From NCBI GenBank assembly GCA_002862095.1, contig PHSQ01000003.1, forward strand, positions 1-64,000: 64,000 nucleotides of DNA, in the 5' to 3' direction. The DNA comes from Methylocystis sp. KS32. Lineage in GTDB: Bacteria > Pseudomonadota > Alphaproteobacteria > Rhizobiales > Beijerinckiaceae. Under the pieces are notes generated by a model. That model saw only the letters and a list, made by a program, of their open reading frames with translations, did not search any database and was not told the origin of the DNA. How positions within the stretch are numbered: the stretch's first letter is position 1; each line of letters begins with the position of its first letter. Of this stretch, positions 1-64,000 are shown in pieces. The position numbers were made by a program, and so were the translations under genes.

Positions 1-270
1 CCAGAGCCAGGTCACCCCCCTGGATCGCCACGCCTCCGGCTCGCAATGACGGCGTGGGTCAGACCACCTGGATCGCCGCCCGTCATTGCGAGCGCAGCGA
101 AGCAATCCAGAGCCAGGTCACCCCCCTGGATCGCCACGCCTCCGGCTCGCAATGACGGCGTGGGCCAGCCCCCTGGATTGCCGCCCGTCATTGCGAGCGG
201 AGCGAAGCAATCCTTAAGCCGCGCCACCCCCCTGGATTGCCGCGCCTTCGGCTCGCAATGACGAATCCGT
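1..270. repeat. Tandem array of a dispersed palindromic repeat
   Basis: A unit of about 106 bp starting ccagagccaggtcacccccc occurs at position 1 and again at 107, followed by a diverged partial copy to about 262. Each unit carries the inverted pair cgtcattgcgagcg...gaagcaatcc and ggctcgcaatgacg, so each half can fold. The same core returns at 23683-23757 and 54977-55054. It is a repetitive extragenic palindrome-type element. Reading frames across it on both strands are repeat artefacts, not genes. Confidence 0.85.
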
Positions 271-740
271 CGCCAAATTCGCTCATGCCGCAGTAGAACT
301 ATTTCCTCGGTTGAAACGGCGAAGAAGGTTGTCGCGATCGGTCATTGCTCCGGGCGGGAGATTGATAAGTTTTCGGCGTTCGAATTGACGCCTCGGAGAA
401 GCGCGCGCGTCGCGGGGCGCTTCGCCAATCGCTATCGCCTTCTTATTCTCAAGGCGGTGAAGGCTGGGCTCGATCCGGATCTGAAGGAAGCGAAGACGAT
501 TCATCATCAGGGCTTCGGCAAGGTCATGGTCGATGGGGAGGCGATCGAAATAAAGTCGAAAACGCCTTGATCGGCGGCGAGGCTTGCTTCGACCATGTCC
601 GCTTAGCCGGTTGGACGCCGCCTGGGAGGGAAATCTCTTGTAACGCCCCGTTTTCTCGCCTAATCGTCCGATCGTATATGTTTGATCCGCTCTTTCCGCC
701 GTCTGGTCGCGAATAATTCACAGACTTGGGGTGTATCTCG
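271..740. other. Intergenic stretch without a convincing gene
   Basis: This stretch lies between the repeat array and the flavin reductase gene. A 61-codon frame at 385-570 (+) lacks a good ribosome site and resembles nothing I recognise. No clear promoter or hairpin was identified. Confidence 0.5.
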
Positions 741-1793
741 ATGTCGATGCTGTTTCAGCCGCTCAGGGTCGGCGCTCTCGAATTACCCAACCGGATCGTC
801 ATGGCGCCATTGACGCGCTGCCGCGCGATCGAGAGGCGGACGCCCAACGCCTTGATGCGAGATTATTACGCGCAGCGCGCTTCGGCGGGCTTGATTATCT
901 CGGAGGCGACCTCGGTTGCGCCAATGGGCGTCGGCTATCCCGACACTCCTGGAATTTGGTCCGCGGAGCAGATCGAAGGATGGAAAAACGTCACCCGCGC
1001 CGTCCACGAAGCCGGGGGCCGCATTCTAATGCAGCTATGGCATGTCGGGCGCATCTCGGATCCCTATTTTTTGAATGGGGCTCAGCCTGTCGGCCCCAGC
1101 CCTGTCGCGGCTGAGGGCCATGTTCGACTTTTGCGTCCCGAGCGGCCTTATCCGGTTCCGCGCGCTCTGGAGTTAAACGAGATCCCCGAGATCGTCGAGG
1201 CCTATCGTCAAGGCGCGGAAAACGCCAAGCTCGCGGGCTTCGACGGGGTGGAGATTCACGGAGCGAACGGATATCTGCTCGATCAGTTCCTTCAAGACAG
1301 CGCCAACAAGCGGACCGACCGCTACGGCGGCTCGATGGAGAACCGCGCCCGACTGCTATTCGAGGTGACGGACGCCATCGTGGAAGTCTGGGGAGCCGAC
1401 CGAGTCGGAATGCATCTTGCGCCGCGCGGCGACGCCCAATCCATGGGCGACTCAAATCCGAAATCGCTTTTTGGATATGTGGCGCGAGAACTCGGGAAAC
1501 GGCGCATCGCTTTTATTTGCGCCCGCGAGCATTCGGGGCTGGACGCGCTGGGCCCATATTTGAAGCGCGAGTTCGGGGGCGTTTTCATCGCCAACGAGGG
1601 TTTCACTCAAGATTCCGCCGAGGAAGCGCTCGCGACGGGTGCGGCCGACGCCGTGGCCTTCGGGAGAATGTTCATTGCAAATCCCGATCTGGTCGAACGC
1701 TTCCGTCGCCATGCTCCGCTGAACGAGCCCAATCCCGCCACCTTTTACGCCAGCGGTCGGGAAGGTTACGTCGACTATCCGTCCTTGCCATAA
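741..1793 (+). CDS. Old Yellow Enzyme-family NADH:flavin oxidoreductase
   Basis: A 350-residue FMN-dependent ene-reductase of the OYE/NemA family, which reduces activated alkenes, nitroesters or quinone-like electrophiles with NAD(P)H in the cytoplasm. The N-terminus carries the family signature PNRIVMAPLTRCRA. LMQLWHVGR follows, then the substrate-anion motif HGANGYLLDQFL near residue 173 and NKRTDRYGGS. The C-terminal FMN-phosphate segment is AFGRMFIANPDL. Length is close to the family norm of about 360. The ATG at 741 (MSMLFQPL) is chosen over an upstream TTG at 726 because family proteins begin this way. The 3' end overlaps the convergent next gene by 19 bp. Family is certain; the physiological substrate cannot be read from sequence. 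Confidence 0.92.
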   Translation: MSMLFQPLRVGALELPNRIVMAPLTRCRAIERRTPNALMRDYYAQRASAGLIISEATSVAPMGVGYPDTPGIWSAEQIEGWKNVTRAVHEAGGRILMQLWHVGRISDPYFLNGAQPVGPSPVAAEGHVRLLRPERPYPVPRALELNEIPEIVEAYRQGAENAKLAGFDGVEIHGANGYLLDQFLQDSANKRTDRYGGSMENRARLLFEVTDAIVEVWGADRVGMHLAPRGDAQSMGDSNPKSLFGYVARELGKRRIAFICAREHSGLDALGPYLKREFGGVFIANEGFTQDSAEEALATGAADAVAFGRMFIANPDLVERFRRHAPLNEPNPATFYASGREGYVDYPSLP

Positions 1794-2464
1794 TCCCGAA
1801 CCGCGGGCGTCGCATGAGCGCCCTCCCGGATCGAAGACAACTCGCGGGAGCTTTTGTCGGGCCGCTCGCATTCAAAGAACAATCGCTCATGCGTCCACTG
1901 CTTCAAGGGGCCGCGCACCGCGCTGGCGAAGCCCTCCCGCGCGTGGATGTCGCCGCGAAGCTTGTTTCTAAACGATCTCGGCAATTCGATCTGAACTCCC
2001 GCCCCAAGACCGCCCTTGTTGCAGATGTTGTCCGAATGTCTGCCCTGCATGTGATGGTCCGTGGAAATACGAAAACCCGCGCGCCGAAGCGAGGCGCCGA
2101 TGGCGTCGCGGAGATCGATGTGCAGTCCGCCCATCCAAATGGTTTCGGCGTCGCCCGCGTCGGCCCGACCATGGACGGCGACCGCGATTTCGGCGGTCGC
2201 GACGAGCGCTAATCCTCGTGGTTCGTCGAAGCGCGATGAAGTTATGTGCAAGCGTCTTCCGGCGATCAAACTCTCGAAACGGTAGAGCGAAAAATCATTG
2301 GCCGCGATCAGGGCGGCGGTCTCGGAAGTGCCGGGTTCTATCCTGCCGCCATGCGGCGCGACGATCACGATAGCCGAGTTTCTTTCGACGACATGGACGC
2401 GGAAGTTTGTTCCTTCCGGCTCCGACGCGGCGAGTTCGGCATAGCAACGATACAAATCCGACAT
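1775..2464 (-). CDS. Poly-gamma-glutamate hydrolase-type protein (DUF867/YjqB family)
   Basis: A 229-residue protein of the family described first as phage-related replication protein YjqB and later as zinc-dependent poly-gamma-glutamate hydrolase (PghP type). The start MSDLYRCYAELAASE is typical. The metal-site region APHGGRIEPGTSE lies near residues 34-46, and FSLYRFESL and LHITSSRFDEP follow, in the usual order. Members cleave gamma-linked polyglutamate or related amides; some are phage-borne. The C-terminal 30 residues look non-conserved and overlap the end of the flavin reductase gene tail to tail. No signal peptide is evident. The family call is good, but the substrate in this host is unknown. 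Confidence 0.75.
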   Translation of the reverse strand: MSDLYRCYAELAASEPEGTNFRVHVVERNSAIVIVAPHGGRIEPGTSETAALIAANDFSLYRFESLIAGRRLHITSSRFDEPRGLALVATAEIAVAVHGRADAGDAETIWMGGLHIDLRDAIGASLRRAGFRISTDHHMQGRHSDNICNKGGLGAGVQIELPRSFRNKLRGDIHAREGFASAVRGPLKQWTHERLFFECERPDKSSRELSSIREGAHATPAVRDYGKDG

Positions 2465-3058
2465 CCGCGCGTCTTTCTCGATAGGCCGTGCAAAGGAGCC
2501 GAAACGTCAATACTGGGTTGCGCCCGATTATCCGGCCTTATGCTCGATCGGACAATGGCGCAGGCCGTCATACGCCTTCATCGTGAGGGCGAAATGCGTT
2601 GTTGCGGTCGACAGCCTCGAATCCTCCGGTCCGCTGGGGGGATCTACTCGAAACTGTGTAAGTCGGCGCCTGTTCCATTGGGCGAGCCTGGTTGGAGGCG
2701 GGTTGAATTTTTCCGAAAACGCAAATTAAATGTGGAACTAACGCTGGCGCTTGCGCATTAGCTTGCGAGGAAATCGCCGTTGGGTTGAAGCTGTCCAGAG
2801 ATTGGCATTTGTGTTCTCACTGGGGCGCCGATCGTAAGATACGAAAACATAGAGGCAAGCATGGCGCTTCGGTGAGGGGCGTGTTGCAGCTAAGGATCGT
2901 CGCTGTTTTCTACGAGCAGTACGCGCCTGTGATTAAAATCCGCCAAGCCTTGATGCATAACCGAGGGACGCGCCCACCCGGGGCGTCCCGCCGATGTTCA
3001 CGAGAGTGGCTCGTCCGAAACTAAATTGCACGGAATGGAAAAAGTTGGAGATATTGTG
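2465..3058. other. 594-bp intergenic region
   Basis: No frame on either strand has both a ribosome site and recognisable protein features. The region separates the leftward hydrolase gene from the rightward RHS gene and must hold both promoters, but no near-consensus boxes stand out. The only clear element is the ribosome site TTGGAG at 3045-3050, eight bases before the RHS start. Confidence 0.5.
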
Positions 3059-6000
3059 ATGCCCTTTGGATTTCGCGCTCGCGCCGCCATGAAAGCGGTC
3101 TTCCTCGCTGTGGCGGTTTTTGGGTTGACCTTGCAAGCTCCCGCGGCGAAAGCGGCTCTCGATTCCGACCCTGCTTCATCCACGGACGGCGCCTTATTTC
3201 AGGCAAGACCGCATTTCGCCGAGGCTTTGGTGGCGATGGGGCCGACGCGTCTCATCGAGGACCGCGTGTTGGCGGGAGCGCTCGCGCGTTACGAGCGCCG
3301 GCGAAGGGTGGATGATTTCGCAGAACTGACGAAATATCTCGCGCGGCGCCCGCATTCGAATTGGCGGGTTTCGCTTCTGATCAACCTCGGGCTCGAATAC
3401 AAGCACTATGGCTATCTCTCTCGCGCGCTCGACGTTTGGGAAGAGGCGTGGCGCGAGGGCAAGGAGGCGACGGGCGTCTACCGCAAGGCGCAAGTGGACC
3501 GGGGCTTGGGCGAACTGGTCATCCTCCATGCCGAACTGGGTCATACCGCTCGCGTCAAGGAACTTCTCGCCGAAATTGGAGAGCGGCCTGTCGTCAATCC
3601 AGGCGGCGAATGGGTGCAGAAGGCGCGGGAAAATCTTTGGGTCATGGAGAACGACCCTAAGCATGTCTTTTTATGTGGTCCCCTGGCGCTGAAATTTCTG
3701 ATGATGGAAGAGGGGACGACTTCCGAGAAGGTCAGGTTCGTCAACCTATATCGGGCTGGTCCAAAGGGGGTGAGCCTCAGCGAGCTGACGCGCCTCGCGG
3801 ATGAAGCGAAAGTGGCTCTGGTTCCGGTATTTCGCGAAGCGGGGCAGCCAATCCCGACTCATGCGATCGTGCATTGGAAAACGGGGCACTTCTCCTCGAT
3901 CCTCCGCGAGGAGAATGGCGGTTACATCGTCAAGGATCCTGTGCTCGGTCAAAATCCCCGATGGGTTTCCGCCGAGGCGATCGATGCCGAGTCGACGGGC
4001 TATTTTCTGGCGCCGCCAGGCGCCGCGGAGAAAATTGGCTGGCGTCGCGTCGAGGTAACGGAGGGTGGTGAAGTTTGGGGCGCGGGGCCGGTCGGCGGTC
4101 CAACGCCCGGTAATGGGGGGCCGGGCGCCAATGAGGGCGGAGGCGGATCTGGAGGCGGTGGCGGATCTGGGGGCGGAGGCGGATCTAGAGGGTGCGGGAT
4201 GTGCAAATATGACATCGCCGAATTGGCGATCGCCGTCACCATGTCCGACCAGCCCATCCCATATGACCCGCCATTCGGCCCTTCGGCTGCGATTCAGTTC
4301 AAGTATAATCAGCGCGAGGCCAATCAGCCGGCGGTGTTCGGTTACTTCAACATCAGCCCGAATTGGATGATGAACTGGACCAGGTTCATCCAGGACGATC
4401 CCGCCAATGTGGGGCAGAGCGTCATGCGCTTCTTTCCCAATGGCGACTCCTGGAATTACTCCGGTTACAACGCGACGTCGGGCGCCTTCGCGCCGGAAGA
4501 GTCGGACGCCTCCGTTCTCGCGCTGGTCTCGACCACTCCGATCGCCTACCGACGTCAGTTGCGGGACGGCAGCGTCGAAACCTACAGCCAGTCGGACGGC
4601 AGCGCCAGCTATCCGCGCAATGTGTTTCTCAAAAGCATCACCGATCCGCAGGGCAATACGCTGACGCTCAATTACGCCATCGTCGCGGGGCATGTGCTGC
4701 TGACTTCGGTCACCGACGCGACGGGCCGGAGCACCACCTTCACCTATGGCAGCTCCTTCTCGAACCTATTGATCACCAAGATCAGCGATCCTTTCGGCCG
4801 CAGCGCGACTTTGACTTACGACAGCAGTGGCAGGCTCAGCTCGATCACCGACGTCATTGGCATAACTTCGAGCTTCGCCTACGACGCCTCGTCGCTGGTC
4901 AATTCGCTCACGACCCCTTACGGCACGACGCAATTCTCCTATGGAGGGACAGGAAATACGCGCTTCGTTCAGGTCGCCGACCCGCTGGGCTATAGCGAAA
5001 GGGAGGAATCTCTCCAGCCGGCCCCGGTTGCAAATTCGGACCCGCTCGCGCCGCCGAGCATGAATGTTTTCAACGCCTATTTGAATTATCGCGACAGCTT
5101 CCATTGGGACAAGCATCAATACGCGGTCGGGGGCTGCGCGCCGACCGGCGGCTGCAATTACAACGATGCGCGTGACACCCATTTCTATCACGACGCGCAG
5201 AACATCAACATAGAATGGTATCAAATCGAGGCTGTTAAACAGCCGCTCGAAACTCGTGTCTGGTATAATTATCCCGGTCAGACCCAAAATATCTCCAACG
5301 GAACCTATGATCAGCCGACCGCCGTGGGACGGATCGTCAACGGAGCCGAGTCGCAAGTTTCGCAAAAGACCTATGACGCCTTCGGCAACCCGACAAAGAT
5401 CATCGACCCCGTCGGCCGCACGACCAGTTTCACTTACGCGACGAATCTGATCGATCTGTTGCAGGTTCAGCAGGTGGTCAATTCCACGCCGCAGACCACC
5501 GCGACATACACCTATAACGGTCAACATAGGCCCGTGACCTATACCGACGCCGCGGGGCAGACGACGCAATATGCCTACAACGCGGCGGGACAGCTCACAC
5601 AGATGACATTGCCCACCGGCCTGGTTTGGAGCTTTGCCTATGATAATGTCGGCCGGCTGACTACAATCACCAATCCTTACGGAAATACGCAGGCCAGCTA
5701 TGCATACGACGCCTTCGATCGTGTCGCGACGGCGACGGATTCGGAAGGATATGTTCTCAACTACGCCTATGACGCGTTGAACCGCGTCACGCAGATCGCT
5801 TATCCCGACGGGACCACGCGACAATACACCTACAAATATCTCGACCTTGCCTCCGTCACGGATCGTCAGGGCCGCACCACGACTTATCAATATGACGCCG
5901 ACCGGCGGTTGATCTCGACGACCGATCCGCTTGGCGCGGCGACCAAATACGCTTACTGGGAGAACGGCAAGCTCAAATCCATCACCGACCCCAAGGGCAA

Positions 6001-8002
6001 TGTGACGAGCTGGGGCATCGACATCGAAGGTCGTTCCGCCAGCAAGCAATACGCCGACGGTTCGACGGTCGTGTATGGTTACGACAGCGCTGGGCGCCTC
6101 AATTCGGTGAGAGACGCGCAGGGGCAACTCAAGCAGTATGCGTATACGATCGACGATCGTATCTCGACCATCGGCTATAGCTCCGCGGTCAATTCGACGC
6201 CGGGAGTTTCGTTCTCCTATGACCCCTATTTCCCGCGCCTCGTCGGCATGCTCGATGGTATTGGCGCGACGAGTTGGACCTACGCGCCGGTGGGATCGAC
6301 CGGCGCGCTTCGGCTGCAAAGCGAGACTGGACCTACGGGAGCGCTCTCTTATAGCTATGACGCTCTTGGCCGAGTGGTTGGCCGCACGGTCGCCGGTGTG
6401 GCCGAAACATTTGCCTATGATGATTTGAACCGGCTTATTGGCCACACGGATCCGCTTGGGCGGTTCGCGATGACCTATCTTGGTCAAACCGGGCAGATCG
6501 CGGGGCGTTCCCAGACGTTGGGAACGCAATATCCGGCCCAGACCGCTTGGTCTTACCTCAGCAACACGGAAGACAGGCGCTTGGCTGGCGTCGCCAACGC
6601 CGGCATGCGGCAATTCAGTTATGCGACGACGCCCGAAGGATTGATAACGGGGGCGACGGAAAACGCGGTCCGCAACTGGATCTTTGGTTATGACGGCGAC
6701 AATCGTCTCACGGGCGCGAGTTATTCCAACGCGCTGAGATACCAAATGACGCTCGATCCGGCCGGAAATGTCTCCGGCGTAAGGAATGGCGCGAGGGACA
6801 TCGGCTTCGCATACAACGAGTTGAACGAGCTGATCAAGGAGACCGTTGGCGCGGCCGTCATCAACTACGCATACGACGGCGAGGGCAATCTGATCTCCGA
6901 CGGAGCGCACACATATGCCTATGACGCCGAAAATCGTCTCGTCGGCATAGGCTATGTCAACAGCAGCGAGACGACCAGCTTCGCCTACGACGGACTCGGC
7001 CGGCGCGTCGCCAGCACCGAGACCACTCCCGGTCAAGCGCTTATCAATTACTACCAATGGTGCGGGTCTCGCATGTGCCGCCGGCTCGACGCCGCCGGCT
7101 CGACGCTGCGCCTTTATTACGACGAGGGCGAGCAAGTTACGGCGACGGGCCAGTCGATATACTACGGTCCAGATCAACTAAACACGCCGCGCAATTTCGC
7201 GGTCGTCAGTGGAAAATTCACGACGGTGAAGGCGAGCGATTTCGATCCTTTCGGCAACGCCTTGACGGCGCCTGCCGCGACGATGCCGGATTTTCGCTTC
7301 GCCGACATGTTCTATCACCAAAACAGCAGTCTCTATCTGACGCAGTTCCGCGCCTATGATTCTCATATCGGACGTTGGACGTCCAGAGATCCCCTGGGCG
7401 AAGTGCCTGATGCCGGGGCGACTGCGATCGGTACGATAAGTAATTTGTCGTTTCCCGCGACGCTGGCGAATCGTCCCGCTCCGATAGCGCTTGTCGCATT
7501 CCAATCGGCAAAAGGCGCCGACGCTCCTGGTCTTGGCTCTCTTCGTCTGTTCACGAAGTGGGAGGACGCGACCATTCGCAACCTATACAGCTATGGCTTC
7601 TCGAACCCAGTCAGCGCCATAGATCCCTCGGGGCTGCTGACGCTTTCCGGCGGCGTGACCCGCAACAACTACATCGACCCAAACGGGAATGTTCAGCCGC
7701 TTTCGGACAGTCCTCCGCCCGGCTATCCGGGCGGGCAGGGCTTTGCGGGTTCGCGGTCGAGAGATCAGAATAATGGAGCTGAGCAGGGCGCATGCTTCAA
7801 CTATGCGTTTCCCGGCACCGCAGGCAGTAAATCCAGCGTGGACTTGAATCACTTCCACTTCTATCGCTCCGAGGGAACAGATCTGAACGGCAATCAGATA
7901 TACTCCTGGGTCAATGGTAATCCATCAACCTCTGGCGGCACGGGCAATTCGGTCATCTATTCGTCCGCCGGCTATATGAGCAACCTAGGATTGATCAAGT
8001 GA
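3059..8002 (+). CDS. Exported RHS/YD-repeat protein with N-terminal C39-like peptidase domain
   Basis: A protein of 1647 residues. The ATG at 3059 is preferred over a TTG at 3026 because GGAG lies eight bases upstream and a clean Sec signal peptide follows (MPFGFRARAAMKAVFL...APAAKA). A helical region leads to a C39-like papain fold with Cys in VFLCGPLALKFL near 206, His in HWKTGHFSSI near 277 and Asp in VKDPVLGQNP near 293. A Gly/Ser linker (about 358-379) precedes a long array of YD repeats (AYDALNRVTQIAYPDG type). The RHS core follows (FRAYDSHIGRWTSRDPLGE), then an unusual insert of about 65 residues, NLYSYGFSNPVSAIDPSGL and a unique tip of about 120 residues. RHS shells usually encase a C-terminal toxin or adhesive tip. 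No T6SS genes or obvious immunity gene lie alongside. The tip function is unknown. Confidence 0.88.
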   Translation: MPFGFRARAAMKAVFLAVAVFGLTLQAPAAKAALDSDPASSTDGALFQARPHFAEALVAMGPTRLIEDRVLAGALARYERRRRVDDFAELTKYLARRPHSNWRVSLLINLGLEYKHYGYLSRALDVWEEAWREGKEATGVYRKAQVDRGLGELVILHAELGHTARVKELLAEIGERPVVNPGGEWVQKARENLWVMENDPKHVFLCGPLALKFLMMEEGTTSEKVRFVNLYRAGPKGVSLSELTRLADEAKVALVPVFREAGQPIPTHAIVHWKTGHFSSILREENGGYIVKDPVLGQNPRWVSAEAIDAESTGYFLAPPGAAEKIGWRRVEVTEGGEVWGAGPVGGPTPGNGGPGANEGGGGSGGGGGSGGGGGSRGCGMCKYDIAELAIAVTMSDQPIPYDPPFGPSAAIQFKYNQREANQPAVFGYFNISPNWMMNWTRFIQDDPANVGQSVMRFFPNGDSWNYSGYNATSGAFAPEESDASVLALVSTTPIAYRRQLRDGSVETYSQSDGSASYPRNVFLKSITDPQGNTLTLNYAIVAGHVLLTSVTDATGRSTTFTYGSSFSNLLITKISDPFGRSATLTYDSSGRLSSITDVIGITSSFAYDASSLVNSLTTPYGTTQFSYGGTGNTRFVQVADPLGYSEREESLQPAPVANSDPLAPPSMNVFNAYLNYRDSFHWDKHQYAVGGCAPTGGCNYNDARDTHFYHDAQNINIEWYQIEAVKQPLETRVWYNYPGQTQNISNGTYDQPTAVGRIVNGAESQVSQKTYDAFGNPTKIIDPVGRTTSFTYATNLIDLLQVQQVVNSTPQTTATYTYNGQHRPVTYTDAAGQTTQYAYNAAGQLTQMTLPTGLVWSFAYDNVGRLTTITNPYGNTQASYAYDAFDRVATATDSEGYVLNYAYDALNRVTQIAYPDGTTRQYTYKYLDLASVTDRQGRTTTYQYDADRRLISTTDPLGAATKYAYWENGKLKSITDPKGNVTSWGIDIEGRSASKQYADGSTVVYGYDSAGRLNSVRDAQGQLKQYAYTIDDRISTIGYSSAVNSTPGVSFSYDPYFPRLVGMLDGIGATSWTYAPVGSTGALRLQSETGPTGALSYSYDALGRVVGRTVAGVAETFAYDDLNRLIGHTDPLGRFAMTYLGQTGQIAGRSQTLGTQYPAQTAWSYLSNTEDRRLAGVANAGMRQFSYATTPEGLITGATENAVRNWIFGYDGDNRLTGASYSNALRYQMTLDPAGNVSGVRNGARDIGFAYNELNELIKETVGAAVINYAYDGEGNLISDGAHTYAYDAENRLVGIGYVNSSETTSFAYDGLGRRVASTETTPGQALINYYQWCGSRMCRRLDAAGSTLRLYYDEGEQVTATGQSIYYGPDQLNTPRNFAVVSGKFTTVKASDFDPFGNALTAPAATMPDFRFADMFYHQNSSLYLTQFRAYDSHIGRWTSRDPLGEVPDAGATAIGTISNLSFPATLANRPAPIALVAFQSAKGADAPGLGSLRLFTKWEDATIRNLYSYGFSNPVSAIDPSGLLTLSGGVTRNNYIDPNGNVQPLSDSPPPGYPGGQGFAGSRSRDQNNGAEQGACFNYAFPGTAGSKSSVDLNHFHFYRSEGTDLNGNQIYSWVNGNPSTSGGTGNSVIYSSAGYMSNLGLIK

Positions 8003-8039
8003 CGCGTGAAAGTTCAAGGCAGCCGCTGTGGCAGTTGCC

Positions 8040-8062
8040 CCCCGCCGCTTCGAGCGGCGGGG
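8040..8062 (+). terminator. Strong hairpin after the RHS gene
   Basis: CCCCGCCGCT and AGCGGCGGGG form a perfect 10-bp stem around a TCG loop, 38 bases after the RHS stop codon. The following gctgtcttgg is not a clean T-run, so this is a probable rather than textbook intrinsic terminator. Confidence 0.6.
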
Positions 8063-8239
8063 CTGTCTTGGGAGCATGCATGGCCGTAGCCCTATGACGC
8101 GCAGGGGTTGTGGTCTTGTCGTTTCGTGAAGAATCCCGTTCCAAACCCCGTTCAATTCAAGCGGCCGCTAAACGAAACGAAGCCGGAGAGTAGCCGCCAG
8201 GGCGATCGCCAGCACTGAGCGAAAGTCTGGGAGACCGAA

Positions 8240-10042
8240 ATGTCAAAGCACTGGGAATACCCTTGCAAACTGCTTCCGTTGGCGCTGACGCTCATAGCGC
8301 TAACGGTCGCGGCGGCGGCTTCGGCGAGCGCCGCCGAGGTCGAAAAATACTTGCCTGTCGATCCCGGACGCGGCGCGCCCGCCACGGCGCCCGCCGCCAT
8401 GCGCAAAGTTCTGCCCGGCTCGATTCCCAACGCCTCGGCGGCGGATATCGCCGCGCGCCCTCCCGTCAGGCTCGGCCCGTTGACGGGGACTTCGGCGAGC
8501 GAATATGCGGCGCGCAAGGCGATCGCCGCCAACCGCGCCGGCCCAAGCGGAACGCCGAGAACGCCGGCGCTGCCGTCGGCTATGGGAACGCAAGGCGGCG
8601 TGAAGCCTTTGACGAATGCGCCGAAGCTAGCTTTCGCCGGAAATGCGCAGGCCGATTGCGTTGGTTCGACTCCGCCAAAGACGCCCTCGGATCAGGCGAT
8701 CGCAATCGGCGACGGCGCCTCGCCCATCGTGCAAATAAATAATGATTGCTTGTCCGTCTGGTCTCCTTCGGGCTCCCGCTCGCTGGGGCCGAAAACATTG
8801 CAAGCTTTCGCGGGACTACCCGCGAGCGAGGCGGTGTACGATCCCCGCGTGCTTTACGACTGGTACAACCATCGTTTCATTCTGGCCTTCGGCGACAGCG
8901 ATCTGATCGGCACGTCATATTACAACATTGCGGTAAGCGAGACCGACGACCCCACCGGCAGTTGGTATGTTTATCGCTTCCAGTCGCCGACGCAGGGAAA
9001 TACATACAACGACTTCATAAGATTGGGTCAGGATCGGCAGGGCGTTTACGTGGCCTCCAATCTGTTCAATTTGAGCGGAGGTGTGGTCGGCTCCTATCTG
9101 TTCGAGGAGTGGGTGTTTCTGCCGAAATCATTGCTCTATGCAGGTGCTCTGGGTTCGAGTTACTGGTATCAACACGGCATGCAGGCCGGCGGACAATATA
9201 CCGACTCGACGCAGCCAGCCAATATCTGGAGCCCCTACGACAACCCCCGCGCCGAGTTTCTCGTCGGCTCCTTCAACATTAACTATGGGGGCGGCAACTG
9301 CGTGAATGGCTGCGGCGGGCTGGTGGTTTGGGGCGTCGCAAATCCCTTCGGGTGGATCAATGGCGGGCCAACCCCTGAAGTGTCGGGCTATTGCTGCGGC
9401 GGCACCAGCACATATTATTTGCCGCCCAACGCCAGCCAGCCCGGCGCGCCAAATTCGATCGAAACGCTCGACACCCGGATCACCGGTCAAGTCTCTTACA
9501 AGTCTGGCGTTGTTCACGCCGCGTTGACGACAGGCGACGCGAGCTGGTCCGACCTCCTCATTTATCGGATGTTTGTGGGTCTGGGCAACGAAGACAGTCG
9601 CTGCGCCGGGCAATATCAATATCTGTGCCCGCAAATAAATTCGGTTACGTTTTTCGATGAAGCCAGAGCGAACTATGGCGGCAATTTCGCCTTCTACCCC
9701 ACGCCACAGCCGGATCTCGAAGGCAATGTCGTCACCGTGTTCAATTTCGCCGGGGCGAATTGCGCCATATGCTATCTTGGCGTCGCCTATGGCATGAGCC
9801 GGGCAACCGCGCCTGGCGGAGGCTGGGCCGATTATGGCCTGCTGCTCGCCCCTGGCGACGGTCCCTACAAGTTCTCATACTGGGGCCGTTATAGCGCGGC
9901 CGCGCCCTCGGGAGTGGGTTACGCCAATAATGGCGCAGTCGGCGTTCCAGGAGTTGGTTTCGCGGGAGCCTATGTCGCGTCGGGCGGCAATTGGGCCACG
10001 CAAATCGGCTATGTCGCCTATACGGCGGCCAACCAGCCATAA
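8240..10042 (+). CDS. Secreted protein of unknown function, tandem paralogue 1
   Basis: A 600-residue protein with a Sec signal peptide (cluster LALTLIALTVAAAASASAAE) and no further membrane segment, so periplasmic, surface-bound or secreted. It contains DQAIAIGDG, NDCLSVWSPSGSRSLGPK, DPRVLYDWYNHRFILAFGDS, DDPTGSWYVYRF, YNDFIRLGQDRQGVYVASN and PNSIETLDTRITGQVSY. The aromatic, repetitive pattern suggests a beta-propeller or other beta-rich fold; that is inference. Several Cys pairs (CVNGCGG, CCGG, CAICY) could form disulfides. The next gene encodes a close full-length paralogue only 18 bp downstream, so the two are probably co-transcribed. I do not recognise an enzymatic motif. Confidence 0.8.
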   Translation: MSKHWEYPCKLLPLALTLIALTVAAAASASAAEVEKYLPVDPGRGAPATAPAAMRKVLPGSIPNASAADIAARPPVRLGPLTGTSASEYAARKAIAANRAGPSGTPRTPALPSAMGTQGGVKPLTNAPKLAFAGNAQADCVGSTPPKTPSDQAIAIGDGASPIVQINNDCLSVWSPSGSRSLGPKTLQAFAGLPASEAVYDPRVLYDWYNHRFILAFGDSDLIGTSYYNIAVSETDDPTGSWYVYRFQSPTQGNTYNDFIRLGQDRQGVYVASNLFNLSGGVVGSYLFEEWVFLPKSLLYAGALGSSYWYQHGMQAGGQYTDSTQPANIWSPYDNPRAEFLVGSFNINYGGGNCVNGCGGLVVWGVANPFGWINGGPTPEVSGYCCGGTSTYYLPPNASQPGAPNSIETLDTRITGQVSYKSGVVHAALTTGDASWSDLLIYRMFVGLGNEDSRCAGQYQYLCPQINSVTFFDEARANYGGNFAFYPTPQPDLEGNVVTVFNFAGANCAICYLGVAYGMSRATAPGGGWADYGLLLAPGDGPYKFSYWGRYSAAAPSGVGYANNGAVGVPGVGFAGAYVASGGNWATQIGYVAYTAANQP

Positions 10043-10060
10043 GGCGGACGGAGAATTTGC

Positions 10061-11866
10061 ATGTCCAAGGATGTTGATGCGATCTGGCCTCGCCGCGTGG
10101 CGTTTGCGGCGATAGCCGTCGCGGCATTGATGGTTGCGGCGCCTTGCGCGAGTGCGGAAAATGCCGCGTCGACGCCAGCGGTCAGCGTCGACCGCAGCGC
10201 GCCAGGCCCCGCGTCCGTCGCGGCGCGGCAAATCCAGTTGAACGCTTTGCCCGACGCAACGGCCGCGGAGATAGCGGCGCGACCGCAATTCCGCATCGGC
10301 CCGTTGACCGGGGCCTCGGCGAGCGTCTACGCCGAACGTAAGGCTTTGGCGGTGACGCGGGGAGCGCCTTCGCCGACCGCCGAAGTGGCGGCCGCCATCA
10401 ATCCGAAGCCTCCGATTCTACGTTCCCCCGGCGCGTCTCCCGCGAGCGCCGCGTTGCAAACGAGTTTCGTCGGCAATGCCGAAAATGATTGCGGCAATTC
10501 GACGCCGTCCGATCAGGCAATCGCGGTAGGCGACGGCTCCGAACCAATCCTCCAGGTCAATCAAAATTGCATTTCGGTTTGGTCTCCGAGCGGAACGCGG
10601 TTGCTCGGACCAAAGACGCTGCAAGCATTCGCCGGACTCGCGGCTTCCGCCTATGTGTTCGATCCGCGCGCGCTTTACGATTGGCGCAATCACCGATTCA
10701 TCGTAGCGTTCGGCGATAGCGATCTGCTCAACAACAGCTATTACGATATCGCTGTCAGCCAAAGCGACGATCCGACGGGCCTTTGGTATGTCTATCGCTT
10801 TGTCACTCCAAGCCAAAACCAAGTCTATAACGACTTCATACGCCTCGGTCAGGACAGGCAGGGCGTGTATCTCGCTTCAAATCTGTTCCCGATGGTGGGT
10901 TCCTGCTGTGGGCCCTATATGTGGGAAGAATGGGTGCTATTGCCAAAATCGTTGCTGTACTCGGGCGGTTCTCTCAACTATTGGTTCCTGACCGGCATGC
11001 AGGCCAATGGGCAATACACCGACTCGACGCAACCCGCGAATGTCTGGAGTCCTTACGACAATCCCCGCGCGGAATTCCTGATCAACTCCTACAATATAAA
11101 TTTTGGCGAGGGTAATTGCTCCAATGGTTGCGGCGGCCTGATTGTCTGGGCGCTGTCCAATCAATTCGGTTGGCTTAACGGAATTCTGTTTCCTCCCCTC
11201 CTAACGGGGGTTGGCTCCGGTTCCTTCAGCTATTATCTGCCTCCAAACGCAAGCCAGCCAGGGGCGCCGAATTCGATTGAGACGCTGGACACTCGCATCA
11301 CCGGACAGGTCACATATAGTGGCGGGTTTCTATACGCGGCGCTGACCACGGGCGATAACAACTGGTCGGATATCCATTATTATAAAGTGGCCCCATTCCT
11401 CGGCAATGAAAACGCCAATTGCAATGGCGATTCGGCGAACGATTGCCCGCAAATGGTCAGCGCTACGACGGTCGACGCAAAATACATCAGCGGCGCCGGT
11501 AATTTTTACTTTTTTCCAACCCCGCAGCCGGATTTGGAAGGCAATGTGACGATCGTTTATAATTTCTCCGGCCCCAACTGCGCGAATTGCTACCCGAGCG
11601 TCGGTTATGTGACCGACCGGGCGACTCAGCCCTCTTACTCTAGCGTTTTTTTGGATAGCGGAACGCTGTTGGGGACGGGGGGCGCGCGATATATGCAGAG
11701 TTCCTGGGGGCGATATACCGCCGCCGCGCCCGCAAAAATCGACTATGCCACTGGAGGCGCGGTCGACACGCCAAGCGTCTGGATCGCGGGAGCCTTCGCA
11801 AAGGCCGACGGCAGTTGGGGCACGCAAATCGGAAACACCGGGTTCACCGCGCCCAATCAGCCTTAG
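10061..11866 (+). CDS. Secreted protein of unknown function, tandem paralogue 2
   Basis: A 601-residue full-length paralogue of the preceding gene. It has a signal peptide (VAFAAIAVAALMVAAPCASA) and the same ordered blocks: SDQAIAVGDGSEPILQVN, CISVWSPSGTRLLGPKTL, DPRALYDWRNHRFIVAFGDS, YNDFIRLGQDRQGVYLASN, PNASQPGAPNSIETLDTRIT and PTPQPDLEGNV. The two differ mainly in the proline/alanine-rich segment after the signal peptide and in loops around residues 330-350. This looks like a tandem gene duplication with both copies kept intact, which argues for function. A strong hairpin follows the stop codon. Role unknown; surface or matrix location is inferred from export. Confidence 0.8.
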   Translation: MSKDVDAIWPRRVAFAAIAVAALMVAAPCASAENAASTPAVSVDRSAPGPASVAARQIQLNALPDATAAEIAARPQFRIGPLTGASASVYAERKALAVTRGAPSPTAEVAAAINPKPPILRSPGASPASAALQTSFVGNAENDCGNSTPSDQAIAVGDGSEPILQVNQNCISVWSPSGTRLLGPKTLQAFAGLAASAYVFDPRALYDWRNHRFIVAFGDSDLLNNSYYDIAVSQSDDPTGLWYVYRFVTPSQNQVYNDFIRLGQDRQGVYLASNLFPMVGSCCGPYMWEEWVLLPKSLLYSGGSLNYWFLTGMQANGQYTDSTQPANVWSPYDNPRAEFLINSYNINFGEGNCSNGCGGLIVWALSNQFGWLNGILFPPLLTGVGSGSFSYYLPPNASQPGAPNSIETLDTRITGQVTYSGGFLYAALTTGDNNWSDIHYYKVAPFLGNENANCNGDSANDCPQMVSATTVDAKYISGAGNFYFFPTPQPDLEGNVTIVYNFSGPNCANCYPSVGYVTDRATQPSYSSVFLDSGTLLGTGGARYMQSSWGRYTAAAPAKIDYATGGAVDTPSVWIAGAFAKADGSWGTQIGNTGFTAPNQP

Positions 11867-11874
11867 CCCGCTGA

Positions 11875-11902
11875 CCGCTCGGATGTGGAATCATCCGAGC
11901 GG
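11875..11902 (+). terminator. Hairpin terminator after the tandem secreted-protein pair
   Basis: CCGCTCGGATG and CATCCGAGCGG form a perfect 11-bp stem with a TGGAAT loop, nine bases after the stop codon of the second secreted-protein gene. No T-run follows, so strength is uncertain, but position fits the operon end. Confidence 0.65.
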
Positions 11903-11978
11903 TAAGAGATCCCAGGACGACGAACGCAGCGGACCGCGGAAAGATGCCCCGCTCCTGATCGATGAGAGGCCGAGCCAA

Positions 11979-12876
11979 TTAAGCCAAGGCAAGAAGGCCG
12001 ACATTCTTTAAGGCGGAGCTGAACCACAGACCGTGACGCACCAGCGCCATTCTTCGTTCCAGCGGACCAAGCCGGGGTAGATTTGCGAGAGCCCGCAGCG
12101 CGGCCAGTTCGTTGGCTGGCAGGCGCTTTTCATAAATGTCGGCGAAGGCCGCCGCCTGTCCGGCGGCCTGTCCTATCAATTGCTGAGTGCGTTGACGCGC
12201 GCTCGACGGCATGGCGGGCGAATGCGCCGAAGAGCGAGGCCGTGTAGGGATCTTTCGTTGCGTTGGCGCCGTGCCGCATATAACGCATCGTGACATCTGG
12301 CAATAAAACAAGCTGACCAAAAGAGACCGCCGCCAAGGCCATCCACCAATCTTGATAAACAGCGCCTGGCGGCATGGGAAGCGTCTCTCGCAACAACGCA
12401 CGGTTTACCGCCATGGTCGAACTAAGCGCCGCCGAATCCATCGCCGTGCGGCGGGTTGAAAAGCGGGACGACGGAAAGCTTCGTGTCCAGCGCCAATAGG
12501 AAGGCGCGACCACACGTCCTTCGGAGTCCACCACCTCGGCGTCAGTGCCGATCGCGATTGGCGTTTCATTTCCGAATTTCGCTTCGGCTGAGCGCAACGC
12601 GCCCAAAGTCAAGGCGACGCGGTTTGGCAGCCAGCGGTCGTCGGGGTCCGCGGTAAGAACCCAAGGCGACGTCGTGGCGGCGAGGACCTTGTTGTAATTG
12701 CCGATGATGCCGAGATTGGGCGAGGACCCCTCGTCATCGACGAGCAACATGCGCGATCCAAGGCGATCACGCCATTTCCTGAGGATATCTCCGGTTGCGT
12801 CTGAGGAGCCGTCGTCGCGCGCAATCAATCTCCAGGCGCAGTCAAAGCCGAATAAATCTTCTATGCGTCGACCCAC
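11979..12876 (-). pseudogene. Frameshifted family-2 glycosyltransferase
   Basis: The N-terminal part encodes a GT-A fold with CAWRLIARDDGSSDATGDIL (nucleotide-sugar binding) and VLTADPDDRWLPNRV (the D-x-D region). YQDWWMALAAVSFGQLVLLP follows, typical of rhamnosyl- or similar GT2 enzymes. Near 12200 the conserved tail continues in another frame (ARQRTQQLIGQAAGQAAAF...), which points to a single frameshift. The expected first 20 or so residues (the SVVMATYNG-type strand) are also missing or unrecognisable upstream of 12876. The gene is therefore probably dead unless the shift is a sequencing error. It lies leftward next to a flippase and a nucleotide-sugar gene, so it belonged to a polysaccharide locus. 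Confidence 0.75.
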
Positions 12877-13083
12877 CGCCCCGCGTTTTAGCAGGGGAAA
12901 ACAATGTCCATCCGAGTATTGGAGTCAAAATACTTCACCTCATAGCTTTAACGGCCCGTTAAAACGTCGCGTCTATCGGTAACATAGCCTGATTCGCGCT
13001 TTTTAGGGAGCCGTCTATGAAGTCGCCGACATGAATGTTGTCTTCGGCTCCTTTTGCGGCTGGACTGGAGTGGAGGTGCTGAG

Positions 13084-14445
13084 ATGACCGCAGCGCGGAC
13101 CATCCGGCGCTCTTCGCTCGCCGCCCCGGAGGAACAACGAGGTCGACGGGCAGTTCAATCATCTCTTATTGGCGTTGGTCAACGCCTGTTGCAGATCGCG
13201 AGCACGCTCCTCATTATGCCGCTCGTCCTGCACGACATTGGCCGCGAAGGTTTCGGGCTTTGGTCCGCCGCCGCCTCGCTGTCGTGGATGACTGTCACCG
13301 TGGATTTCGGTGTGGGACAGGCGCTGCTGAGCAGCGTCGCCCGCAATCGAGCCCGGGGCGACATAGAGGAAATTCGGAGTGAAATCGGCGCCGCGGCGGC
13401 TTTGGCGACAATGCTGAGCGTGCTCGGGACCCTGCTCGCGATTTCGATAATACCCGCGGTCGCCACGCCTCGGTCGGAGGACGCTTATCTGATCGCGGCG
13501 TTGTGTCTTGCCGCCAATATACCGTTCAGTTTATCCGGCAACATCTGGACCGGGTTACAGCGCCTGCATATGGCTCTGATATGGGAAGCATTTCAGACTG
13601 TCATCTCTTTTTGTGGGCTGATCGCCCTCACGCGCTATACCGTCGACGTGCGTTGGTATGTAGGAGTGACGGCCGGCGGACTGCTCGTCGCGAACGCATT
13701 CAGCACAATGAACCTTTTCCTTTTGCATCCCGAACTTTTCCCTATTTGGAGCACGACGCTTGGCGCCCGCATTATCAAGCTCTTAAAAAGCGGAACGCCA
13801 TTTTTCTTCCTTAGCGTCGCGTCCTTGTTGTCGATCAATCTCGATAGCGTGATAACCCTGTCGGCGTTGGGCGCGGACGCCGCCGCCCGGATGGCGGTGG
13901 CGCAGAGGGCGTGTCTGACGGCCTATGGCCTGCTCTGGGTAGTGACGCAGCCGCTCTGGCCCGCCTTCACGGATGCAACGACGCGCGGTGATATCGCCTG
14001 GGTTCGTCGGCAGGTCTTCATCGCGATCGGCGTCGTGGCGCTTTGCGCGTTATCGGGCTGTGCGGTTCTTATCATCTTCGGCCAGCGTTTCGTCGCTATC
14101 TGGATGAATGGTGAATTGCAAATCGACATGGCCATATTCCTGGCCGCCTCCGCTTGGATCATCACGTCAAGCATGAGCCGAGTCGTCGACGTTCTTTTAA
14201 ATGGAGTTGGCGCTGTGTGGTTTCAGGCCCGCATTGCAATTGCGCTCGGCGTGGTCGCATTCCTGTTGAAACTTGCGATCGCTCCGTCCTTTGGCGTCGC
14301 GGGGATCCTTGGGGCGACCGCCTTATGCTATTGCGTGATCGTCGCGCCAGCCTATCTCTGGTGGCTGAGGCGTTGGCTGCATAACAACTCCAGGACGGCC
14401 TCCGGCGTTCAGAGCCCGCGAAACGAGGCGCTGAACGTAGCGTGA
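13084..14445 (+). CDS. Wzx-like polysaccharide flippase (MOP superfamily)
   Basis: A 453-residue polytopic membrane protein with about 12 hydrophobic segments. It belongs to the lipopolysaccharide flippase/oligosaccharide exporter branch, which moves undecaprenyl-linked oligosaccharides across the inner membrane. The start region RRAVQSSLIGVGQRLLQIAS leads into PLVLHDIGREGFGLWSAAAS, the usual first-helix signature of Wzx-like proteins. GGAGG at 13072-13076 sits seven bases before the ATG at 13084, which decides the start over the TTG at 13054. It neighbours a broken GT2 glycosyltransferase and a UDP-glucuronate decarboxylase, consistent with a small exopolysaccharide or O-antigen locus. The sugar carried cannot be inferred. 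Confidence 0.85.
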   Translation: MTAARTIRRSSLAAPEEQRGRRAVQSSLIGVGQRLLQIASTLLIMPLVLHDIGREGFGLWSAAASLSWMTVTVDFGVGQALLSSVARNRARGDIEEIRSEIGAAAALATMLSVLGTLLAISIIPAVATPRSEDAYLIAALCLAANIPFSLSGNIWTGLQRLHMALIWEAFQTVISFCGLIALTRYTVDVRWYVGVTAGGLLVANAFSTMNLFLLHPELFPIWSTTLGARIIKLLKSGTPFFFLSVASLLSINLDSVITLSALGADAAARMAVAQRACLTAYGLLWVVTQPLWPAFTDATTRGDIAWVRRQVFIAIGVVALCALSGCAVLIIFGQRFVAIWMNGELQIDMAIFLAASAWIITSSMSRVVDVLLNGVGAVWFQARIAIALGVVAFLLKLAIAPSFGVAGILGATALCYCVIVAPAYLWWLRRWLHNNSRTASGVQSPRNEALNVA

Positions 14446-14451
14446 CTCCGC

Positions 14452-15432
14452 CTAACCGACGCGGCTTGCGGCGATGTCGTGGGGCCTGCTGTCGCTACGC
14501 AGAAGCTCATCGAAATAGGCGATGGTTTTTTCGAGACCCGCGCGCAATTGGACCGTTGGCTCCCATCCCAATATCCGGCGCGCCTTTTCGATGTTGGGTC
14601 GCCGTTGTTTAGGATCGTCATAGGGCAGGGGTTGGAACGCCAGATTCGATTTTGCTCCCGTTAGTTCGATCACCAGTTCCGCGAGTTGTCGAATTGTAAA
14701 TTCATTTGGGTTGCCGATGTTGATAGGGCCGACGATGGAGTTGTCGGTCGCCATCATGCGAATCATCGCGTCGACCAGATCGTCGACGTAGCAAAACGAA
14801 CGCGTCTGACCGCCGTCGCCATAAAGCGTGACATCCCGCCCCGAGAGCGCCTGGACGATGAAATTCGAGACCACGCGCCCGTCGTTGGGATGCATCCGGG
14901 GGCCATATGTATTGAAGATGCGGACGACCTTGGCGGTCACTTTATGCTGCCGCACATAATCAAATACAAGCGTTTCGGCGCAACGTTTCCCTTCGTCGTA
15001 GCATGAGCGATATCCGATTGGATTCACATTGCCCCAATATTCCTCGGGCTGAGGATGGATCGTGGGGTCGCCATACACTTCCGATGTCGAAGCCTGAAGG
15101 AACTTCGCCTTCACCCGCTTTGTGAGGCCGAGCATGTTTATCGCGCCAATGACGCTTGTCTTGGTCGTTTGCACCGGATCGAATTGATAATGGATGGGCG
15201 AAGCGGGACACGCCAGATTGTATATCTCGTCAACCTCGACGTACAATGAAAACGTAACATCGTGTCTCAGAAGCTCGAAGGCTTTGTTGTCGAGTAGATG
15301 CGCGATATTGCGTCGGGTTCCGGTGAAAAAATTATCAACGCAAAGAACGTCGTTCCCAGCTTGCAATAGCCGCTCGCACAGGTGAGAGCCGAGGAAGCCG
15401 GCGCCGCCGGTCACCAATATACGCTTGCCCAT
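14452..15432 (-). CDS. UDP-glucuronate decarboxylase (UDP-xylose synthase), extended SDR
   Basis: A 326-residue extended short-chain dehydrogenase that converts UDP-glucuronate to UDP-xylose (or the 4-keto intermediate) with bound NAD. The Rossmann motif [19 protein letters not shown] starts at residue 5, and [19 protein letters not shown] is diagnostic for UXS-type enzymes. The catalytic Thr/Ser-Tyr-Lys set is in STSEVYGDP and [31 protein letters not shown] and [14 protein letters not shown] complete the sugar-nucleotide site. The ATG at 15432 (MGKRILV) with GAGG about six bases upstream is chosen over an earlier in-frame start at 15540. It converges on the flippase gene with a six-base gap. 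It probably supplies xylose or a derived sugar for the polysaccharide. Confidence 0.92.
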
Positions 15433-15759
15433 CTTCGGCCTCTTTTCAGCCGCCTTAAAGCGAACTCGCCTGAGCGAGATGCGAGCGCCATTTCGAAACG
15501 GCGGCGATTCGCTGTAGTATGATGGGCCGACCTTAAACAATCACGAATTCAGGCGAGCGGAAAGGTCGTGGGGCATGGGCGTGGCATCCGCTTGGATCGA
15601 GTCGTCCCCGCGATAATAAAGCTCACCAAATCAATATCATATGGCGCATGCTCATCGCAAAGGCGGAGAAACCTCCGCCGAACACGCCAGAGGTGCGCGC
15701 CTGCGACGCGCGGCATACTCCCGAGGGGGCGCGCGGACGGCGTCTAAGTAATGATAATA

Positions 15760-15786
15760 TTGACATCCATCGCTATACGATATAAT
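15760..15786 (+). promoter_or_regulatory. Candidate sigma-70-type promoter for the efflux operon
   Basis: TTGACA at 15760-15765 and TATAAT at 15781-15786 match both consensus boxes exactly, in a locally AT-rich island 133 bp upstream of the MFS gene. The spacer is only 15 bases, shorter than the usual 17, so activity may be weak or need an activator that distorts the DNA. Confidence 0.5.
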
Positions 15787-15918
15787 TCCGGCCCGAAGAA
15801 AGCGGCCGGAGACGATAGGCGTTTTCCTTCCCCTCGCTCTGCTCTGATTTTCCGGCTGGACGTGCGTCTTCTGGCCTAGCGAGCGGACGCCATTCTCGGA
15901 ATCGGAGATGCTCTGAAC

Positions 15919-17514
15919 ATGACGGACGAAACGGATCATACGCCGCTGAGCGGTTGGCGATTGTTTCTTTTCAATGTTGTGTTGGCTGTTGGGAATGTCG
16001 TTGTTTTGTCGAATATTCCTGGCTACACGATCACGGTTCCGTATGTTTCGGGGGATTTGGGCGGGGTGACGCCGAGTTTTGGTTCGTGGGCGACGTCGGA
16101 TCATATGGTTGGGATTGCGTTGGGTCTGCCTTTTGCGCGGTGGTTTTCGGGTCGGTTTGGCGATTATCGGGTCTATGCGGTCTGCTTTGTTTTATACGCT
16201 GTCGTTTCTTTTGTGTGCGCGTCGAGCGCGACCTTGTGGCTGTTTTTGCCGGCGCGGATTCTGCTTGGCTTTATTGGCGGGGTGATCTTGCCCTTGGGGC
16301 AAACGCTGGCGCTTAGCGAGGTTCCCGAGGCTGCGCGCACGATTGTGATCGGATTGTGGGGCGTATTGAGCATGGCTCCCTTCACGATCGGCTCGTTGGT
16401 CTCGGGGTGGTTTGCGGAGTTCATGAGTTGGCGCACGATGTTCCTTTCGAACATCGCGATTTCGCTTTTCATCGCGGGCGTGGTCGGCTCTTTGCTTTAC
16501 GCGCGCGGTTTCAGGCGGCGGATCACGCGCTTCGACGGGGTTGGGTTTGTTCTGCTGGCGGCGACGATTTATGGCGCGCAGACGATTTTCAACATGGGCA
16601 ATGATTTCGACTGGTTCGCGTCGCCGATTTTGCGGATCGCGCTTGTCGTTGCGGCGATCGGCTTGCCGTCCTTCGTGTTTTGGGAGTTGGGCGAGCGCCA
16701 CCCGGTTCTGGATGTGCGTCTCTTCGCCCATCGCAATTACGCGATAGCGACGGCTTGCTCGGTGATCGGCTTTCTCGTGATCCAGGGGCTTTTGTCTCTG
16801 ATGGTGGGTCAGTTGCAGTTGCTCAACGGCTATTCGTCGTCGCTGGCGGGGCTGGTTTATGTTCTGATGTTCGTTTTGGCGGCTCCCTTCGTGGCGATCA
16901 TGCATGTGCTGAACCGCGACATCGACGTGCGGCTGGTTTCGTTTTTCTGTTTTATCGGGCTTTCGGTGACGCTGACCTGGTTTGGGCTTTTCGACAAGCT
17001 GGCGTCGTTCGATCAAATTTCCTGGCCGATCCTGTTTTTCGGTTTTTTCATCGCGAGTTTTTTCGCGCCGCTGGCGGCGCTGGGGATGCATGGGCTGTCG
17101 GGATCGAAACTGATCCGGGCGGCGGAGGAGCTGGCGTTGTTGCGCACGATGGCGGGGGCTTTCGGCATTGCGCTGCTGGCGGTGGTTCAGTTTCGGCGGC
17201 TGCCGTTTCATCAACTTGATCTTGCCGATCATTTTGGCGGGCGGCGTTTCGCTTCGCTCGATCTTCTGGGGCAATTCATCGACAAACTGCAGAACGCCGG
17301 GGTGAACCCCGCCGCGGTTAACCAGCAGCTTGGAAACATGATGCGGGAGCAATCGGCGCTTCTGGCGATGAACGACGCTTTTTTGCTTGGCGCGGTGGCG
17401 TTCGCGGCGTTGACGGTTTTGATATGGTTCGCGCGTCCGACGCTGATCCCGGCGTTCTTGCGGCGGGAGGAGTTGCGGCGTCTGCGGGCCGAAGAACTCA
17501 TGGAGCAGCCATGA
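15919..17514 (+). CDS. DHA2-family MFS multidrug exporter (EmrB type)
   Basis: A 531-residue, probably 14-helix major facilitator of the drug:H+ antiporter-2 family, inner-membrane engine of a tripartite pump. Visible features are SWATSDHMVGIALGLPFARW (helix 2), the loop motif ARWFSGRFGDYRVY, and ARILLGFIGGVILPLGQTL resembling antiporter motif C surroundings. The cytoplasmic tail is Arg/Glu-rich (FLRREELRRLRAEELMEQP). The stop codon overlaps the ATG of the outer-membrane factor gene (ATGA), so translation is coupled. A HlyD-type adaptor follows, giving order MFS-OMF-adaptor rather than the E. coli emrAB order. Substrates are not predictable; hydrophobic toxins or fatty acids are common for the family. 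Confidence 0.88.
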   Translation: MTDETDHTPLSGWRLFLFNVVLAVGNVVVLSNIPGYTITVPYVSGDLGGVTPSFGSWATSDHMVGIALGLPFARWFSGRFGDYRVYAVCFVLYAVVSFVCASSATLWLFLPARILLGFIGGVILPLGQTLALSEVPEAARTIVIGLWGVLSMAPFTIGSLVSGWFAEFMSWRTMFLSNIAISLFIAGVVGSLLYARGFRRRITRFDGVGFVLLAATIYGAQTIFNMGNDFDWFASPILRIALVVAAIGLPSFVFWELGERHPVLDVRLFAHRNYAIATACSVIGFLVIQGLLSLMVGQLQLLNGYSSSLAGLVYVLMFVLAAPFVAIMHVLNRDIDVRLVSFFCFIGLSVTLTWFGLFDKLASFDQISWPILFFGFFIASFFAPLAALGMHGLSGSKLIRAAEELALLRTMAGAFGIALLAVVQFRRLPFHQLDLADHFGGRRFASLDLLGQFIDKLQNAGVNPAAVNQQLGNMMREQSALLAMNDAFLLGAVAFAALTVLIWFARPTLIPAFLRREELRRLRAEELMEQP

Positions 17515-19082
17515 GGCGGAGGGCGGCCGCGATCGCCGTCTGCGTCATGGCGCCGCTTGTCGGCGGCTGTGCGCCGACCGGGCGCGAGGAGCGGGCGGCG
17601 TTCATCGCGCCGCCTGCGATGGAGCATACGCTGGAGCAATCGGGCTCCGGCCGATCGAGCGCGGGGGCGACCCATGAATTGGCTCCTCCTTCATGGCCGA
17701 CCCATGAATGGTGGCGCCAGTTCAAGAGCGCGGAGCTTGATGGCCTGATCGCGACGGCTCTCGGCGAGAACCAGAACCTGAAGAAATCGATCGACCGTCT
17801 GAAGCAGGCCGACGCGATCACCCAGATCGAGGGTTCGAAACTTCTGCCCTTCGTGGGGTCGGAAATGGGGATGCAGCAGTATCGCATTCCGAGCCACGGC
17901 GTCGTGGCGTCGTATAATCCGGCCATCGCGGGCTTCGAGAAGACCGTGGGCTATATCAACCCGATGTCGATGTATTACGAGTTCGACTTCTGGGGTAAGA
18001 ACCGCGCGGCGCTCGACGCGGCGTTGGGCGAGCAGGCGGCGGAGGAGGCGGAGCTCGCGGAGACGCGGCTTGTGCTGACGACGGCGATTGCGCGGGCTTA
18101 TTTCCGCGGTCTTGCGGCGGCGCGTCAGCTCGAACTGGCGCGGGAGATGGTTCGGCTGCGGCGCGAGGCGCTGTCGATCGCCGAGACGCGGTTCAAGACC
18201 GGCCTCGACATCGAGGACGCGAGCGCGGCGGCGCGGATCGAGCTCGAGAATGCGATCAAGCGCGAGGCGGGCGCGGCGGCGCTGCTGGCGTTGCAGCAGG
18301 ATCTGGCGGCGAGACTGAGCGGGCAGGGTCCGGACGCTGGGCGCGGGCTGTTCGCGGCGGGAGCGGCCACGATCGCGAGCGCGCCGCCGGTTCCAAAGTC
18401 GTTGCCGGTGGAACTGCTCATTCATCGCCCCGATCTCGCGGCGGCGATGCACCGCGCGGCGGCGGCGGCGCAGCGCATCCATCACGCCAAGGCGGAATTC
18501 ATGCCATCGGTGGACATAGCGGTGACGACCGGGCTCCAGGCTTCGCAGCATTCGACTCATATCGACAAGCTCGGAACTTATCTTTTTCGCGCCTCGGCGT
18601 TCAATTATCTGGTGCAGCCGGGCTTTCATCTCCCCTTGTTCGAGGGCGGACAGCTGAGCGGGCGGCTGGAGGAGCGGCGCTCGGAATATGACGAGGCGAT
18701 CGATGGCTATAATGAAACGCTGCTCGAGGCGGCGCAGCAGGTCGCGGACAGCCTGACGAATGTGAAGGAGACGCGGGCCGTGGCGGAGGCGCAGGCGCGG
18801 GCGGTCGCGGCCGCGAGGGCGAAACTGGATCTTGCCCGGGTGCGCTGGAACAACGGGCTGAAGGATCGCCGCGAGATCATCGCCAACGACCATGACGCGC
18901 TGCAGGAAGCCTATTTCGAGCGCGCCTTCGAGGCGGATTATCTTTCCGCGCGGGTGGACCTGGTTCAGGCCTTGGGCGGGGGCTACGAACAGGGACCCGA
19001 TCCTCGCGACATTCGCGTCGCGCCCGAGGACGACGGACTGTCGCCTTACGTGAACTTCATCGAGTCCCTCGGCGGAGGCTGA
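17511..19082 (+). CDS. Outer-membrane efflux lipoprotein (NodT/TolC family)
   Basis: A 523-residue outer-membrane factor. The ATG at 17511 overlaps the MFS stop codon and gives a lipoprotein signal peptide ending in the lipobox LVGGC with Cys near residue 18. The mature protein contains the paired OEP repeats: WWRQFKSAELDGLIATAL, YEFDFWGKNRAALDAALGE and the second-half equivalents HRPDLAAAMHRAAAAAQRI and LFEGGQLSGRLEERR. Long Ala/Glu/Arg helices form the periplasmic tunnel. It would give the MFS pump an exit through the outer membrane together with the downstream adaptor. Length matches the NodT family. Confidence 0.88.
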   Translation: MRRRAAAIAVCVMAPLVGGCAPTGREERAAFIAPPAMEHTLEQSGSGRSSAGATHELAPPSWPTHEWWRQFKSAELDGLIATALGENQNLKKSIDRLKQADAITQIEGSKLLPFVGSEMGMQQYRIPSHGVVASYNPAIAGFEKTVGYINPMSMYYEFDFWGKNRAALDAALGEQAAEEAELAETRLVLTTAIARAYFRGLAAARQLELAREMVRLRREALSIAETRFKTGLDIEDASAAARIELENAIKREAGAAALLALQQDLAARLSGQGPDAGRGLFAAGAATIASAPPVPKSLPVELLIHRPDLAAAMHRAAAAAQRIHHAKAEFMPSVDIAVTTGLQASQHSTHIDKLGTYLFRASAFNYLVQPGFHLPLFEGGQLSGRLEERRSEYDEAIDGYNETLLEAAQQVADSLTNVKETRAVAEAQARAVAAARAKLDLARVRWNNGLKDRREIIANDHDALQEAYFERAFEADYLSARVDLVQALGGGYEQGPDPRDIRVAPEDDGLSPYVNFIESLGGG

Positions 19083-19195
19083 CGCGCTTTCCGCTTGGAT
19101 GGAGCGATCCGAGCGAATTGGCCCGAGAGCCTGTCGCCGCGGAGACCCGAAAAGAGCGTGACGATTTTTGTGAACGAGCAGGGCCGGACGGAATA

Positions 19196-20389
19196 ATGCC
19201 GCTGAACCGAAAACAGATTCGCACCCGCAGAAACATCGGATTGATCGCCGTCGCGGCGACGGCGATGGCGACGGGATTGTATTTCGCCGTCTCCTGGGTG
19301 ACGAAGGACCGCTTCGTGGTCGAAACCGACAACGCCTTCGTGACCGGAAACCTCATTCCGGTTTACGCCGACGCCACCGGGGTAGTGGCGCAGGTTTTGG
19401 CGGAAGAAACGCAAAATGTGGAGCGCGGCGATCTTCTGATCCGGCTCGACGCGCAAAGAGCGAGCGCGGCGCTCGACCAGGCGGGAAGCGATCTGGCGCG
19501 CGCGGTGCGCTCGGTCGGCGCCCTGTTCGAGAACCGGCGTCAGGCCTGCGAACGGATCGCGTCCCGCATCGCCGCGCGCGACAGGGTGCGTCACGATCTC
19601 GTTCGCTATCAACAGGCGACGCCGAGCGGCTCGGTGTCGCAACAGGTGCTGCAGAACGCGCGCGACCAACTCGCTTCATTGGAGGCGGATGTGAAGGAGG
19701 CGCGGGCCGACACCCAGTCGATCGAGGCGCGGATCGTGGGCGTCACGCCCGCGACCCACCCCGACATTCTGTCGGCCAAGGCCAAATATCTCGACGCCTA
19801 CATCGAATTCGCGCGCCAAAACATCAAGGCGCCGGCCTCGGGCTATGTCGCCAAGCGCAAGGCGCAGATCGGCGACCGCGTTCGGCCCGGCGACCAGATC
19901 ATGATCATCGTGCCGCTCGACCATTTGTGGGTCGAGGCTAATTTGTGGGAAAACACCATGCAGCGGGTGCGGCCCGGCCAGCCCGCCAAGGTCGTGGTCG
20001 ACCTTTACGGCCGCAGCATCGTCTATCACGGAACCGTGGAAGGCCTCACGCCGGGCTCCGGCAGCGTCTTCGCCCTGCTGCCGCCCGACAACGCCACCGG
20101 CAACTTCATCCATATCGTGCAGCGCGTGCCGGTGCGTATCTCCCTGCGCACCGACGAACTCCAAAAAGACCCGTTGCGGCCCGGCCTCTCCACCGTCACC
20201 ACAATCGACGTCAAGGAAGACAAATCCTCCGTCAACGCCTCCCAGACCACCACATCCGCCCCAGAATACGTAACAAATATCTATGACGACGACCTCAAAC
20301 AGGGCGCCGTCAAAGCCGAACAAATCATCGGCCAAAACCTCTTTGGAAATGCCGAACAGCCAATGCGTCATTGCGGGGCGGTTGATTAG
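19196..20389 (+). CDS. HlyD/EmrA-family periplasmic adaptor
   Basis: A 397-residue membrane fusion protein. One N-terminal transmembrane helix (NIGLIAVAATAMATGLYFAV) is followed by the barrel-sandwich start VVETDNAFVTGNLIPVYADA and GDLLIRLDAQRASAAL. A coiled-coil hairpin (about 85-190) leads to IKAPASGYVAKRKAQIGDRV and the beta-barrel WVEANLWENTMQRVRPGQPA. The TDNAFVTGN motif is characteristic of EmrA-type adaptors paired with DHA2 pumps. It starts 113 bp after the outer-membrane factor gene on the same strand. The C-terminal tail (about 50 residues after STVTTIDV) is longer than usual and not conserved. Confidence 0.88.
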   Translation: MPLNRKQIRTRRNIGLIAVAATAMATGLYFAVSWVTKDRFVVETDNAFVTGNLIPVYADATGVVAQVLAEETQNVERGDLLIRLDAQRASAALDQAGSDLARAVRSVGALFENRRQACERIASRIAARDRVRHDLVRYQQATPSGSVSQQVLQNARDQLASLEADVKEARADTQSIEARIVGVTPATHPDILSAKAKYLDAYIEFARQNIKAPASGYVAKRKAQIGDRVRPGDQIMIIVPLDHLWVEANLWENTMQRVRPGQPAKVVVDLYGRSIVYHGTVEGLTPGSGSVFALLPPDNATGNFIHIVQRVPVRISLRTDELQKDPLRPGLSTVTTIDVKEDKSSVNASQTTTSAPEYVTNIYDDDLKQGAVKAEQIIGQNLFGNAEQPMRHCGAVD

Positions 20390-20803
20390 CGCGGGCGAAA
20401 TGTCGCCGAGGTGGCGAGTGTGTTGATCAAGGAGATATTTTCTCGACGCTCCCGCGGATTTTCGGCTTGTGGCGACGAATATTATATCCCCAGAGGCATG
20501 AGGGGTGGGCGTCGGCTCCAAACGTTAGGGCTCCAAATTGCGGAAAAATTGTCAGACCTATGCAATAGCGCCCCCATCAATCCGTGTTTGAGCGGATTGG
20601 CTCAAACGCGGAGTGATCGATTCTGGGAAATTATAGCGTGCTTTAAGCGAAAGACCGGCCGCAATTTTTTTTTCGACGGACATTTTTTTGAGCCGCACTC
20701 TAGCGTATTTCACATGATAACGCTAAAGGAAGGCCGTGCTTTCGTCTTGAAAACACAGCCTTCCTCCCCATTCCGCGTTACATCCCAAAAAATAGGATAG
20801 ACC
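20390..20803. promoter_or_regulatory. Intergenic region with two inverted repeats before the antiporter gene
   Basis: GTTTGAGC (20586-20593) and GCTCAAAC (20600-20607) form an 8-bp stem with a GGATTG loop and could end the efflux operon transcript. Further on, TAGCGT (20701-20706) and ACGCTA (20720-20725) are spaced like a dimeric operator about 80 bp before the antiporter start. No regulator can be named. Confidence 0.4.
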
Positions 20804-21964
20804 ATGACCGCCGATTTGTTCGTCGCCGCGCTTTGGTTGGGGCTGGCGTTGGTGGCTGGCCTGCTCGCGAACTGGTTTCGCGTCTCCAGCGCCCTGATGG
20901 AGATCGTTATTGGCGTCGCTGCTCAGCTGGTTCTGGGCTCTCAGATCATGGGCGCCGACTCGAGCTGGATAAAATTTCTCTCCACGGTTGGCGCGGTTCT
21001 GCTGACATTTCTTGCCGGTTCCGAACTTGAACCTGAAATTTTGAAGGCCAAATGGAAACAGGCCGGGGCCGTCGGAATGGTGAGCTTCCTTGTGCCCTTT
21101 GTGGCCTGCGCCGGGGCCGCCCATTTCATTCTCGGCTGGGAAACGATGGCGAGTTGGCTTGCGGGCCTCGCCCTGTCGACGACGTCGGCGGCCGTGGTTT
21201 ATGCGGTCACTCTGGAGTTTGGCTTTAACAAGGTCGAATATGGAAAGATCATGTTGATCGCCACATTCGTGACCGACGTCGCGACTGTTCTCGCGTTGGG
21301 ATTGACCTTCACGCCCTTCACCATGAACACGTTGATAGCCGTCGTCGCCGCAACGGTGGTATTGATCGCCTTGCCGAAGGTGGCTCCGATTTTCTTCAAC
21401 CGTTTTGGGGGGCTCCTCTCCGAACTGGAGACAAAGTTTCTACTGCTCTGTCTGTTGGGTTTGGCCGCGCTTGCGACCTGGGCGGACAGCGAGGCTGTTC
21501 TTGCCGGCTATGTCGTAGGAATGGTGCTCGCCGGCGCCATGGGCGGGCGTCACGAACTGATAAGGCGTCTGCGTACTGTGACCTTCGGTCTGCTGACGCC
21601 TTTCTTCTTTATCCTCGTCGGATCGCTCGTTTCCGTGCCCGCCCTGATCGCCGCTCCCGCCGGCGCCGCATTCTTCTTCGTTACGAAAGTCGTGACCAAG
21701 ACGGCGGGCATCTATCCCGTCTCCAGATATTTCGGCTCGACCCGCAAAGAGGCGACCTACACCAGCCTGTTGATGTCGACGGGTTTGACATTCGGCACCA
21801 TCGCCGCGCTGTTCGGCTTGCGACACGGCATCATTGACGCCGGTCAATATTCGAGCTTGGTCGCCGCTGTCATATTCACTGCGGTAGTGCCCACCATAAT
21901 CGGGAATATGTATTTCTTGCCCACCCACTTGTTGCCTGTGGGAGAGCAGGAAGAAGAACGCTGA
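20804..21964 (+). CDS. CPA2-family cation:proton antiporter
   Basis: A 386-residue integral membrane protein with 12 or so hydrophobic segments, matching the Na+(K+)/H+ exchanger domain (Kef/NapA type) without the C-terminal TrkA-N domain. Diagnostic parts are FRVSSALMEIVIGVAAQLVL, LSTVGAVLLTFLAGSELEPE, LALSTTSAAVVYAVTLEFG and IATFVTDVATVLALGLTF, where the paired helix-break region should carry the ion-binding Asp residues. It exchanges monovalent cation for protons across the inner membrane. A universal stress protein gene starts 18 bp downstream and is probably co-transcribed, an association seen with many CPA2 antiporters and suggestive of nucleotide-linked control. Confidence 0.88.
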   Translation: MTADLFVAALWLGLALVAGLLANWFRVSSALMEIVIGVAAQLVLGSQIMGADSSWIKFLSTVGAVLLTFLAGSELEPEILKAKWKQAGAVGMVSFLVPFVACAGAAHFILGWETMASWLAGLALSTTSAAVVYAVTLEFGFNKVEYGKIMLIATFVTDVATVLALGLTFTPFTMNTLIAVVAATVVLIALPKVAPIFFNRFGGLLSELETKFLLLCLLGLAALATWADSEAVLAGYVVGMVLAGAMGGRHELIRRLRTVTFGLLTPFFFILVGSLVSVPALIAAPAGAAFFFVTKVVTKTAGIYPVSRYFGSTRKEATYTSLLMSTGLTFGTIAALFGLRHGIIDAGQYSSLVAAVIFTAVVPTIIGNMYFLPTHLLPVGEQEEER

Positions 21965-21981
21965 AGGTGAGAGGCCAACGC

Positions 21982-22401
21982 ATGTTCAATAAAATTCTGA
22001 ATGCAAACGACGGCTCCGACACCGGATTTCGGTCCTTTTCGTTGGCGCTTTCCATGGCGAAGCTTCACAACTCGGAGCTTCACATGGTCTGCGTGGAAGA
22101 GGTGCCCTATATGCCCGAATTCGTTCAGGAGGTGGACGAACTGGATGAAAACGCCGCCCGGCGGATCAAGGCCTTGGTTAAGCGAGCGGAAGAAATGGCG
22201 GAAGGCGAACAGGTCAAGCTTAGCGCCCATGTCATCAAGGGCCATCCGGTTCGCGACATCCTAAAGCTCGCCGATGATCTTGGTGTCGATCTCGTCGTCA
22301 TCGGCGCGGTAGGGCACTCGGCGATTTACGAGCGCTTGATCGGGAGCAAGGCGGATCGGATCATGCAACTCGCGAAGTGTCCGGTGTTGGTTGCAAAGTG
22401 A
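21982..22401 (+). CDS. Universal stress protein (UspA family, ATP-binding type)
   Basis: A 139-residue single-domain USP. It begins MFNKILNANDGSDTGFRS, with the Asp of the N-terminal strand in place, and ends with the ATP-binding loop GAVGHSAIYERLIGSKADRI (G-x2-G-x9-G-S), then CPVLVAK. The ATG at 21982 with GAGAGG upstream is preferred over a GTG at 21967. Directly downstream of the antiporter gene, it probably modulates that transporter or reports energy status. It is soluble and cytoplasmic. Confidence 0.88.
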   Translation: MFNKILNANDGSDTGFRSFSLALSMAKLHNSELHMVCVEEVPYMPEFVQEVDELDENAARRIKALVKRAEEMAEGEQVKLSAHVIKGHPVRDILKLADDLGVDLVVIGAVGHSAIYERLIGSKADRIMQLAKCPVLVAK

Positions 22402-22530
22402 TCGGTGAAAGCAGGCGCCGGACCGGCGTCTAGCTTGGCGGGCAAGCGCCTCTTCGCCAAGGTCGTTTTATGCGACGCTTCGATTTCATGACGCCGCAGC
22501 GTGGGTTCGCGCCCTCGCTGGGCGGCGCGT

Positions 22531-22788
22531 TCATGGCGAGCGTTGATAAAGGTATGGATATGAATAAGGAGAGTACCGCTCTCCTTGATTATAGGGATAG
22601 GCGTAGCCGTTCGAAGGAGTCTGGTAGCCATACTCGTCTGGACGCCGATAACTCGGGCGTTGGTAAGTATAGGGAGAATATCTCTCGCCAGACTGATAAG
22701 GATATTGGCTACTCTGTGCGAGCGCCCGATGCCCTTGCATCGCGATGAAAACCGACGCAGCCGCCAGAAGTCCAATAACCCTGATCAT
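22531..22788 (-). CDS. Small exported Tyr/Pro/Ser-rich protein
   Basis: An 85-residue protein with a clear Sec signal peptide (MIRVIGLLAAASVFIAMQG...ALA). The mature part is dominated by Tyr, Pro, Ser, Arg and Gln. Two copies of a block resembling YPYxxGERYSPYxY frame a centre YQRPSYRRPDEYGYQTP. Such low-complexity Tyr/Pro proteins are often cell-surface or adhesive, but no family was recognised. It lies alone, convergent with the universal stress protein gene. Confidence 0.6.
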   Translation of the reverse strand: MIRVIGLLAAASVFIAMQGHRALAQSSQYPYQSGERYSPYTYQRPSYRRPDEYGYQTPSNGYAYPYNQGERYSPYSYPYLYQRSP

Positions 22789-22794
22789 GTCCAA

Positions 22795-23420
22795 ACTCGC
22801 AACGGCCGACCTTGCCGACGTTCATGCGTCGCCCGCAGCCGTTCGGCGACGCTCGATATGTTACGCAAATTATGTCGCAATCCGATGCAAGACAAGCGCC
22901 GCATCGTGGCCGGAAGGGTGTAAATCGCACCGGCGCCCGAAGTTTCTGGCGTTTGCGAACTGAATTTTCGCTCGCGGGAGCCCAGGAAGGTTGTAGTCGG
23001 GCTTCGCCAGCCAGTAATTGCAGCCGAATTGGCGCGAGGTGAGGCGTTTGAGCGCCTAAACGCGGCGCGATCCAGCCCGTCTTATTCACCTCACGGCAGT
23101 TTATCGTCAAATTTCATGGCGCGATGATCGCGGAGGCAATTGGCCGTTGCGTCCTCCCCGCCTACCCGCTCCGTAATTTGGAACGCATCGAATTTTGAGG
23201 GATTGATGGGAGGGCGTTGCTTGCCCCGCCTTTCACCGTCGCGCCGGCTGTAGCGCTCCCGTCAAACGCAGGAAGGCTTGGCCCGCGAACAGCCAGTGGC
23301 GAGTGCAAGCCTGATGCGGCTAGCGGCCTCCGTGATGCGCGCGCCGATCTTCGGCAGCTTTTCGCGCAAGGTTGCAAAATGCAGCGGCAGCGAGGGGAGT
23401 GGCGACGCGCAGTTCGAGCG
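22795..23420. other. Region without a supportable gene
   Basis: GC-rich sequence between the small secreted protein and the transposase fragment. Frames on both strands lack ribosome sites and conserved motifs. Transposase-like sequence begins only near 23421. Confidence 0.4.
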
Positions 23421-23667
23421 CGAAGGCGTTTTGGAGAGTTTGAATGCTGCGCTACGGTTGTTTTATCAGCCGCCTTATTCGCCCGTTCGCGATCCCAACG
23501 AATTCGTGCGGAACCATCTGAAAGCCGACACGGTGGGGCGCATGACAGTGACGATCAATCACCACTTCAAAGGCAGTCCGCTGGTTAATGCGGCAGTTGC
23601 AAAAGACCCAGCCAAAATCCGTTCCTTCTTTCAAAACCATCATTCCAATATGCCGCGTCATGAACGA
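23421..23667 (+). pseudogene. C-terminal fragment of an IS630-family transposase
   Basis: The frame reads ESLNAALRLFYQPPYSP, then [18 protein letters not shown], matching the end of the intact IS630 transposase at 44783-45811 ([28 protein letters not shown]). The catalytic-domain N-terminal two thirds and both inverted repeats are missing, and the tail is diverged. An old, decayed copy of a related but not identical element. Confidence 0.75.
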
Positions 23668-23682
23668 ATCTGGCGGCGGGTT

Positions 23683-23757
23683 CGTCATTGCGAGCGCCGC
23701 GAAGCAATCCAGGGGGATGCCCCGGCTCTGGATTGCTTCGCGGCGCTCGCAATGACG
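23683..23757. repeat. Perfect 30-bp inverted repeat, dispersed palindrome family
   Basis: CGTCATTGCGAGCGCCGCGA and the next ten bases (23683-23712) are repeated exactly in inverted form at 23728-23757 around a 15-base loop. The core is the same element as the array at 1-270. It sits at the end of the IS630 fragment and can form a very stable hairpin in RNA or a cruciform in DNA. Confidence 0.85.
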
Positions 23758-23851
23758 TGCGGCAAGCCAGGGGGCTGGCCGGACTTAACCTAAAAACCGC
23801 AATTGGCGGGGCGCCTCTCTGCGTGGTTTGATTTTTCGCGGTGTGGTTGCA

Positions 23852-24671
23852 TCAGGCGGGCGCCAGGCGGGGCGGGGCGCGCAGCAGGCGGCCTTTCAGG
23901 AAGGCCTGGAAGGCCCGCGACAGGATCACGCGCCATTTTTGCGGCGCGGTCAACGGCTCCGCATTTTCGGCCAGGCCGCGCAGGAAGGCCGCGACCGCCG
24001 CCAGCGCTCGCGCCGCGGGTTTCGCCTTTGCGTGCGCGCTCGTCACGCGGAGCGTCGTCTGCCGCGCGTGCCGCGTGCGCGTCGCGATGATGGCCGATAG
24101 AAACAGCGGCCGGCTGGTGATCGCCTCGCGATGAAGGCTCGGCGAGGCGCACGAAAATGTTCCACCAATCGTAGAACAGCGCGACGAGCCGCGCGGTCAG
24201 GCGGCAGCGCGCGAGATCATGCGTCGTGAAGCCGCCCCAGCCCCATTGGTTCTTCGTCTCGTCGAAGATGTTTTCCGCGTCGCCGCGATCGCGATAGAGC
24301 TGGCCGAACGCCTCCATTTCTTCGTCGAGCGTGGTGACCAGAACCGAATATTCGTAGGCTTCGCCGCCCCGGTCGATCTCGGCGAAGGAAAGCCGCGGCG
24401 CGCCGTTCTCGTCGTCGTAGGAAAGTCCCACGGCGCCCTTCAGGCGCCTGCGCAGCACGATCACCCGCCGCTCGCGGCTCCAGCCCACCAGGCGAACCGC
24501 GCTTTCCTTCGCCTGAAAACCATGGCCCGCGTAAATCCATTCGGGCGCGGAGCCGAGCTTCTCGATCATGCGCGCAACGTTCTTGGTCAAACGCAACTTG
24601 AACAGATAGGGCAGCCCGCACGTCTCGACCTCGCGCATGATCCCCTCATTGCCGAAACCGCAATCGCCGCG
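23852..24671 (-). pseudogene. IS1380-family transposase remnant (leftward copy)
   Basis: The C-terminal two thirds of an IS1380-type DDE transposase. It opens at the conserved RGDCGFG (24651-24671) and continues MREVETCGLPYLFKLRLTKN, RDRGDAENIFDETKNQWGWG and LARCRLTARLVALFYDWWN. Near 24130 the frame shifts; the other frame carries the expected tail (TSAHAKAKPAARALAAVAAF). The N-terminal part with the first catalytic Asp is absent. It is joined head to head with a second, different IS1380 remnant starting 25 bp away. Confidence 0.8.
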
Positions 24672-24696
24672 CGATCATTGGCCGACTCTGTTGCGG

Positions 24697-25549
24697 GGCG
24701 ACTGCGGGTTCGGCCAAAAGCCGTCGAAGACGGCTTCGCTCCGCTCGCCTATGGAGCCAATCATGCGCGAAGCGGAACAACGCGGCTTGGCCTATTTGTT
24801 CAAGCTGCGCGTGACAGCCAATGTCAAGCGCATGATCGAGCGCCTGTCCTCGCAAAGCGAGTGGACGAACGCCGGGCACGGCTGGCAAGCCAAGGAAAGC
24901 ATACTGCGGCTCGTTGGGTGGAGCAGGCACCGCCGGCTGATCGTGTTGCGGCGGCGGGTGAAGGGAGATTTGGCGATATCTTCAAACGATGCCGCCTGTC
25001 AGCAACGGCTTTCTTTTGCCGAAATCGGCACGGGGGACGAAGTCCGAATATTCCATCCTCGCCACTTCGCTCGACGAGGAGATTGTGAGTTTTGGCCAGC
25101 TATATCGTGATCGCGGCGACAGCGAAAATATTTTTGACGAATTGAAAAACCAATGGGGCTGGGGCGGCTTTGTCACGCAGAATCTTGCGCGTTGCCGTCT
25201 GGCGGCGCGCATGGTCGCGTTGTTTTACAATTGGTGGAACATCTTCGTTCGTCTGGTCGAGCCGGACCGGCATATGGAAGCGATCACCAGCCGCCCGTTG
25301 CTGTTGCACGCCATCGCCACCTGGGTGCGGCATGCGAGACAAACAACACTCACCGTGGCGAGTTCACACGCAAAGAATTTTCCCGCCGCGAAGGCTTTTC
25401 GCGCGGTTGCGCTTTTTCTACATGAACTCACAAAAAATGCGGCGCAAGTGACGGGCCTGCAACGCGGGCGGCGAATCCTCGCCAGAGCCTTCCAAGTCTT
25501 CCGTCACGGCCGCCAATTGCGGTCGCCGGCGCGCCTCGCGCCCGGCTGA
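24697..25549 (+). pseudogene. IS1380-family transposase remnant (rightward copy)
   Basis: It begins at the same conserved point as its leftward neighbour (LLRGDCGFG) and reads MREAEQRGLAYLFKLRVTAN, then RLVGWSRHRRLIVLRRR. Near 25030 the frame shifts into RDRGDSENIFDELKNQWGWG, LAARMVALFYNWWNIFVRL and a normal C-terminus ending near 25549. A short in-frame insertion-like stretch (QKPSKTASLRSPMEP) follows RGDCGFG. It is dead through loss of the N-terminal domain and a frameshift. Its right end abuts a truncated oxidoreductase gene. Confidence 0.8.
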
Positions 25550-25589
25550 CGCAACAACTTGAGGCTGAGAAAATACAAAATTCAGCCGA

Positions 25590-26281
25590 ATATCGGCCTC
25601 GAAGTCGCGGCGTCCCTTCGGGCGCGTGGCCTCGAGGTTCATGTCGCGGCGCCGGAGAAGCGGCCATTGGAGCGCGTGCTCGGTCCGGAGATTGGCGATT
25701 TCGTGCGCAGCCTTCATGAGAAGCAGGGCGTCGTGTTCCATCTTGAGGATGTCGCGACGGCCATCGACGAAGGTCGCGTGAGGCTCCGAAGCGGCGGCGA
25801 GTTGGAGGCGGACCTCGTTGTTTGCGGAGTGGGGGTGCGTCCGCGTCTCGAACTTGCGGAAGCGGCCGGCCTTACCCTCGACCGCGTCGTCGTCGTCGAT
25901 GCATTTCTCGAGACTAGCGCTCCGGGCGTCTTCGCGGCTGGCGACATCGCGCGTTGGCCCGATCCACACAGCGGCCGGAACATACGGGTCGAACATTGGA
26001 ATGTCGCGGAGCGACAGGGGCAGACGGTGGCGCTGAACATGCTCGGAGCGAGGGAAGCCTTCCGGGCCGCGCCATTCTTCTGGAGCCAGCATTACGACGT
26101 CGTTATCAATTATGTCGGCCATGCCGAGGCGTGGGACGAGATCGAAATCGAAGGAGATATTTCGGCGCGCGATTGCCTGTTGCGCTACAAGGAGAATGGC
26201 CGTGTTCTCGCCGTCGCCTCTATTTTCCGCGACATCGAAAGCCTGCGCGCGGAGATCGAAATGGAGCGTTCGATCGCGTAG
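25590..26281 (+). pseudogene. 5'-truncated FAD/NAD(P)-dependent oxidoreductase (ferredoxin-reductase type)
   Basis: About 230 residues remain. Homology starts inside the NADH-binding Rossmann motif (IGLEVAASLRARGLEVHVAA), with the preceding glycines replaced by unrelated sequence at the IS1380 junction. It continues LEADLVVCGVGVRPRLELA, the second FAD motif APGVFAAGDIARWPD, and a reductase C-terminal domain (VEHWNVAERQGQTVALNML, FFWSQHYDVVINYVGH). The N-terminal FAD-binding domain is missing, so the product cannot be functional. The architecture matches AIF/rubredoxin-reductase-like enzymes that feed electrons to ferredoxins or Rieske proteins. It converges on folE with a 21-bp gap. Confidence 0.82.
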
Positions 26282-26302
26282 GCGGATAGGAAAGTTTGGC
26301 CT

Positions 26303-26875
26303 CTATTTTCCTCGCACCAGGCCAAGAAATTCTTCCCGCGTACGAGGGTCGTCGCGCATGACGCCCAGCAGATGGCTTGTCGTGAGCACGGATCCGGTTG
26401 TGTTGACGCCGCGTAAAGTCATGCAGCTGTGCTCGGCCTCGATGACCACACCGACGCCTTGCGGCTGAAGAATGTCCTGGATGGCTTCGGCGATTTCGGT
26501 GGTGAGCTTTTCCTGAATTTGCAGCCGGCGCGCGAAGCCGTGCACGACGCGCGCCAGCTTGGAGATGCCCACCACGCGGTTGGTTGGCAGATAGCCGACA
26601 TGGGCGCGGCCAGTCACCGGGAGCATGTGATGCTCGCAAAAGCTGACGACGCGAATGTCTTTTAGCACGACCAATTCGTCATAGCCGCCGACTTCCGCGA
26701 ACGTGCGTTGCAGATAATCGCGGGGATCGCCCGCGTAACCGGCGAATAGTTCACGATAGGATCGCGCGACGCGTGCTGGCGTGTCGATCAATCCTTCGCG
26801 TCCCGGATCATCGCCAGCCCACTCAATGAGCGTTCTGACGGCCGCTTCGGCGTCGGCCTGAGTTGGTTTAGCCAT
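26303..26875 (-). CDS. folE: GTP cyclohydrolase I
   Basis: A 190-residue type IA enzyme that converts GTP to dihydroneopterin triphosphate, the first step of tetrahydrofolate and pterin synthesis. Zinc and catalytic motifs are present: [20 protein letters not shown] and [32 protein letters not shown] and [20 protein letters not shown] are standard. The ATG at 26875 is chosen because GGGAGAAC lies eight bases upstream; an earlier in-frame start at 26911 has no comparable site. It lies downstream of, and on the same strand as, the nitrosative-stress genes, with a 102-bp gap, so it may have its own promoter. Confidence 0.96.
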
Positions 26876-26977
26876 TAGAAGTTCTCCCAAATCGTCGGCA
26901 AGATTCGCCAACGTTGTGCGATACTCCCCAGTGAGAAAGCAAAACCACTCTCGACTAAGGGTCTCGGCGGGTCCTGG

Positions 26978-28006
26978 TTAGGCCGGAGAGAACTGCTCGC
27001 TAAAAATGCGGTCATGGGCGACACCAGCCGAGAGGCTCAGGGCCTCCGTCGCTTTGATCAGCGCTGGCGGCCCGCAGACGTATATGTCGGGATGCGCGCT
27101 TTCGGCAGCCAGCGCCGCGGCGAGTGCGTCTGCCGGCGTTCCTGTGAAGCCGCGCCAATCCGGCGCAGATTTCCAGACACAGAGAGTGGCCGCAAGATTG
27201 GGGAGAGAGGTCTTCAAATCCTCGATGATGTCGAGCGCGAACAATTCGTCCAACGTATTGACGCCGAAATACAAACGCGCTTCGCGCGTGTCGCCAAAAT
27301 CCGCCATTTGCCGCAACATGGACAGCATCGGCGCGACGCCTGTGCCGCCGGCGACGAACCAGCGCGGCGCGTGGCTCGCCTCGTCGGCCGTAAAGCTGCC
27401 TTGTGGACCTTTGACGAGAATGGGATCGCCAATCTTGGCCTCGCTTTTCAGATAGGCGGAGAAGACGCCCTGTGGATGCAGGCGGATCAGGAATTCGAGC
27501 GTTCCATCCCAGTTGGGCGTATTGGCGAGCGAATAGGCGCGGGTGATCGACGTTCCCGGCAATGTCAGCTCCATGAACTGCCCCGGAATGAACTCCGTCG
27601 CACGGCCATGGGTGGGATCGTCCTCATATTGCAGCACGAGTCGCACCGCCCCGGCTCCGGCCGGTGAGATTTCCGTGACGCGCGCGCTGCGCTCGGGAAT
27701 GGGCGAAAAGCCGATGGCGGCCTTGTCGAACGGCGCGGTCAATTCAAGATCGCTGCAGGCCTTGGCGCGGCAAAGCAGAATGTCGCCGGCGGCGCGGTCG
27801 TCGTCGGTGAGCGCCGCCTTGCTGTGGGGACCAAGAACCACCACCCCCGCTTTGCGCGTCACCCGGCAGGTTCCACATCCGCCTTCGCGGCAGACGGCGG
27901 GGAGAAAAATATTCGCGTTCGCGGCTGCGTCGAGCAGGGTGTCGGAGGGCTCGGCGTCAAAAGCGATCGACGCGCCGTCGCGCGTGAGAAGATTAACCTT
28001 GAGCAT
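26978..28006 (-). CDS. MmoC-like 2Fe-2S/FAD/NAD(P)H oxidoreductase, probable Hcp reductase
   Basis: A 342-residue three-domain electron-transfer flavoprotein. The N-terminal plant-type ferredoxin domain has CREGGCGTC with the last Cys in DILLCRAKA. The FAD domain has FIPGQFMELTLPG and TRAYSLANTPN; the NAD domain has WFVAGGTGVAPMLSMLRQMA and DIYVCGPPALI. Order and wording are close to soluble methane monooxygenase reductase (MmoC) and BenC-type reductases. However, no sMMO genes are here; the gene sits 75 bp downstream of hcp on the same strand, so it most likely donates electrons to Hcp. E. coli Hcr has the ferredoxin domain at the C-terminus, so this is a different architecture for the same partner role. 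The ATG at 28006 has only a weak ribosome site; a start at 28039 cannot be excluded. Confidence 0.88.
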   Translation of the reverse strand: MLKVNLLTRDGASIAFDAEPSDTLLDAAANANIFLPAVCREGGCGTCRVTRKAGVVVLGPHSKAALTDDDRAAGDILLCRAKACSDLELTAPFDKAAIGFSPIPERSARVTEISPAGAGAVRLVLQYEDDPTHGRATEFIPGQFMELTLPGTSITRAYSLANTPNWDGTLEFLIRLHPQGVFSAYLKSEAKIGDPILVKGPQGSFTADEASHAPRWFVAGGTGVAPMLSMLRQMADFGDTREARLYFGVNTLDELFALDIIEDLKTSLPNLAATLCVWKSAPDWRGFTGTPADALAAALAAESAHPDIYVCGPPALIKATEALSLSAGVAHDRIFSEQFSPA

Positions 28007-28041
28007 GGTGCTAGGAGTCCCGTGCGGGGGTAACGCCACAA

Positions 28042-28063
28042 CCGGGCGCGCTTTGGCGCCCGG
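28042..28063 (-). promoter_or_regulatory. Intercistronic hairpin between hcp and the reductase gene
   Basis: CCGGGCGC (28042-28049) and GCGCCCGG (28056-28063) form an 8-bp GC stem with a six-base loop in the 75-bp gap. On the transcribed strand no T-run follows. It may be a partial terminator or a processing/stability element that sets different levels for Hcp and its reductase. Confidence 0.45.
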
Positions 28064-28080
28064 TCACGAGGCTTTTTGCG

Positions 28081-29745
28081 TCAGGCGGCGCGGCTGAGCG
28101 ACGCCTCGATGTCGGCCTTGGCGTCGCCGATCGGTTGGATGCCGAATTTTTCGACGAGCACATTGACCAGCGCCGGCGTCAGGAAGGCCGGCAGCGTTGG
28201 GCCGAGGCGCACATTACGCACGCCGAGCGCCAGCAGCGTCAGCAGCACCGCCGCAGCCTTTTGCTCGAACCACGAGACGATCAACGACAGCGGCAGCTCG
28301 TTGACGCCGACGCCAAAGGCTTCGGCCAGCTTGCTCGCGACGACGATCGCCGAATAGGCGTCGTTGCACTGGCCCATGTCGAGGAGCCGCGGTAGTCCGC
28401 CGATCGTTCCGAAGTCGTGCCGGTTGAAGCGATATTTGCCGCAGCCCAGGGTCAGCACCATCGTGTCTTGCGGCGCGTGCTCGGCGAAGTCGGTGTAATA
28501 GTTGCGGCCCGGCGCCGCGCCATCGCAGCCGCCGACCAAGAAGAAGTGGCGAATGGCGCCTGCCTTCACCGCGTCGATCACCTTGTCCGCGACGCCAAGA
28601 ACCGCGTCGCGGCCGAAGCCGATGGTGACGGTCTCCTCGGCCGCGTCCTCATTGAAGCCTGGAAGCGCCAGCGCGGCCTGGACGACCTGCGAGAAGTCGC
28701 CATTCTCGATGTGGCGGACGCCCGCCCAACCCACCGGACCCGCGGTGAACAGGCGCCCGCGGTAGCGCGGTTGCGGCTCGATCAGGCAATTCGACGTCAT
28801 CACGATCGGGCCGGGGAAGTCGGCGAACTCCTTCTGCTGATCCTGCCAGGCGCCGCCGTAATTGCCGACAAGTTGCGGGTAGGCCTTGAGCTTGGGATAG
28901 GAATGCGCCGGCAGCACTTCGCCATGCGTGTAGACGTTGATCCCCTTGTCTTTGGTGGCTTCGAGGATCGCGTGCAAATCCTTGAGGTCGTGGCCCGAGA
29001 CGAGGATCGCCTTGCCCTTGATCGGCGTCATGCGCACGATGGTCGGAACGGGAGTGCCGAAGGAGCCGGTGTTGGCGGCGTCGAGCGCCTCCATGGCCGA
29101 GAAATTTGCGTGGCCGAGCGCCAGCGCTTCGTCGAGCAGTGGACCAATTTCCCTGGGCTCGCTGGCGAGAAGATCGAGCGCGTGTTCGACCGCCGCGTAA
29201 ATGGCGGCGCGCTCTTGGCCGAGCACCTCGGCGTGATGCGCGTAGGCGCAGACGCCCTTGAGGCCATAAAGCACCAGTGAGCGGAGGCCGACGACATCGT
29301 CGCCGAGGGTAGCAGCGTCCTTCTTCACCGCCGCTGCGCTCGCTTGAGCCAGAAGCCCATTCATGTCTTTGGCCGGAATGAAAGCGGCGGCTCCTGAAAG
29401 CCTCTCGGGCGTTTTGCCAGCAGTTTGAGCGGCCTTTTCATAGAGCGCCTTGGCGCGGTCGCGATGTTGCGCCGCCTGCTGGATGAGTTCGACAAATTTG
29501 CCGGCGTTGAAATTGACGTTCGTCAGCGTGGTGAAGAAGGCATAGAGCACGAAGCGATCGGCGTCAGCGTCGATCGCGCCGAGGGTGCGGGCGCGACGGA
29601 GATATTGGCCGATCCCTTCGCAGACATGCAACAGAATGTCTTGCAGATCGGAGGTTGTGGCGTCCTTGCCACACATACCTTTGGGGCCGGCGCAGCCCGC
29701 GCTTTCGTCCGACCGATAAGTCTGCTCGCATTGATAACAGAACAT
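28081..29745 (-). CDS. hcp: Hybrid cluster protein (hydroxylamine/NO reductase)
   Basis: A 554-residue Hcp, cytoplasmic, with an N-terminal Fe-S cluster and the hybrid Fe-S-O cluster. Proposed activities are high-affinity NO reduction to N2O, hydroxylamine reduction, and S-nitrosylation in E. coli. The N-terminal cluster ligands are in MFCYQCEQT and [11 protein letters not shown]. Hybrid-cluster ligands are visible in [20 protein letters not shown] with following HDLKDL, in [19 protein letters not shown] and [12 protein letters not shown]. Length matches the family. Downstream is an MmoC-like reductase and upstream is nsrR, all leftward. A candidate NsrR operator lies about 60 bp before the start. 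Confidence 0.96.
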
Positions 29746-29805
29746 GGGCGCGTCCTTCTTTCGCTCGTCTTTGTGACCGGCGCTCCGGAGGCGGCGCGCT
29801 AAAGT

Positions 29806-29822
29806 CAGTATTAAAAATACCT
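29806..29822 (-). promoter_or_regulatory. Candidate NsrR operator upstream of hcp
   Basis: CAGTATTaaaAATACCT is an imperfect inverted repeat, AT-rich against the GC-rich surroundings, about 61 bp before the hcp start. The left half CAGTATT is identical to that of the element before nsrR itself at 30323-30339. NsrR is known to bind AT-rich inverted repeats of about this spacing. Assignment to NsrR is inference. Confidence 0.5.
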
Positions 29823-29871
29823 ATTAAGGCCGGACGAAGTCAAGAAGCCCTCCAAAAAGCCGGTCTGTCGT

Positions 29872-30306
29872 TTAATCGACGAGGTCGAGCATCGGCGCAA
29901 CGCCGTTCTTTTCGAGGCAATCGCTGATGGTGAAGCGATCAAGTTCGCGCAAGAAACCCAGTTGCGCGCGGGCCAGCATCCCCTTGAGGCGGCACCGCGG
30001 CAAAAACGCGCAGTCATTCCACCCCTCGCGAAAACAATCGACGAGGGCCTGTTCCTTGCCGAGACTGCGGACAACGTCGCCGATGCGGATGTCGCGCGGA
30101 TCGCGCGCCAGTCGAACGCCGCCTTGCGCACCTCGGATTCCCTCAAGATAGCCCGCGGACGTCAGCTCTTGCAGCACCTTCGCCATATGATGGCGAGAGA
30201 CGTGGAAATGGTCGGCGATCGCTGCGGCGCTCAAAATCTCCCCCTTCCGTTCCGCCAGGAGGATCAGCGCGCGCAGCCCAAAATCGGTGAAGCTGGTCAG
30301 TTTCAT
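29872..30306 (-). CDS. nsrR: Rrf2-family nitric-oxide-sensing repressor
   Basis: A 144-residue Rrf2 protein with an N-terminal winged helix (MKLTSFTDFGLRALILLAER, AAAIADHFHVSRHHMAKVLQ, AQGGVRLARDP). Three Cys in DCFREGWNDCAFLPRCRL are spaced C-x7-C-x5-C and would ligate an NO-sensitive Fe-S cluster as in NsrR. IscR has a different spacing and longer tail. The ATG at 30306 starts the conserved MKLT; an earlier in-frame start (30354) would add a non-conserved leader over the likely operator. The gene lies 126 bp upstream of hcp, so the regulated target is adjacent and the gene is probably autoregulated. Confidence 0.92.
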   Translation of the reverse strand: MKLTSFTDFGLRALILLAERKGEILSAAAIADHFHVSRHHMAKVLQELTSAGYLEGIRGAQGGVRLARDPRDIRIGDVVRSLGKEQALVDCFREGWNDCAFLPRCRLKGMLARAQLGFLRELDRFTISDCLEKNGVAPMLDLVD

Positions 30307-30322
30307 AAAAGCGACACTATCA

Positions 30323-30339
30323 CAGTATTCAAAATTCTG
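30323..30339 (-). promoter_or_regulatory. Candidate NsrR operator upstream of nsrR
   Basis: CAGTATTcaaAATTCTG: half-sites CAGTATT and AATTCTG match in six of seven positions when inverted, around a 3-base centre, 17 bp upstream of the nsrR start codon. It shares half-site and spacing with the site before hcp. Position suits autorepression. Confidence 0.5.
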
Positions 30340-30563
30340 ACATAGGAACGCCACGGGCTTCAGCAGCGCCTGTCTTCGGGTCGGGGCATCATATGATTGA
30401 GATTCGGCTTCAATCGCTCACAGAATCCGGGGATCTAAGTCAGCGCTTGCGCGTCATCGATAGCTTGGTTTGAGCGCCCATCGTTAGCCTCTCGGCGACG
30501 CGTCGGGCGCCGTCAACTTAACGGCCGGAGGTCGCGCCGAAACCGCAAGGCGGGTCTCGGGGA

Positions 30564-31150
30564 TCATGCAGCCCTGGCCGTTCCCGTGATCTCGCGCCAT
30601 GCGGCGATCGCCCTCGCGCGATGAGCGCGGCGGGCGTTCGCCGTCTGATGTTCGGGGCGGGGAAGGTGGAAGAGATTGGCGACCTGATCGTGAATGGACA
30701 AGAAGCGCTGCGCTTGTCGCGCCGATTTGAACCGCTTCATGATCCTCTCTCGTCGCCGCGTCGGTTGATGCGAATTTTCCGCTCGGTTGATCAGGCCTTT
30801 GTGTTGGCGATGCTCGACCTTCAACGTCATGTCCCTGCGGGCCGCGCCATAAGAGGGCAATTTGTCCGTGATCATGACGCGCGGCGCCCTGGCGGTCTTT
30901 CGCAGCAGCTTGCGCATGAGGCGGCGGGCGGCTTTCCGGTCGCGACGGCTTTGAACGAGAACGTCGAGAACGAAGCCGTCCTGATCGACGGCGCGCCAGA
31001 GCCAGTGTTTCTTGGCGGCGATAGAGACGACGACTTCGTCCCTGCGCCATTTGTCGCCTCGCTGCGGAGCGTGCCGGCGAATGTTGGATGAAAAATCGCG
31101 GCCGAATTTCTCCGCCCATCGGCGGATCGTTTCGTAGGTGACGCCATTTC
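30564..31150 (-). pseudogene. 5'-truncated IS6-family transposase
   Basis: From VTYETIRRWAEKFGRDF onwards the product matches IS6/IS26-type transposases: WLWRAVDQDGFVLDVLVQSR (first Asp), RVMITDKLPSYGAARRDM (second Asp), NRAENSHQPTRRRERIMKRF (Glu) and a normal C-terminus. The conserved N-terminal HTH region before this is missing, and the frame instead runs back into unrelated sequence to 31223. No matching terminal repeats were found. Its truncated end is about 140 bp from the fragment of a second AAA ATPase gene. Confidence 0.8.
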
Positions 31151-31289
31151 TAACCCGCGAAAGTCCCAACGACTCCCAAAAATCCAGCAGGAATCGAAAG
31201 ATTTTCAGACTCTCAGTATCCACAACAATACCGGCCGTATCTCAATGCGACACGGCAGAAGAATGGGAGAGCGATCACGCCGGCGCGCA

Positions 31290-31425
31290 GGAGCTTGTTG
31301 GTCAGGCAGAACGACAGGGCTTTGGACGGCGCCGCCGCCTTGATCTTCTCCGCCGGGGCGCGCAGATCGACCTCGGCGCGGCTGACCGAAGGATCGGAAA
31401 TAGGCGCCGTCGTATACAAATTCGC
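31290..31425 (-). pseudogene. Fragment of a second copy of the two-domain AAA+ ATPase gene
   Basis: About 40 codons (DPSVSRAEVDLRAPAEKIKA then PSKALSFCL) match the segment just before the second Walker A of the intact ATPase at 35487-37514 (DPSLSRADVDLCALTTKIKA, PSKALSFCLSGPPGTGKS). The DNA match is also obvious. Homology stops exactly where GPPGTGKS should begin, followed by unrelated sequence towards the IS6 remnant. This is a relic of a paralogous ATPase gene lost by deletion. Confidence 0.75.
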
Positions 31426-31443
31426 CCACGCGGCTCAATAACT

Positions 31444-32121
31444 TCAGCCCCTCATCAGAGCTTTCACATGAAGAATCGCGATAGGCTTCCGTTGCAAGGC
31501 GTCGAACACCGCTGCCGTGAGGCGCCCTCCATAAACCGCGGCGGTGTCGATGTTGATGCGATTCTCCCGCGCGTCCGGCTTCAGGACGGGCGTGTGGCCG
31601 TGGACGATGTATTTCTCATGCGGCGTTCTGTCCTTTAAGAACAAATGCCGGATCCACAATTTGTCTACGTCGTTCTGGTCTTTCAGCCTGACGCCCGGAC
31701 GGATGCCGGCGTGGACGTAATAGCGCAGCTCGTCTTCGCAGGACGTTGGCAGTCCGGCGAGCCACGCGGCGTCGTCGCGCAAGAGTTCGACGTTCGGATA
31801 ACTCTCGACCGTCGCGTCGCCGCCATTATCCGGGCTCACCCAGCTTTGCTTGTCGCCAGGCTCGCCGCCCAGCGCGGCCCGCGCCATCATGAATTCGTGG
31901 TTGCCCTTCAGATTTACGACGGAGGCGAAACCGGGATATAAGCTTCGCAACCGATGCCGGATCAGCCGCACGACCCGAAACGAATCCGGCCCGCGATCCA
32001 CATAGTCGCCCAAGGTGATCAAACGCGCGGGCTTGCCCGCCGCGTGCGCGCCGCACAGATCGAGCAACGCGACAAACTCTTGGAAGCACCCGTGAATATC
32101 GCCAATCACATAGGTTCGCAT
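31444..32121 (-). CDS. PPP-type metallophosphoesterase (serine/threonine phosphatase or Ap4A hydrolase-like)
   Basis: A 225-residue soluble enzyme with the full metallophosphoesterase motif set: GDIHGC (residues 7-12), GDYVDRGPDS, LKGNHEFMM, YVHAGIRPG and YIVHGHTPV. These bind two metal ions and hydrolyse phosphoesters; bacterial members act on phosphoproteins or diadenosine tetraphosphate. The ATG at 32121 (MRTYVIGDIHG) follows a GGAGGAGAG ribosome site; an upstream in-frame start at 32205 has no support. A fragment of an AAA ATPase gene lies directly downstream on the same strand, so phosphatase and ATPase may once have been one unit. Confidence 0.88.
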   Translation of the reverse strand: MRTYVIGDIHGCFQEFVALLDLCGAHAAGKPARLITLGDYVDRGPDSFRVVRLIRHRLRSLYPGFASVVNLKGNHEFMMARAALGGEPGDKQSWVSPDNGGDATVESYPNVELLRDDAAWLAGLPTSCEDELRYYVHAGIRPGVRLKDQNDVDKLWIRHLFLKDRTPHEKYIVHGHTPVLKPDARENRINIDTAAVYGGRLTAAVFDALQRKPIAILHVKALMRG

Positions 32122-32414
32122 TGTCGCGCCGCTCTCCTCCCGATCGCATTTGGATCGGCGTAAATCCTCGGTCGGAAAAGCCATATGATGTGGCTCTGTG
32201 CTCATAACGAGCAGCTACGACAATATTGGACGACGCTGATCGCGCCGGCTGGTTGGTTCGTTCACGAAACGCGACAGGGCAGAATTATGGGCGGTGTATT
32301 TTGCGTCGCGGCATGGGAACCACCGGGAAAGCGGATTGTCGGCGCCGATGAGGCGCCGACAAAACATCGGGAGAAGCCCGCGAGCGGGGCGGGGAATGTC
32401 CCCGCCCGTCGATG

Positions 32415-32720
32415 TCAGCGCCTTGGCGGCGCGGGGTGGCGCAACGCAGCGCCTCGATCCACCACCACATCCCGTCCCGGGATCAGCGTTCCCGGCCGGT
32501 CAACCTCGATGACCATGCCGCGAAGTCCGACATGCACGCTCATGGCGCAATGCAGGCCGTCGGGGAGGATGGCGGGCGCATAGGCGATATGCCGCCCATG
32601 CGATTTGATTGCGCGACCGGCCTGACGCCACAGGGCCGAAAGCGACCGCGCTCCATCTGGCCCAGCGGCCAGAATTTGATCCGCGAGGTCCTGATGCAGG
32701 CGTATGGTGATTTGCGGCAA
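32415..32720 (-). CDS. Small protein of unknown function with TTG start
   Basis: A 101-residue protein. The TTG at 32720 is supported by GAGGAGG placed five bases upstream and by an N-terminus resembling a ribbon-helix-helix strand (PQITIRLHQDLADQILAAG). The second half (VGLRGMVIEVDRPGTLIPG) looks beta-rich and the tail is Arg/Pro-rich. If the RHH reading is right, it is a DNA-binding regulator, but the match is weak. It lies on the leftward strand with the phosphatase and the nuclease genes. Confidence 0.5.
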   Translation of the reverse strand: MPQITIRLHQDLADQILAAGPDGARSLSALWRQAGRAIKSHGRHIAYAPAILPDGLHCAMSVHVGLRGMVIEVDRPGTLIPGRDVVVDRGAALRHPAPPRR

Positions 32721-32855
32721 GACTGCCTCCTCTAGCTCAAAGCGAACGAAATTCGCGCAGCGGAAATCGCGGCGCGTTTCGGTTCGGGAGCAGAGGGAGG
32801 AGGTCAGGCCATGGCTTTCCTATAATTGATCTTGCATCAGGCCGCAAACAGCGGA

Positions 32856-33062
32856 TCAACGCGCGGGAGTGGTCGATATATGCTGGCCCTTTCCATCGTA
32901 GGTGTAGATGAATGCGCCTCGGCGGATATTGACGGTCGAAGCGGTATAGCCCTTCAGTCCGTCCTGCGGTCCGGCGCCCGCGCTAAGTGTGCAAAGCTGA
33001 TGGCCTTTTTCGTCATACACATAAACGAACGAACTCCGTTGAACGGCATTGCCAATCGCCAT
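32856..33062 (-). CDS. Small conserved protein of unknown function
   Basis: A 68-residue protein, MAIGNAVQRSSFVYVYDEKG, with two similar beta-hairpin blocks: SSFVYVYDEKGHQLCTLSAG and GAFIYTYDGKGQHISTTPA. Small proteins of this exact pattern are scattered through proteobacterial genomes, without an assigned role to my knowledge. The ATG at 33062 follows GGAAGG at nine bases. It has no signal peptide or membrane segment. Internal duplication suggests a compact all-beta fold. Confidence 0.7.
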   Translation of the reverse strand: MAIGNAVQRSSFVYVYDEKGHQLCTLSAGAGPQDGLKGYTASTVNIRRGAFIYTYDGKGQHISTTPAR

Positions 33063-33189
33063 GATCAATTTCCTTCCGAAAGCATAGACGCCTCGCGGCG
33101 CCGACGAAGCGGCGGGGAGAAACCTCGCTCCGTCGCTTGGCGTCAGGAAAAGACAATACCGCTTCGGTACGTCAGATTCGGACGCTTTA

Positions 33190-35439
33190 TCAAACCTTGG
33201 GCGTCACGTGCTCGTTGACCGCATCTTCCCCCTGGTGACGGGACGATGTCCAAGAAGAATATTCGAGATCGTCGTGAAAGCGCTGATAAAGATAGACTGC
33301 CCGCTTCTCGACAGCTACCTGAAACGCCTGAAGGCGTTCGTTGTTCCATTTTCTGTCCGCAACTGCTCCAGAACGGGAAACGAGCCGCCAGGGAGCAATT
33401 TCGGCAGAAAACGCCCAATCTTTCATCCCCTTTTTAAATTTGTCGCTCTCGGGCTTCTGCTTAATGAAGCACATTTTTTCCTCGACGTCGGTGTCCCCAT
33501 CGCCCCGGTTTTGGGCTGAGCCGACAAGACGCAGATTTCCAATCCCAGCCCCGATTTGATCGCGGGTGCCCCGCAATTCTTCTTTATTTTGAACTTCGGC
33601 ATCAAGCCGATGTTGAAACAGCCTCCAGTCCTGTCGCCAGTCATTACTTGGACAAACATGGTCTAAATCGTATGGAATATCGTCCTCATGATCGGTCAAA
33701 GGAGCATAATCAGGGAATGCTTTCCTTATATAATCTCGCTGCAACCATGGCAGAAGCGCTTTGCCGTTCCACCACCAGCGCGCGCACATTTCATTGCGAA
33801 TTTTACCCGCGACGAAACGATCGGCGTCGGTTCGCCAAACAGGAGTTTCTTGAAGGGCATCAAAGTGTTTGTCAAAATCCTCGGCGGAGATTAGATCTTG
33901 CGCGCATTTATCGCCTTCGTGACCAATCAGAATTTGATAAAGCTTGATGGCGGGAAAAACTTTGTCCCCTATGTCGCGAAGATATTCGGAACGGCGAACT
34001 GTCGCTTTGTTTATGTCGCAAAGATATTCAAAACAGCGAACTGTCGCTTTTTCATCGTTCCAAACGCACAAACGCCAAAAAAGAGCGAAACGGACCGCCT
34101 CTTTGCGGGACTCGTTCCATTGAGTGCCCTCCGGCAACGAACTGGCCCAAAACACCAGGACTTGCCATACGCCCGGCGGCAATGTCGCCAACAGCACGTC
34201 AGGAAGCCAAAATGCGTCCTCACCCTCCTGAAAAGAAAGAATATTTTTGATCGCTTCGAAGCCTTGCTGCAGCGGCCCCGTGCGTCCTGAAGGGATCAGT
34301 CCGTTCAAGTTTGAATGAAGCTCGCTCTCTTGATCCTTCATTTCCTTCGCGAATAAGGCCACGTCTGGGACTGAAAAGGACGGCTGTTTCTTTCGCGCAT
34401 TGGCGATGCGAAGCGCTGTTGTTACAATCTTTGTCGGGGGCAGAATCTTGCCGACAGTGGCGGAAATGTTTTCTACTAGTTCCTGTATTTCCTTTTTATG
34501 ATGCTTGTAGATCGAATAAAGACGCTCCTCGTTGCTCAACGGCTCCCCGCCGGCACCGACCCTTTCAAATAATGCAAGTACCGCATCGTCGCCTTGTAGC
34601 GCTCCTAAATCGACCTTCAACAAGGCCACATGCGCTGCTTTGAGCCGCTTAAATGCTTTATGAAGGGCGGCAATAGCTGCCTCTGAAGCACCCGGCGCTT
34701 CTTTGGTAAGCGCATCCAAGTTGCCTTCTCGCCAAGCGCGCAACAAACGCCTGAGTTTGAAAGTGGTGGAGCCGCTTGACCTGTATGGCTTTGGTGGCTC
34801 CTCAATCTTTTTGCCGTCTTGCGCAACATTTCCGCTAAAGAGTTCAGAATCATAGGCCGAGCGCGGTTTTCCATCGTCGCCAAGGCGAGGGTTTCCTTGC
34901 TGGTCCAGAACCAAGATAGGATGATCTTTTGGCTCGATCGCTTCTCGCGCTTTGCGGCGATCATGTGTGGGCCATTTTCGCCCAGTCGCGGGGTCATATC
35001 CAAAGGGCTGGGTCTTCGATGTTATGAACAGACGGAAGGACGATGAATCCGTTGGCGCAAGATCGACCCAAAGACAGCGGTCGTCCGAAATTTCTGCCCA
35101 TCCAAGTAGGAGGGCTCGCAAGCGTTGCTGCCCATCCAAGAGATCAAAGCCGGCTCCTTCGATGGATTTTCCGTCCAAACGCCTCGCTTGCCCGGTGCCC
35201 GCGCGCGTCAGGAGATAGAAAATACCAATCGGCAGACCGCGTAGCACCGAATCCCAAAGATCGACGATTTTCTTCGCGTTCCAAACCGCTGAACGCTGGA
35301 TAGGCGGAAGCCCGAGCGGCTTGTCCGGCGCAGACGCCAAGGCGGCCTCCGGCTGCAACGAGTTTTTCGCCCATTCAATAAATTCGCAAAGGCTTTGTCC
35401 GACGACGGTTTTGTCTTCTTCAAATACTGGTGCAGCCAT
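33190..35439 (-). CDS. DUF262/HNH protein, GmrSD-like candidate restriction nuclease
   Basis: A 749-residue protein. The N-terminal DUF262 domain has LPPIQRSAVWNAKKIVDLWD (about 44-63) and the nucleotide-binding signature FDLLDGQQRLRALLLGWAE (about 102-120). The C-terminus has an HNH-type site YDLDHVCPSNDW near 590 and GNLRLVGSAQNRGDGD near 640, as in DUF1524 domains. GmrS-GmrD fusions of this layout are type IV restriction enzymes that cut modified phage DNA using NTP; other DUF262 proteins belong to different defence systems. The start ATG has GAGAGG five bases upstream. The AAA+ ATPase gene ends 47 bp upstream on the same strand, so the two are probably one operon. Restriction activity is inferred. 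Confidence 0.82.
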   Translation of the reverse strand: MAAPVFEEDKTVVGQSLCEFIEWAKNSLQPEAALASAPDKPLGLPPIQRSAVWNAKKIVDLWDSVLRGLPIGIFYLLTRAGTGQARRLDGKSIEGAGFDLLDGQQRLRALLLGWAEISDDRCLWVDLAPTDSSSFRLFITSKTQPFGYDPATGRKWPTHDRRKAREAIEPKDHPILVLDQQGNPRLGDDGKPRSAYDSELFSGNVAQDGKKIEEPPKPYRSSGSTTFKLRRLLRAWREGNLDALTKEAPGASEAAIAALHKAFKRLKAAHVALLKVDLGALQGDDAVLALFERVGAGGEPLSNEERLYSIYKHHKKEIQELVENISATVGKILPPTKIVTTALRIANARKKQPSFSVPDVALFAKEMKDQESELHSNLNGLIPSGRTGPLQQGFEAIKNILSFQEGEDAFWLPDVLLATLPPGVWQVLVFWASSLPEGTQWNESRKEAVRFALFWRLCVWNDEKATVRCFEYLCDINKATVRRSEYLRDIGDKVFPAIKLYQILIGHEGDKCAQDLISAEDFDKHFDALQETPVWRTDADRFVAGKIRNEMCARWWWNGKALLPWLQRDYIRKAFPDYAPLTDHEDDIPYDLDHVCPSNDWRQDWRLFQHRLDAEVQNKEELRGTRDQIGAGIGNLRLVGSAQNRGDGDTDVEEKMCFIKQKPESDKFKKGMKDWAFSAEIAPWRLVSRSGAVADRKWNNERLQAFQVAVEKRAVYLYQRFHDDLEYSSWTSSRHQGEDAVNEHVTPKV

Positions 35440-35486
35440 AATTCCTCTCCGTCATTGCTTAAATGGCCACGCAGGCCAGTTCTCCA

Positions 35487-37514
35487 TCAAAATCCCATTT
35501 TCACCAGCTTCCCTTCGGGCTTCGCCGCAACCTCTTCCTCTAGCCATTGCGCCAACCGCGCCGGCTCCCGCTCCCCCAAAACCTCCGCCTTGCGCACAAC
35601 GACAGCGAAATCACCCGGCGTCAAAAGCTCCAGCTTGAGGATAGACCTCGGCGCCTCGATTCCGAAAGCCCTAAAAAATGCTGCGGCGATTTGCCCCTCG
35701 TCCATCGGCAGAAACCGCACTTTGAACAGAAAGCGCCGCGCCGTCGCCGGGTCGAGCGTGTCAGGCGCATTGGTGGTGCAGGCGAAGGGGAGCGGGTGCC
35801 GCTCCATCCAGGTCAGCATTTCATTGACCTGGGTGATCTCCCAGGAATGGCGCGCGGCGCCGCGATCCCGCAGCAGCGAATCCGCCTCGTCCAATATGAG
35901 GAAGGCGCCGAGATCGGCGGCTTCTTCGAAGGCGGCGGCGATGGCCTTTTCCGACTCGCCGAGAAAGCTCGATGTCAGATCGGAATAGCGCTTGTCCAGC
36001 ACCTCCAGGCCAAGCTCCGCCGCCAGATGGCGCGCATAGGCGGATTTGCCGGTGCCGGGCGGGCCGGACAGGCAGAAAGACAAGGCTTTGGACGGCGCCG
36101 CCTTGATTTTTGTCGTCAGGGCGCAAAGATCGACGTCGGCGCGGCTGAGCGACGGATCGAAGACGATCGGCGCCGGCGGCGGCGCGATTTCGCTATAGCC
36201 CATCGCTTTCAGGCCGCCGCCGAGAATTTGCAACGCCTCTTCGCCCGAGCCACCCATGCGGGCTGCGGACAGGATGGCGTTTTCAATTAGCGCTGGAGCG
36301 GCCGGCAGACGCGCCAATTGACCGATCGCCATAGTGTCGAGGTTGAACTTCGCCCGACTCGCGACGCGTTCGACAATTCTCTGCCTGACCGCCACGCCCG
36401 GCCGAGGGAAGCGCATGACCAGGTTCATCCGCCTCACCACAGCCGGTCCCAGGCGGGCGATATCGTTGGTGATCCAGATCGTTGGCGCCCGCGTCTGTTC
36501 GACCAGGCGGTTCATGAACACTTTCGAGCCATCGCGCGTAGAGGCGTCATCATCATCGACTCCGGCGAAAAGATCGTCGGCCTCATCGACAACGACAATC
36601 ATTTTCCCCGCAGCAGCCCCCAGTTCCGTGGCGATCATCAATGCGGCGACTCGTTCGCGGCGGTTGGGCTCGCTGCTCTGCTTGTCGGCCTCGCCAATAA
36701 AATGAACGCCGCGCTTCACGCGGGCGCCCAACGTCTTGGCGAATTCGCTTTTTCCCGTGCCGGGCGGTCCGTAAAGCAGAATATTGGCGCCAGGACCCTC
36801 GCTGTTCTCGACGATGCGGGCGGCGAGATCGCGCGATGCGCCGATATGAGCGAAGTCGTCCCAATGCAGCGTGGCCGGACGCGTCTTTCCCAGAAGCTGG
36901 TCCCGAACTTCGCGCGCCGACAGTCTGGGCATGGAAATGACCCGCTCGACGGTGTCGGTGAGGCTCAGATTGTCGTTCGAATCCAGTTCGACGAGGCCGA
37001 AACGCAACAAGGCGCTGTCCTTGCGCAGTTCGCGCATGTCGATCCCCGGGCGAAACACCGGACATAGCTCCTTGATGTCGAAGGTCTGGTGGCGAGACCT
37101 GTAGTGCCACGACCCGTTGGCGGCCGCCAGCAGTTCACCGCACACGATATTGCTGGAAATCCGCGCCAGCAGCGCGAGCAGGTAGCCCTGGGATTGGGTC
37201 AGGCCGCAGCATTTGACGAAGAAATCGACCCGCTTTTGCAGCGGCGAGGGAGCGGGTTCGGGCTTCCGGGTTGCGGCAAGCGCGGCGGCGCGCCAGGTTC
37301 GCCACACCTCCCGGCGCGCGCGTCGCATCTCGGCGTCCTTGTCGAAACGATAGTCCTCGGAAGGCAATTTCAGATACGGCAGCCCAGAGCGGCGCCCGTA
37401 GGATTTGATCCAGTTGAGAATGTCGCCGTCGTCATCTGGCGGAACCTCATAGCGCTTCGAAGTCAGCAGGGCGCAAAAATATTGAAGGATCGTCCATCGC
37501 TCGTGGATGTGCAT
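35487..37514 (-). CDS. Two-domain AAA+ ATPase of the WYL-linked cassette
   Basis: A 675-residue protein with a unique N-terminal region (MHIHERWTILQYFCALL, about 1-230) and two AAA+ modules. Module 1: Walker A GPPGTGKS near 248, Walker B VVVDEADD near 308, arginine-finger region GPAVVRRMNLVMRFPRPG. Module 2: Walker A GPPGTGKS near 485, Walker B LILDEADS near 540, and ATARRFLFKVRF. It resembles FtsH/Cdc48-type remodelling ATPases rather than helicases. The ATG at 37514 is preceded by GAGGGGAC; the earlier start at 37562 is unsupported. It is divergent from a WYL regulator 79 bp away and upstream of a DUF262 nuclease gene. A fragment of a second copy survives at 31290-31425. Role in defence is inference from context. 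Confidence 0.85.
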   Translation of the reverse strand: MHIHERWTILQYFCALLTSKRYEVPPDDDGDILNWIKSYGRRSGLPYLKLPSEDYRFDKDAEMRRARREVWRTWRAAALAATRKPEPAPSPLQKRVDFFVKCCGLTQSQGYLLALLARISSNIVCGELLAAANGSWHYRSRHQTFDIKELCPVFRPGIDMRELRKDSALLRFGLVELDSNDNLSLTDTVERVISMPRLSAREVRDQLLGKTRPATLHWDDFAHIGASRDLAARIVENSEGPGANILLYGPPGTGKSEFAKTLGARVKRGVHFIGEADKQSSEPNRRERVAALMIATELGAAAGKMIVVVDEADDLFAGVDDDDASTRDGSKVFMNRLVEQTRAPTIWITNDIARLGPAVVRRMNLVMRFPRPGVAVRQRIVERVASRAKFNLDTMAIGQLARLPAAPALIENAILSAARMGGSGEEALQILGGGLKAMGYSEIAPPPAPIVFDPSLSRADVDLCALTTKIKAAPSKALSFCLSGPPGTGKSAYARHLAAELGLEVLDKRYSDLTSSFLGESEKAIAAAFEEAADLGAFLILDEADSLLRDRGAARHSWEITQVNEMLTWMERHPLPFACTTNAPDTLDPATARRFLFKVRFLPMDEGQIAAAFFRAFGIEAPRSILKLELLTPGDFAVVVRKAEVLGEREPARLAQWLEEEVAAKPEGKLVKMGF

Positions 37515-37592
37515 GATTGTCCCCTCTTGACAGGCATGGAGAATAGGAGATTGATGCGACAATATCGGACGTAATAATTTTAGGCGGCAGCT

Positions 37593-38582
37593 ATGAGACT
37601 GGAAAAATCGACGGCCGTTCTCAAACTGGCGCGCGCGCTGGCAAGCAACTGGGAAGGCCTGACGCTCGACGAAATGGCGGCCTTTCTGGGCGTCGGACGC
37701 CGGACCGCCGAGCGGATGCGCGACGCCGTCCAGGAGGTTTTCGGATTACTCGATCAGATCGACGACGGCCGCAAACGCCGGTTTCGCATTGCCGCGCGCG
37801 GACTCGACCGTTTCGCGACGATCCCGACCATTGACGAACTCACCGAACTGGAAAACGCCGCGCGTGCGCTTGAAGCGGTTCAGGCCCCCGAACGCGCCGC
37901 GCACCTCCATTCGTTGCGCGACAAGATTGGCGCCAGCCTGCGCGACGAGGACCGTCGACGTCTCAGCCTCAATGTCGAAGACCAGATTCGCGCCGAGGCA
38001 TTCGCCTGTCAGGTCGGGCCGCGGCCGACGTCCGATCCTTCCGTGCTCTCCGCTCTGCGCGAGGCATTGCTCGCGGGACGGGTGGTCCGCTTCAATTACG
38101 GCGGCGACGACGGCGAGCCGCCGCGCTGGCGCAAGGTCGTGCCCTATGGCCTGCTGTTCGGGCCACGGTACTATCTCGTCGCCAGCGTCAAGAGTCGGCC
38201 GGGCGCGGTGCTTTTTCGGCTCGACATGATCCACGACGTCAAGGTGACGGACGAGCCGGGCGCGCCGCCGGAGGACTTCGACCTCAAGGCCTATGCGGAG
38301 CGTTCCTTCGGCGTGTTTCAGGAAGAACCGGAAGACGTGGTGTTGCGCTTCGTCCCTTCGGCGGCGCGCGACGCCCGCGCCTATCTGTTCCATCCGACGC
38401 AAAGCCTCACAGATAATCCAGACGGATCGCTCACTGTGCGCTTCCATGCCGGCGGCCTGTTGCAGATCGCGCATCACCTGATGACCTGGGGGCCAGCGGT
38501 GACAATTGTCGCCCCTCCAGAACTGCAAGAGGTGATGCGCGCGCAGGTCGAGACCCTGCACGCGCATTATGTGGCGTCTTAG
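37593..38582 (+). CDS. WYL-domain transcriptional regulator
   Basis: A 329-residue regulator. The N-terminal winged HTH is GLTLDEMAAFLGVGRRTAER (residues 21-40). The central WYL domain spans about 145-220, with VRFNYGG, RKVVPYGLLFGPRYYLVASV and FRLDMIHDVKV. A C-terminal WCX-type extension follows (VVLRFVPSAARDARAYLF, GLLQIAHHLMTWGPAVTIV). WYL proteins bind nucleic-acid-like ligands and frequently repress defence operons. It is transcribed away from the AAA+ ATPase across a 79-bp gap, which probably contains its operator. It ends tail to tail with the next gene, overlapping by four bases. Confidence 0.9.
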   Translation: MRLEKSTAVLKLARALASNWEGLTLDEMAAFLGVGRRTAERMRDAVQEVFGLLDQIDDGRKRRFRIAARGLDRFATIPTIDELTELENAARALEAVQAPERAAHLHSLRDKIGASLRDEDRRRLSLNVEDQIRAEAFACQVGPRPTSDPSVLSALREALLAGRVVRFNYGGDDGEPPRWRKVVPYGLLFGPRYYLVASVKSRPGAVLFRLDMIHDVKVTDEPGAPPEDFDLKAYAERSFGVFQEEPEDVVLRFVPSAARDARAYLFHPTQSLTDNPDGSLTVRFHAGGLLQIAHHLMTWGPAVTIVAPPELQEVMRAQVETLHAHYVAS

Positions 38583-38950
38583 CCATCCATCGGCTCGAAG
38601 CGCCGCCCATCGACGCGGAATTCCAGCAAGTCATCGTCGCGTAACATCCCGATGACCAGTGTCAAAGGCTCCTGAAAATACGGGCTGGCGGCGGCGTTTT
38701 CGCTGGGATCGAACTGCGGGGTCGGCAGAACGGCGGTGACGATGGCGGGCTCGCCGTAATCAGGAAATTTTCTGTTCTTGAGCCCGGGCTTCCACATCAC
38801 GAACTGGCCCTTGGCGAAAACATTATATTGGTCCAGACGTTCGGCGAGTTCCGACAGCATCCGCTTGTGGGTTTCCGCCGGATTGTCGACCTGCGGTCCA
38901 TCCGCCAGGCGGATTGCCGGAAAACTTCGGTCGGCTTTGTCATTTTTCAT
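38579..38950 (-). CDS. Conserved protein of unknown function
   Basis: A 123-residue soluble protein. The start MKNDKADRSFPAIRLADGP at 38950 has CGGAG a few bases upstream; an earlier in-frame start (38998) is less likely. The middle contains QYNVFAKGQFVMWKPGLKNR and PDYGEPAIVTAVLP, which look like a small beta-barrel that sets limits on a value, then LVIGMLRDDDLLEFRVDGRR. No family name is known to me. It is divergent from the next gene (65-bp gap), and the two small genes probably share control. Confidence 0.65.
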   Translation of the reverse strand: MKNDKADRSFPAIRLADGPQVDNPAETHKRMLSELAERLDQYNVFAKGQFVMWKPGLKNRKFPDYGEPAIVTAVLPTPQFDPSENAAASPYFQEPLTLVIGMLRDDDLLEFRVDGRRFEPMDG

Positions 38951-39015
38951 AATCGCTCCGCAGTAACTGAGGCAATGAAACAACGATCGCATCAACATAC
39001 GACAGAATCGGACGC

Positions 39016-39423
39016 ATGACTGAGGACGCTTCCCCGCTTATTGGTATTTTCTGGATGATTGCGACCTCCGAAGGCGTGCGTCTGCTCGCGGCGTCATGCC
39101 GGTTGGACAAGGCCGAGCCATATGGCGATTGCCTGACCTTCGGTCTCGGCCATTACGAGGTTTGGCGAGGCTGGCGAAGGTCGCGCGAGCTGGACGCCGC
39201 GGCGCGCGCCGTCGTGCGCGCACATGAATATGAGGATTGGCCGCGCGATCGCATCGTCTTCGATCGGGCGCAAGATCGGTTCATTCTCTATTGTGATCGC
39301 AAATTGATGCGGCCGAAGACAATTGAGGAGATCCAACAACGCTTCCAATTACCCGCTGATCGGACCGCGGTTGAAGCGGATTTTCATTACCAGAGCAGGG
39401 AAACGCCGAATCTGCTTCGTTGA
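39016..39423 (+). CDS. Conserved protein of unknown function
   Basis: A 135-residue soluble protein. It begins MTEDASPLIGIFWMIATSEG and contains LLAASCRLDKAEPYGDCLTF, GHYEVWRGWRR and RIVFDRAQDRFILYCDRKLM. It ends with a helix RPKTIEEIQQRFQLP. The layout of a short antiparallel sheet followed by a helix recurs in uncharacterised proteins of alphaproteobacteria. No catalytic motif is visible. Transcribed divergently from the preceding small gene at the border of the insertion-sequence region. Confidence 0.65.
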   Translation: MTEDASPLIGIFWMIATSEGVRLLAASCRLDKAEPYGDCLTFGLGHYEVWRGWRRSRELDAAARAVVRAHEYEDWPRDRIVFDRAQDRFILYCDRKLMRPKTIEEIQQRFQLPADRTAVEADFHYQSRETPNLLR

Positions 39424-39639
39424 CTTTTTCCGATCGGTTTCTTCCCCTCGGAGGGCGAGGCGCCCTTTAATGCCGCCTCGAAAAAGGCCGAGCGCGGCGC
39501 TTCCGTGTTTTAGCAGGCAGCTGAAAAACGGGTTGCGTGGTCGCAAGGAAGGCGGTTTGGCGCGATTTTTTGGTCGCGCTGGCGGTTTTGGGGCGGGTTG
39601 AGGGCGATATTTACCTTCATTTCCGCCTATTTCCCTCCC

Positions 39640-40447
39640 TCAAGACACACTTCTTCCGTCGTGGCGAGCAGTTTTGGCAGGCGCACGATGTTGTAGGCGG
39701 CCATGCCGAAGACAAAGACGGCCTAGATATTTTCCAGACTGCGCAGTTTGATCTGGGCAAGTCAGCCGGTGATCTTCGCCCAGCCGAACGCCTCTTCGAT
39801 CGGCTTGCGAATACGCAGGCTGGTCTTGTCGCCCTCGCTGGCCGATACTTCCGGCGGAACCGCCGTCTTGCGGGCCTTGCCGGTCTTGCTCACTGTTCCG
39901 TTGATCGCCACATGCGGCTCGATCTTGCGGGCCTTCAAGTCCTCGACAAAGTCTTCGACATCGTAGCCCTTGTCGGCCCCCAGCGTCGCGCCTTCGGGCA
40001 GGTCTGCGGTCAATTCCGTCGCCGCCTCGCGCTCCGCCGTTCCGCTCGCACGCGTCGCGGTCGCGCCGACGACGAGACCGTTACGGTTCTCCATCAGCGC
40101 ATGGCCCAGATAAGCGAGCTTGCTCTCCTTGCCCTTGCCCTTGCCCTTGCCCTTGCGATACAGCCGCGCATCCTTGTCGGTAGTCGAGGCGTGGGTTTCG
40201 TTCCAACGCTTTTCGGTCTTGAAGTCGCGCTCGCCGTTGCGCCCCGGAGCCGGCGGCTCGCCCGAGCCGTCCTTCGGGCGAAAACTCTTCATCGACGCGA
40301 AGGCTTTCAGCATTGTTCCATCGACGGAAAAATGCTCGGCGGAGAGCAGCTTCTTCACCTGCGGCAGCGCCAGCAGCCTCGACAGGAATTCCTGTGCGAT
40401 GTCCGCGTTCAGCAGACGCTCGCGGTTCTTGGAAAAGGACGAGGCGT
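39640..40447 (-). pseudogene. IS5-like transposase, C-terminal part, interrupted by IS256
   Basis: Reading leftward from the IS256 insertion: FDASSFSKNRERLLNADIAQ, HFSVDGTMLKAFASMKSFRP (first Asp), a Gly/Lys repeat KGKGKGKGK, GHALMENRNGLVVGATAT, GADKGYDVEDFVEDL and KPIEEAFGWAKITG. A stop then breaks the frame, and decayed sequence (VFVFGMAAYNIVRLPKLL) continues to about 39640. The N-terminal part resumes beyond the IS256 element at 44628-44713. The gene was an IS5/IS1182-like DDE transposase and is dead through insertion and a nonsense change. Confidence 0.82.
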
Positions 40448-40456
40448 CGAAAACCG
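40448..40456. repeat. 9-bp target duplication flanking IS256 (left copy)
   Basis: CGAAAACCG at 40448-40456 is repeated exactly at 44619-44627, immediately outside the inverted ends of the IS256-type element. Joining across one copy restores the IS5-like frame EAVFDASSF. The 9-bp length fits the 8-9 bp made by IS256-family transposition. Confidence 0.88.
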
Positions 40457-41210
40457 GAGCTATGGCCGAAACTGGGTGATGACGGGGTGAGGAAGGCGGC
40501 GTAACGGGGTTGGTGACCAAACCTGCCCGAAGCTCCAGGAGGAGCGTTACGCCATGACCGAGAATAATGTTGTCGCATTCAAACAGGAAGGCGCAATCGA
40601 CGACCCGCTTACGGAAATCCTGCGCTCAGGCGCGAAGCGTCTGATTGAGCAGGCGGTGGAGGCGGAATTCGCGGCGTTTCTGGCGCAGCACGGCGAGTTG
40701 AAGCTGCCGGACGGGCGCCAGCGCGTCGTTCGGCACGGGCATGATCCCGTCCGCGCGATCCAGACGGGCGTTGGGCCTGTCGAGGTGGAAAAGCCCAAGG
40801 GGCGTGACCGTGGGGCGAGCGACGAAGACCGCATCCGCTACGCCTCGTCGATCCTGCCGAAATGGGCGCGGCGCACGAAGAGCCTCGACGTTCTCCTGCC
40901 GGCGCTGTATCTGCGCGGCGTTTCGACCGGCGATTTCCAGGATGTGCTGACCGCCTTGCTCGGCAAGGGGGCGCCCAATCTTTCGCCCAGCGTGATCGCG
41001 CGGCTGAAAGGCGACTGGGAAGACGATTATCGCCGCTGGCAAAAGCGCGATCTGTCGGCTCGACGCTATGTCTATGTGTGGGCCGACGGCGTCTATCTGC
41101 AAGCGCGCATGGAGCCGCAGGCAGAATGATGGAGTGGATGCCCCCTCCTGACGGCATCGAATGTGCCAAGGTGGTGATGTTTTCGCATCCCACGAACGGA
41201 GAGAGCATCC

Positions 41211-42245
41211 ATGGAACAGGTTAGCATCATCGGTCTCGACCTTGCAAAGCGCTCCTTCCAGGCGCACGGCGCCCTCGCCGACGGCGGCGTGGCTTTCCGC
41301 AAGAAGCTTTCCCGAGAGAAAGTTCTCGCCTTCTTTGCCGAGCAGCCACGCTGCGTCGTCGCCATGGAGGCCTGCGGGAGCGCGCACCATTGGGGACGGA
41401 CCATCCGCGACCTTGGCCACGAGGTTCGGTTGATCCCGCCCGCCTACGTCAAACCGTTCGTGAAACGCCAAAAGAACGATGCGGCCGACGCGGAAGCGAT
41501 CGCCGAGGCTGCGGTTCGGCCGACGATGCGCTTCGTCGCGGTCAAGACCGAGGAACAGCAAGGGCGCGCCATGCTTTTCCGGACGCGCGATCTTATGGTC
41601 CGGCAGCGCACGCAACTGATCAATGCGCTCCGCGGTCATTTGTCGGAGCACGGCGTCGTGGCCGCGCAGGGACCCGCGAATGTGAAAGTTCTTGCAGAGG
41701 CGGTCGAGGATCAGGGTCAGGGGACTTCGCTTCCGCTTCTCGTCGTGGAGTTGGCCCGTGTCTTCCTCGATCAGATCGAGGGGTTGTCGAAAAGGATCTC
41801 CGAACTCGAGAAGGTGACGGTCCACGAAGCCGCGTGCGGAGAAACGACGCGACGTCTGCAGACGATGCCAGGCGTCGGCCCCATCACGGCCTTGGCGATC
41901 GAGACCTTTGCGCCGCCGATGGATGTCTTCAAACGCGGGCGCGATTTCGCCGCCTGGCTCGGGCTCGCGCCCCGGCAACATTCGACCGGCGGCAAGCAGG
42001 TTCTCGGAAAAGTCTCGAAGATGGGGCAGCGTGATATTCGTCGGCTGCTGATCATCGGCGCGATGGCCGTCGTCCGCTCGGCCTCGCGAAAGGGCGCCCC
42101 GGAGGGAAGCTGGCTGCAGCGCTTGCTGGCGCGCAAACCAAAGATGCTGGTGGCGATTGCGCTCGCCAACAAGATGGCCCGGTCGATCTGGGCCATGCTG
42201 GCGAAGGCGGAGGATTATCGGGTTCCTGTGGCTGCGGCGGCCTGA
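41211..42245 (+). CDS. IS110-family DEDD transposase (copy A)
   Basis: A 344-residue recombinase. The N-terminal RuvC-like DEDD domain has SIIGLDLAKRSFQAHG (first Asp), VVAMEACGSAHHWGR (Glu), PAYVKPFVKRQKNDAADAEA (last Asp pair) and PTMRFVAVKTEEQQGRAML. The C-terminal transposase-20 domain has LQTMPGVGPITALAIETFAP and FAAWLGLAPRQHSTGGK with the catalytic Ser region. The start ATG follows CGGAGAGAG. It is intact and therefore possibly active. RNA-guided target choice is established for relatives, not shown here. Confidence 0.93.
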   Translation: MEQVSIIGLDLAKRSFQAHGALADGGVAFRKKLSREKVLAFFAEQPRCVVAMEACGSAHHWGRTIRDLGHEVRLIPPAYVKPFVKRQKNDAADAEAIAEAAVRPTMRFVAVKTEEQQGRAMLFRTRDLMVRQRTQLINALRGHLSEHGVVAAQGPANVKVLAEAVEDQGQGTSLPLLVVELARVFLDQIEGLSKRISELEKVTVHEAACGETTRRLQTMPGVGPITALAIETFAPPMDVFKRGRDFAAWLGLAPRQHSTGGKQVLGKVSKMGQRDIRRLLIIGAMAVVRSASRKGAPEGSWLQRLLARKPKMLVAIALANKMARSIWAMLAKAEDYRVPVAAAA

Positions 42246-42503
42246 TCGACAATCAGCCAAAGCAACCGGAGGACTGTCGGGCGTGTAGGGAGGTCGACGA
42301 ACGGTAAGGTCAAAATGATCGGTTAGATCTGGGTCTGGAAACGCGTTAACATGCACCGAGCTCGACAGCTCGCCCGAATGATCTGCGCCAGATCCGCTCA
42401 TCTCCATACCGGCCAGCGGCCAGATCAGGCCGCTTACCAAGGCCTGATACATGACCGCATCCGATCACGCGGACCAAGTCGTTCGAAAACATCTTGCGCG
42501 AAC
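42246..42503 (+). ncRNA. Candidate bridge/seek RNA region of IS110 copy A
   Basis: The 258-nt non-coding stretch between the transposase stop and the right subterminal repeat has no other role. In IS1111-type elements the guide RNA is transcribed from this 3' end. Exact ends and loops were not folded. It should contain short segments matching the IS256 target next to 41128 and 42521. Confidence 0.45.
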
Positions 42504-42974
42504 GGGGGCATCCATACATGCATGTTGGTGATCATTGGCGCGACGCCGGAAGGCAAGAAGGAGCTGCTCGGCCTCGCGGCGGGCATGCGCGAGAGCGCGC
42601 AAAGCTGGAAGGAATTGCTCGTCGATTTGAAAGCGCGCGGGCTGGTCCTGGCGCCGGAAATCGCGGTTGGCGACGGGGCTCTCGGCTTCTGGAAAGCGCT
42701 TGACGAGGCGTTTCCGTCGACGCGCCATCAGCGGTGCTGGGTTCACAAGACGTTGAACGTTCTCGACAAGCTGCCGAAGGCCTTGCAGAGCGCCGCGCAT
42801 AAGGATTTGCGCGAAATCTGGCTGTCGGAGAGCCGCGCGGCGGCGCAGACGGCGATGGATATTTTCGCCGAGAAATTTGCGGCGAAATATCCGAAGGCCG
42901 TCGATTGCTTGACGAAAGACCGCGACGCACTGCTGACGTTTTTCGATTTTCCCGCAGAGCATATGTGGACGGCC

Positions 42975-43234
42975 CCATGGCAAGCGTTTTCTTCGCGTTG
43001 AACGATTTGGTCGGCTGCGGTCATATGTCCGGCCTTTCGGTGCGGCACATACGTCCGCTGGCCTTGATGAAGTCCGACGCACTGGATCCCTATCATTGGA
43101 GCGAGCTTTGTGCTCATGCTCAGCGTCAGGGTGTTCCAGGCATTCGGTCACGACCGTGTCGTTCATCACGTTTCGATGCGCTTGCCAAACTCGAAGCTCA
43201 GGCCCCCTAGCTTGTAGCGATGGCGGCCTTTTCC
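42975..43234 (-). ncRNA. Candidate bridge/seek RNA region of IS110 copy B
   Basis: A 260-nt non-coding stretch between the leftward transposase stop (43235) and the element end. Position and length match copy A, although the sequence is different, which fits two elements with different guides. No folding was done and the RNA borders are unknown. Confidence 0.45.
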
Positions 43235-44260
43235 TTATGCCTTTGCGAACATCTCGGCGCGAAAGCATTCGCCAGTTTTCATCATCGCCCAGACGATCCG
43301 GGCCAGCTTATTGGCCAAGGCCACCGTGACCAGTCGCGCCGGCTTCTTCGCCAGCAACGCGACGATCCAGTCGCGCAAGGCGCCTTTGCGTTTGCCTACA
43401 ACGCGCAACAGCGAGGTTGCCCCCAAGACAAGCGATTTCCTGATGTATCGGTTGCCCTGCTTGGTGATGCCCCCGAGCGTCTGCTTGCCGCCGCTCGAAT
43501 TCTGGCGCGGGGTGAGACCGAGCCAGGCGGCAAAATCGCGGCCCGATTTGAACACACTCGGGTCGGGCACGCTAGCCGAGATCACCGAGGCGATGATTTT
43601 CCCGACGCCGGGAACCTGGTCGAGCAACCGGCTCATTTCGCTTTGTGCATGGACGCGGCCGATTTGCTTCTCCAGATCGTCGATCGATTTGTCGAGCCCT
43701 TCGAGATGTTGGGCTAGAATCTTCACGGCTGCCTTGGCGACCTCGGGAAGGGTCGTATCGCTTTCGGCCAGTTCGAGCAGTTCGTCGACGCGGCCAATTC
43801 CCTTGGCGACAACAATGCCAAACTCCGAAAGATGGCTGCGCAGGGCGTTGACACTCATCGTTTGCTGTTTAACCAGCAATTCTCGTGTCTTGTGCAGCAT
43901 CAGCGTCGCTTGTTGCTCGGCGCTCTTGATCGGAACGAAGCGCATTCCAGGGCGGGACGCCGCCTCGCAGATCGCTTCCGCATCGACCGCGTCGTTCTTG
44001 CCGCGTTTGACATAGGGCTTGGTATAAGCCGGCGGCATCAGCAGAACTTCGTGGCCCATCGTCTCGAGTTCGCGCGCCCAATAATGCGCCGAGCCGCAGG
44101 CTTCCATGCCGATGAGGCAGGGCTCGATCTGCGCAAAGAACTCGTGCATCTTCGAGCGCTTTAATTTGCGCGTCACCGCGGGCCCGCCTTCATTCGCCAC
44201 CGCGTGAACTTGAAAATAGTTCTTGGCCAGATCGACGCCGATTCTGATAAACTGTTTCAC
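43235..44260 (-). CDS. IS110-family DEDD transposase (copy B)
   Basis: A 341-residue recombinase. DEDD motifs are FIRIGVDLAKNYFQVHAV, LIGMEACGSAHYWAR and PAYTKPYVKRGKNDAVDAEA; the C-terminal domain has LLDQVPGVGKIIASVIS and FAAWLGLTPRQNSSGGKQTL. The start is GTG at 44260, with GGGAGG six bases upstream; the ATG-like start at 44296 lies outside the conserved N-terminus. An inverted repeat pair (GGACGGCCT at 44261 and AGGCCGTCC near 44325) surrounds the promoter region and includes the element end. Intact. Confidence 0.92.
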   Translation of the reverse strand: MKQFIRIGVDLAKNYFQVHAVANEGGPAVTRKLKRSKMHEFFAQIEPCLIGMEACGSAHYWARELETMGHEVLLMPPAYTKPYVKRGKNDAVDAEAICEAASRPGMRFVPIKSAEQQATLMLHKTRELLVKQQTMSVNALRSHLSEFGIVVAKGIGRVDELLELAESDTTLPEVAKAAVKILAQHLEGLDKSIDDLEKQIGRVHAQSEMSRLLDQVPGVGKIIASVISASVPDPSVFKSGRDFAAWLGLTPRQNSSGGKQTLGGITKQGNRYIRKSLVLGATSLLRVVGKRKGALRDWIVALLAKKPARLVTVALANKLARIVWAMMKTGECFRAEMFAKA

Positions 44261-44627
44261 GGACGGCCTCCCTCTTTGTGGCGCTCCTGCGACCACGCCT
44301 TGGCACTATGATGCCGTTGAGGAGAGGCCGTCCACATCATCATTGGACGCATTTGCGCACGTCGAATCCGATCGAGAGCGCCTTTGCAACAGTGAGACAC
44401 AGAACCGTTCGCACGAAAGGCGCGCTCTCGCAGGACACGGCGCGTCTCATGGTGTTCAAGCTGGTGATGGAGGCGTCGAAAAGCTGGCGCAGGCTGCAAG
44501 GACAAAAGCTATTGCCCAGGATTATCAGCGGTGTAAAATTCCGCGACGGAATCGAAATCGCGTCCGATCAAAAATCCGCCGCTTGATTCATCCCGTCACC
44601 CAGATTCGTGCATAGCTCCGAAAACCG

Positions 44628-44713
44628 CCTCGTCAATCGACAGTCCCACAAACCAGCGGAACAGAAGATCGAACTCCAGCCGCTCCACCAGTTGACGCTC
44701 CGAGCGCAGCGTG
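44628..44713 (-). pseudogene. IS5-like transposase, N-terminal piece
   Basis: The leftward frame reads YTLRSERQLVERLEFDLLFR then WFVGLSIDEAVF and continues, across the IS256 element and one 9-bp target copy, into the C-terminal part at 40447. It is cut upstream by the IS630 insertion at 44714. The first 50-60 residues of the original transposase are not recognisable on the far side of that element. Confidence 0.8.
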
Positions 44714-44715
44714 TA

Positions 44716-45838
44716 TTAATCCGTTCATAAGTAATTCGATATTTTGCTTGACCGCGTCAATTGAAATTGATTCTTTGTCGGCATGAGAAAGGACGATGCG
44801 CGAAAGCTGGATCATAAGACACTGGAAGAGATGCGCATGCGCGCGGTGAAGGGCATTCAAGACGGCGAAAGTCCCGAGATCATCGCCCGTGTTCTTGGCG
44901 TCGACCGGTCGACCGTATACGGATGGCTGGCGCGATACAGGCGTGGCGGCTGGAATGGTTTGAAGGCGAAGCCCTTGTCTGGACGACCGCCCAAGCTGGA
45001 CGGAAAGAAGCTGCGGTGGGTTTACGACACGGTGACGAGGAAGAACCCTCTGCAACTGAAGTTCGCGTTTGCGCTGTGGACGCGCGAGATGGTCGCGAAG
45101 CTGATCAAGGACAAGTTCGATATCGTTTTGAGCGCGGTGTCGGTGGGGCGGCTGTTGGCTCAACTCGGCATTACCTGCCAGAAGCCGTTGCATCGTGCGC
45201 AGGAACGTGACGAGGCTTTGGTTCAGCAATGGCTGAAGAAAGATTATCCGAAGATCAAGCAAATGGCTCAAAAACAAGGCGCCGAGATATATTTTGGCGA
45301 TGCCGCTCACATCCGGTCCGATCATCATGCGGGCCGCACCTGGGGCAAGAAAGGCGAAACGCCGATTGTCGAAACGACGGGCGCCCGTCACGGCATGAGT
45401 CTGATTTCAGCCATCAGTTCACGCGGTCATATGCGCTTCATGATCAAGGAACAAGGCGGCGTCAACGCCGGTGTTTTCATCGAGTTCCTGAAGCGTTTGC
45501 TCGCCGGAGCCGAGCACACGATCTTTCTGATCGTCGATCGCGGACCTGCGCATATCGCTCGAAAAACCAGAGCGTTTGTCGAGAGCCTGAACGGATCGCT
45601 GCGACTTTTCTATCTTCCTCCCTATTCACCTGATCGCAATCCCGATGAGTTGGTGTGGAAACATCTGAAGGCCGACACTGTTGGCCGCATGGCGGTCACC
45701 AGCAAGGATGACTTCAAAGCCAAGGTCCGTTCGTCCATGCGCCAGCTTCAAAACAACCCGGAAAAAATCTCCTCCTTCTACCAAAAACCTTCTCTCAGAT
45801 ACGCCGCGTGAATGTCTAGTTAATTATGAACTGATTAA
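44716..45838 (+). mobile_element. Intact IS630-family element
   Basis: The left end TTAATCCGTTCATAAGTAA and the right end, whose inverse is TTAATCAGTTCATAATTAA, form imperfect inverted repeats, flanked on both sides by the dinucleotide TA (44714-44715 and 45839-45840), the target duplication expected for IS630/Tc1. Length is 1123 bp with one complete transposase gene. It separates the IS5-like N-terminal piece from the broken SIR2 gene pair. Confidence 0.88.
44783..45811 (+). CDS. IS630-family transposase
   Basis: A 342-residue DDE transposase. The N-terminal HTH is [20 protein letters not shown] with a linker [18 protein letters not shown]. Catalytic parts are [15 protein letters not shown] (first Asp), [16 protein letters not shown] (second Asp) and [19 protein letters not shown] (third acidic residue). 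All are intact and the terminal repeats are present, so it may be active. A decayed relative of the C-terminus lies at 23421-23667. Confidence 0.93.
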
Positions 45839-46138
45839 TATGGCCTGCCGCATTGTCTTCCAAACAGCGAGCACATTTCCGCTCTGATCGACCAAGCTTG
45901 CGCGGCAACGCGCTGGTCGGGAGTTCATCTTTTGGTCGCCTTCAATGACCGCGATCAGGATCTTGAGCATGCCCACCCCGGTTTCAAACCGGCCCTCGTC
46001 TCACATAAATTTTACGTGGACGCATATGCTGGTCACCGGATAGTACGGGCGATGGACGCCACTTTGCGAGAGGCCCATCCGCATAACGGGATCATCCACC
46101 ATCATTCGATGACAAGGCTCGTGGCAGAGATCCGATGA
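45839..46138 (+). pseudogene. 3' fragment of an unknown gene, coupled to the SIR2 stump
   Basis: An open frame runs from the IS630 border to the stop at 46138, encoding about 99 residues: ISALIDQACAATRWSGVHLL, ALVSHKFYVDAYAGHRIVRA, NGIIHHHSMTRLVAEIR. It has no start at the border and no strong ribosome site inside, so it is best read as the tail of a gene whose front was lost. Its stop overlaps the ATG of the SIR2-like gene (ATGA), the signature of a two-gene operon. I do not recognise the family. Confidence 0.55.
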
Positions 46139-46258
46139 CAGTAACTTGTCCCATCGATCCGAAGCGACTTTATCGTGACAACCGAGTCATTCCGTTCATC
46201 GGTGCGGGAGCCTCGATGGCTGTCACGTGGTCACGAAAAGGAGAGACGGAGCGTGGCC
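46135..46258 (+). pseudogene. 5' stump of a SIR2-like gene, cut by IS3
   Basis: Forty-one codons remain: a start coupled to the preceding frame by ATGA overlap, then LYRDNRVIPFIGAGASMAVT and WSRKGETERGP before the IS3 inverted repeat. VIPFIGAGASM is the nucleotide-binding opening of SIR2-like proteins, many of which degrade NAD+ in anti-phage systems. The catalytic His and the rest of the domain are absent on the far side of the IS3. This was probably a two-gene defence unit that has been destroyed. Confidence 0.7.
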
Positions 46259-46298
46259 CTGAACCGCGCCGGGATTGCCGGAGGCCATTTCGTTTGAG

Positions 46299-47204
46299 TC
46301 ACGCCGCCAAGGCGCGTCCCTCGATTTGCGCATAGTAGCGCGCTTCGGCTTCTGCCGGCGGAATGTTTCCGATCGGCTCGAGCAGTCTGCGATTGTTGAA
46401 CCAGTCGACCCATTCGAGCGTGGCGAACTCGATCGCCTCGAAGTTTCGCCACGGCCCCTTTCGCCAGATCAGCTCGGCCTTGTAGAGTCCGTTGATCGTC
46501 TCGGCGAGCGCGTTGTCGTAGCTGTCTCCGACGCTGCCGACCGAGGGCTCGACGCCGGCCTCGGCGAGGCGCTCTGTGTATTTTATAGAGACGTATTGAA
46601 CGCCGCGGTCGCTATGATGGACGAGGCCACCGCCGTGAACCGGCCGACGATCATGCAGCGCCTGCTCGAGCGCGTCGAGCACGAAGCCCGCATGCGCCGT
46701 GCGCGAGGCGCGCCAGCCGACGATCCGCCGAGCGAAGGCGTCGATCACGAAAGCCACATAGACGAAGCCTTGCCAAGTCGAAACATAAGTGAAATCGGAG
46801 AGCCACAGCGCATTCGGCCGCTTGGCCCGAAATTGCCGGTTCACCTTGTCGAGCGGGCATGGAGCCTTGCGGTCGCTCACCGTCGTTTTGACCGGCCTCC
46901 CACGCACGATCCCTTGCAACCCCATGCTCCGCATAAGCCGCGCCACCGTACAGCGCGCGACCTTTTCGCCCTCGCGGTCCAACTGCTTCCACACCTTGCG
47001 CACGCCATAGACCTGGAAGTTCTCGTCGTAGACGCGCCGTATCTCCTTGCGAAGGTTCACATCCCGACGCGCCCGGGCCGACGCTTTCGCGGGGTCGCGC
47101 CGGCGCGCCGCATGCGCCCAATAGGTGGAAGGGGCAATCGGCAAGAGCTTGCAGATCGGCTCGACCCCATGCTTGTCCCGCTGATCGTCGATGAAGGCGA
47201 TCAT
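46299..47204 (-). CDS. IS3-family transposase OrfB (integrase domain)
   Basis: A 301-residue rve-type DDE recombinase. HTH_21 region: [20 protein letters not shown] and [15 protein letters not shown]. Catalytic Asp in [20 protein letters not shown], second Asp in [15 protein letters not shown], Glu in [17 protein letters not shown]. The start ATG overlaps the orfA stop codon by four bases; in this family OrfB is normally made as an OrfAB fusion by programmed -1 frameshifting. Complete. Confidence 0.93.
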
Positions 47205-47536
47205 TGTTTCGAGCGGCGGTCGAGCTCCGCCGCCGCAAAATAAGCCGACGCCTTTCGCAGGATCTCATTGGCCTGCCGCAGCTCGCGGTTCTCGCGCTCC
47301 AGCGCCTTGATCCGCTCGCGTTCATCCGTCGTCGCGCCAGGGCGGGCGCCCGAGTCGCGCTCTGCCTGGCGGACCCAGTTCCGCAACGTCTCGCCCGTGC
47401 AGCCAATCTTCGCCGCGATCGAGGCGATCGCCGCCCATTGCGAGGCATGATCGCCGCGGTGCTCGAGCACCATCCGAACTGCCCGTTCCCGAACCTCAGG
47501 TGAAAATCTGTTCGATGTCTTCTTCTTCGTATCCAT
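47201..47536 (-). CDS. IS3-family OrfA (HTH protein)
   Basis: A 111-residue transposase subunit. It starts [20 protein letters not shown] and contains the [23 protein letters not shown] and a leucine-zipper-like helix [20 protein letters not shown]. It ends in SKQ with the stop overlapping the orfB start. It binds the inverted repeats and supplies the N-terminus of the OrfAB transposase. Confidence 0.92.
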
Positions 47537-47587
47537 GGCTCCATCCTCTCAAGGGTTGGAGCCTCCGGCAATCCCGGCGCGGTTCAG

Positions 47588-48242
47588 CGTCGTCGTCCCA
47601 TTACGTTTGTAGTCATGCGACTGGCCGGTGATGGCGCGCCCATTGGGGAGCTTCAGATAGCCCTGCGCGCGTTCGAGCGCCTGGATCGACGGCTTTTCGT
47701 CGATGGCGAGCACGATGGCGTTCTCGGGCGGCGCCATGTAGAGCCAGACGATCTCGGCGGCCTTGGCGGCGAACTCCGGATCGTTGCTGACGCACCAGGA
47801 TTTGCGGCCGGAAAGATCGATCTTCTGCGCGCGCAAAAAGCGCCAGACATATTGCACATGCACGTCGCCGAGCGCCTTGGCGATCAGCGGTCCGCTCCAG
47901 TTGGCGTAGCCCTTTGGCGGCGGCGTATCGAGCAGCGCGAGAATGCGGCGATCCGTCTCGCCGTCGTATTTGGCTTCGGCGCCGCGCGCGCCGACTTCCG
48001 AAAAACCGGCAAGCCGATCCTTCGCATAGCGCACCCGCCATTTCGACGCCGTGCCGGTCGTGCAGCCCAGCGCGCGACCGATCGCCCGCGTCGCGGCGCC
48101 CTCCGCCGCCATGAGCCATGAGCACGATTCGCGCCTTCAGACGCATGCGGTGTTCCGTCTTCGTCGAACCCGCCAAGGCTTCGAGCTCGGCCCGCTCCAA
48201 ATCCGTCAAGGTGATCGCTGCCGCGTCCGGAATGCTGCGCAT
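47588..48242 (-). pseudogene. IS630-type transposase, frameshifted and truncated by IS3
   Basis: The N-terminus (ITLTDLERAELEALAGSTKT, MRLKARIVLMA) and the following part (GAATRAIGRALGCTTGTASK, GYANWSGPLIAKALGDVHVQ, RKSWCVSNDPEFAAKA, IVLAIDEKPSIQALERAQGY) lie in two frames that switch near 48112. The end runs KRNGTTTL and then into the IS3 inverted repeat, so the last third is lost. A member of a different IS630 branch from the element at 44716-45838. Confidence 0.82.
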
Positions 48243-48338
48243 TCAACCTTGAATCACGACTCAGCTATCAACGATAGTGGGTACTAGCAACGTGAGCCTC
48301 TGGAGCGATTCCGCGAGCAAGGCGTTGAGGTTCAGGCG

Positions 48339-48470
48339 ATGACATCTCCCGCCGATCTCATCACCGACGTTCCGGGCCTCGCGGTCGGCAATGCGCAGGA
48401 CGCGCGCGCAGACTCAGGCGTGACCGCGGTGCTGTTCGACGAGGCGGCGACGGCCTCGATCGCCATGTGA
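48339..48470 (+). pseudogene. N-terminal stump of a P1-family peptidase (DmpA-type aminopeptidase)
   Basis: Forty-three codons: LITDVPGLAVGNAQDARADS then GVTAVLFDEAATASIAM and a stop. This matches the opening of L-aminopeptidase/D-esterase DmpA family enzymes, which normally exceed 300 residues and continue with a glycine-rich motif here replaced by a stop. It is a relic, probably left by a deletion between the IS cluster and the metal-efflux genes. Confidence 0.7.
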
Positions 48471-48519
48471 GCACGACTGGTGAAAAAGCGAGCTGATTGT
48501 CCGCGCGGCGCGAACTCCT

Positions 48520-51500
48520 CTACTGGTCCATTTCCGGGGCTGTATCGGAGTGACTGTAACGTTTCAGGAACACGGAGCGCAGAGCCGGGGCCACCACGAG
48601 CAGCATGATGGGGCCAATCAACATCCCGCCGACGACGACGGTAGCCAAGGGACGTTGCACCTGCGAGCCGATACCATGCGAAATCGCGGCAGGGAACAGA
48701 CCGACGCCGGCCGAAAGCGCCGTCATCAGCATAGGCCGCATTCGCTGCTCGGAGCCATGGAAGATCGCTTCCTTGAACGGCATGCCCTGGATGGTCAGCT
48801 CGCGGAAATAGGTGATGTTCAGTATGCCGTCCATCACAGCGACGCCGAACAGCGAGATAAAGCCGATCGCCGCGGATACGGAGAAATCCAGTCCATTAAT
48901 ATATAAGGCTATGATGCCGCCACCGATGGCGAAAGGAATGCCCGCCACCGCGACGAGACTGTCGCGCAGCGAGTTGAACAAACTGTAAAGCAGCAGCAGG
49001 ATAAGCAGGAAGGTCATCGGCACCACGATCGCCAGGCGCGTCTGGGCGTCCTGGAGATTTTCGAACTCGCCGGCCCAAAGGATCTGGTATCCCGTCGGCA
49101 GCTTGACCGCCTTTTGCACCCGTTCCCGAGCTTCGACGACGGTGCTCCCGAGGTCGCGTCCACGAACGCTGAACTTGATCGGGACATAGCGTTGACTGCG
49201 GTCGCGATAGATGAATGAAGCGCCCGTATCCAGCGAAATGGTCGCCAGCTCCTTCAAGGGGACATAGGCGTTCGTCCCCGCCGGAGTGGCATAACCGACC
49301 TTGACGTTTTCGATGTCGTCGATGGACTGGCGGTATTTCGGATCGAGCCGCACCTGGACGCCGAATTGACGGTCGCCCTCGAGCACGGTGGTCGCCACCA
49401 CGCCTCCCATCGCCGCCTGCACCAGCGTATTCACGTCGCCGGTGTTCAAACCGTAACGCGCCGCCGCCGACCGATCGACCTTGATGTTCAGATTGGGCTG
49501 CCCCATCACGTGAAAGAGGCCGAGATCCTCGACGCCTCTTACCTGACGCATTTCGGCCATCACGCCTTCCGCCAATTCTTCGAGCTTGACGAGATTTGGA
49601 CCGACGATCTTGACGGAGTTCGCGCCTTTCACGCCCGACAGCGCCTCTTCCACATTGTCCTGGATATATTGCGAGAAATTGAAGCCGATGCCCGGAAGCT
49701 CCTCCGCGAATTCCTTCTGCAGGATCTCGGTGAGTTTCGCCTTGTCCAGCCCGGAGGGCCATCGATCGAACGGCTTTAGAGGCACGAAGAGTTCGACATT
49801 CGAGAAGGGCGAGGCGTCGGAGCCATTGTCCGGACGGCCGTGCTGGGAGACCACCGTGATCACTTCCGGATGACGCAGCAGAATTTCCCGCATCTTCCGC
49901 GTGGCCTCGGTGCCGTCCTCCAGCGAAATCGTGGGAGGCATCTGCGCTCTGATCCAGAAGTTGCCTTCCTCGAGCGCGGGAAGAAACTCGCTGCCGAGCC
50001 TTGTGGCGACGAGAACGCTGACGAGAAGGAAAACCCCGCCAGCGCCGATAGCCATATTTACATTATCCAAGGCCCAACGCAGAGCGGGCGTGTATCGCCC
50101 GCGCAACTGGCGCACCACCCATGTTTCGACTTCTTCCACATGCTTGGGCAGCACCAGCGAAGCCAGCACCGGAGTGACCGTGAAGGTCGCCGCCAAGGCG
50201 CCGAACAAGGCATATGCGTATGTGCGCGCCATCGGGCCGAAGATCTGTCCCTCGACGCCCGTCATCGTGAACAGCGGAAGGAAGGCGGTGACGGTGATGG
50301 TCGCGGTGAAAAAGACCGCCTTGTCCACTTGCAACGCGCTGATGAAGATCATGCGCAGACGGTTGGTCCAGCGCTGGACGCTCCCCCGGCTTCCCGTCGC
50401 GCTGGTGGGATCCGGCCCCCAAAAACCTTCGGTCAAATGTTGAAGCAGCTCCTCTCGCGCCGCTGGAGTCGCCTGGAAATTTCGGAATATGTTCTCGACC
50501 AGAATGACCGCGGAATCGACGATGATGCCGAAATCCACCGCGCCCACCGACAGGAGATTGGCGTCTTCGCCCTGTATCACCAGCATGATGATGGCGAAAA
50601 ACAGCGCGAAGGGAATATTGGCGCCGACGATGATGGCGCTTCGCAGGTCGCCAAGAAAAATCCACTGGATCAGGAAGACCAGCGCGCAACCAAAGAAGAG
50701 GTTGTGCAACACCGTGTGCGTTGTAACCTCCACCAGCGATCCGCGATCGTAATAGGTCGCCACTTTCACGCCGGGCGGGAGGGCGCCGTCATGGTTGATT
50801 TTCTCCGCCTCTTGCACGACCTTGGGTAGCACCTCATTGGTGTGCATCGCGCGGCCCATGACCACAATCGCCGCGGCGATGTCGTCGTCATGATCTCGAC
50901 CGGCGATGCCGAGCCGCGGCACAAAGCCGACATAGACATTCGCGACGTCCTTGATCCGCACCGGCACGCCATTGGTTTGCGAGAGAACGACATTCTCGAT
51001 GTCGTCGACCTTCGCGCCCTTGGTCAGATCGTCGTTGCCCCCATCGTCGATCAATCCGACGCCGCGAATATTCACCGACTGCTGCCCAACCCGAATCTCG
51101 CGGCCGCCGACATTGACGTTGGCGTTGCCAAGCGCCGCGACGATCTGCGCCACGGTGACGTTGTATGCCTCGGCCTTCTGCAAATCGACGTCGACGTTGA
51201 ACTGCTTGGTGGTCCCGCCCCAGGAGTTGATCTGCACGACGCCGGGAACAGTGAGCATGCGGCGGGCGACGATCCAGTCCTGGATGGTTCGCAGATTAGT
51301 CAGACCGAAATTCGGCGGACCCTTGATCTGATAACGAAAAATTTCGCCCGTGAGGCTCGACTGCTGAATTTGAGGGGACTGGTTGCCGGGAAGCGTGACG
51401 TTTTGTTGCAGCGCGATGGCCGCCTGCTGATATGCGAAATAATAGTCCACGCCATATTTAAAGGTGACGCGGACGAAGCTCAGACCATAAAAGGAAGTCG

Positions 51501-51750
51501 AACGCACATTCACGACGCCCGGCACGGGATAGAGCGCGATCTCCATCGGGATCGTGTAATATTTCTCCATTTCCTCGGCGGAAAGGCCGGGCGCCTGCGC
51601 CGTGATCTCGAGAATCACCGGCGCGGGGTTGGGATAAGCTTCGATGTTGAGCCTGGTGAAGGCGATCAGACCCGACACCGCGAACGCGATAACGCCCAAA
51701 ACGATAATGGCGCGGCGCGTGAGCCCGAATTCAAGAATTGACCCCAGCAA
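48520..51750 (-). CDS. CzcA/CusA-type RND heavy-metal efflux permease
   Basis: A 1076-residue, 12-helix RND pump with two large periplasmic loops. The intramembrane proton-relay motif VDFGIIVDSAVILVENIFR in helix 4 has the Asp-Asp-Glu pattern of the heavy-metal (HME) branch. PIKFSVRGRDLGSTVVEARE and YQILWAGEFENLQDAQTRLA are also HME-like. The start is a TTG at 51750 (MLGSILEFGLTRR), where all family proteins begin; no suitable ATG exists. The adaptor gene lies upstream on the same strand, separated by a palindromic repeat, and a divergent outer-membrane factor completes the pump. Metal specificity is not obvious, since CusA-type Met clusters were not checked residue by residue. Confidence 0.9.
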   Translation of the reverse strand: MLGSILEFGLTRRAIIVLGVIAFAVSGLIAFTRLNIEAYPNPAPVILEITAQAPGLSAEEMEKYYTIPMEIALYPVPGVVNVRSTSFYGLSFVRVTFKYGVDYYFAYQQAAIALQQNVTLPGNQSPQIQQSSLTGEIFRYQIKGPPNFGLTNLRTIQDWIVARRMLTVPGVVQINSWGGTTKQFNVDVDLQKAEAYNVTVAQIVAALGNANVNVGGREIRVGQQSVNIRGVGLIDDGGNDDLTKGAKVDDIENVVLSQTNGVPVRIKDVANVYVGFVPRLGIAGRDHDDDIAAAIVVMGRAMHTNEVLPKVVQEAEKINHDGALPPGVKVATYYDRGSLVEVTTHTVLHNLFFGCALVFLIQWIFLGDLRSAIIVGANIPFALFFAIIMLVIQGEDANLLSVGAVDFGIIVDSAVILVENIFRNFQATPAAREELLQHLTEGFWGPDPTSATGSRGSVQRWTNRLRMIFISALQVDKAVFFTATITVTAFLPLFTMTGVEGQIFGPMARTYAYALFGALAATFTVTPVLASLVLPKHVEEVETWVVRQLRGRYTPALRWALDNVNMAIGAGGVFLLVSVLVATRLGSEFLPALEEGNFWIRAQMPPTISLEDGTEATRKMREILLRHPEVITVVSQHGRPDNGSDASPFSNVELFVPLKPFDRWPSGLDKAKLTEILQKEFAEELPGIGFNFSQYIQDNVEEALSGVKGANSVKIVGPNLVKLEELAEGVMAEMRQVRGVEDLGLFHVMGQPNLNIKVDRSAAARYGLNTGDVNTLVQAAMGGVVATTVLEGDRQFGVQVRLDPKYRQSIDDIENVKVGYATPAGTNAYVPLKELATISLDTGASFIYRDRSQRYVPIKFSVRGRDLGSTVVEARERVQKAVKLPTGYQILWAGEFENLQDAQTRLAIVVPMTFLLILLLLYSLFNSLRDSLVAVAGIPFAIGGGIIALYINGLDFSVSAAIGFISLFGVAVMDGILNITYFRELTIQGMPFKEAIFHGSEQRMRPMLMTALSAGVGLFPAAISHGIGSQVQRPLATVVVGGMLIGPIMLLVVAPALRSVFLKRYSHSDTAPEMDQ

Positions 51751-51801
51751 TTCTCATCCCCGACCGTGTGAGTTCGACAGTTTATGGAATGCCCGCAGAT
51801 G

Positions 51802-51852
51802 GAGCGATTTCTTATCGTTCGAACGATTCCGTTCGAACGGAAAGCGCTCTAG
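51802..51852. repeat. Dispersed palindromic repeat, copy A
   Basis: It reads leftward CTAGAGCGCTTTCCG, TTCGAACGGAATCGTTCGAA, CGATAAGAAATCGCTC. It shares its borders with the copies at 55323-55440 and 57341-57460, but the central palindrome arm is TTCGAACG instead of ACCAGACG. The adaptor gene's TAG stop is inside its first bases. It separates adaptor and permease genes and can form a hairpin in their mRNA. Confidence 0.75.
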
Positions 51853-53045
51853 TCCGACGCGCCGCCAGCGAGAATATTGCTCAGAAAGACGGCGCCCTCG
51901 GTGACGATCTTCTCGCCAGGGCTCAGCCCTTCGACGATTTCGTCGAAGCCGTCCTGCTGATGTCCAAGTTTTACGGTTTTACGCACGAAGCGCTTGTTGT
52001 CCTTCGTTGTCCAAACACTCATCGCGCCATCGCCTTCGCGCACCACGGAGGCCATCGGCGCCGCCATCGACTCCCTCGACCGACCGATGCGTATCACGAA
52101 ATTGACGAACATGCCGGCGCGCAGCAAATGGTCGGGATCGTCGATTTCCGAGCGCACGAAAACGCGTCTGGTGTTGGGGTCGACCGAAGCTCCAACGACC
52201 GAGATCTTGCCCTCGAAATCGCGGTCTGGATAGGCCGCGACGCGGGCTTTCACTTCCTGCCCCACGCGCAGTTCGGGCGTGTCGCTCTCGGGGACATTCG
52301 CAAACATCCACATCGTCGAAAGGTCGGCGACCGTGAAAGGCGCGGGCGCGACGCCGGGCTGAACGAACAGGCCCGGAGCCGCTGTGCGCGCCGTGACATA
52401 GCCGGTCATGGGGCTCTTCACTACAAGGCGCGGGTCGGCCTTGCGTTCCTGGACGATCTTGTCGATCTCCGCGTCCGTCTTGCCAAAAATGCGCACCGCG
52501 TCGCGCGCGGACTTCAACGCGCCCTCCGCCGTCTGCTGGTCGGATGTCGATTGGTCGACCGCCTGCTGCGAAGCGCCGCCGAAAGACTTCATCTTCTGGG
52601 CCCGGGTCAATGTGACGTTCTGTAGCTTGAGCACGCCCGCAGCGGCGATGAGGGTCGATTCGGCGGCCAGCAAATCGGGGCTGTCTATGGTGAAAAGAAC
52701 TTGATCCTTTTCGACCTTGTCCCCGACGTTGGGATAGGCGTTGATGATTCGCCCCTGATAGGGCGTGAACACCTGCGTCAGCATATTCTGGTTGAAGTCG
52801 ATATTGCCGACCGCTTTAAGTTTCAACACGAAGGATTTCTCGACGACTTCGCCGATCTTGATCGCGCCTACCTGCTTATCGTCGAGATCGACGGCAAGCT
52901 CCTCGGGCGCGTTCGCTTCGCCGGCCGCGTTATGGACTTCCGGGGGGGCCTCCCCACGCAATAAAGAATAGCCTTTATATGCGGCGAACAGCGCGAGGAC
53001 CACGAATACGCCGTAAAGCGCAAATGTCTTCTTATCTCGATTCAT
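51849..53045 (-). CDS. RND periplasmic adaptor (CzcB/CusB type)
   Basis: A 398-residue membrane fusion protein with one N-terminal anchor (FALYGVFVVLALFAAYKGYS) and no lipobox. The barrel-sandwich halves are LKAVGNIDFNQNMLTQVFTP and DPRLVVKSPMTGYVTARTAA, separated by a helical hairpin (about 120-190). The beta-barrel is TMWMFANVPESDTPELRVGQ. It joins the metal permease to the outer-membrane channel. It sits immediately upstream of the permease gene in one leftward unit, and its stop codon is supplied by the palindromic repeat. No His-rich metal-binding N-terminus as in some CzcB proteins. Confidence 0.9.
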   Translation of the reverse strand: MNRDKKTFALYGVFVVLALFAAYKGYSLLRGEAPPEVHNAAGEANAPEELAVDLDDKQVGAIKIGEVVEKSFVLKLKAVGNIDFNQNMLTQVFTPYQGRIINAYPNVGDKVEKDQVLFTIDSPDLLAAESTLIAAAGVLKLQNVTLTRAQKMKSFGGASQQAVDQSTSDQQTAEGALKSARDAVRIFGKTDAEIDKIVQERKADPRLVVKSPMTGYVTARTAAPGLFVQPGVAPAPFTVADLSTMWMFANVPESDTPELRVGQEVKARVAAYPDRDFEGKISVVGASVDPNTRRVFVRSEIDDPDHLLRAGMFVNFVIRIGRSRESMAAPMASVVREGDGAMSVWTTKDNKRFVRKTVKLGHQQDGFDEIVEGLSPGEKIVTEGAVFLSNILAGGASD

Positions 53046-53334
53046 CTAGCGGCCCTGCGGGATGAAGGGTGTGGCCCGGACGAACGCGCTTGCGCTTTGC
53101 CGAATGGCATGACCGGCGCTCCATGCTCTGGTCCACTGTCATGATCGATAGCGAACCGAATTAAAGTGCGCATTGCAGTATTCGGAAGATGACTTGAATG
53201 CCCAAGCGGCGCATGTCAATAGCTGTTGGCGACCCTATCCGCCGGGATTCCCTCGCTTTATCCTCGCCGGTGAATTGAGTAAGTTCGCGCCGCCCCAGGG
53301 ACGTCCGTTTGATGCGCAGGAATACCGATTGGCG

Positions 53335-54933
53335 ATGCAACTTCCCGAGGAAAAGACGCTTTCTCACGCCGCCGGCCGAATCGCCGCGGGCAGGACGGTC
53401 GCCCTGGCGACGCTCGCCGTCGCGGGATTGAGCGGCTGCGCGGTCGGCCCCGATTTCGTGTCGCCGCCAGCGCCGGAGGTCGACCGCTACACGCCGGAGC
53501 AAGTGGCGTCCGTCGGTGAGGAGCGACTCGTCGTCGAGGAAGAGATTCCAAGACGCTGGTGGGAAGTTTTCCACAACAAAAACCTCAACAGGCTCGTCCA
53601 GGCCACCATCGAGCATAATCCCTCCTTGCAGGCGGCGGAGGCGTCGATAAAGACGGCCTATTTCGCGGCCGAAGCTCAGAAGGGCGGCTTTCTCCCCGCC
53701 GCCCTGCTGAACTGGAGCGACGCCACCAATCTCCAGTCCGGCGTGCAAAACACGGTTACGCCCAACGCGCCGACCAACCCCTATGGCCTCTTCCTGCGGC
53801 AACTCTCAGTTTCCTACACCCCCGACATCTGGGGGCAGAATCGCCGCGCGGTCGAATCGCTCGAGGCCCAGACAGATCAGCAGCGCTACCAGCTAGAGGC
53901 GACCTACCTCTCGTTGACCAGCAATGTCGCGACCGCCGCCGTGACGGAAGCCTCGCTTCGCGGCCAGATCGCGGCGATCAGGCATGTCATCGGGATCGAG
54001 GAGCGCCTGCTCGACATATTGCGCAAGCAATATGCGATCGGTTCAGTGGCGCAGGCCGATGTGCTCACCCAGGAAGCCCAGCTCGCTCAGGTCATGCAGT
54101 TGCTGCCCCCTTTGGAAAAACAACTCGCGCAGCAGCGCGACCTGCTCACCGCGCTCGCGGGCCAATATTCGACCGCGCAGGTGCCGGAGACCTTCACCAT
54201 GGGCGCCGTCGCTCTTCCGCGCGATTTGCCGGTGACGTTGCCCTCCGCATTCGTGCGCCAGCGGCCTGACGTGCGTGCGGCCGAGGCGGCCATGCACGCC
54301 GCCAGCGCGCAGATCGGCGTCGCGCTCGCCGCGCGCCTGCCCAACATCGCCTTAAGCACCCAGAATGGCTATTCTTCATATGGTTACAGCCAGTTGTTCA
54401 CGCCTGGCGCGGGCTTCTATACGCTGGCGGCGGGCGCGACGCAGCCTCTGTTCGACGGGTTTACCCTGCTGAATAAACAAAAAGCCGCCGAGGCGGGCCT
54501 GGTGCAGGCCGAAGCGAATTACCGCCAGGCGGTAATCACCGGCTTCCAGAACGTCGCCGACGCGCTGCGAGCCCTTCAAGCGGACGCCAAGGCGGTGAAG
54601 GCGGCTGTCTATGCCGAGCAAATCGCGAGGAAAAGCCTGGAGATCATTCGGAAACAGGTCGATTTGGGCTCGGTCAACGTGCTCGCCCTGCTCAACGCCG
54701 AGCAGACCTACCTGCAGGCGATGGTTACGCGCGTTCAGGTGGAGGGCAATCGCCTTGCCGATGTCGTGGGCCTTTTCATGGCGCTCGGCGGCGACTGGAA
54801 AGACGAGAATCTCAAAAAGCTCTCGCCCGAATCCCCGCGAGAAAATCCATTGTCCGGCGGGGGTTCGCCCTCTCCTCGGGAAGTCGACAAGATCGACGGC
54901 CCGGTCAACTCGAGCTGGTTCCCTAGCTTTTAG
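53335..54933 (+). CDS. Outer-membrane efflux lipoprotein (NodT family) for the metal pump
   Basis: A 532-residue outer-membrane factor with lipobox LSGCAVGPDF (Cys near residue 34). OEP repeats are visible: RRWWEVFHNKNLNRLVQATI, SYTPDIWGQNRRAVESLEAQ, VRQRPDVRAAEAAMHAASAQ and ATQPLFDGFTLLNKQKAAEA. The ATG at 53335 (MQLPEEK) gives a long n-region before the hydrophobic core; a TTG six bases upstream with AGGA better spaced is an alternative. Transcribed divergently from adaptor and permease across a 289-bp gap, so a shared regulatory region is likely. Confidence 0.87.
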   Translation: MQLPEEKTLSHAAGRIAAGRTVALATLAVAGLSGCAVGPDFVSPPAPEVDRYTPEQVASVGEERLVVEEEIPRRWWEVFHNKNLNRLVQATIEHNPSLQAAEASIKTAYFAAEAQKGGFLPAALLNWSDATNLQSGVQNTVTPNAPTNPYGLFLRQLSVSYTPDIWGQNRRAVESLEAQTDQQRYQLEATYLSLTSNVATAAVTEASLRGQIAAIRHVIGIEERLLDILRKQYAIGSVAQADVLTQEAQLAQVMQLLPPLEKQLAQQRDLLTALAGQYSTAQVPETFTMGAVALPRDLPVTLPSAFVRQRPDVRAAEAAMHAASAQIGVALAARLPNIALSTQNGYSSYGYSQLFTPGAGFYTLAAGATQPLFDGFTLLNKQKAAEAGLVQAEANYRQAVITGFQNVADALRALQADAKAVKAAVYAEQIARKSLEIIRKQVDLGSVNVLALLNAEQTYLQAMVTRVQVEGNRLADVVGLFMALGGDWKDENLKKLSPESPRENPLSGGGSPSPREVDKIDGPVNSSWFPSF

Positions 54934-54976
54934 TTCTACCGCGTCACAAAACACGAACCGAAACGGTAAAGGGGAA

Positions 54977-55054
54977 CGTCATTGCGTCGCTGCGGTCGCA
55001 ATGACGGCGGCGCCCCTGCTGGATTGCCTCGTCACGTCGTTCCTCGCAATGACG
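54977..55054. repeat. Dispersed palindromic repeat of the window-start family
   Basis: CGTCATTGCG...CGCAATGACG (54977-55006) is followed by CTGGATTGCC...CGCAATGACG up to 55054. The core is the same as at 1-270 and 23683-23757, here more diverged. It follows the outer-membrane factor gene and may act as its transcript end. Confidence 0.75.
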
Positions 55055-55322
55055 AACCCGCCCCCGAACTCGTTTGTTACGCCGTAAAATTTGGATTGAG
55101 TCGAACCAAGAGCCGGCGCCGCGAATTCGGACAGCGATTTTTGCGGATTTTCCGCCTGAGACCCGCTTCTCGACGGCGCGCCGGACCTGTTCGGCCAAGA
55201 GAAAGGCGACAGCGGCCTCCCTCGAGCGTCGGCGCCTGGCTAGAACGCGAAGAAAGCAATCGATTCCATGCGGCCGGCGCGCGCTTGACGCGAAAAGCCG
55301 GCGACCGCTTTTTCGCGGCGGA
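55055..55322. other. Intergenic sequence between two repeat types
   Basis: No gene is supported here. Weak frames on both strands lack ribosome sites. It lies between the convergent outer-membrane factor genes of the two RND systems. Confidence 0.45.
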
Positions 55323-55440
55323 CTCTAGCGCTTTCCGACCAGACGGAAACGTCTGGTCGATTAAGAAATCGCTCCAGTTTCAAAAAGCTGGAGCAAAATC
55401 TAATCGAAAAACTCTATCAACTTTTTCGGATTTTGCTCTA
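55323..55440. repeat. Dispersed palindromic repeat, copy B (two hairpins)
   Basis: Part 1: CTCTAGCGCTTTCCGACCAG, with GACCAGACG and CGTCTGGTC as arms, ending AAGAAATCGCTCC. Part 2: AGCAAAATC (55392-55400) and GATTTTGCT (55429-55437) with inner AAAAA/TTTTT pairing. Its right end CTA provides the stop codon of the leftward gene at 55438. Part 2 with its T-rich arm could serve as a terminator for that gene. Confidence 0.8.
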
Positions 55441-56973
55441 GCGGGAAGGTTCCTCCGAGGGCTCCAATTGCGGGAACATGGAGACCCCGGTCGCCACCTC
55501 CCGGCTGGTGGGAAGCATCGATTTGTCCCAGCCGCCGCCGAGCGCCGCGATCAGATTGACGCTGGTCAGGAACAGATTTTGGCGCGTCAGCAGCGCCGCC
55601 TGCTCGGCGGCGAGCCGAGCGGCTTCCGCGACGACGACGCTCGTGAACGCCACCACGCCGGCGCGGTATTGATTGAGATAGACGGCGACGGCCTTGCGCG
55701 CCTCCACGACCGCCTTGTCCTGGACTCTCAGTTGATCGTTCAACATACGAATCCCCGCGAGCTGGTCGTCCACCTGCTGAAACGCCGTGAGCACGGTTTG
55801 GCGATAATTCGCGACGCTCTGCCAATAGGCCGCCTGAGCCGAGTCCACCTGCGCCGAACGCATCCCTCCATCGAACACCGTCTCCAGCGCGGAAGCCCCC
55901 AGCGTCCAGAATTCGTGAGCAGGATTTATCGGCAGGGGCGTCAGTCCAGTGTAGCCGAGCGAGGCGGATAAGGAGATATCTGGATAATAGGCCGCGACCG
56001 CGACGCCGATCAGGGCGTTCTGCTGCTGCATTTGTCGTTCAGCGGCCGCGATGTCGGGCCGGCGCTCCAGCAATCTGGACGGCAAAGAAACGGGAAAAGC
56101 CGGTATTTCCCCCACCAGGAACATCCGGTTCAACGTCACTTCGCTCGGCGGCTTGCCGATCAACATTGCAATGGCGTGCTGCAATTGGGATATCGTGACC
56201 CCAAGATTTATCGCCGCCGCCTCGGTGTCCAGAACTTGTGTTTCCGCCGCGGCTACATCGGCTTCGTTAACCGTCCCCGCGCGATATTGATTCCTTGTTA
56301 TGAGCAATGTCTTTTTATATTCGACCGCCGTTTTTTCGAGCAAGTCCTTCAGCGAATAGGCCGACCGCAGTTCGAAATAGGCCAAGGCGAGTTGCGCCTG
56401 CGCCGCCAGCCTGGCGTTGGCCAAATCCGCGGCGCCGACCTGCGCCCCCGCGACATTGCTCTCGATCTGTCTGCGGATTTTCCCCCAAACATCGAGATCC
56501 CAGGTCAGGTTCCCCTGAGTCGCATAGGTCGTCGTCACGACGCCGCCGCTCGAACTCGTCGTCCCCCCGTTGGTTGACAGGGCGGCCCCGGAATTGCCGG
56601 CCAGATTTTTGCCCGAATACTGGCGCACGACGTTGTAACCGGCCGTCACGGTGGGGAAAAGGCTGGCCTGCGCCTCGCGGATTAGCGTTCGCGCCTGCTC
56701 ATAGGCGGCGGCCGCGGCGGCGACCGTCTGGTTCGAAATTTCGACCTGTCTTTCTAACGAATCGAGCAGAGGGTCTTTGTAGACCGTCCACCAGTACCCC
56801 GAATCTACGCTGTCATGAGGCGTCGCGAGCTTCCACCCCTTTAGAGCCTTACCCTTAAGCTCCTTGTAGTTATCGGGAATAGGGGAGCTTGGGGGCGTAT
56901 AATCGGGACCAACGGAGCAACCGCCGAGGACCGCCGCCAGTGCAAACGGGGCGAACCGCCGACCCACCTTCAT
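55438..56973 (-). CDS. Outer-membrane efflux lipoprotein (NodT family) for the MdtABC-type pump
   Basis: A 511-residue outer-membrane factor with lipobox AVLGGCSVGPDYTPP (Cys near residue 19). OEP repeats: GYWWTVYKDPLLDSLERQVE, WDLDVWGKIRRQIESNVAGA, LLERRPDIAAAERQMQQQNA and LETVFDGGMRSAQVDSAQAA. An unusual Ser/Thr/Gly-rich loop (TNGGTTSSSGGVVTTT) lies in the first half. The ATG at 56973 is chosen; an in-frame TTG at 56985 is possible. It is divergent from the adaptor gene across about 510 bp that contain repeat copy C. Confidence 0.88.
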   Translation of the reverse strand: MKVGRRFAPFALAAVLGGCSVGPDYTPPSSPIPDNYKELKGKALKGWKLATPHDSVDSGYWWTVYKDPLLDSLERQVEISNQTVAAAAAAYEQARTLIREAQASLFPTVTAGYNVVRQYSGKNLAGNSGAALSTNGGTTSSSGGVVTTTYATQGNLTWDLDVWGKIRRQIESNVAGAQVGAADLANARLAAQAQLALAYFELRSAYSLKDLLEKTAVEYKKTLLITRNQYRAGTVNEADVAAAETQVLDTEAAAINLGVTISQLQHAIAMLIGKPPSEVTLNRMFLVGEIPAFPVSLPSRLLERRPDIAAAERQMQQQNALIGVAVAAYYPDISLSASLGYTGLTPLPINPAHEFWTLGASALETVFDGGMRSAQVDSAQAAYWQSVANYRQTVLTAFQQVDDQLAGIRMLNDQLRVQDKAVVEARKAVAVYLNQYRAGVVAFTSVVVAEAARLAAEQAALLTRQNLFLTSVNLIAALGGGWDKSMLPTSREVATGVSMFPQLEPSEEPSR

Positions 56974-57340
56974 TTTGGAGTCCAAATGCGATTCTCGGCA
57001 GGCCGAATGACCGATAGGACGGGTTTACCAAACGCCGCTCGCTCACCAATCATTTGCTCTTGCCGCCTTCATAGGTATTTCTCGCTCGCCCGTCCGGCTC
57101 ATAGTCTCAGGGAGTTCCCGGCACAATAACAAGCATAGCCCAAGTCGAGGTCATTTTTCCGAAATCCAGAAAATTTTCATGTTGAAATAAATCAAGGCGG
57201 CTTGCCGAAGCGCCTCGAAACCTATCAAGAAAGCCGTGGCTATCGGGCTGATTCCTCTTGCGGAATCGTGGCTGTTGCGTTCATTCTGCCGCCCGTTGCG
57301 GAAGGAAGTCCCTACAGGAGAGTCACGACTTCCCGATCCT

Positions 57341-57460
57341 ATCGCGGTTTCTTATCGACCAGACGGAATCGTCTGGTCGATAAGAAACTGCTCAAGATTG
57401 AAAAAGCTGGAGCAAAATCTACTCGAAAAAATCTATCAACTTTTTTGGGATTTTGCTCTG
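57341..57460. repeat. Dispersed palindromic repeat, copy C (19-bp perfect hairpin)
   Basis: GTTTCTTATCGACCAGACG (57347-57365) and CGTCTGGTCGATAAGAAAC (57370-57388) form a perfect 19-bp stem with a GAAT loop. A second hairpin AGCAAAATC (57411-57419)/GATTTTGCT (57449-57457) follows. It ends about 25 bp before the adaptor start, so it would lie in that gene's leader RNA if the promoter is further upstream. Confidence 0.85.
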
Positions 57461-57484
57461 GCGAATGGCGCCAAGGTCGAAACA

Positions 57485-58738
57485 ATGGAGGCCGATATTT
57501 CGAACCCCGCGCAGTCGCCGATGAAATATTTTTCTCCGAAAGGAAGACATTTCCGCATCGTTCTTGGCGTCGCCAGCATAATCATTATCATGGGCGCGGT
57601 CTATTTTTTCTCCCGCAATTTCATTTTGTCCGAGCCGGGGAACAAATCGCGCCGAGCCGCCGTCCAATCGGTGAAAGTCGCAACCGCGCGGCGTGGGGAC
57701 ATAAGGGTTTTCGTCGAGGGCCTTGGCGCCGTCACCCCCATCGCGACGGTGAGCGTCGTGACGCAAATCAGCGGCCTGCTGACCGAGGTGGCGTTTCGCG
57801 AGGGCCAGCTCGTCAAGAAAGGCGATTTTCTGGCTCAGATCGACCCGCGCCCCTATGAGGTGTTGCAGGCGCAATACGAAGGACAATTGCTGCGCGATCA
57901 GGGGCTGCTCGATCAGGCCAAAATCGATTTGGCGCGCTATCAGACCCTGCTCAAACAAAATTCTATCGCCCGCCAAACCGAAGAGGACCAAGTATATCTC
58001 GTCAAGCAGTACGAGGGCGCCGTGAAAACGGACCGCGCGCTGATCGACGCCCAGAAGCTCAATCTCATTTACGCCCACATCATTTCGCCCGTAGAGGGGC
58101 GCATGGGCCTGAGACTGGTGGACGCGGGAAATTACGTGCAAGTCGGCGGATCGAACAACACGATTGCGGTGATCACTCAGCTACAGCCAATAACCGTGAT
58201 TTTCCCGGTGCCTGAGGACGATCTCCCGGAGATCATGCCGCAGGTCAACGCCGGAGCGCAGATGAAAGTCGAGATATTCGACCGCGCAAATATCACGAAG
58301 CTCGCGGTCGGCGATCTAATGACGGCCGACAATGAGATCGACACAACCACCGGCATGGTGAAACTGCGGGCGCTCTTCGACAACCAGGACAACAAGCTCT
58401 TCCCCAATCAGTTCGTCAACGCCCACCTTCTGATCAGAACGCTCCACGACGCCATCGTCGTTCCGACCTCGGCGGTCCAGCGCGGCGCTCCGGGCGCTTA
58501 CGCCTATGTCGTCAACGCCGATAACAAGGTGAGCGTCCACCCGCTCTCCCTCGGACCAACGGAAGGCGAAATGGCAGCGGTGGAATCGGGCCTTTCGGCC
58601 GGCGATCGCGTCGTGATCGACGGCGCGGACCAACTGCGCGAAGGCTCGGTCGTCGCAATTCCCGACGCCGCCAAACCTGGCGGAGGAGGCGGCGACCCAG
58701 TTAATGAAACGCCTCGGCCCAAACCCACGACGAAATAA
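57485..58738 (+). CDS. mdtA: MdtA-type RND periplasmic adaptor
   Basis: A 417-residue membrane fusion protein. The N-terminal anchor is IVLGVASIIIIMGAVYFF. VKVATARRGDIRVFVEGLGA and GQLVKKGDFLAQIDPRPYEV start the lipoyl/barrel-sandwich domain, and IISPVEGRMGLRLVDAGNYV ends it. IDTTTGMVKLRALFDNQDNK is the beta-barrel region, and VVPTSAVQRGAPGAYAYVVN is the membrane-proximal part. These match MdtA and related HAE-1 adaptors. The ATG at 57485 has AAGG eight bases upstream; the open frame continues further 5' only because it crosses the repeat. Two permease genes follow in the same direction. Confidence 0.9.
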   Translation: MEADISNPAQSPMKYFSPKGRHFRIVLGVASIIIIMGAVYFFSRNFILSEPGNKSRRAAVQSVKVATARRGDIRVFVEGLGAVTPIATVSVVTQISGLLTEVAFREGQLVKKGDFLAQIDPRPYEVLQAQYEGQLLRDQGLLDQAKIDLARYQTLLKQNSIARQTEEDQVYLVKQYEGAVKTDRALIDAQKLNLIYAHIISPVEGRMGLRLVDAGNYVQVGGSNNTIAVITQLQPITVIFPVPEDDLPEIMPQVNAGAQMKVEIFDRANITKLAVGDLMTADNEIDTTTGMVKLRALFDNQDNKLFPNQFVNAHLLIRTLHDAIVVPTSAVQRGAPGAYAYVVNADNKVSVHPLSLGPTEGEMAAVESGLSAGDRVVIDGADQLREGSVVAIPDAAKPGGGGGDPVNETPRPKPTTK

Positions 58739-58796
58739 AATAGAAAAACCGCGCTGCCGCGACGATGACGCCCCGCGCCTTGAGAGATGAGAGTCG

Positions 58797-61700
58797 ATGA
58801 ACGTATCGGAACCCTTCATCAAGCGACCGGTCGCGACGACGCTTCTGATGTTGGCGATTCTTCTGACCGGCCTCGTTTCATATGGCCAGCTTCCGCTCGC
58901 GACCCTGCCTGAAGTCGATTATCCCACCATTCAGGTGCAAACCTTCTATCCCGGCGCGAGTCCGGAAGTCATGACTTCTTCCGTCACCGCGCCGCTTGAA
59001 GTCCAGCTCGGTCAACAGCCTGGATTGAATCAGATGATTTCGGCGAGCTCCGCGGGCGCGTCCATCATCACACTTCAATTCAGCCTCGCTCTTTCCCTCG
59101 ATGTCGCCGAACAGGAAGTTCAGGCCGCGATCAACGCCGCCAATAATCTTCTGCCGGCGGACCTGCCCACTCCGCCAATCTATTCGAAGGTCAATCCTGC
59201 CGACGCGCCGATTCTGACCTTGGCCGTCACGTCAAAAACCCTATCGTTGTTGCAACTAGAGGATCTCAGCGAAACCAGGATCGCGCAAAAAATCTCGCAA
59301 CAGCCTGGCGTCGGGCAAGTGACGGTCGGCGGCGGAAACAGGCCAGCCGTTCGCGTGCAGCTTAATCCCGCGGCGCTGGCCGCCTATGGTCTGAACATCG
59401 ACGATATCCGAACCGTTCTCAACAGCTCCAACGTTAATATACCGAAGGGAAATTTCGACGGTCCCCAACAGGCCTCCACCATCAACGCCAACGACCAGCT
59501 CACCGGCGCCAGTCAGTACGGGGAATTGCTGGTGGCCTACCGTAATGGAAACCCGGTCAGGCTCTCGGATGTCGCCACCGTCGTCCAGGGGCCAGAGAAT
59601 GCGAAACTCGCCGCTTGGTCCAACGAAACGCCGGCGATCATTCTCAACGTGCGCCGGCAACCCGGCGCCAATGTGATTCAGGTTGTCGAATCCATCAAGG
59701 CTCTTTTGCCGCAGATTCGCTCAGGTCTTCCCTCCGCGGTCAATCTGGATGTCATCAGCGACCGTACGACCACAATACGCGCATCGGTCGAGGACGTCGA
59801 ATTCGAACTCGTTCTCGCCATCGTTCTCGTCGTCCTGGTCATCTTCGCGTTCCTGCGGACATTCGCCGCCACGCTTATTCCCAGCCTTTCGGCGCCCCTC
59901 TCCCTGATAGGTTGCCTCGGCGTGATGTATCTGCTGCATTTTAGCCTCGACAATCTTTCTTTAATGGCGCTGACGATCTCGACCGGCTTTGTCGTCGATG
60001 ACGCCATCGTGATGATCGAGAATATCGCGCGCTTCGTGGAGAACGGCATGGAGCCGATGCCCGCGGCGCTCGAGGGCGCCGGGCAGATTGGCTTCACTAT
60101 TATTTCTCTGACTATATCGCTGATCGCCGTTTTGATCCCCCTGCTCTTCATGAAGGAAGTAGTCGGGCGCCTCTTTCACGAATTCGCCATCACTCTCGCA
60201 GCCACCATCATCATATCGGCGCTGGTCTCGCTGACCCTTGTTCCCATGCTCTGCGCGAGACTCATCCACCATCGTCCGGAGTCCGAACGAGGACGCTACG
60301 ACCTGGCCGCGGATCGCGCCTTTAAATGGATCATCGCGCAATACGCCAAGGGGCTCGATCTCGTGCTGGATCGTCAGCCTCTCACGCTCTTGGTCGCGCT
60401 GGCGACCATGGCGCTCACGGTCTTGCTTTATGTCGTCATTCCCAAGGGCTTCTTCCCCGTTCAAGACGTCGGCATGATCCAGGCGATTTCCGTTGGCCCG
60501 CAACAAGCCTCTTTCGCTCAAATGACGCGGCTCCAGCAAGATCTCGCCAAAGCCATACTCAAGGATGCGGACGTCGAGGGCTTGAGTTCCTTCATCGGCA
60601 TCGACGGCGTCAATCCAACCCTGAATTCGGGCAGATTTCTTATCTCGCTAAAGCCCTTCGACCAACGCAAGCTGACGGCGGCCCAAATAATCCACAGGTT
60701 GCAAAAGGAAGTTTCAGCGGTCTCAGGCGTTACGCTTTTCATGCAGCCCGTGCAGGATCTCACGATCGACGCAAGCGTAACGCGCGCGCAATACAAGTTT
60801 GTCCTCGAAAATCCACGCACCAATGAATTTGAGAGATGGGTTCCGAAATTTGTGCAACGATTGAGCGAGGCGCCGGAGTTGGCGGATGTCGCGAGCGACT
60901 TGCAGCTACGCGGTCTTGCTGTCGATTTGACGATTGACAGAGCGACCGCCGGGCGTTTTGGCATTACGCCCGCCACCGTCGACAACGCGCTATACGATTC
61001 CTTCGGTCAGCGGATCATCTCCACAATATACACCCAGTCGAACCAATATCGCGTTATTCTCGAAGCAGCTCCCGATTTACAAAGCCGGCTCGACAGCCTG
61101 GATTCGATTTATCTTCCATCGTCCACTTCCACGAGCAATGGTCAGACGCCGCTCTCGGCCATTGTCCGCGTAAGGCAACGCTCCGCGCCCCTGCTCATTT
61201 CCCACTATGGCCAGTTCCCCGCGACCACGATTTCGTTCAATCTCGCCCCCGGCTCGTCGCTCGGCGCCGCGGTGAACGCGATCGAGCAGGCGACCAAGGA
61301 AATTAAACTGCCACCAAGCTTCATCATGGCCGATCAGGGGGCGCTGGCGGCGTTCCGTTCCTCTCTATCCAACCAATTGCTGCTCATTTTGGCCGCCGTC
61401 GCGGCGATGTATATCGTCCTGGGCGTTCTCTACGAGAGCTACGTCCATCCCGTCACCATCCTCTCCACGCTCCCTTCCGCAAGCGTCGGCGCTTTATTGA
61501 TTTTGCTGATTTTTGGATATGAATTGGACATTATCGCGGTCATCGCCATCATTCTCCTGATCGGCATCGTAAAGAAAAACGCCATCATGATGATCGACTT
61601 CGCGCTTGATGCGGAGAGGCGCGAGGGCAGATCGCCGCGCGACGCCATTTATCAGGCCTGCCTTCTGCGCTTTCGGCCGATTCTGATGACCACTATGGCT

Positions 61701-61913
61701 GCAATACTAGGAGCCTTGCCGCTCATGCTCGGCTGGGGCGCGGGTTCGGAACTGCGGCGTCCTCTCGGCTACGCCATCGTCGGCGGCTTGATCGTTAGCC
61801 AGGTTTTGACCCTGTTCACGACGCCGGTCATCTATCTCTATTTCGATCGCCTGGCTCGAAGAATAAAGCAAGGACGTCCGCCCGCCGACAGCGCGACCGG
61901 GGTCTCTGCATGA
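58797..61913 (+). CDS. mdtB: MdtB-type HAE-1 RND drug efflux permease
   Basis: A 1038-residue RND pump. It begins [20 protein letters not shown], with [20 protein letters not shown], typical of the MdtB/MdtC subgroup. The proton-relay motif in helix 4 is [20 protein letters not shown] with the paired Asp residues of HAE-1 pumps. The C-terminal half has [20 protein letters not shown] with the conserved Lys, and [17 protein letters not shown]. Its stop overlaps the start of a second RND gene (ATGA), so two different permeases are made together, as in MdtBC heterotrimers. It exports amphipathic compounds such as bile-salt-like molecules or novobiocin in relatives. Confidence 0.93.
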
Positions 61914-64000
61914 ACATCTCCGCTCCCTTCATCGCACGGCCGGTAGCGACGACGCTTCTCACGATCGGGATCGCTCTCGGCGGCGCTCTGGCCTTCTTCG
62001 AACTTCCAGTCGCGCCAGTGCCCCAGGTCGATATTCCGACCGTCACCGTGTTGGCGCAACTCCCCGGCGCCAGTCCGGAGACGGTGGCCAACAGCGTGGC
62101 GAGCCCATTGGAACGACACCTCGGGCAAATCGCCGACGTAACGGAAATGACTTCCTCCAGCAGCTTGGGCCTTACGCGCATCACGCTGCAATTTGGCCTC
62201 GATCGCGATATCGACGGCGCCGCGCGAGACGTCGAGGCGGGAATAAACGCCGCGCGCGCCGACCTCCCGACCAATCTTCGAACGAATCCCACTTATCGGA
62301 AGGTCAACCCGGCCGACGCGCCGATCATGATATTGGCGCTTACGTCCAAAACCCTGACGCGCGGCCAGATGTACGACGCCGCCAGCAATGTTCTCCTGCA
62401 GCGCCTTTCGCAATTGGAGGGCGTCGGCCAGGTCATCATCGGCGGCGCCACTCTCCCCGCGGTTCGCGTCGAGCTCGATCTCGAAGCTCTCAACAAATTC
62501 GGCATTGGCTTTGAAGACGTTCGCGCCGCGCTCGCCTCGGCGAACGCCAACAGTCCAAAGGGCGCAATCGAGGAAGGCGACAATCATTTTCAAATCTATG
62601 ACAACGACCAGGCTTCGCACGCGGCGGACTACGCCCCATTGGTGATCGCCTATCGCAACGGAAACGCAGTGCGCCTCTCGGACGTGGCGGAAGTCAAAGA
62701 TTCGGTCGAGGACTTGCGCAACGCCGGCTTTCTGGACGAGGCGCCGTCGGTCGTCGTCATTCCCTTCACGCAGCCGGGCGCCAACATCATCGAAACCGTC
62801 AACCGGCTAAAGGAAGAGCTGCCGCGACTGGAAGCGGCCATGCCAGGCGATATCAACGTCAAGATCGCGGGCGACAAATCGCTGACGATACGAGCGTCGC
62901 TCGAAGACACAGAGGCCACCCTGATCATCGCCGTCATTCTCGTCGTGCTCGTGGTCTATTTTTTCCTCCGCGACATACGCGCGACGATTATCCCAAGCAT
63001 CGCGGTTCCAGTCTCGATTGTCGGCACTTTCGCCATCATGTATCTCGCCGGCTTCACGCTGGACATTTTGTCCCTGATGGCGCTGACGATCGCCACTGGC
63101 TTTGTTGTCGACGACGCGGTGGTCGTGGTCGAAAACATTTCCCGCCACCTCGAAACCGGCATGTCACACAGCGAGGCGGCGCTGCGCGGAGCCAGGGAAG
63201 TCGGATTCACCGTGCTTTCGATAAGCCTTTCGCTGGTCGCGGTCTTCACCCCGATCCTCTTCATGGGCGGCGTGGCTGGCAGATTTTTCCGTGAATTCGC
63301 CTTGACGCTTTCGATAGCCATTTTTATCTCCCTGGTGATTTCGCTGACGACCACGCCGATGCTCTGCGCCCTGCTCCTGCGCACGAAATCCGGCGAGGAG
63401 GCGCAAAAGCCCGCGCGGCGGACTTTTTTCGACCGTCTGCTCGGAGGTTACGAACGCAGCCTCATATGGGCTCTGCGCCATCGGCTGCTTGTGTTGCTTA
63501 TATTGGCCGCGACAATCGCCTTGAACGTCGAATTGTTTCGAATCGTGCCGAAGGGATTTTTCCCTCAGCAGGACACCGGGCGCCTCGTCGGCGTCCTGCG
63601 CGGGGATCAAAGCGTTTCATTCCAGGCGATGAGCCAAAAGCTCACTCAGATGATCGCCATCGTCCGCAAGGACCCAGCGATTGACAACGTCATAGGTTTC
63701 ACTGGAGCCGGAAGCGGCGGCGGCGCCGCCGTCAACACCGCCTCGATCTATGTCAATCTCAAGCCTCTCAGGGAACGTACGGGCAGCGCCGACGAGGTGA
63801 TCGCTCGGCTCCGCCCCGCGCTCGCGCAAATTCCCGGCGGGCAGGTTTTTCTCAGCGCCATTCAGGATTTCCGCGTCGGCGCGAGACAATCGAACGCTGA
63901 ATATCAATACACTTTGCTGGGCGACGACGCCGATCTTTATTCGTGGACGCCGAAACTCGTCGACGCCTTGAGCAAGGGACGAGTGCTGCGGGATGTAAGT
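61910..64000 (+). CDS. mdtC: MdtC-type HAE-1 RND permease (cut by window end)
   Basis: 697 codons are visible from ATG at 61910, which overlaps the preceding stop codon; the frame is open to the window edge. It starts [20 protein letters not shown], with [20 protein letters not shown], and has the helix-4 proton-relay motif [20 protein letters not shown]. The second periplasmic domain has begun ([20 protein letters not shown]). About a third of the protein should lie beyond position 64000. It is the partner permease of the upstream gene. Confidence 0.93.

Follow-up and report, generated by a model that had tools for sequence, protein, structure and literature searches.

Genes and borders of the locus

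Within the 64,000-nucleotide stretch analysed here (hereafter the window), a WYL transcription factor gene, an AAA protein gene and a DUF262/HNH gene lie among small conserved genes, a phosphatase gene and insertion sequence debris, as follows (L-numbers designate other loci).

30564-31223, IS240-type DDE, flanking IS debris
31300-31412, minus strand, fossil spanning codons 467-499 of a second AAA gene (tblastn/blastn)
31444-32121, minus strand, calcineurin-like phosphatase, its N-terminus set at MRTYVIGD to agree with L032 (ORF 31444-32205)
32415-32720, minus strand, s101, conserved protein of 101 aa; homologues at 80-95% in L032, L033 and L034
32856-33068, minus strand, s70, conserved protein of 70 aa; homologues in L032, L033 and L034
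33190-35439, minus strand, DUF262/HNH slot gene (candidate nuclease effector), 749 aa; GmrSD_N and a C-terminal HNH-like part
35487-37514, minus strand, AAA protein gene, 675 aa if translation starts at the ATG; a longer TTG frame runs from 37562
37593-38582, plus strand, WYL transcription factor of the DriD family (wHTH - 3HB - WYL - WCX), 329 aa
38579-38950, minus strand, P1, small conserved protein; homologues in L032, L033 (partial), L034 and L115
39016-39423, plus strand, P2, small conserved protein; homologues in L034, L036, L037, L087 and L115
39762-40520, DDE_Tnp_1, flanking IS debris
40554-41129, Mutator-type transposase, flanking IS debris
41211-42245 and 43235-44296, IS110-type, flanking IS debris

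The WYL, AAA and DUF262/HNH genes that an earlier, sequence-only reading had reported are real, as judged from their open reading frames and Pfam matches, and the flanks it described (IS debris, small genes without a family, and a phosphatase) were all located in the window. The WYL and AAA genes are divergent and 78 bp apart, and the AAA and DUF262 genes are co-directional with a gap of 47 bp. No informative Pfam match was obtained for P1, P2, s70 or s101 (for P1 and P2, no family at E <= 1), and the start codon of P2 is uncertain, the start taken here falling within a DriD box. The phosphatase matches Metallophos (4.9e-17) and shares 90% identity with its counterpart in L032, where a fragment of roughly codons 467-499 of the AAA gene likewise lies behind the phosphatase. 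In a composition-skewed stretch, a tandem-repeat search gave two short arrays. The feature had been placed at 33190-38582; the genes in that interval stand, its extent does not, and the true unit looks larger, comprising P2, P1, the WYL gene, the AAA gene, the slot gene, s70, s101 and the phosphatase (about 31300-39423, hereafter the island).

The WYL protein, its predicted boxes and their promoter geometry

The WYL protein matches Pfam WYL (6.9e-13) and WCX (2.9e-16) and is the sole match in its genome at E <= 1e-5. Among structure matches at E <= 10, DriD ranks best (phmmer 5.8e-81 to 9pfq and 6.9e-81 to 8tp8, residues 1-319), followed by 9cu3, 7tzv and 7u02, which carry only the title "WYL domain-containing protein", and by PafC; 9pfq, 9pfv and 9pga are DriD-RNAP structures. 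The homology to DriD established by these alignments is full-length, covering wHTH, 3HB, WYL and WCX, and 149 of 317 aligned residues (47%) are identical to Caulobacter DriD. A CapW-like assignment by sequence was rejected, the closest solved relative being DriD and not CapW/BrxR. The Caulobacter protein is an ssDNA-activated transcription activator (PMC12340889), and it is described as a chromosomal damage regulator rather than one of defence. Because the window protein is 47% identical to this activator, it is probably no repressor but a DriD-type activator. The earlier reading had called it a repressor, a label not supported here, the protein being a DriD homologue with boxes in activator layout. 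This copy may likewise sense ssDNA, and it would then activate transcription in vivo.

At the residue level, R120, R121, R122 and E128, which contact RNA polymerase or ssDNA in DriD, are kept, and four reported RNA polymerase contacts are altered (G18 to S, A20 to W, D71 to L and P125 to L), of which the A20 and P125 positions are variable among 49 aligned WYL proteins. The WYL R-x-x-R motif reads R-x-x-M; its second Arg is M in the window, L029 and L032, S in L033 and L in L034, and both Arg are retained in only 5 of the 49 aligned proteins.

A position weight matrix (PWM) was built from 26 boxes of other genomes, without Rhodoblastus-type loci. The four best PWM sites of the 64 kb all lie inside the 8-kb island; they are listed here together with the -10 hexamer of the AAA promoter:

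32215-32235, weaker DriD-like box 5' of the phosphatase gene; score 9.2, fourth in the window (next best 7.9)
33167-33187, DriD box of the s70 promoter, just 3' of the DUF262 stop codon; score 24.2, exact motif match
37540-37545, minus strand, TATTCT, the -10 hexamer for AAA, separated from the box by 8 bp
37554-37574, DriD box between the divergent AAA and WYL genes; score 24.4, exact motif match
38997-39017, DriD box between the divergent P1 and P2 genes; score 30.4, the best in the window

The box between AAA and WYL is conserved in L033, L034 and L115 and degenerate (weak) in L032, and that between P1 and P2 is conserved in L032, L034 and L115. Exact matches to the box motif, which was written after these sites had been seen, number three in 3.36 Mb, and each of them lies in the island. 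Mismatches to the published DriD consensus, ATACGAC(X)7GTCGTAT, number 2 and 3 in two of the window boxes and more than 3 in the 33167 box. The s70 promoter has TATTGT at the same 8-bp offset and the phosphatase promoter TATGAG (its L032 counterpart box scores 16), so that box overlap with the -35 and a fixed -10 distance are seen in the window at the AAA, s70 and phosphatase promoters; at P1 the -10 is weak.

This geometry recurs in related loci. A TANNNT hexamer lies exactly 8 bp after the box at 16 of 31 non-redundant AAA promoters, with at most 2 at any other offset, and a split-sample search placed a box upstream of AAA in 37 of 48 WYL loci vs 7 of 29 WYL-free ones. PWM hits numbered 65 in WYL loci, training sites included, vs 8 in one block shuffle. 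Applied to promoter sequences from PMC12340889, the PWM scored didA at 26.2 and driD at 24.9, and the hexamers CAAGGT (didA) and CAATCT (driD) lie at the same box-to--10 offset as in the AAA promoters; bapE, the third published DriD promoter, was missed (3.4). No significant box precedes the AAA ORF start in 11 of the 48 WYL loci, including L036, L039 and L040; L052, L076 and L095 have one at another position close by, with an AAA ORF start that is probably wrong, and in L080 and L094 the -10 spacing is not kept. Two plasmid loci have similar gene sets: in that of S. yanoikuyae no box scores above 12, and the F. blasticum plasmid has a box about 190 bp before an ADP-ribosylglycohydrolase gene. 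Overall, AAA core and box were found in alpha- and gammaproteobacteria, Desulfuromonadales, Binatota and one locus labelled Deltaproteobacteria. Box-based control of the island appears well supported by these sequence comparisons.

The same boxes might instead be operators that block RNA polymerase, with the WYL protein a CapW/BrxR-type repressor freed by ssDNA. The CapW/BrxR factors of immune operons do repress (PMC13373217), the box overlaps the -35, where a repressor also would act, and several DriD-RNAP contact residues are altered. We nevertheless regard this reading as distinctly improbable, since the best solved relative is DriD, an activator, the box rather than a TTGACA-like hexamer occupies the -35, as at DriD-dependent promoters, and the box-to--10 spacing equals that of didA and driD.

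The AAA protein and the exchangeable nuclease slot

The AAA protein matches PF00004 (1.3e-36) in two stretches, both AAA+ modules have intact Walker motifs by eye, and the N-terminal region (about residues 1-200) is variable and fast-evolving in an alignment of 48. Its AlphaFold model (pLDDT 85) finds its best Foldseek matches in Rix7, p97/Cdc48 and NVL, and on this model the protein is a double-module, p97-like ATPase. These matches support the earlier description of a remodelling-type ATPase, and its two AAA+ modules were found as described.

Of the 80 related loci kept, 49 have a WYL gene at no more than 3.5 kb from AAA, and therefore the AAA-WYL association is not due to chance. AAA as a general WYL partner was rejected: a branch of 16 AAA loci, mostly Komagataeibacter, has no WYL gene in the DNA examined, and neither do 22 genomes of the order that carry AAA (about 1.5 kb of flank for most), eight of which also gave none in an HMM search of longer stretches (6.6-19 kb). 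No box was found upstream of AAA in those 22 genomes or of the window genome's own split paralogue. A phage-borne origin of the AAA family was also rejected, as among at least 38 viral-contig relatives listed only L148 is strong (6e-90).

The DUF262 protein matches GmrSD_N (PF03235) at 1.6e-17 and 64.8 bits, above the cut-off of 33.2. The GmrSD_C match (PF07510) reaches 19.5 bits, below the cut-off of 23, and the HNH-like residues were recognised by eye only; the earlier GmrSD-like DUF262-HNH assignment holds for the N-terminal domain and stays below the cut-off for the C-terminal one. PADLOC HEC-05 matches the protein at 6.8e-15 over 40 residues. Relatives of the DUF262 protein occur at only one of the 80 AAA loci (phmmer; L096, about 7 kb from AAA), in 1 of 248 other genomes of the order (1e-10), in none of 288 other genomes of the class (1e-20) and, partially, in 3 of 72,556 plasmid records. 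The three genes as a fixed set were therefore rejected, the slot being filled otherwise in the closest relatives. The "three-part set" of the earlier reading dissolves accordingly, and a co-occurrence check, set beforehand as a test, found AAA and WYL to be neighbours elsewhere and DUF262, as far as searched, not.

Three close relatives carry other genes in the slot behind AAA, namely a PD-(D/E)XK nuclease, an HNH nuclease and a GIY-YIG-like gene, respectively; the last label is by eye only, because Pfam, NCBIfam and PADLOC gave no informative match for the GIY-YIG-like proteins of L034 and L113. The relative with the GIY-YIG-like gene has in addition a defence candidate of two genes, and a fossil AAA 3' end lies in between. 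When the window is compared with L032, the slot runs from the stop codon of AAA to the DriD box that follows; homology resumes at 33185, and box 33167-33187 forms the right edge of the swapped segment. Slot exchange is evident from sequence in four genomes, and the slot with its edges has been found so far only in Rhodoblastus-type loci. A conserved AAA-WYL pair past which unrelated genes drift, the slot being ordinary island turnover, is distinctly improbable: IS debris on both sides and the rarity of DUF262 relatives would fit it, and it is opposed by the position of the slot edges and by the slot occupants, which resemble nucleases or candidate defence genes in all four genomes.

Contexts of WYL-linked AAA genes are rich in nucleases, with nuclease-type neighbours at 34 of 49 WYL-linked vs 4 of 31 WYL-free AAA loci. 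The PADLOC candidate families PDC-S26, PDC-M15A/B, PDC-S02, PDC-S11 and HNH occur among AAA neighbours; in a scan of 20 such neighbours 10 had no match and one a weak Cas4 only, and 1 of 10 controls matched. AddA/AddB, ExoI, DUF2779 and TM0106-type nuclease-helicases recur beside WYL-linked AAA genes, which would fit a DNA-repair or damage-tolerance regulon, in which a DriD-type factor induces nucleases and an unfoldase for damaged chromosomes. The Caulobacter DriD regulon is damage-related (PMC12340889), its targets including recJ, dnaG and bapE. Against this reading, which we consider unlikely, the nuclease is swapped for unrelated ones among close relatives, slot genes match defence-candidate families, and the distribution is patchy, AAA being present in 2 of 9 family genomes listed.

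ADP-ribosylglycohydrolase genes occur at 7 of the 80 AAA loci, including L033 and L034, as well as on the boxed F. blasticum plasmid, and section 3.8 of PMC9503650 (Viruses 2022) names WYL factors, phosphatases and REases for an ARG-centred system. The island might then derive from such a conflict system, the WYL protein sensing ADP-ribose and the phosphatase and AAA protein handling modified proteins. We find this highly improbable, as no ADP-ribosylglycohydrolase was found among the island proteins scanned, a two-AAA protein is not named in that section, and the WYL protein resembles DriD, an ssDNA sensor.

Proposed function and comparison with known systems

We consider it probable that the island is an SOS-independent, DNA-damage-inducible conflict island, most likely anti-phage, with a DriD-type ssDNA trigger, an AAA core and an exchangeable nuclease. 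The earlier picture of a defence-like cassette with a WYL regulator, a remodelling ATPase and a nuclease agrees with this gene content. In the proposed mechanism, ssDNA from phage replication or DNA damage would bind the DriD-type WYL protein, which would then occupy the DriD boxes at the -35 of three to four local promoters and recruit RNA polymerase, turning on AAA with the nuclease behind it, s70-s101(-phosphatase) and P1. The AAA protein, as a double-ring, p97-like unfoldase, might recognise its target by the variable N-terminal region and arm, position or release the nuclease encoded behind it, here DUF262-HNH, in a slot that would be exchangeable between strains. Coupling of ATPase and nuclease is suggested by this arrangement, and phage may be the target.

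More tentatively, the island could belong to a widespread and previously undescribed class of modular immune islands that combine a DriD-type ssDNA-sensing activator, a p97-like double AAA unfoldase and a nuclease in a slot delimited by the stop codon of AAA and the DriD promoter that follows, with cassettes recombining into the 3' end of AAA and leaving AAA fossils. If true, DNA damage would here be linked to a nuclease by an activator and independently of SOS, in contrast to the ssDNA-responsive WYL switches of immune operons described in PMC13373217, CapW/BrxR, which are repressors. The promoter code (box and -10 at 8 bp) can be searched in other genomes; the regulon should therefore be predictable from sequence and the nuclease slot could serve as a handle for new effectors. 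It would also give a large unnamed double-AAA protein family a testable function.

The earlier reading had recognised no named system, and PADLOC 2.0.0 concurs, with no full system in the island and partial or domain-level matches only; among the titles and abstract starts listed by searches of CC-licensed PMC papers, none points to a DriD-AAA-nuclease island. GmrSD/BrxU type IV restriction and HEC-05 share the DUF262 N-domain and HNH-like C-domain, but the HEC-05 match covers 40 residues, and the gene here follows an AAA gene, in a slot for which several different occupants are seen. IetAS consists of an AAA protein and a protease. Like other ATPase-plus-effector defence pairs, it resembles the island in an AAA+ protein with an adjacent effector, and the second AAA module matches IetA models; the island protein, however, has two AAA modules, the IetA match is limited to the AAA domain (91.7 bits vs a cut-off of 510), and no protease family was found among the island proteins scanned. 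ARG-centred ADP-ribose systems have in common with it a WYL factor, a calcineurin-like phosphatase and variable REases, whereas their ADP-ribosylglycohydrolase was not found among the island proteins scanned, and section 3.8 of PMC9503650 describes no AAA core for them. CapW/BrxR of CBASS, BREX and other immune operons are likewise ssDNA-responsive WYL factors beside the operon that they control (PMC13373217), but they repress, whereas the WYL protein of the window has the DriD activator layout. The DriD regulon of Caulobacter crescentus (PMC12340889, PMC4211646) shares a homologous WYL factor (47%), the same box, the box-to--10 spacing of didA and driD, a divergent promoter beside the regulator gene and a nuclease (bapE) among its targets. 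The genes opposite driD in Caulobacter are one of unknown function and one for a putative TonB-dependent transporter (PMC12340889), whereas here the exact-match boxes are confined to a single accessory island next to the regulator, and this island has an AAA core and exchangeable nucleases.

Conservation of the AAA-WYL pair

The three genes that the sequence-only reading had joined into a defence-like set are present as it described them, in a host genome of 3.36 Mb on 7 contigs:

33190-35439, minus strand, DUF262-HNH protein
35487-37514, minus strand, AAA protein
37593-38582, plus strand, WYL regulator

PADLOC gave them partial or domain-level matches only, namely an HEC-05 match spanning 40 residues of the DUF262 protein, an IetA match confined to the AAA domain, and matches of the WYL protein to CRISPR-type WYL models. 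Among named organisms, Rhodoblastus has the closest relatives of the AAA protein (best segments 83% identical in locus L032 and 67% in L034). With this protein as query against the species genomes, the best 80 of 362 relatives were kept (L032-L111); in 49 of these 80 loci AAA has a WYL gene no more than 3.5 kb away, whereas a DUF262 relative (phmmer) occurs in only one, L096, about 7 kb away. The DUF262 protein was also searched for in the order (248 other genomes, E <= 1e-10) and in the class (288 others, E <= 1e-20), which gave one relative, in genome G139, where AAA had no match at 1e-30. Therefore, within the genomes searched, conservation extends to AAA and WYL but not to the DUF262 partner. 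AAA occurs in two of the nine family genomes listed; the only other member of the genus lacks it.

Walker A and B motifs appear intact by eye in both AAA modules, and the structure model (mean pLDDT 85) best matches Rix7, p97/Cdc48 and NVL. Residues 1-200 are only 22-54% identical per 50-residue bin to those of L033 and L034, versus 64-96% in the remainder; this fast N-terminus on a conserved motor fits a putative substrate-recognition domain. A quick-method tree sets mostly WYL-linked branches apart from two without WYL, one of 16 loci (mostly Komagataeibacter) and one of 22 in-order genomes. The WYL label needs 14 changes on this tree, compared to about 35 in shuffles, with some ORFs over-long by frame choice and labels drawn only from the DNA stretches around each locus. 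A second double-AAA gene of the host genome (L030/L112; G000 C7:849438-850983) is split over two overlapping frames, has an N-terminus like the Komagataeibacter branch (by eye), and shows no WYL gene in 19 kb and no upstream box of the kind bound by DriD, a Caulobacter WYL factor.

Other features were observed elsewhere in the window:

3026-8002, 1658-aa RHS-repeat protein with a Peptidase C39 domain, a possible polymorphic toxin or surface protein
15000-19100, strong AT and GC skew across MFS transporter and outer-membrane efflux protein genes
26978-30354, hybrid-cluster-like protein, adjoining iron-sulfur reductase and Rrf2-type regulator, resembling by eye a nitric-oxide/nitrosative stress module
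41211-42245, IS110-type transposase gene, flanked by a Mutator-type transposase piece (40554-41129) and by an ORF (42351-43001) that looks by eye like the other part of that piece
43235-44296, second IS110-type copy

The exchangeable slot and its possible defence context

Left of the place behind AAA, P1 (partial in L033), WYL and AAA are conserved among the window and the close Rhodoblastus-type loci L032, L033 and L034, as is P2 in the window and L034; to the right, s70 and s101 are conserved in all four (P1, P2, s70 and s101 being small proteins). The slot genes between them are unrelated (tblastn, five of six occupants as queries). Nuclease exchange is seen in four related genomes.

Slot occupants (PDC in PADLOC names is taken here to mean phage defence candidate)
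Window: DUF262-HNH
L032: PDDEXK_4 (PF14281, 1.2e-23; PADLOC PDC-S26, 1.9e-36)
L033: HNH_2 (1.6e-9; PADLOC HNH, 3.9e-19)
L034: GIY-YIG-like protein (by eye; no family match), PDC-M15A (3.7e-61) and PDC-M15B (6.2e-74)

Between the window and L032, homology ends at the AAA stop codon and restarts at 33185, within the DriD box at 33167-33187. In L034, the two cargo units are separated by a second, frameshifted AAA 3' end (codons 586-691), and in the window and L032 an AAA fragment (about codons 464-499) lies behind the phosphatase. These AAA fossils suggest that recombination at the AAA gene may bring in the cassettes. L032-type nuclease genes were found in six more of the best 80 of 362 loci (L036, L037, L038, L048, L087 and L099; clustering and tblastn).

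Among the same best 80 of 362, nuclease-type neighbours (DUF2779, AddA, AddB, TM0106-type, ExoI, MBL-RMMBL and PDDEXK_4, names checked on representatives with Pfam and NCBIfam) accompany 34 of 49 WYL-linked versus 4 of 31 WYL-free AAA loci (Fisher p 7e-7), or 21 of 28 versus 4 of 14 groups at 70% identity (p 0.007). PADLOC matched nine of 20 hand-picked, non-random neighbours strongly and one weakly (Cas4), leaving ten without a match, and matched one of 10 controls taken from beside WYL-free AAA genes. According to public annotation, a S. yanoikuyae plasmid carries TM0106-WYL-5'-nucleotidase-DUF2779-WYL<>AAA-small-PD-(D/E)XK, a locus with no box above 12 by position weight matrix (PWM), and a F. 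blasticum plasmid carries AAA-WYL-ADP-ribosylglycohydrolase-HEPN-PD-(D/E)XK-UvrD, with boxes ahead of AAA and about 190 bp ahead of the glycohydrolase. We lean towards reading the whole as a putative, probably anti-phage defence island in which AAA would arm the nuclease. It is possible that it is a repair regulon instead, since repair genes are among the AAA-WYL neighbours.

In L034, L036 and L040, an RMMBL-type metallo-hydrolase and a 300-aa protein (cluster c50) together adjoin AAA-WYL; the L036 member of c50 has no Pfam, PADLOC or NCBIfam match. A single island at locus L113 (genome G004, 1514-10818) combines AAA and MBL with WYL (identified by HMM), a c50-like protein and two proteins named by eye, one GIY-YIG-like and the other resembling a TM0106 nuclease-helicase; its boxes stand at 1514 and 10818.

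The DriD-like regulator and its boxes

Over its whole length the WYL protein matches 9pfq (6e-81) and 8tp8 (7e-81); 9PFQ, 9PFV and 9PGA are DriD entries according to PMC12340889, as is 8TP8 according to PMC11804915. With 149 of 317 aligned residues identical to DriD (47%), the window's regulator is DriD-like in sequence. A preprint describes DriD as an activator that responds to ssDNA; it occupies ATACGAC(X)7GTCGTAT sites spanning the -35 position and turns on the operon that diverges from the driD gene (PMC12340889). Residue changes count against a DriD-type reading. Positions reported as RNAP contacts are changed (G18S, A20W, D71L, P125L), although A20 and P125 are widely variable in the family, and WYL R-x-x-R is R-x-x-M/S/L in all five Rhodoblastus-type proteins, with both Arg kept in only 5 of 49; the matching pair in PafB is described as required for ssDNA binding in PMC11804915.

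At <=3 mismatches, the published consensus has three matches in the window versus 1.37 expected, which is not significant because 16 of 100 shuffles reach three; two of these sites nevertheless fall in the island's two divergent spacers. Training of the PWM used 26 boxes that precede AAA in other genomes, with L032-L034 excluded; these sites were picked with the DriD consensus, so the PWM is not independent of it, and the test is its success with the window and with held-out loci. The four best-scoring boxes in the window are all in the island, and the next-best score, elsewhere, is 7.9.

PWM boxes in the window (position, score)
Rank 1: 38997, 30.4
Rank 2: 37554, 24.4
Rank 3: 33167, 24.2
Rank 4: 32215, 9.2

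The motif RYGWCMNNATNNGWCGYA, composed when these sites were already known, matches the genome exactly three times, each time in the island; allowing <=1 mismatch gives 43 rows, against 18 with the reversed motif as control. Split-sample testing (p <= 0.05) found boxes in 19 of 26 and 18 of 22 WYL loci, against 7 of the 29 loci without WYL, for which the scoring model was built from every WYL locus (Fisher p 1e-5); among these seven, L050 and L111 bear WYL fragments and L088 has a WYL gene at 3.7 kb. A simpler comparison, using just the published consensus, detected a box in 17 of 48 WYL loci and in 3 of 29 WYL-free ones. Above a PWM score of 13 there were 65 matches in WYL loci, training sites included, versus 8 in one block-shuffled set, and the 22 in-order loci without WYL (L006-L027) all stay below 7. 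Counting against the box reading, 11 of 48 WYL loci have no significant box where searched, three of them probably through a wrong ORF start.

Promoter layout

Among 31 non-redundant AAA promoters, Rhodoblastus-type loci excluded, TANNNT stands exactly 8 bp past the box in 16, and at any other of 50 offsets in at most two. The spacing is not kept in L080 and L094, which counts against a DriD-type reading.

Hexamers at the 8-bp offset in the island
AAA promoter: TATTCT
s70 promoter: TATTGT
Phosphatase promoter: TATGAG
P1 promoter: GATCGT, weak

The PWM missed the published bapE promoter (3.4) and scored those of didA at 26.2 and driD/CCNA_03891 at 24.9, where CAAGGT and CAATCT occupy this offset by our own placing of the hexamers. 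We consider it very probable that the island is controlled through its local boxes by a DriD-type factor. According to PMC12340889, DriD promoters have a weak -10 at one distance from the box; a box covering the -35 position, followed by a -10 at fixed spacing, is DriD's reported layout.
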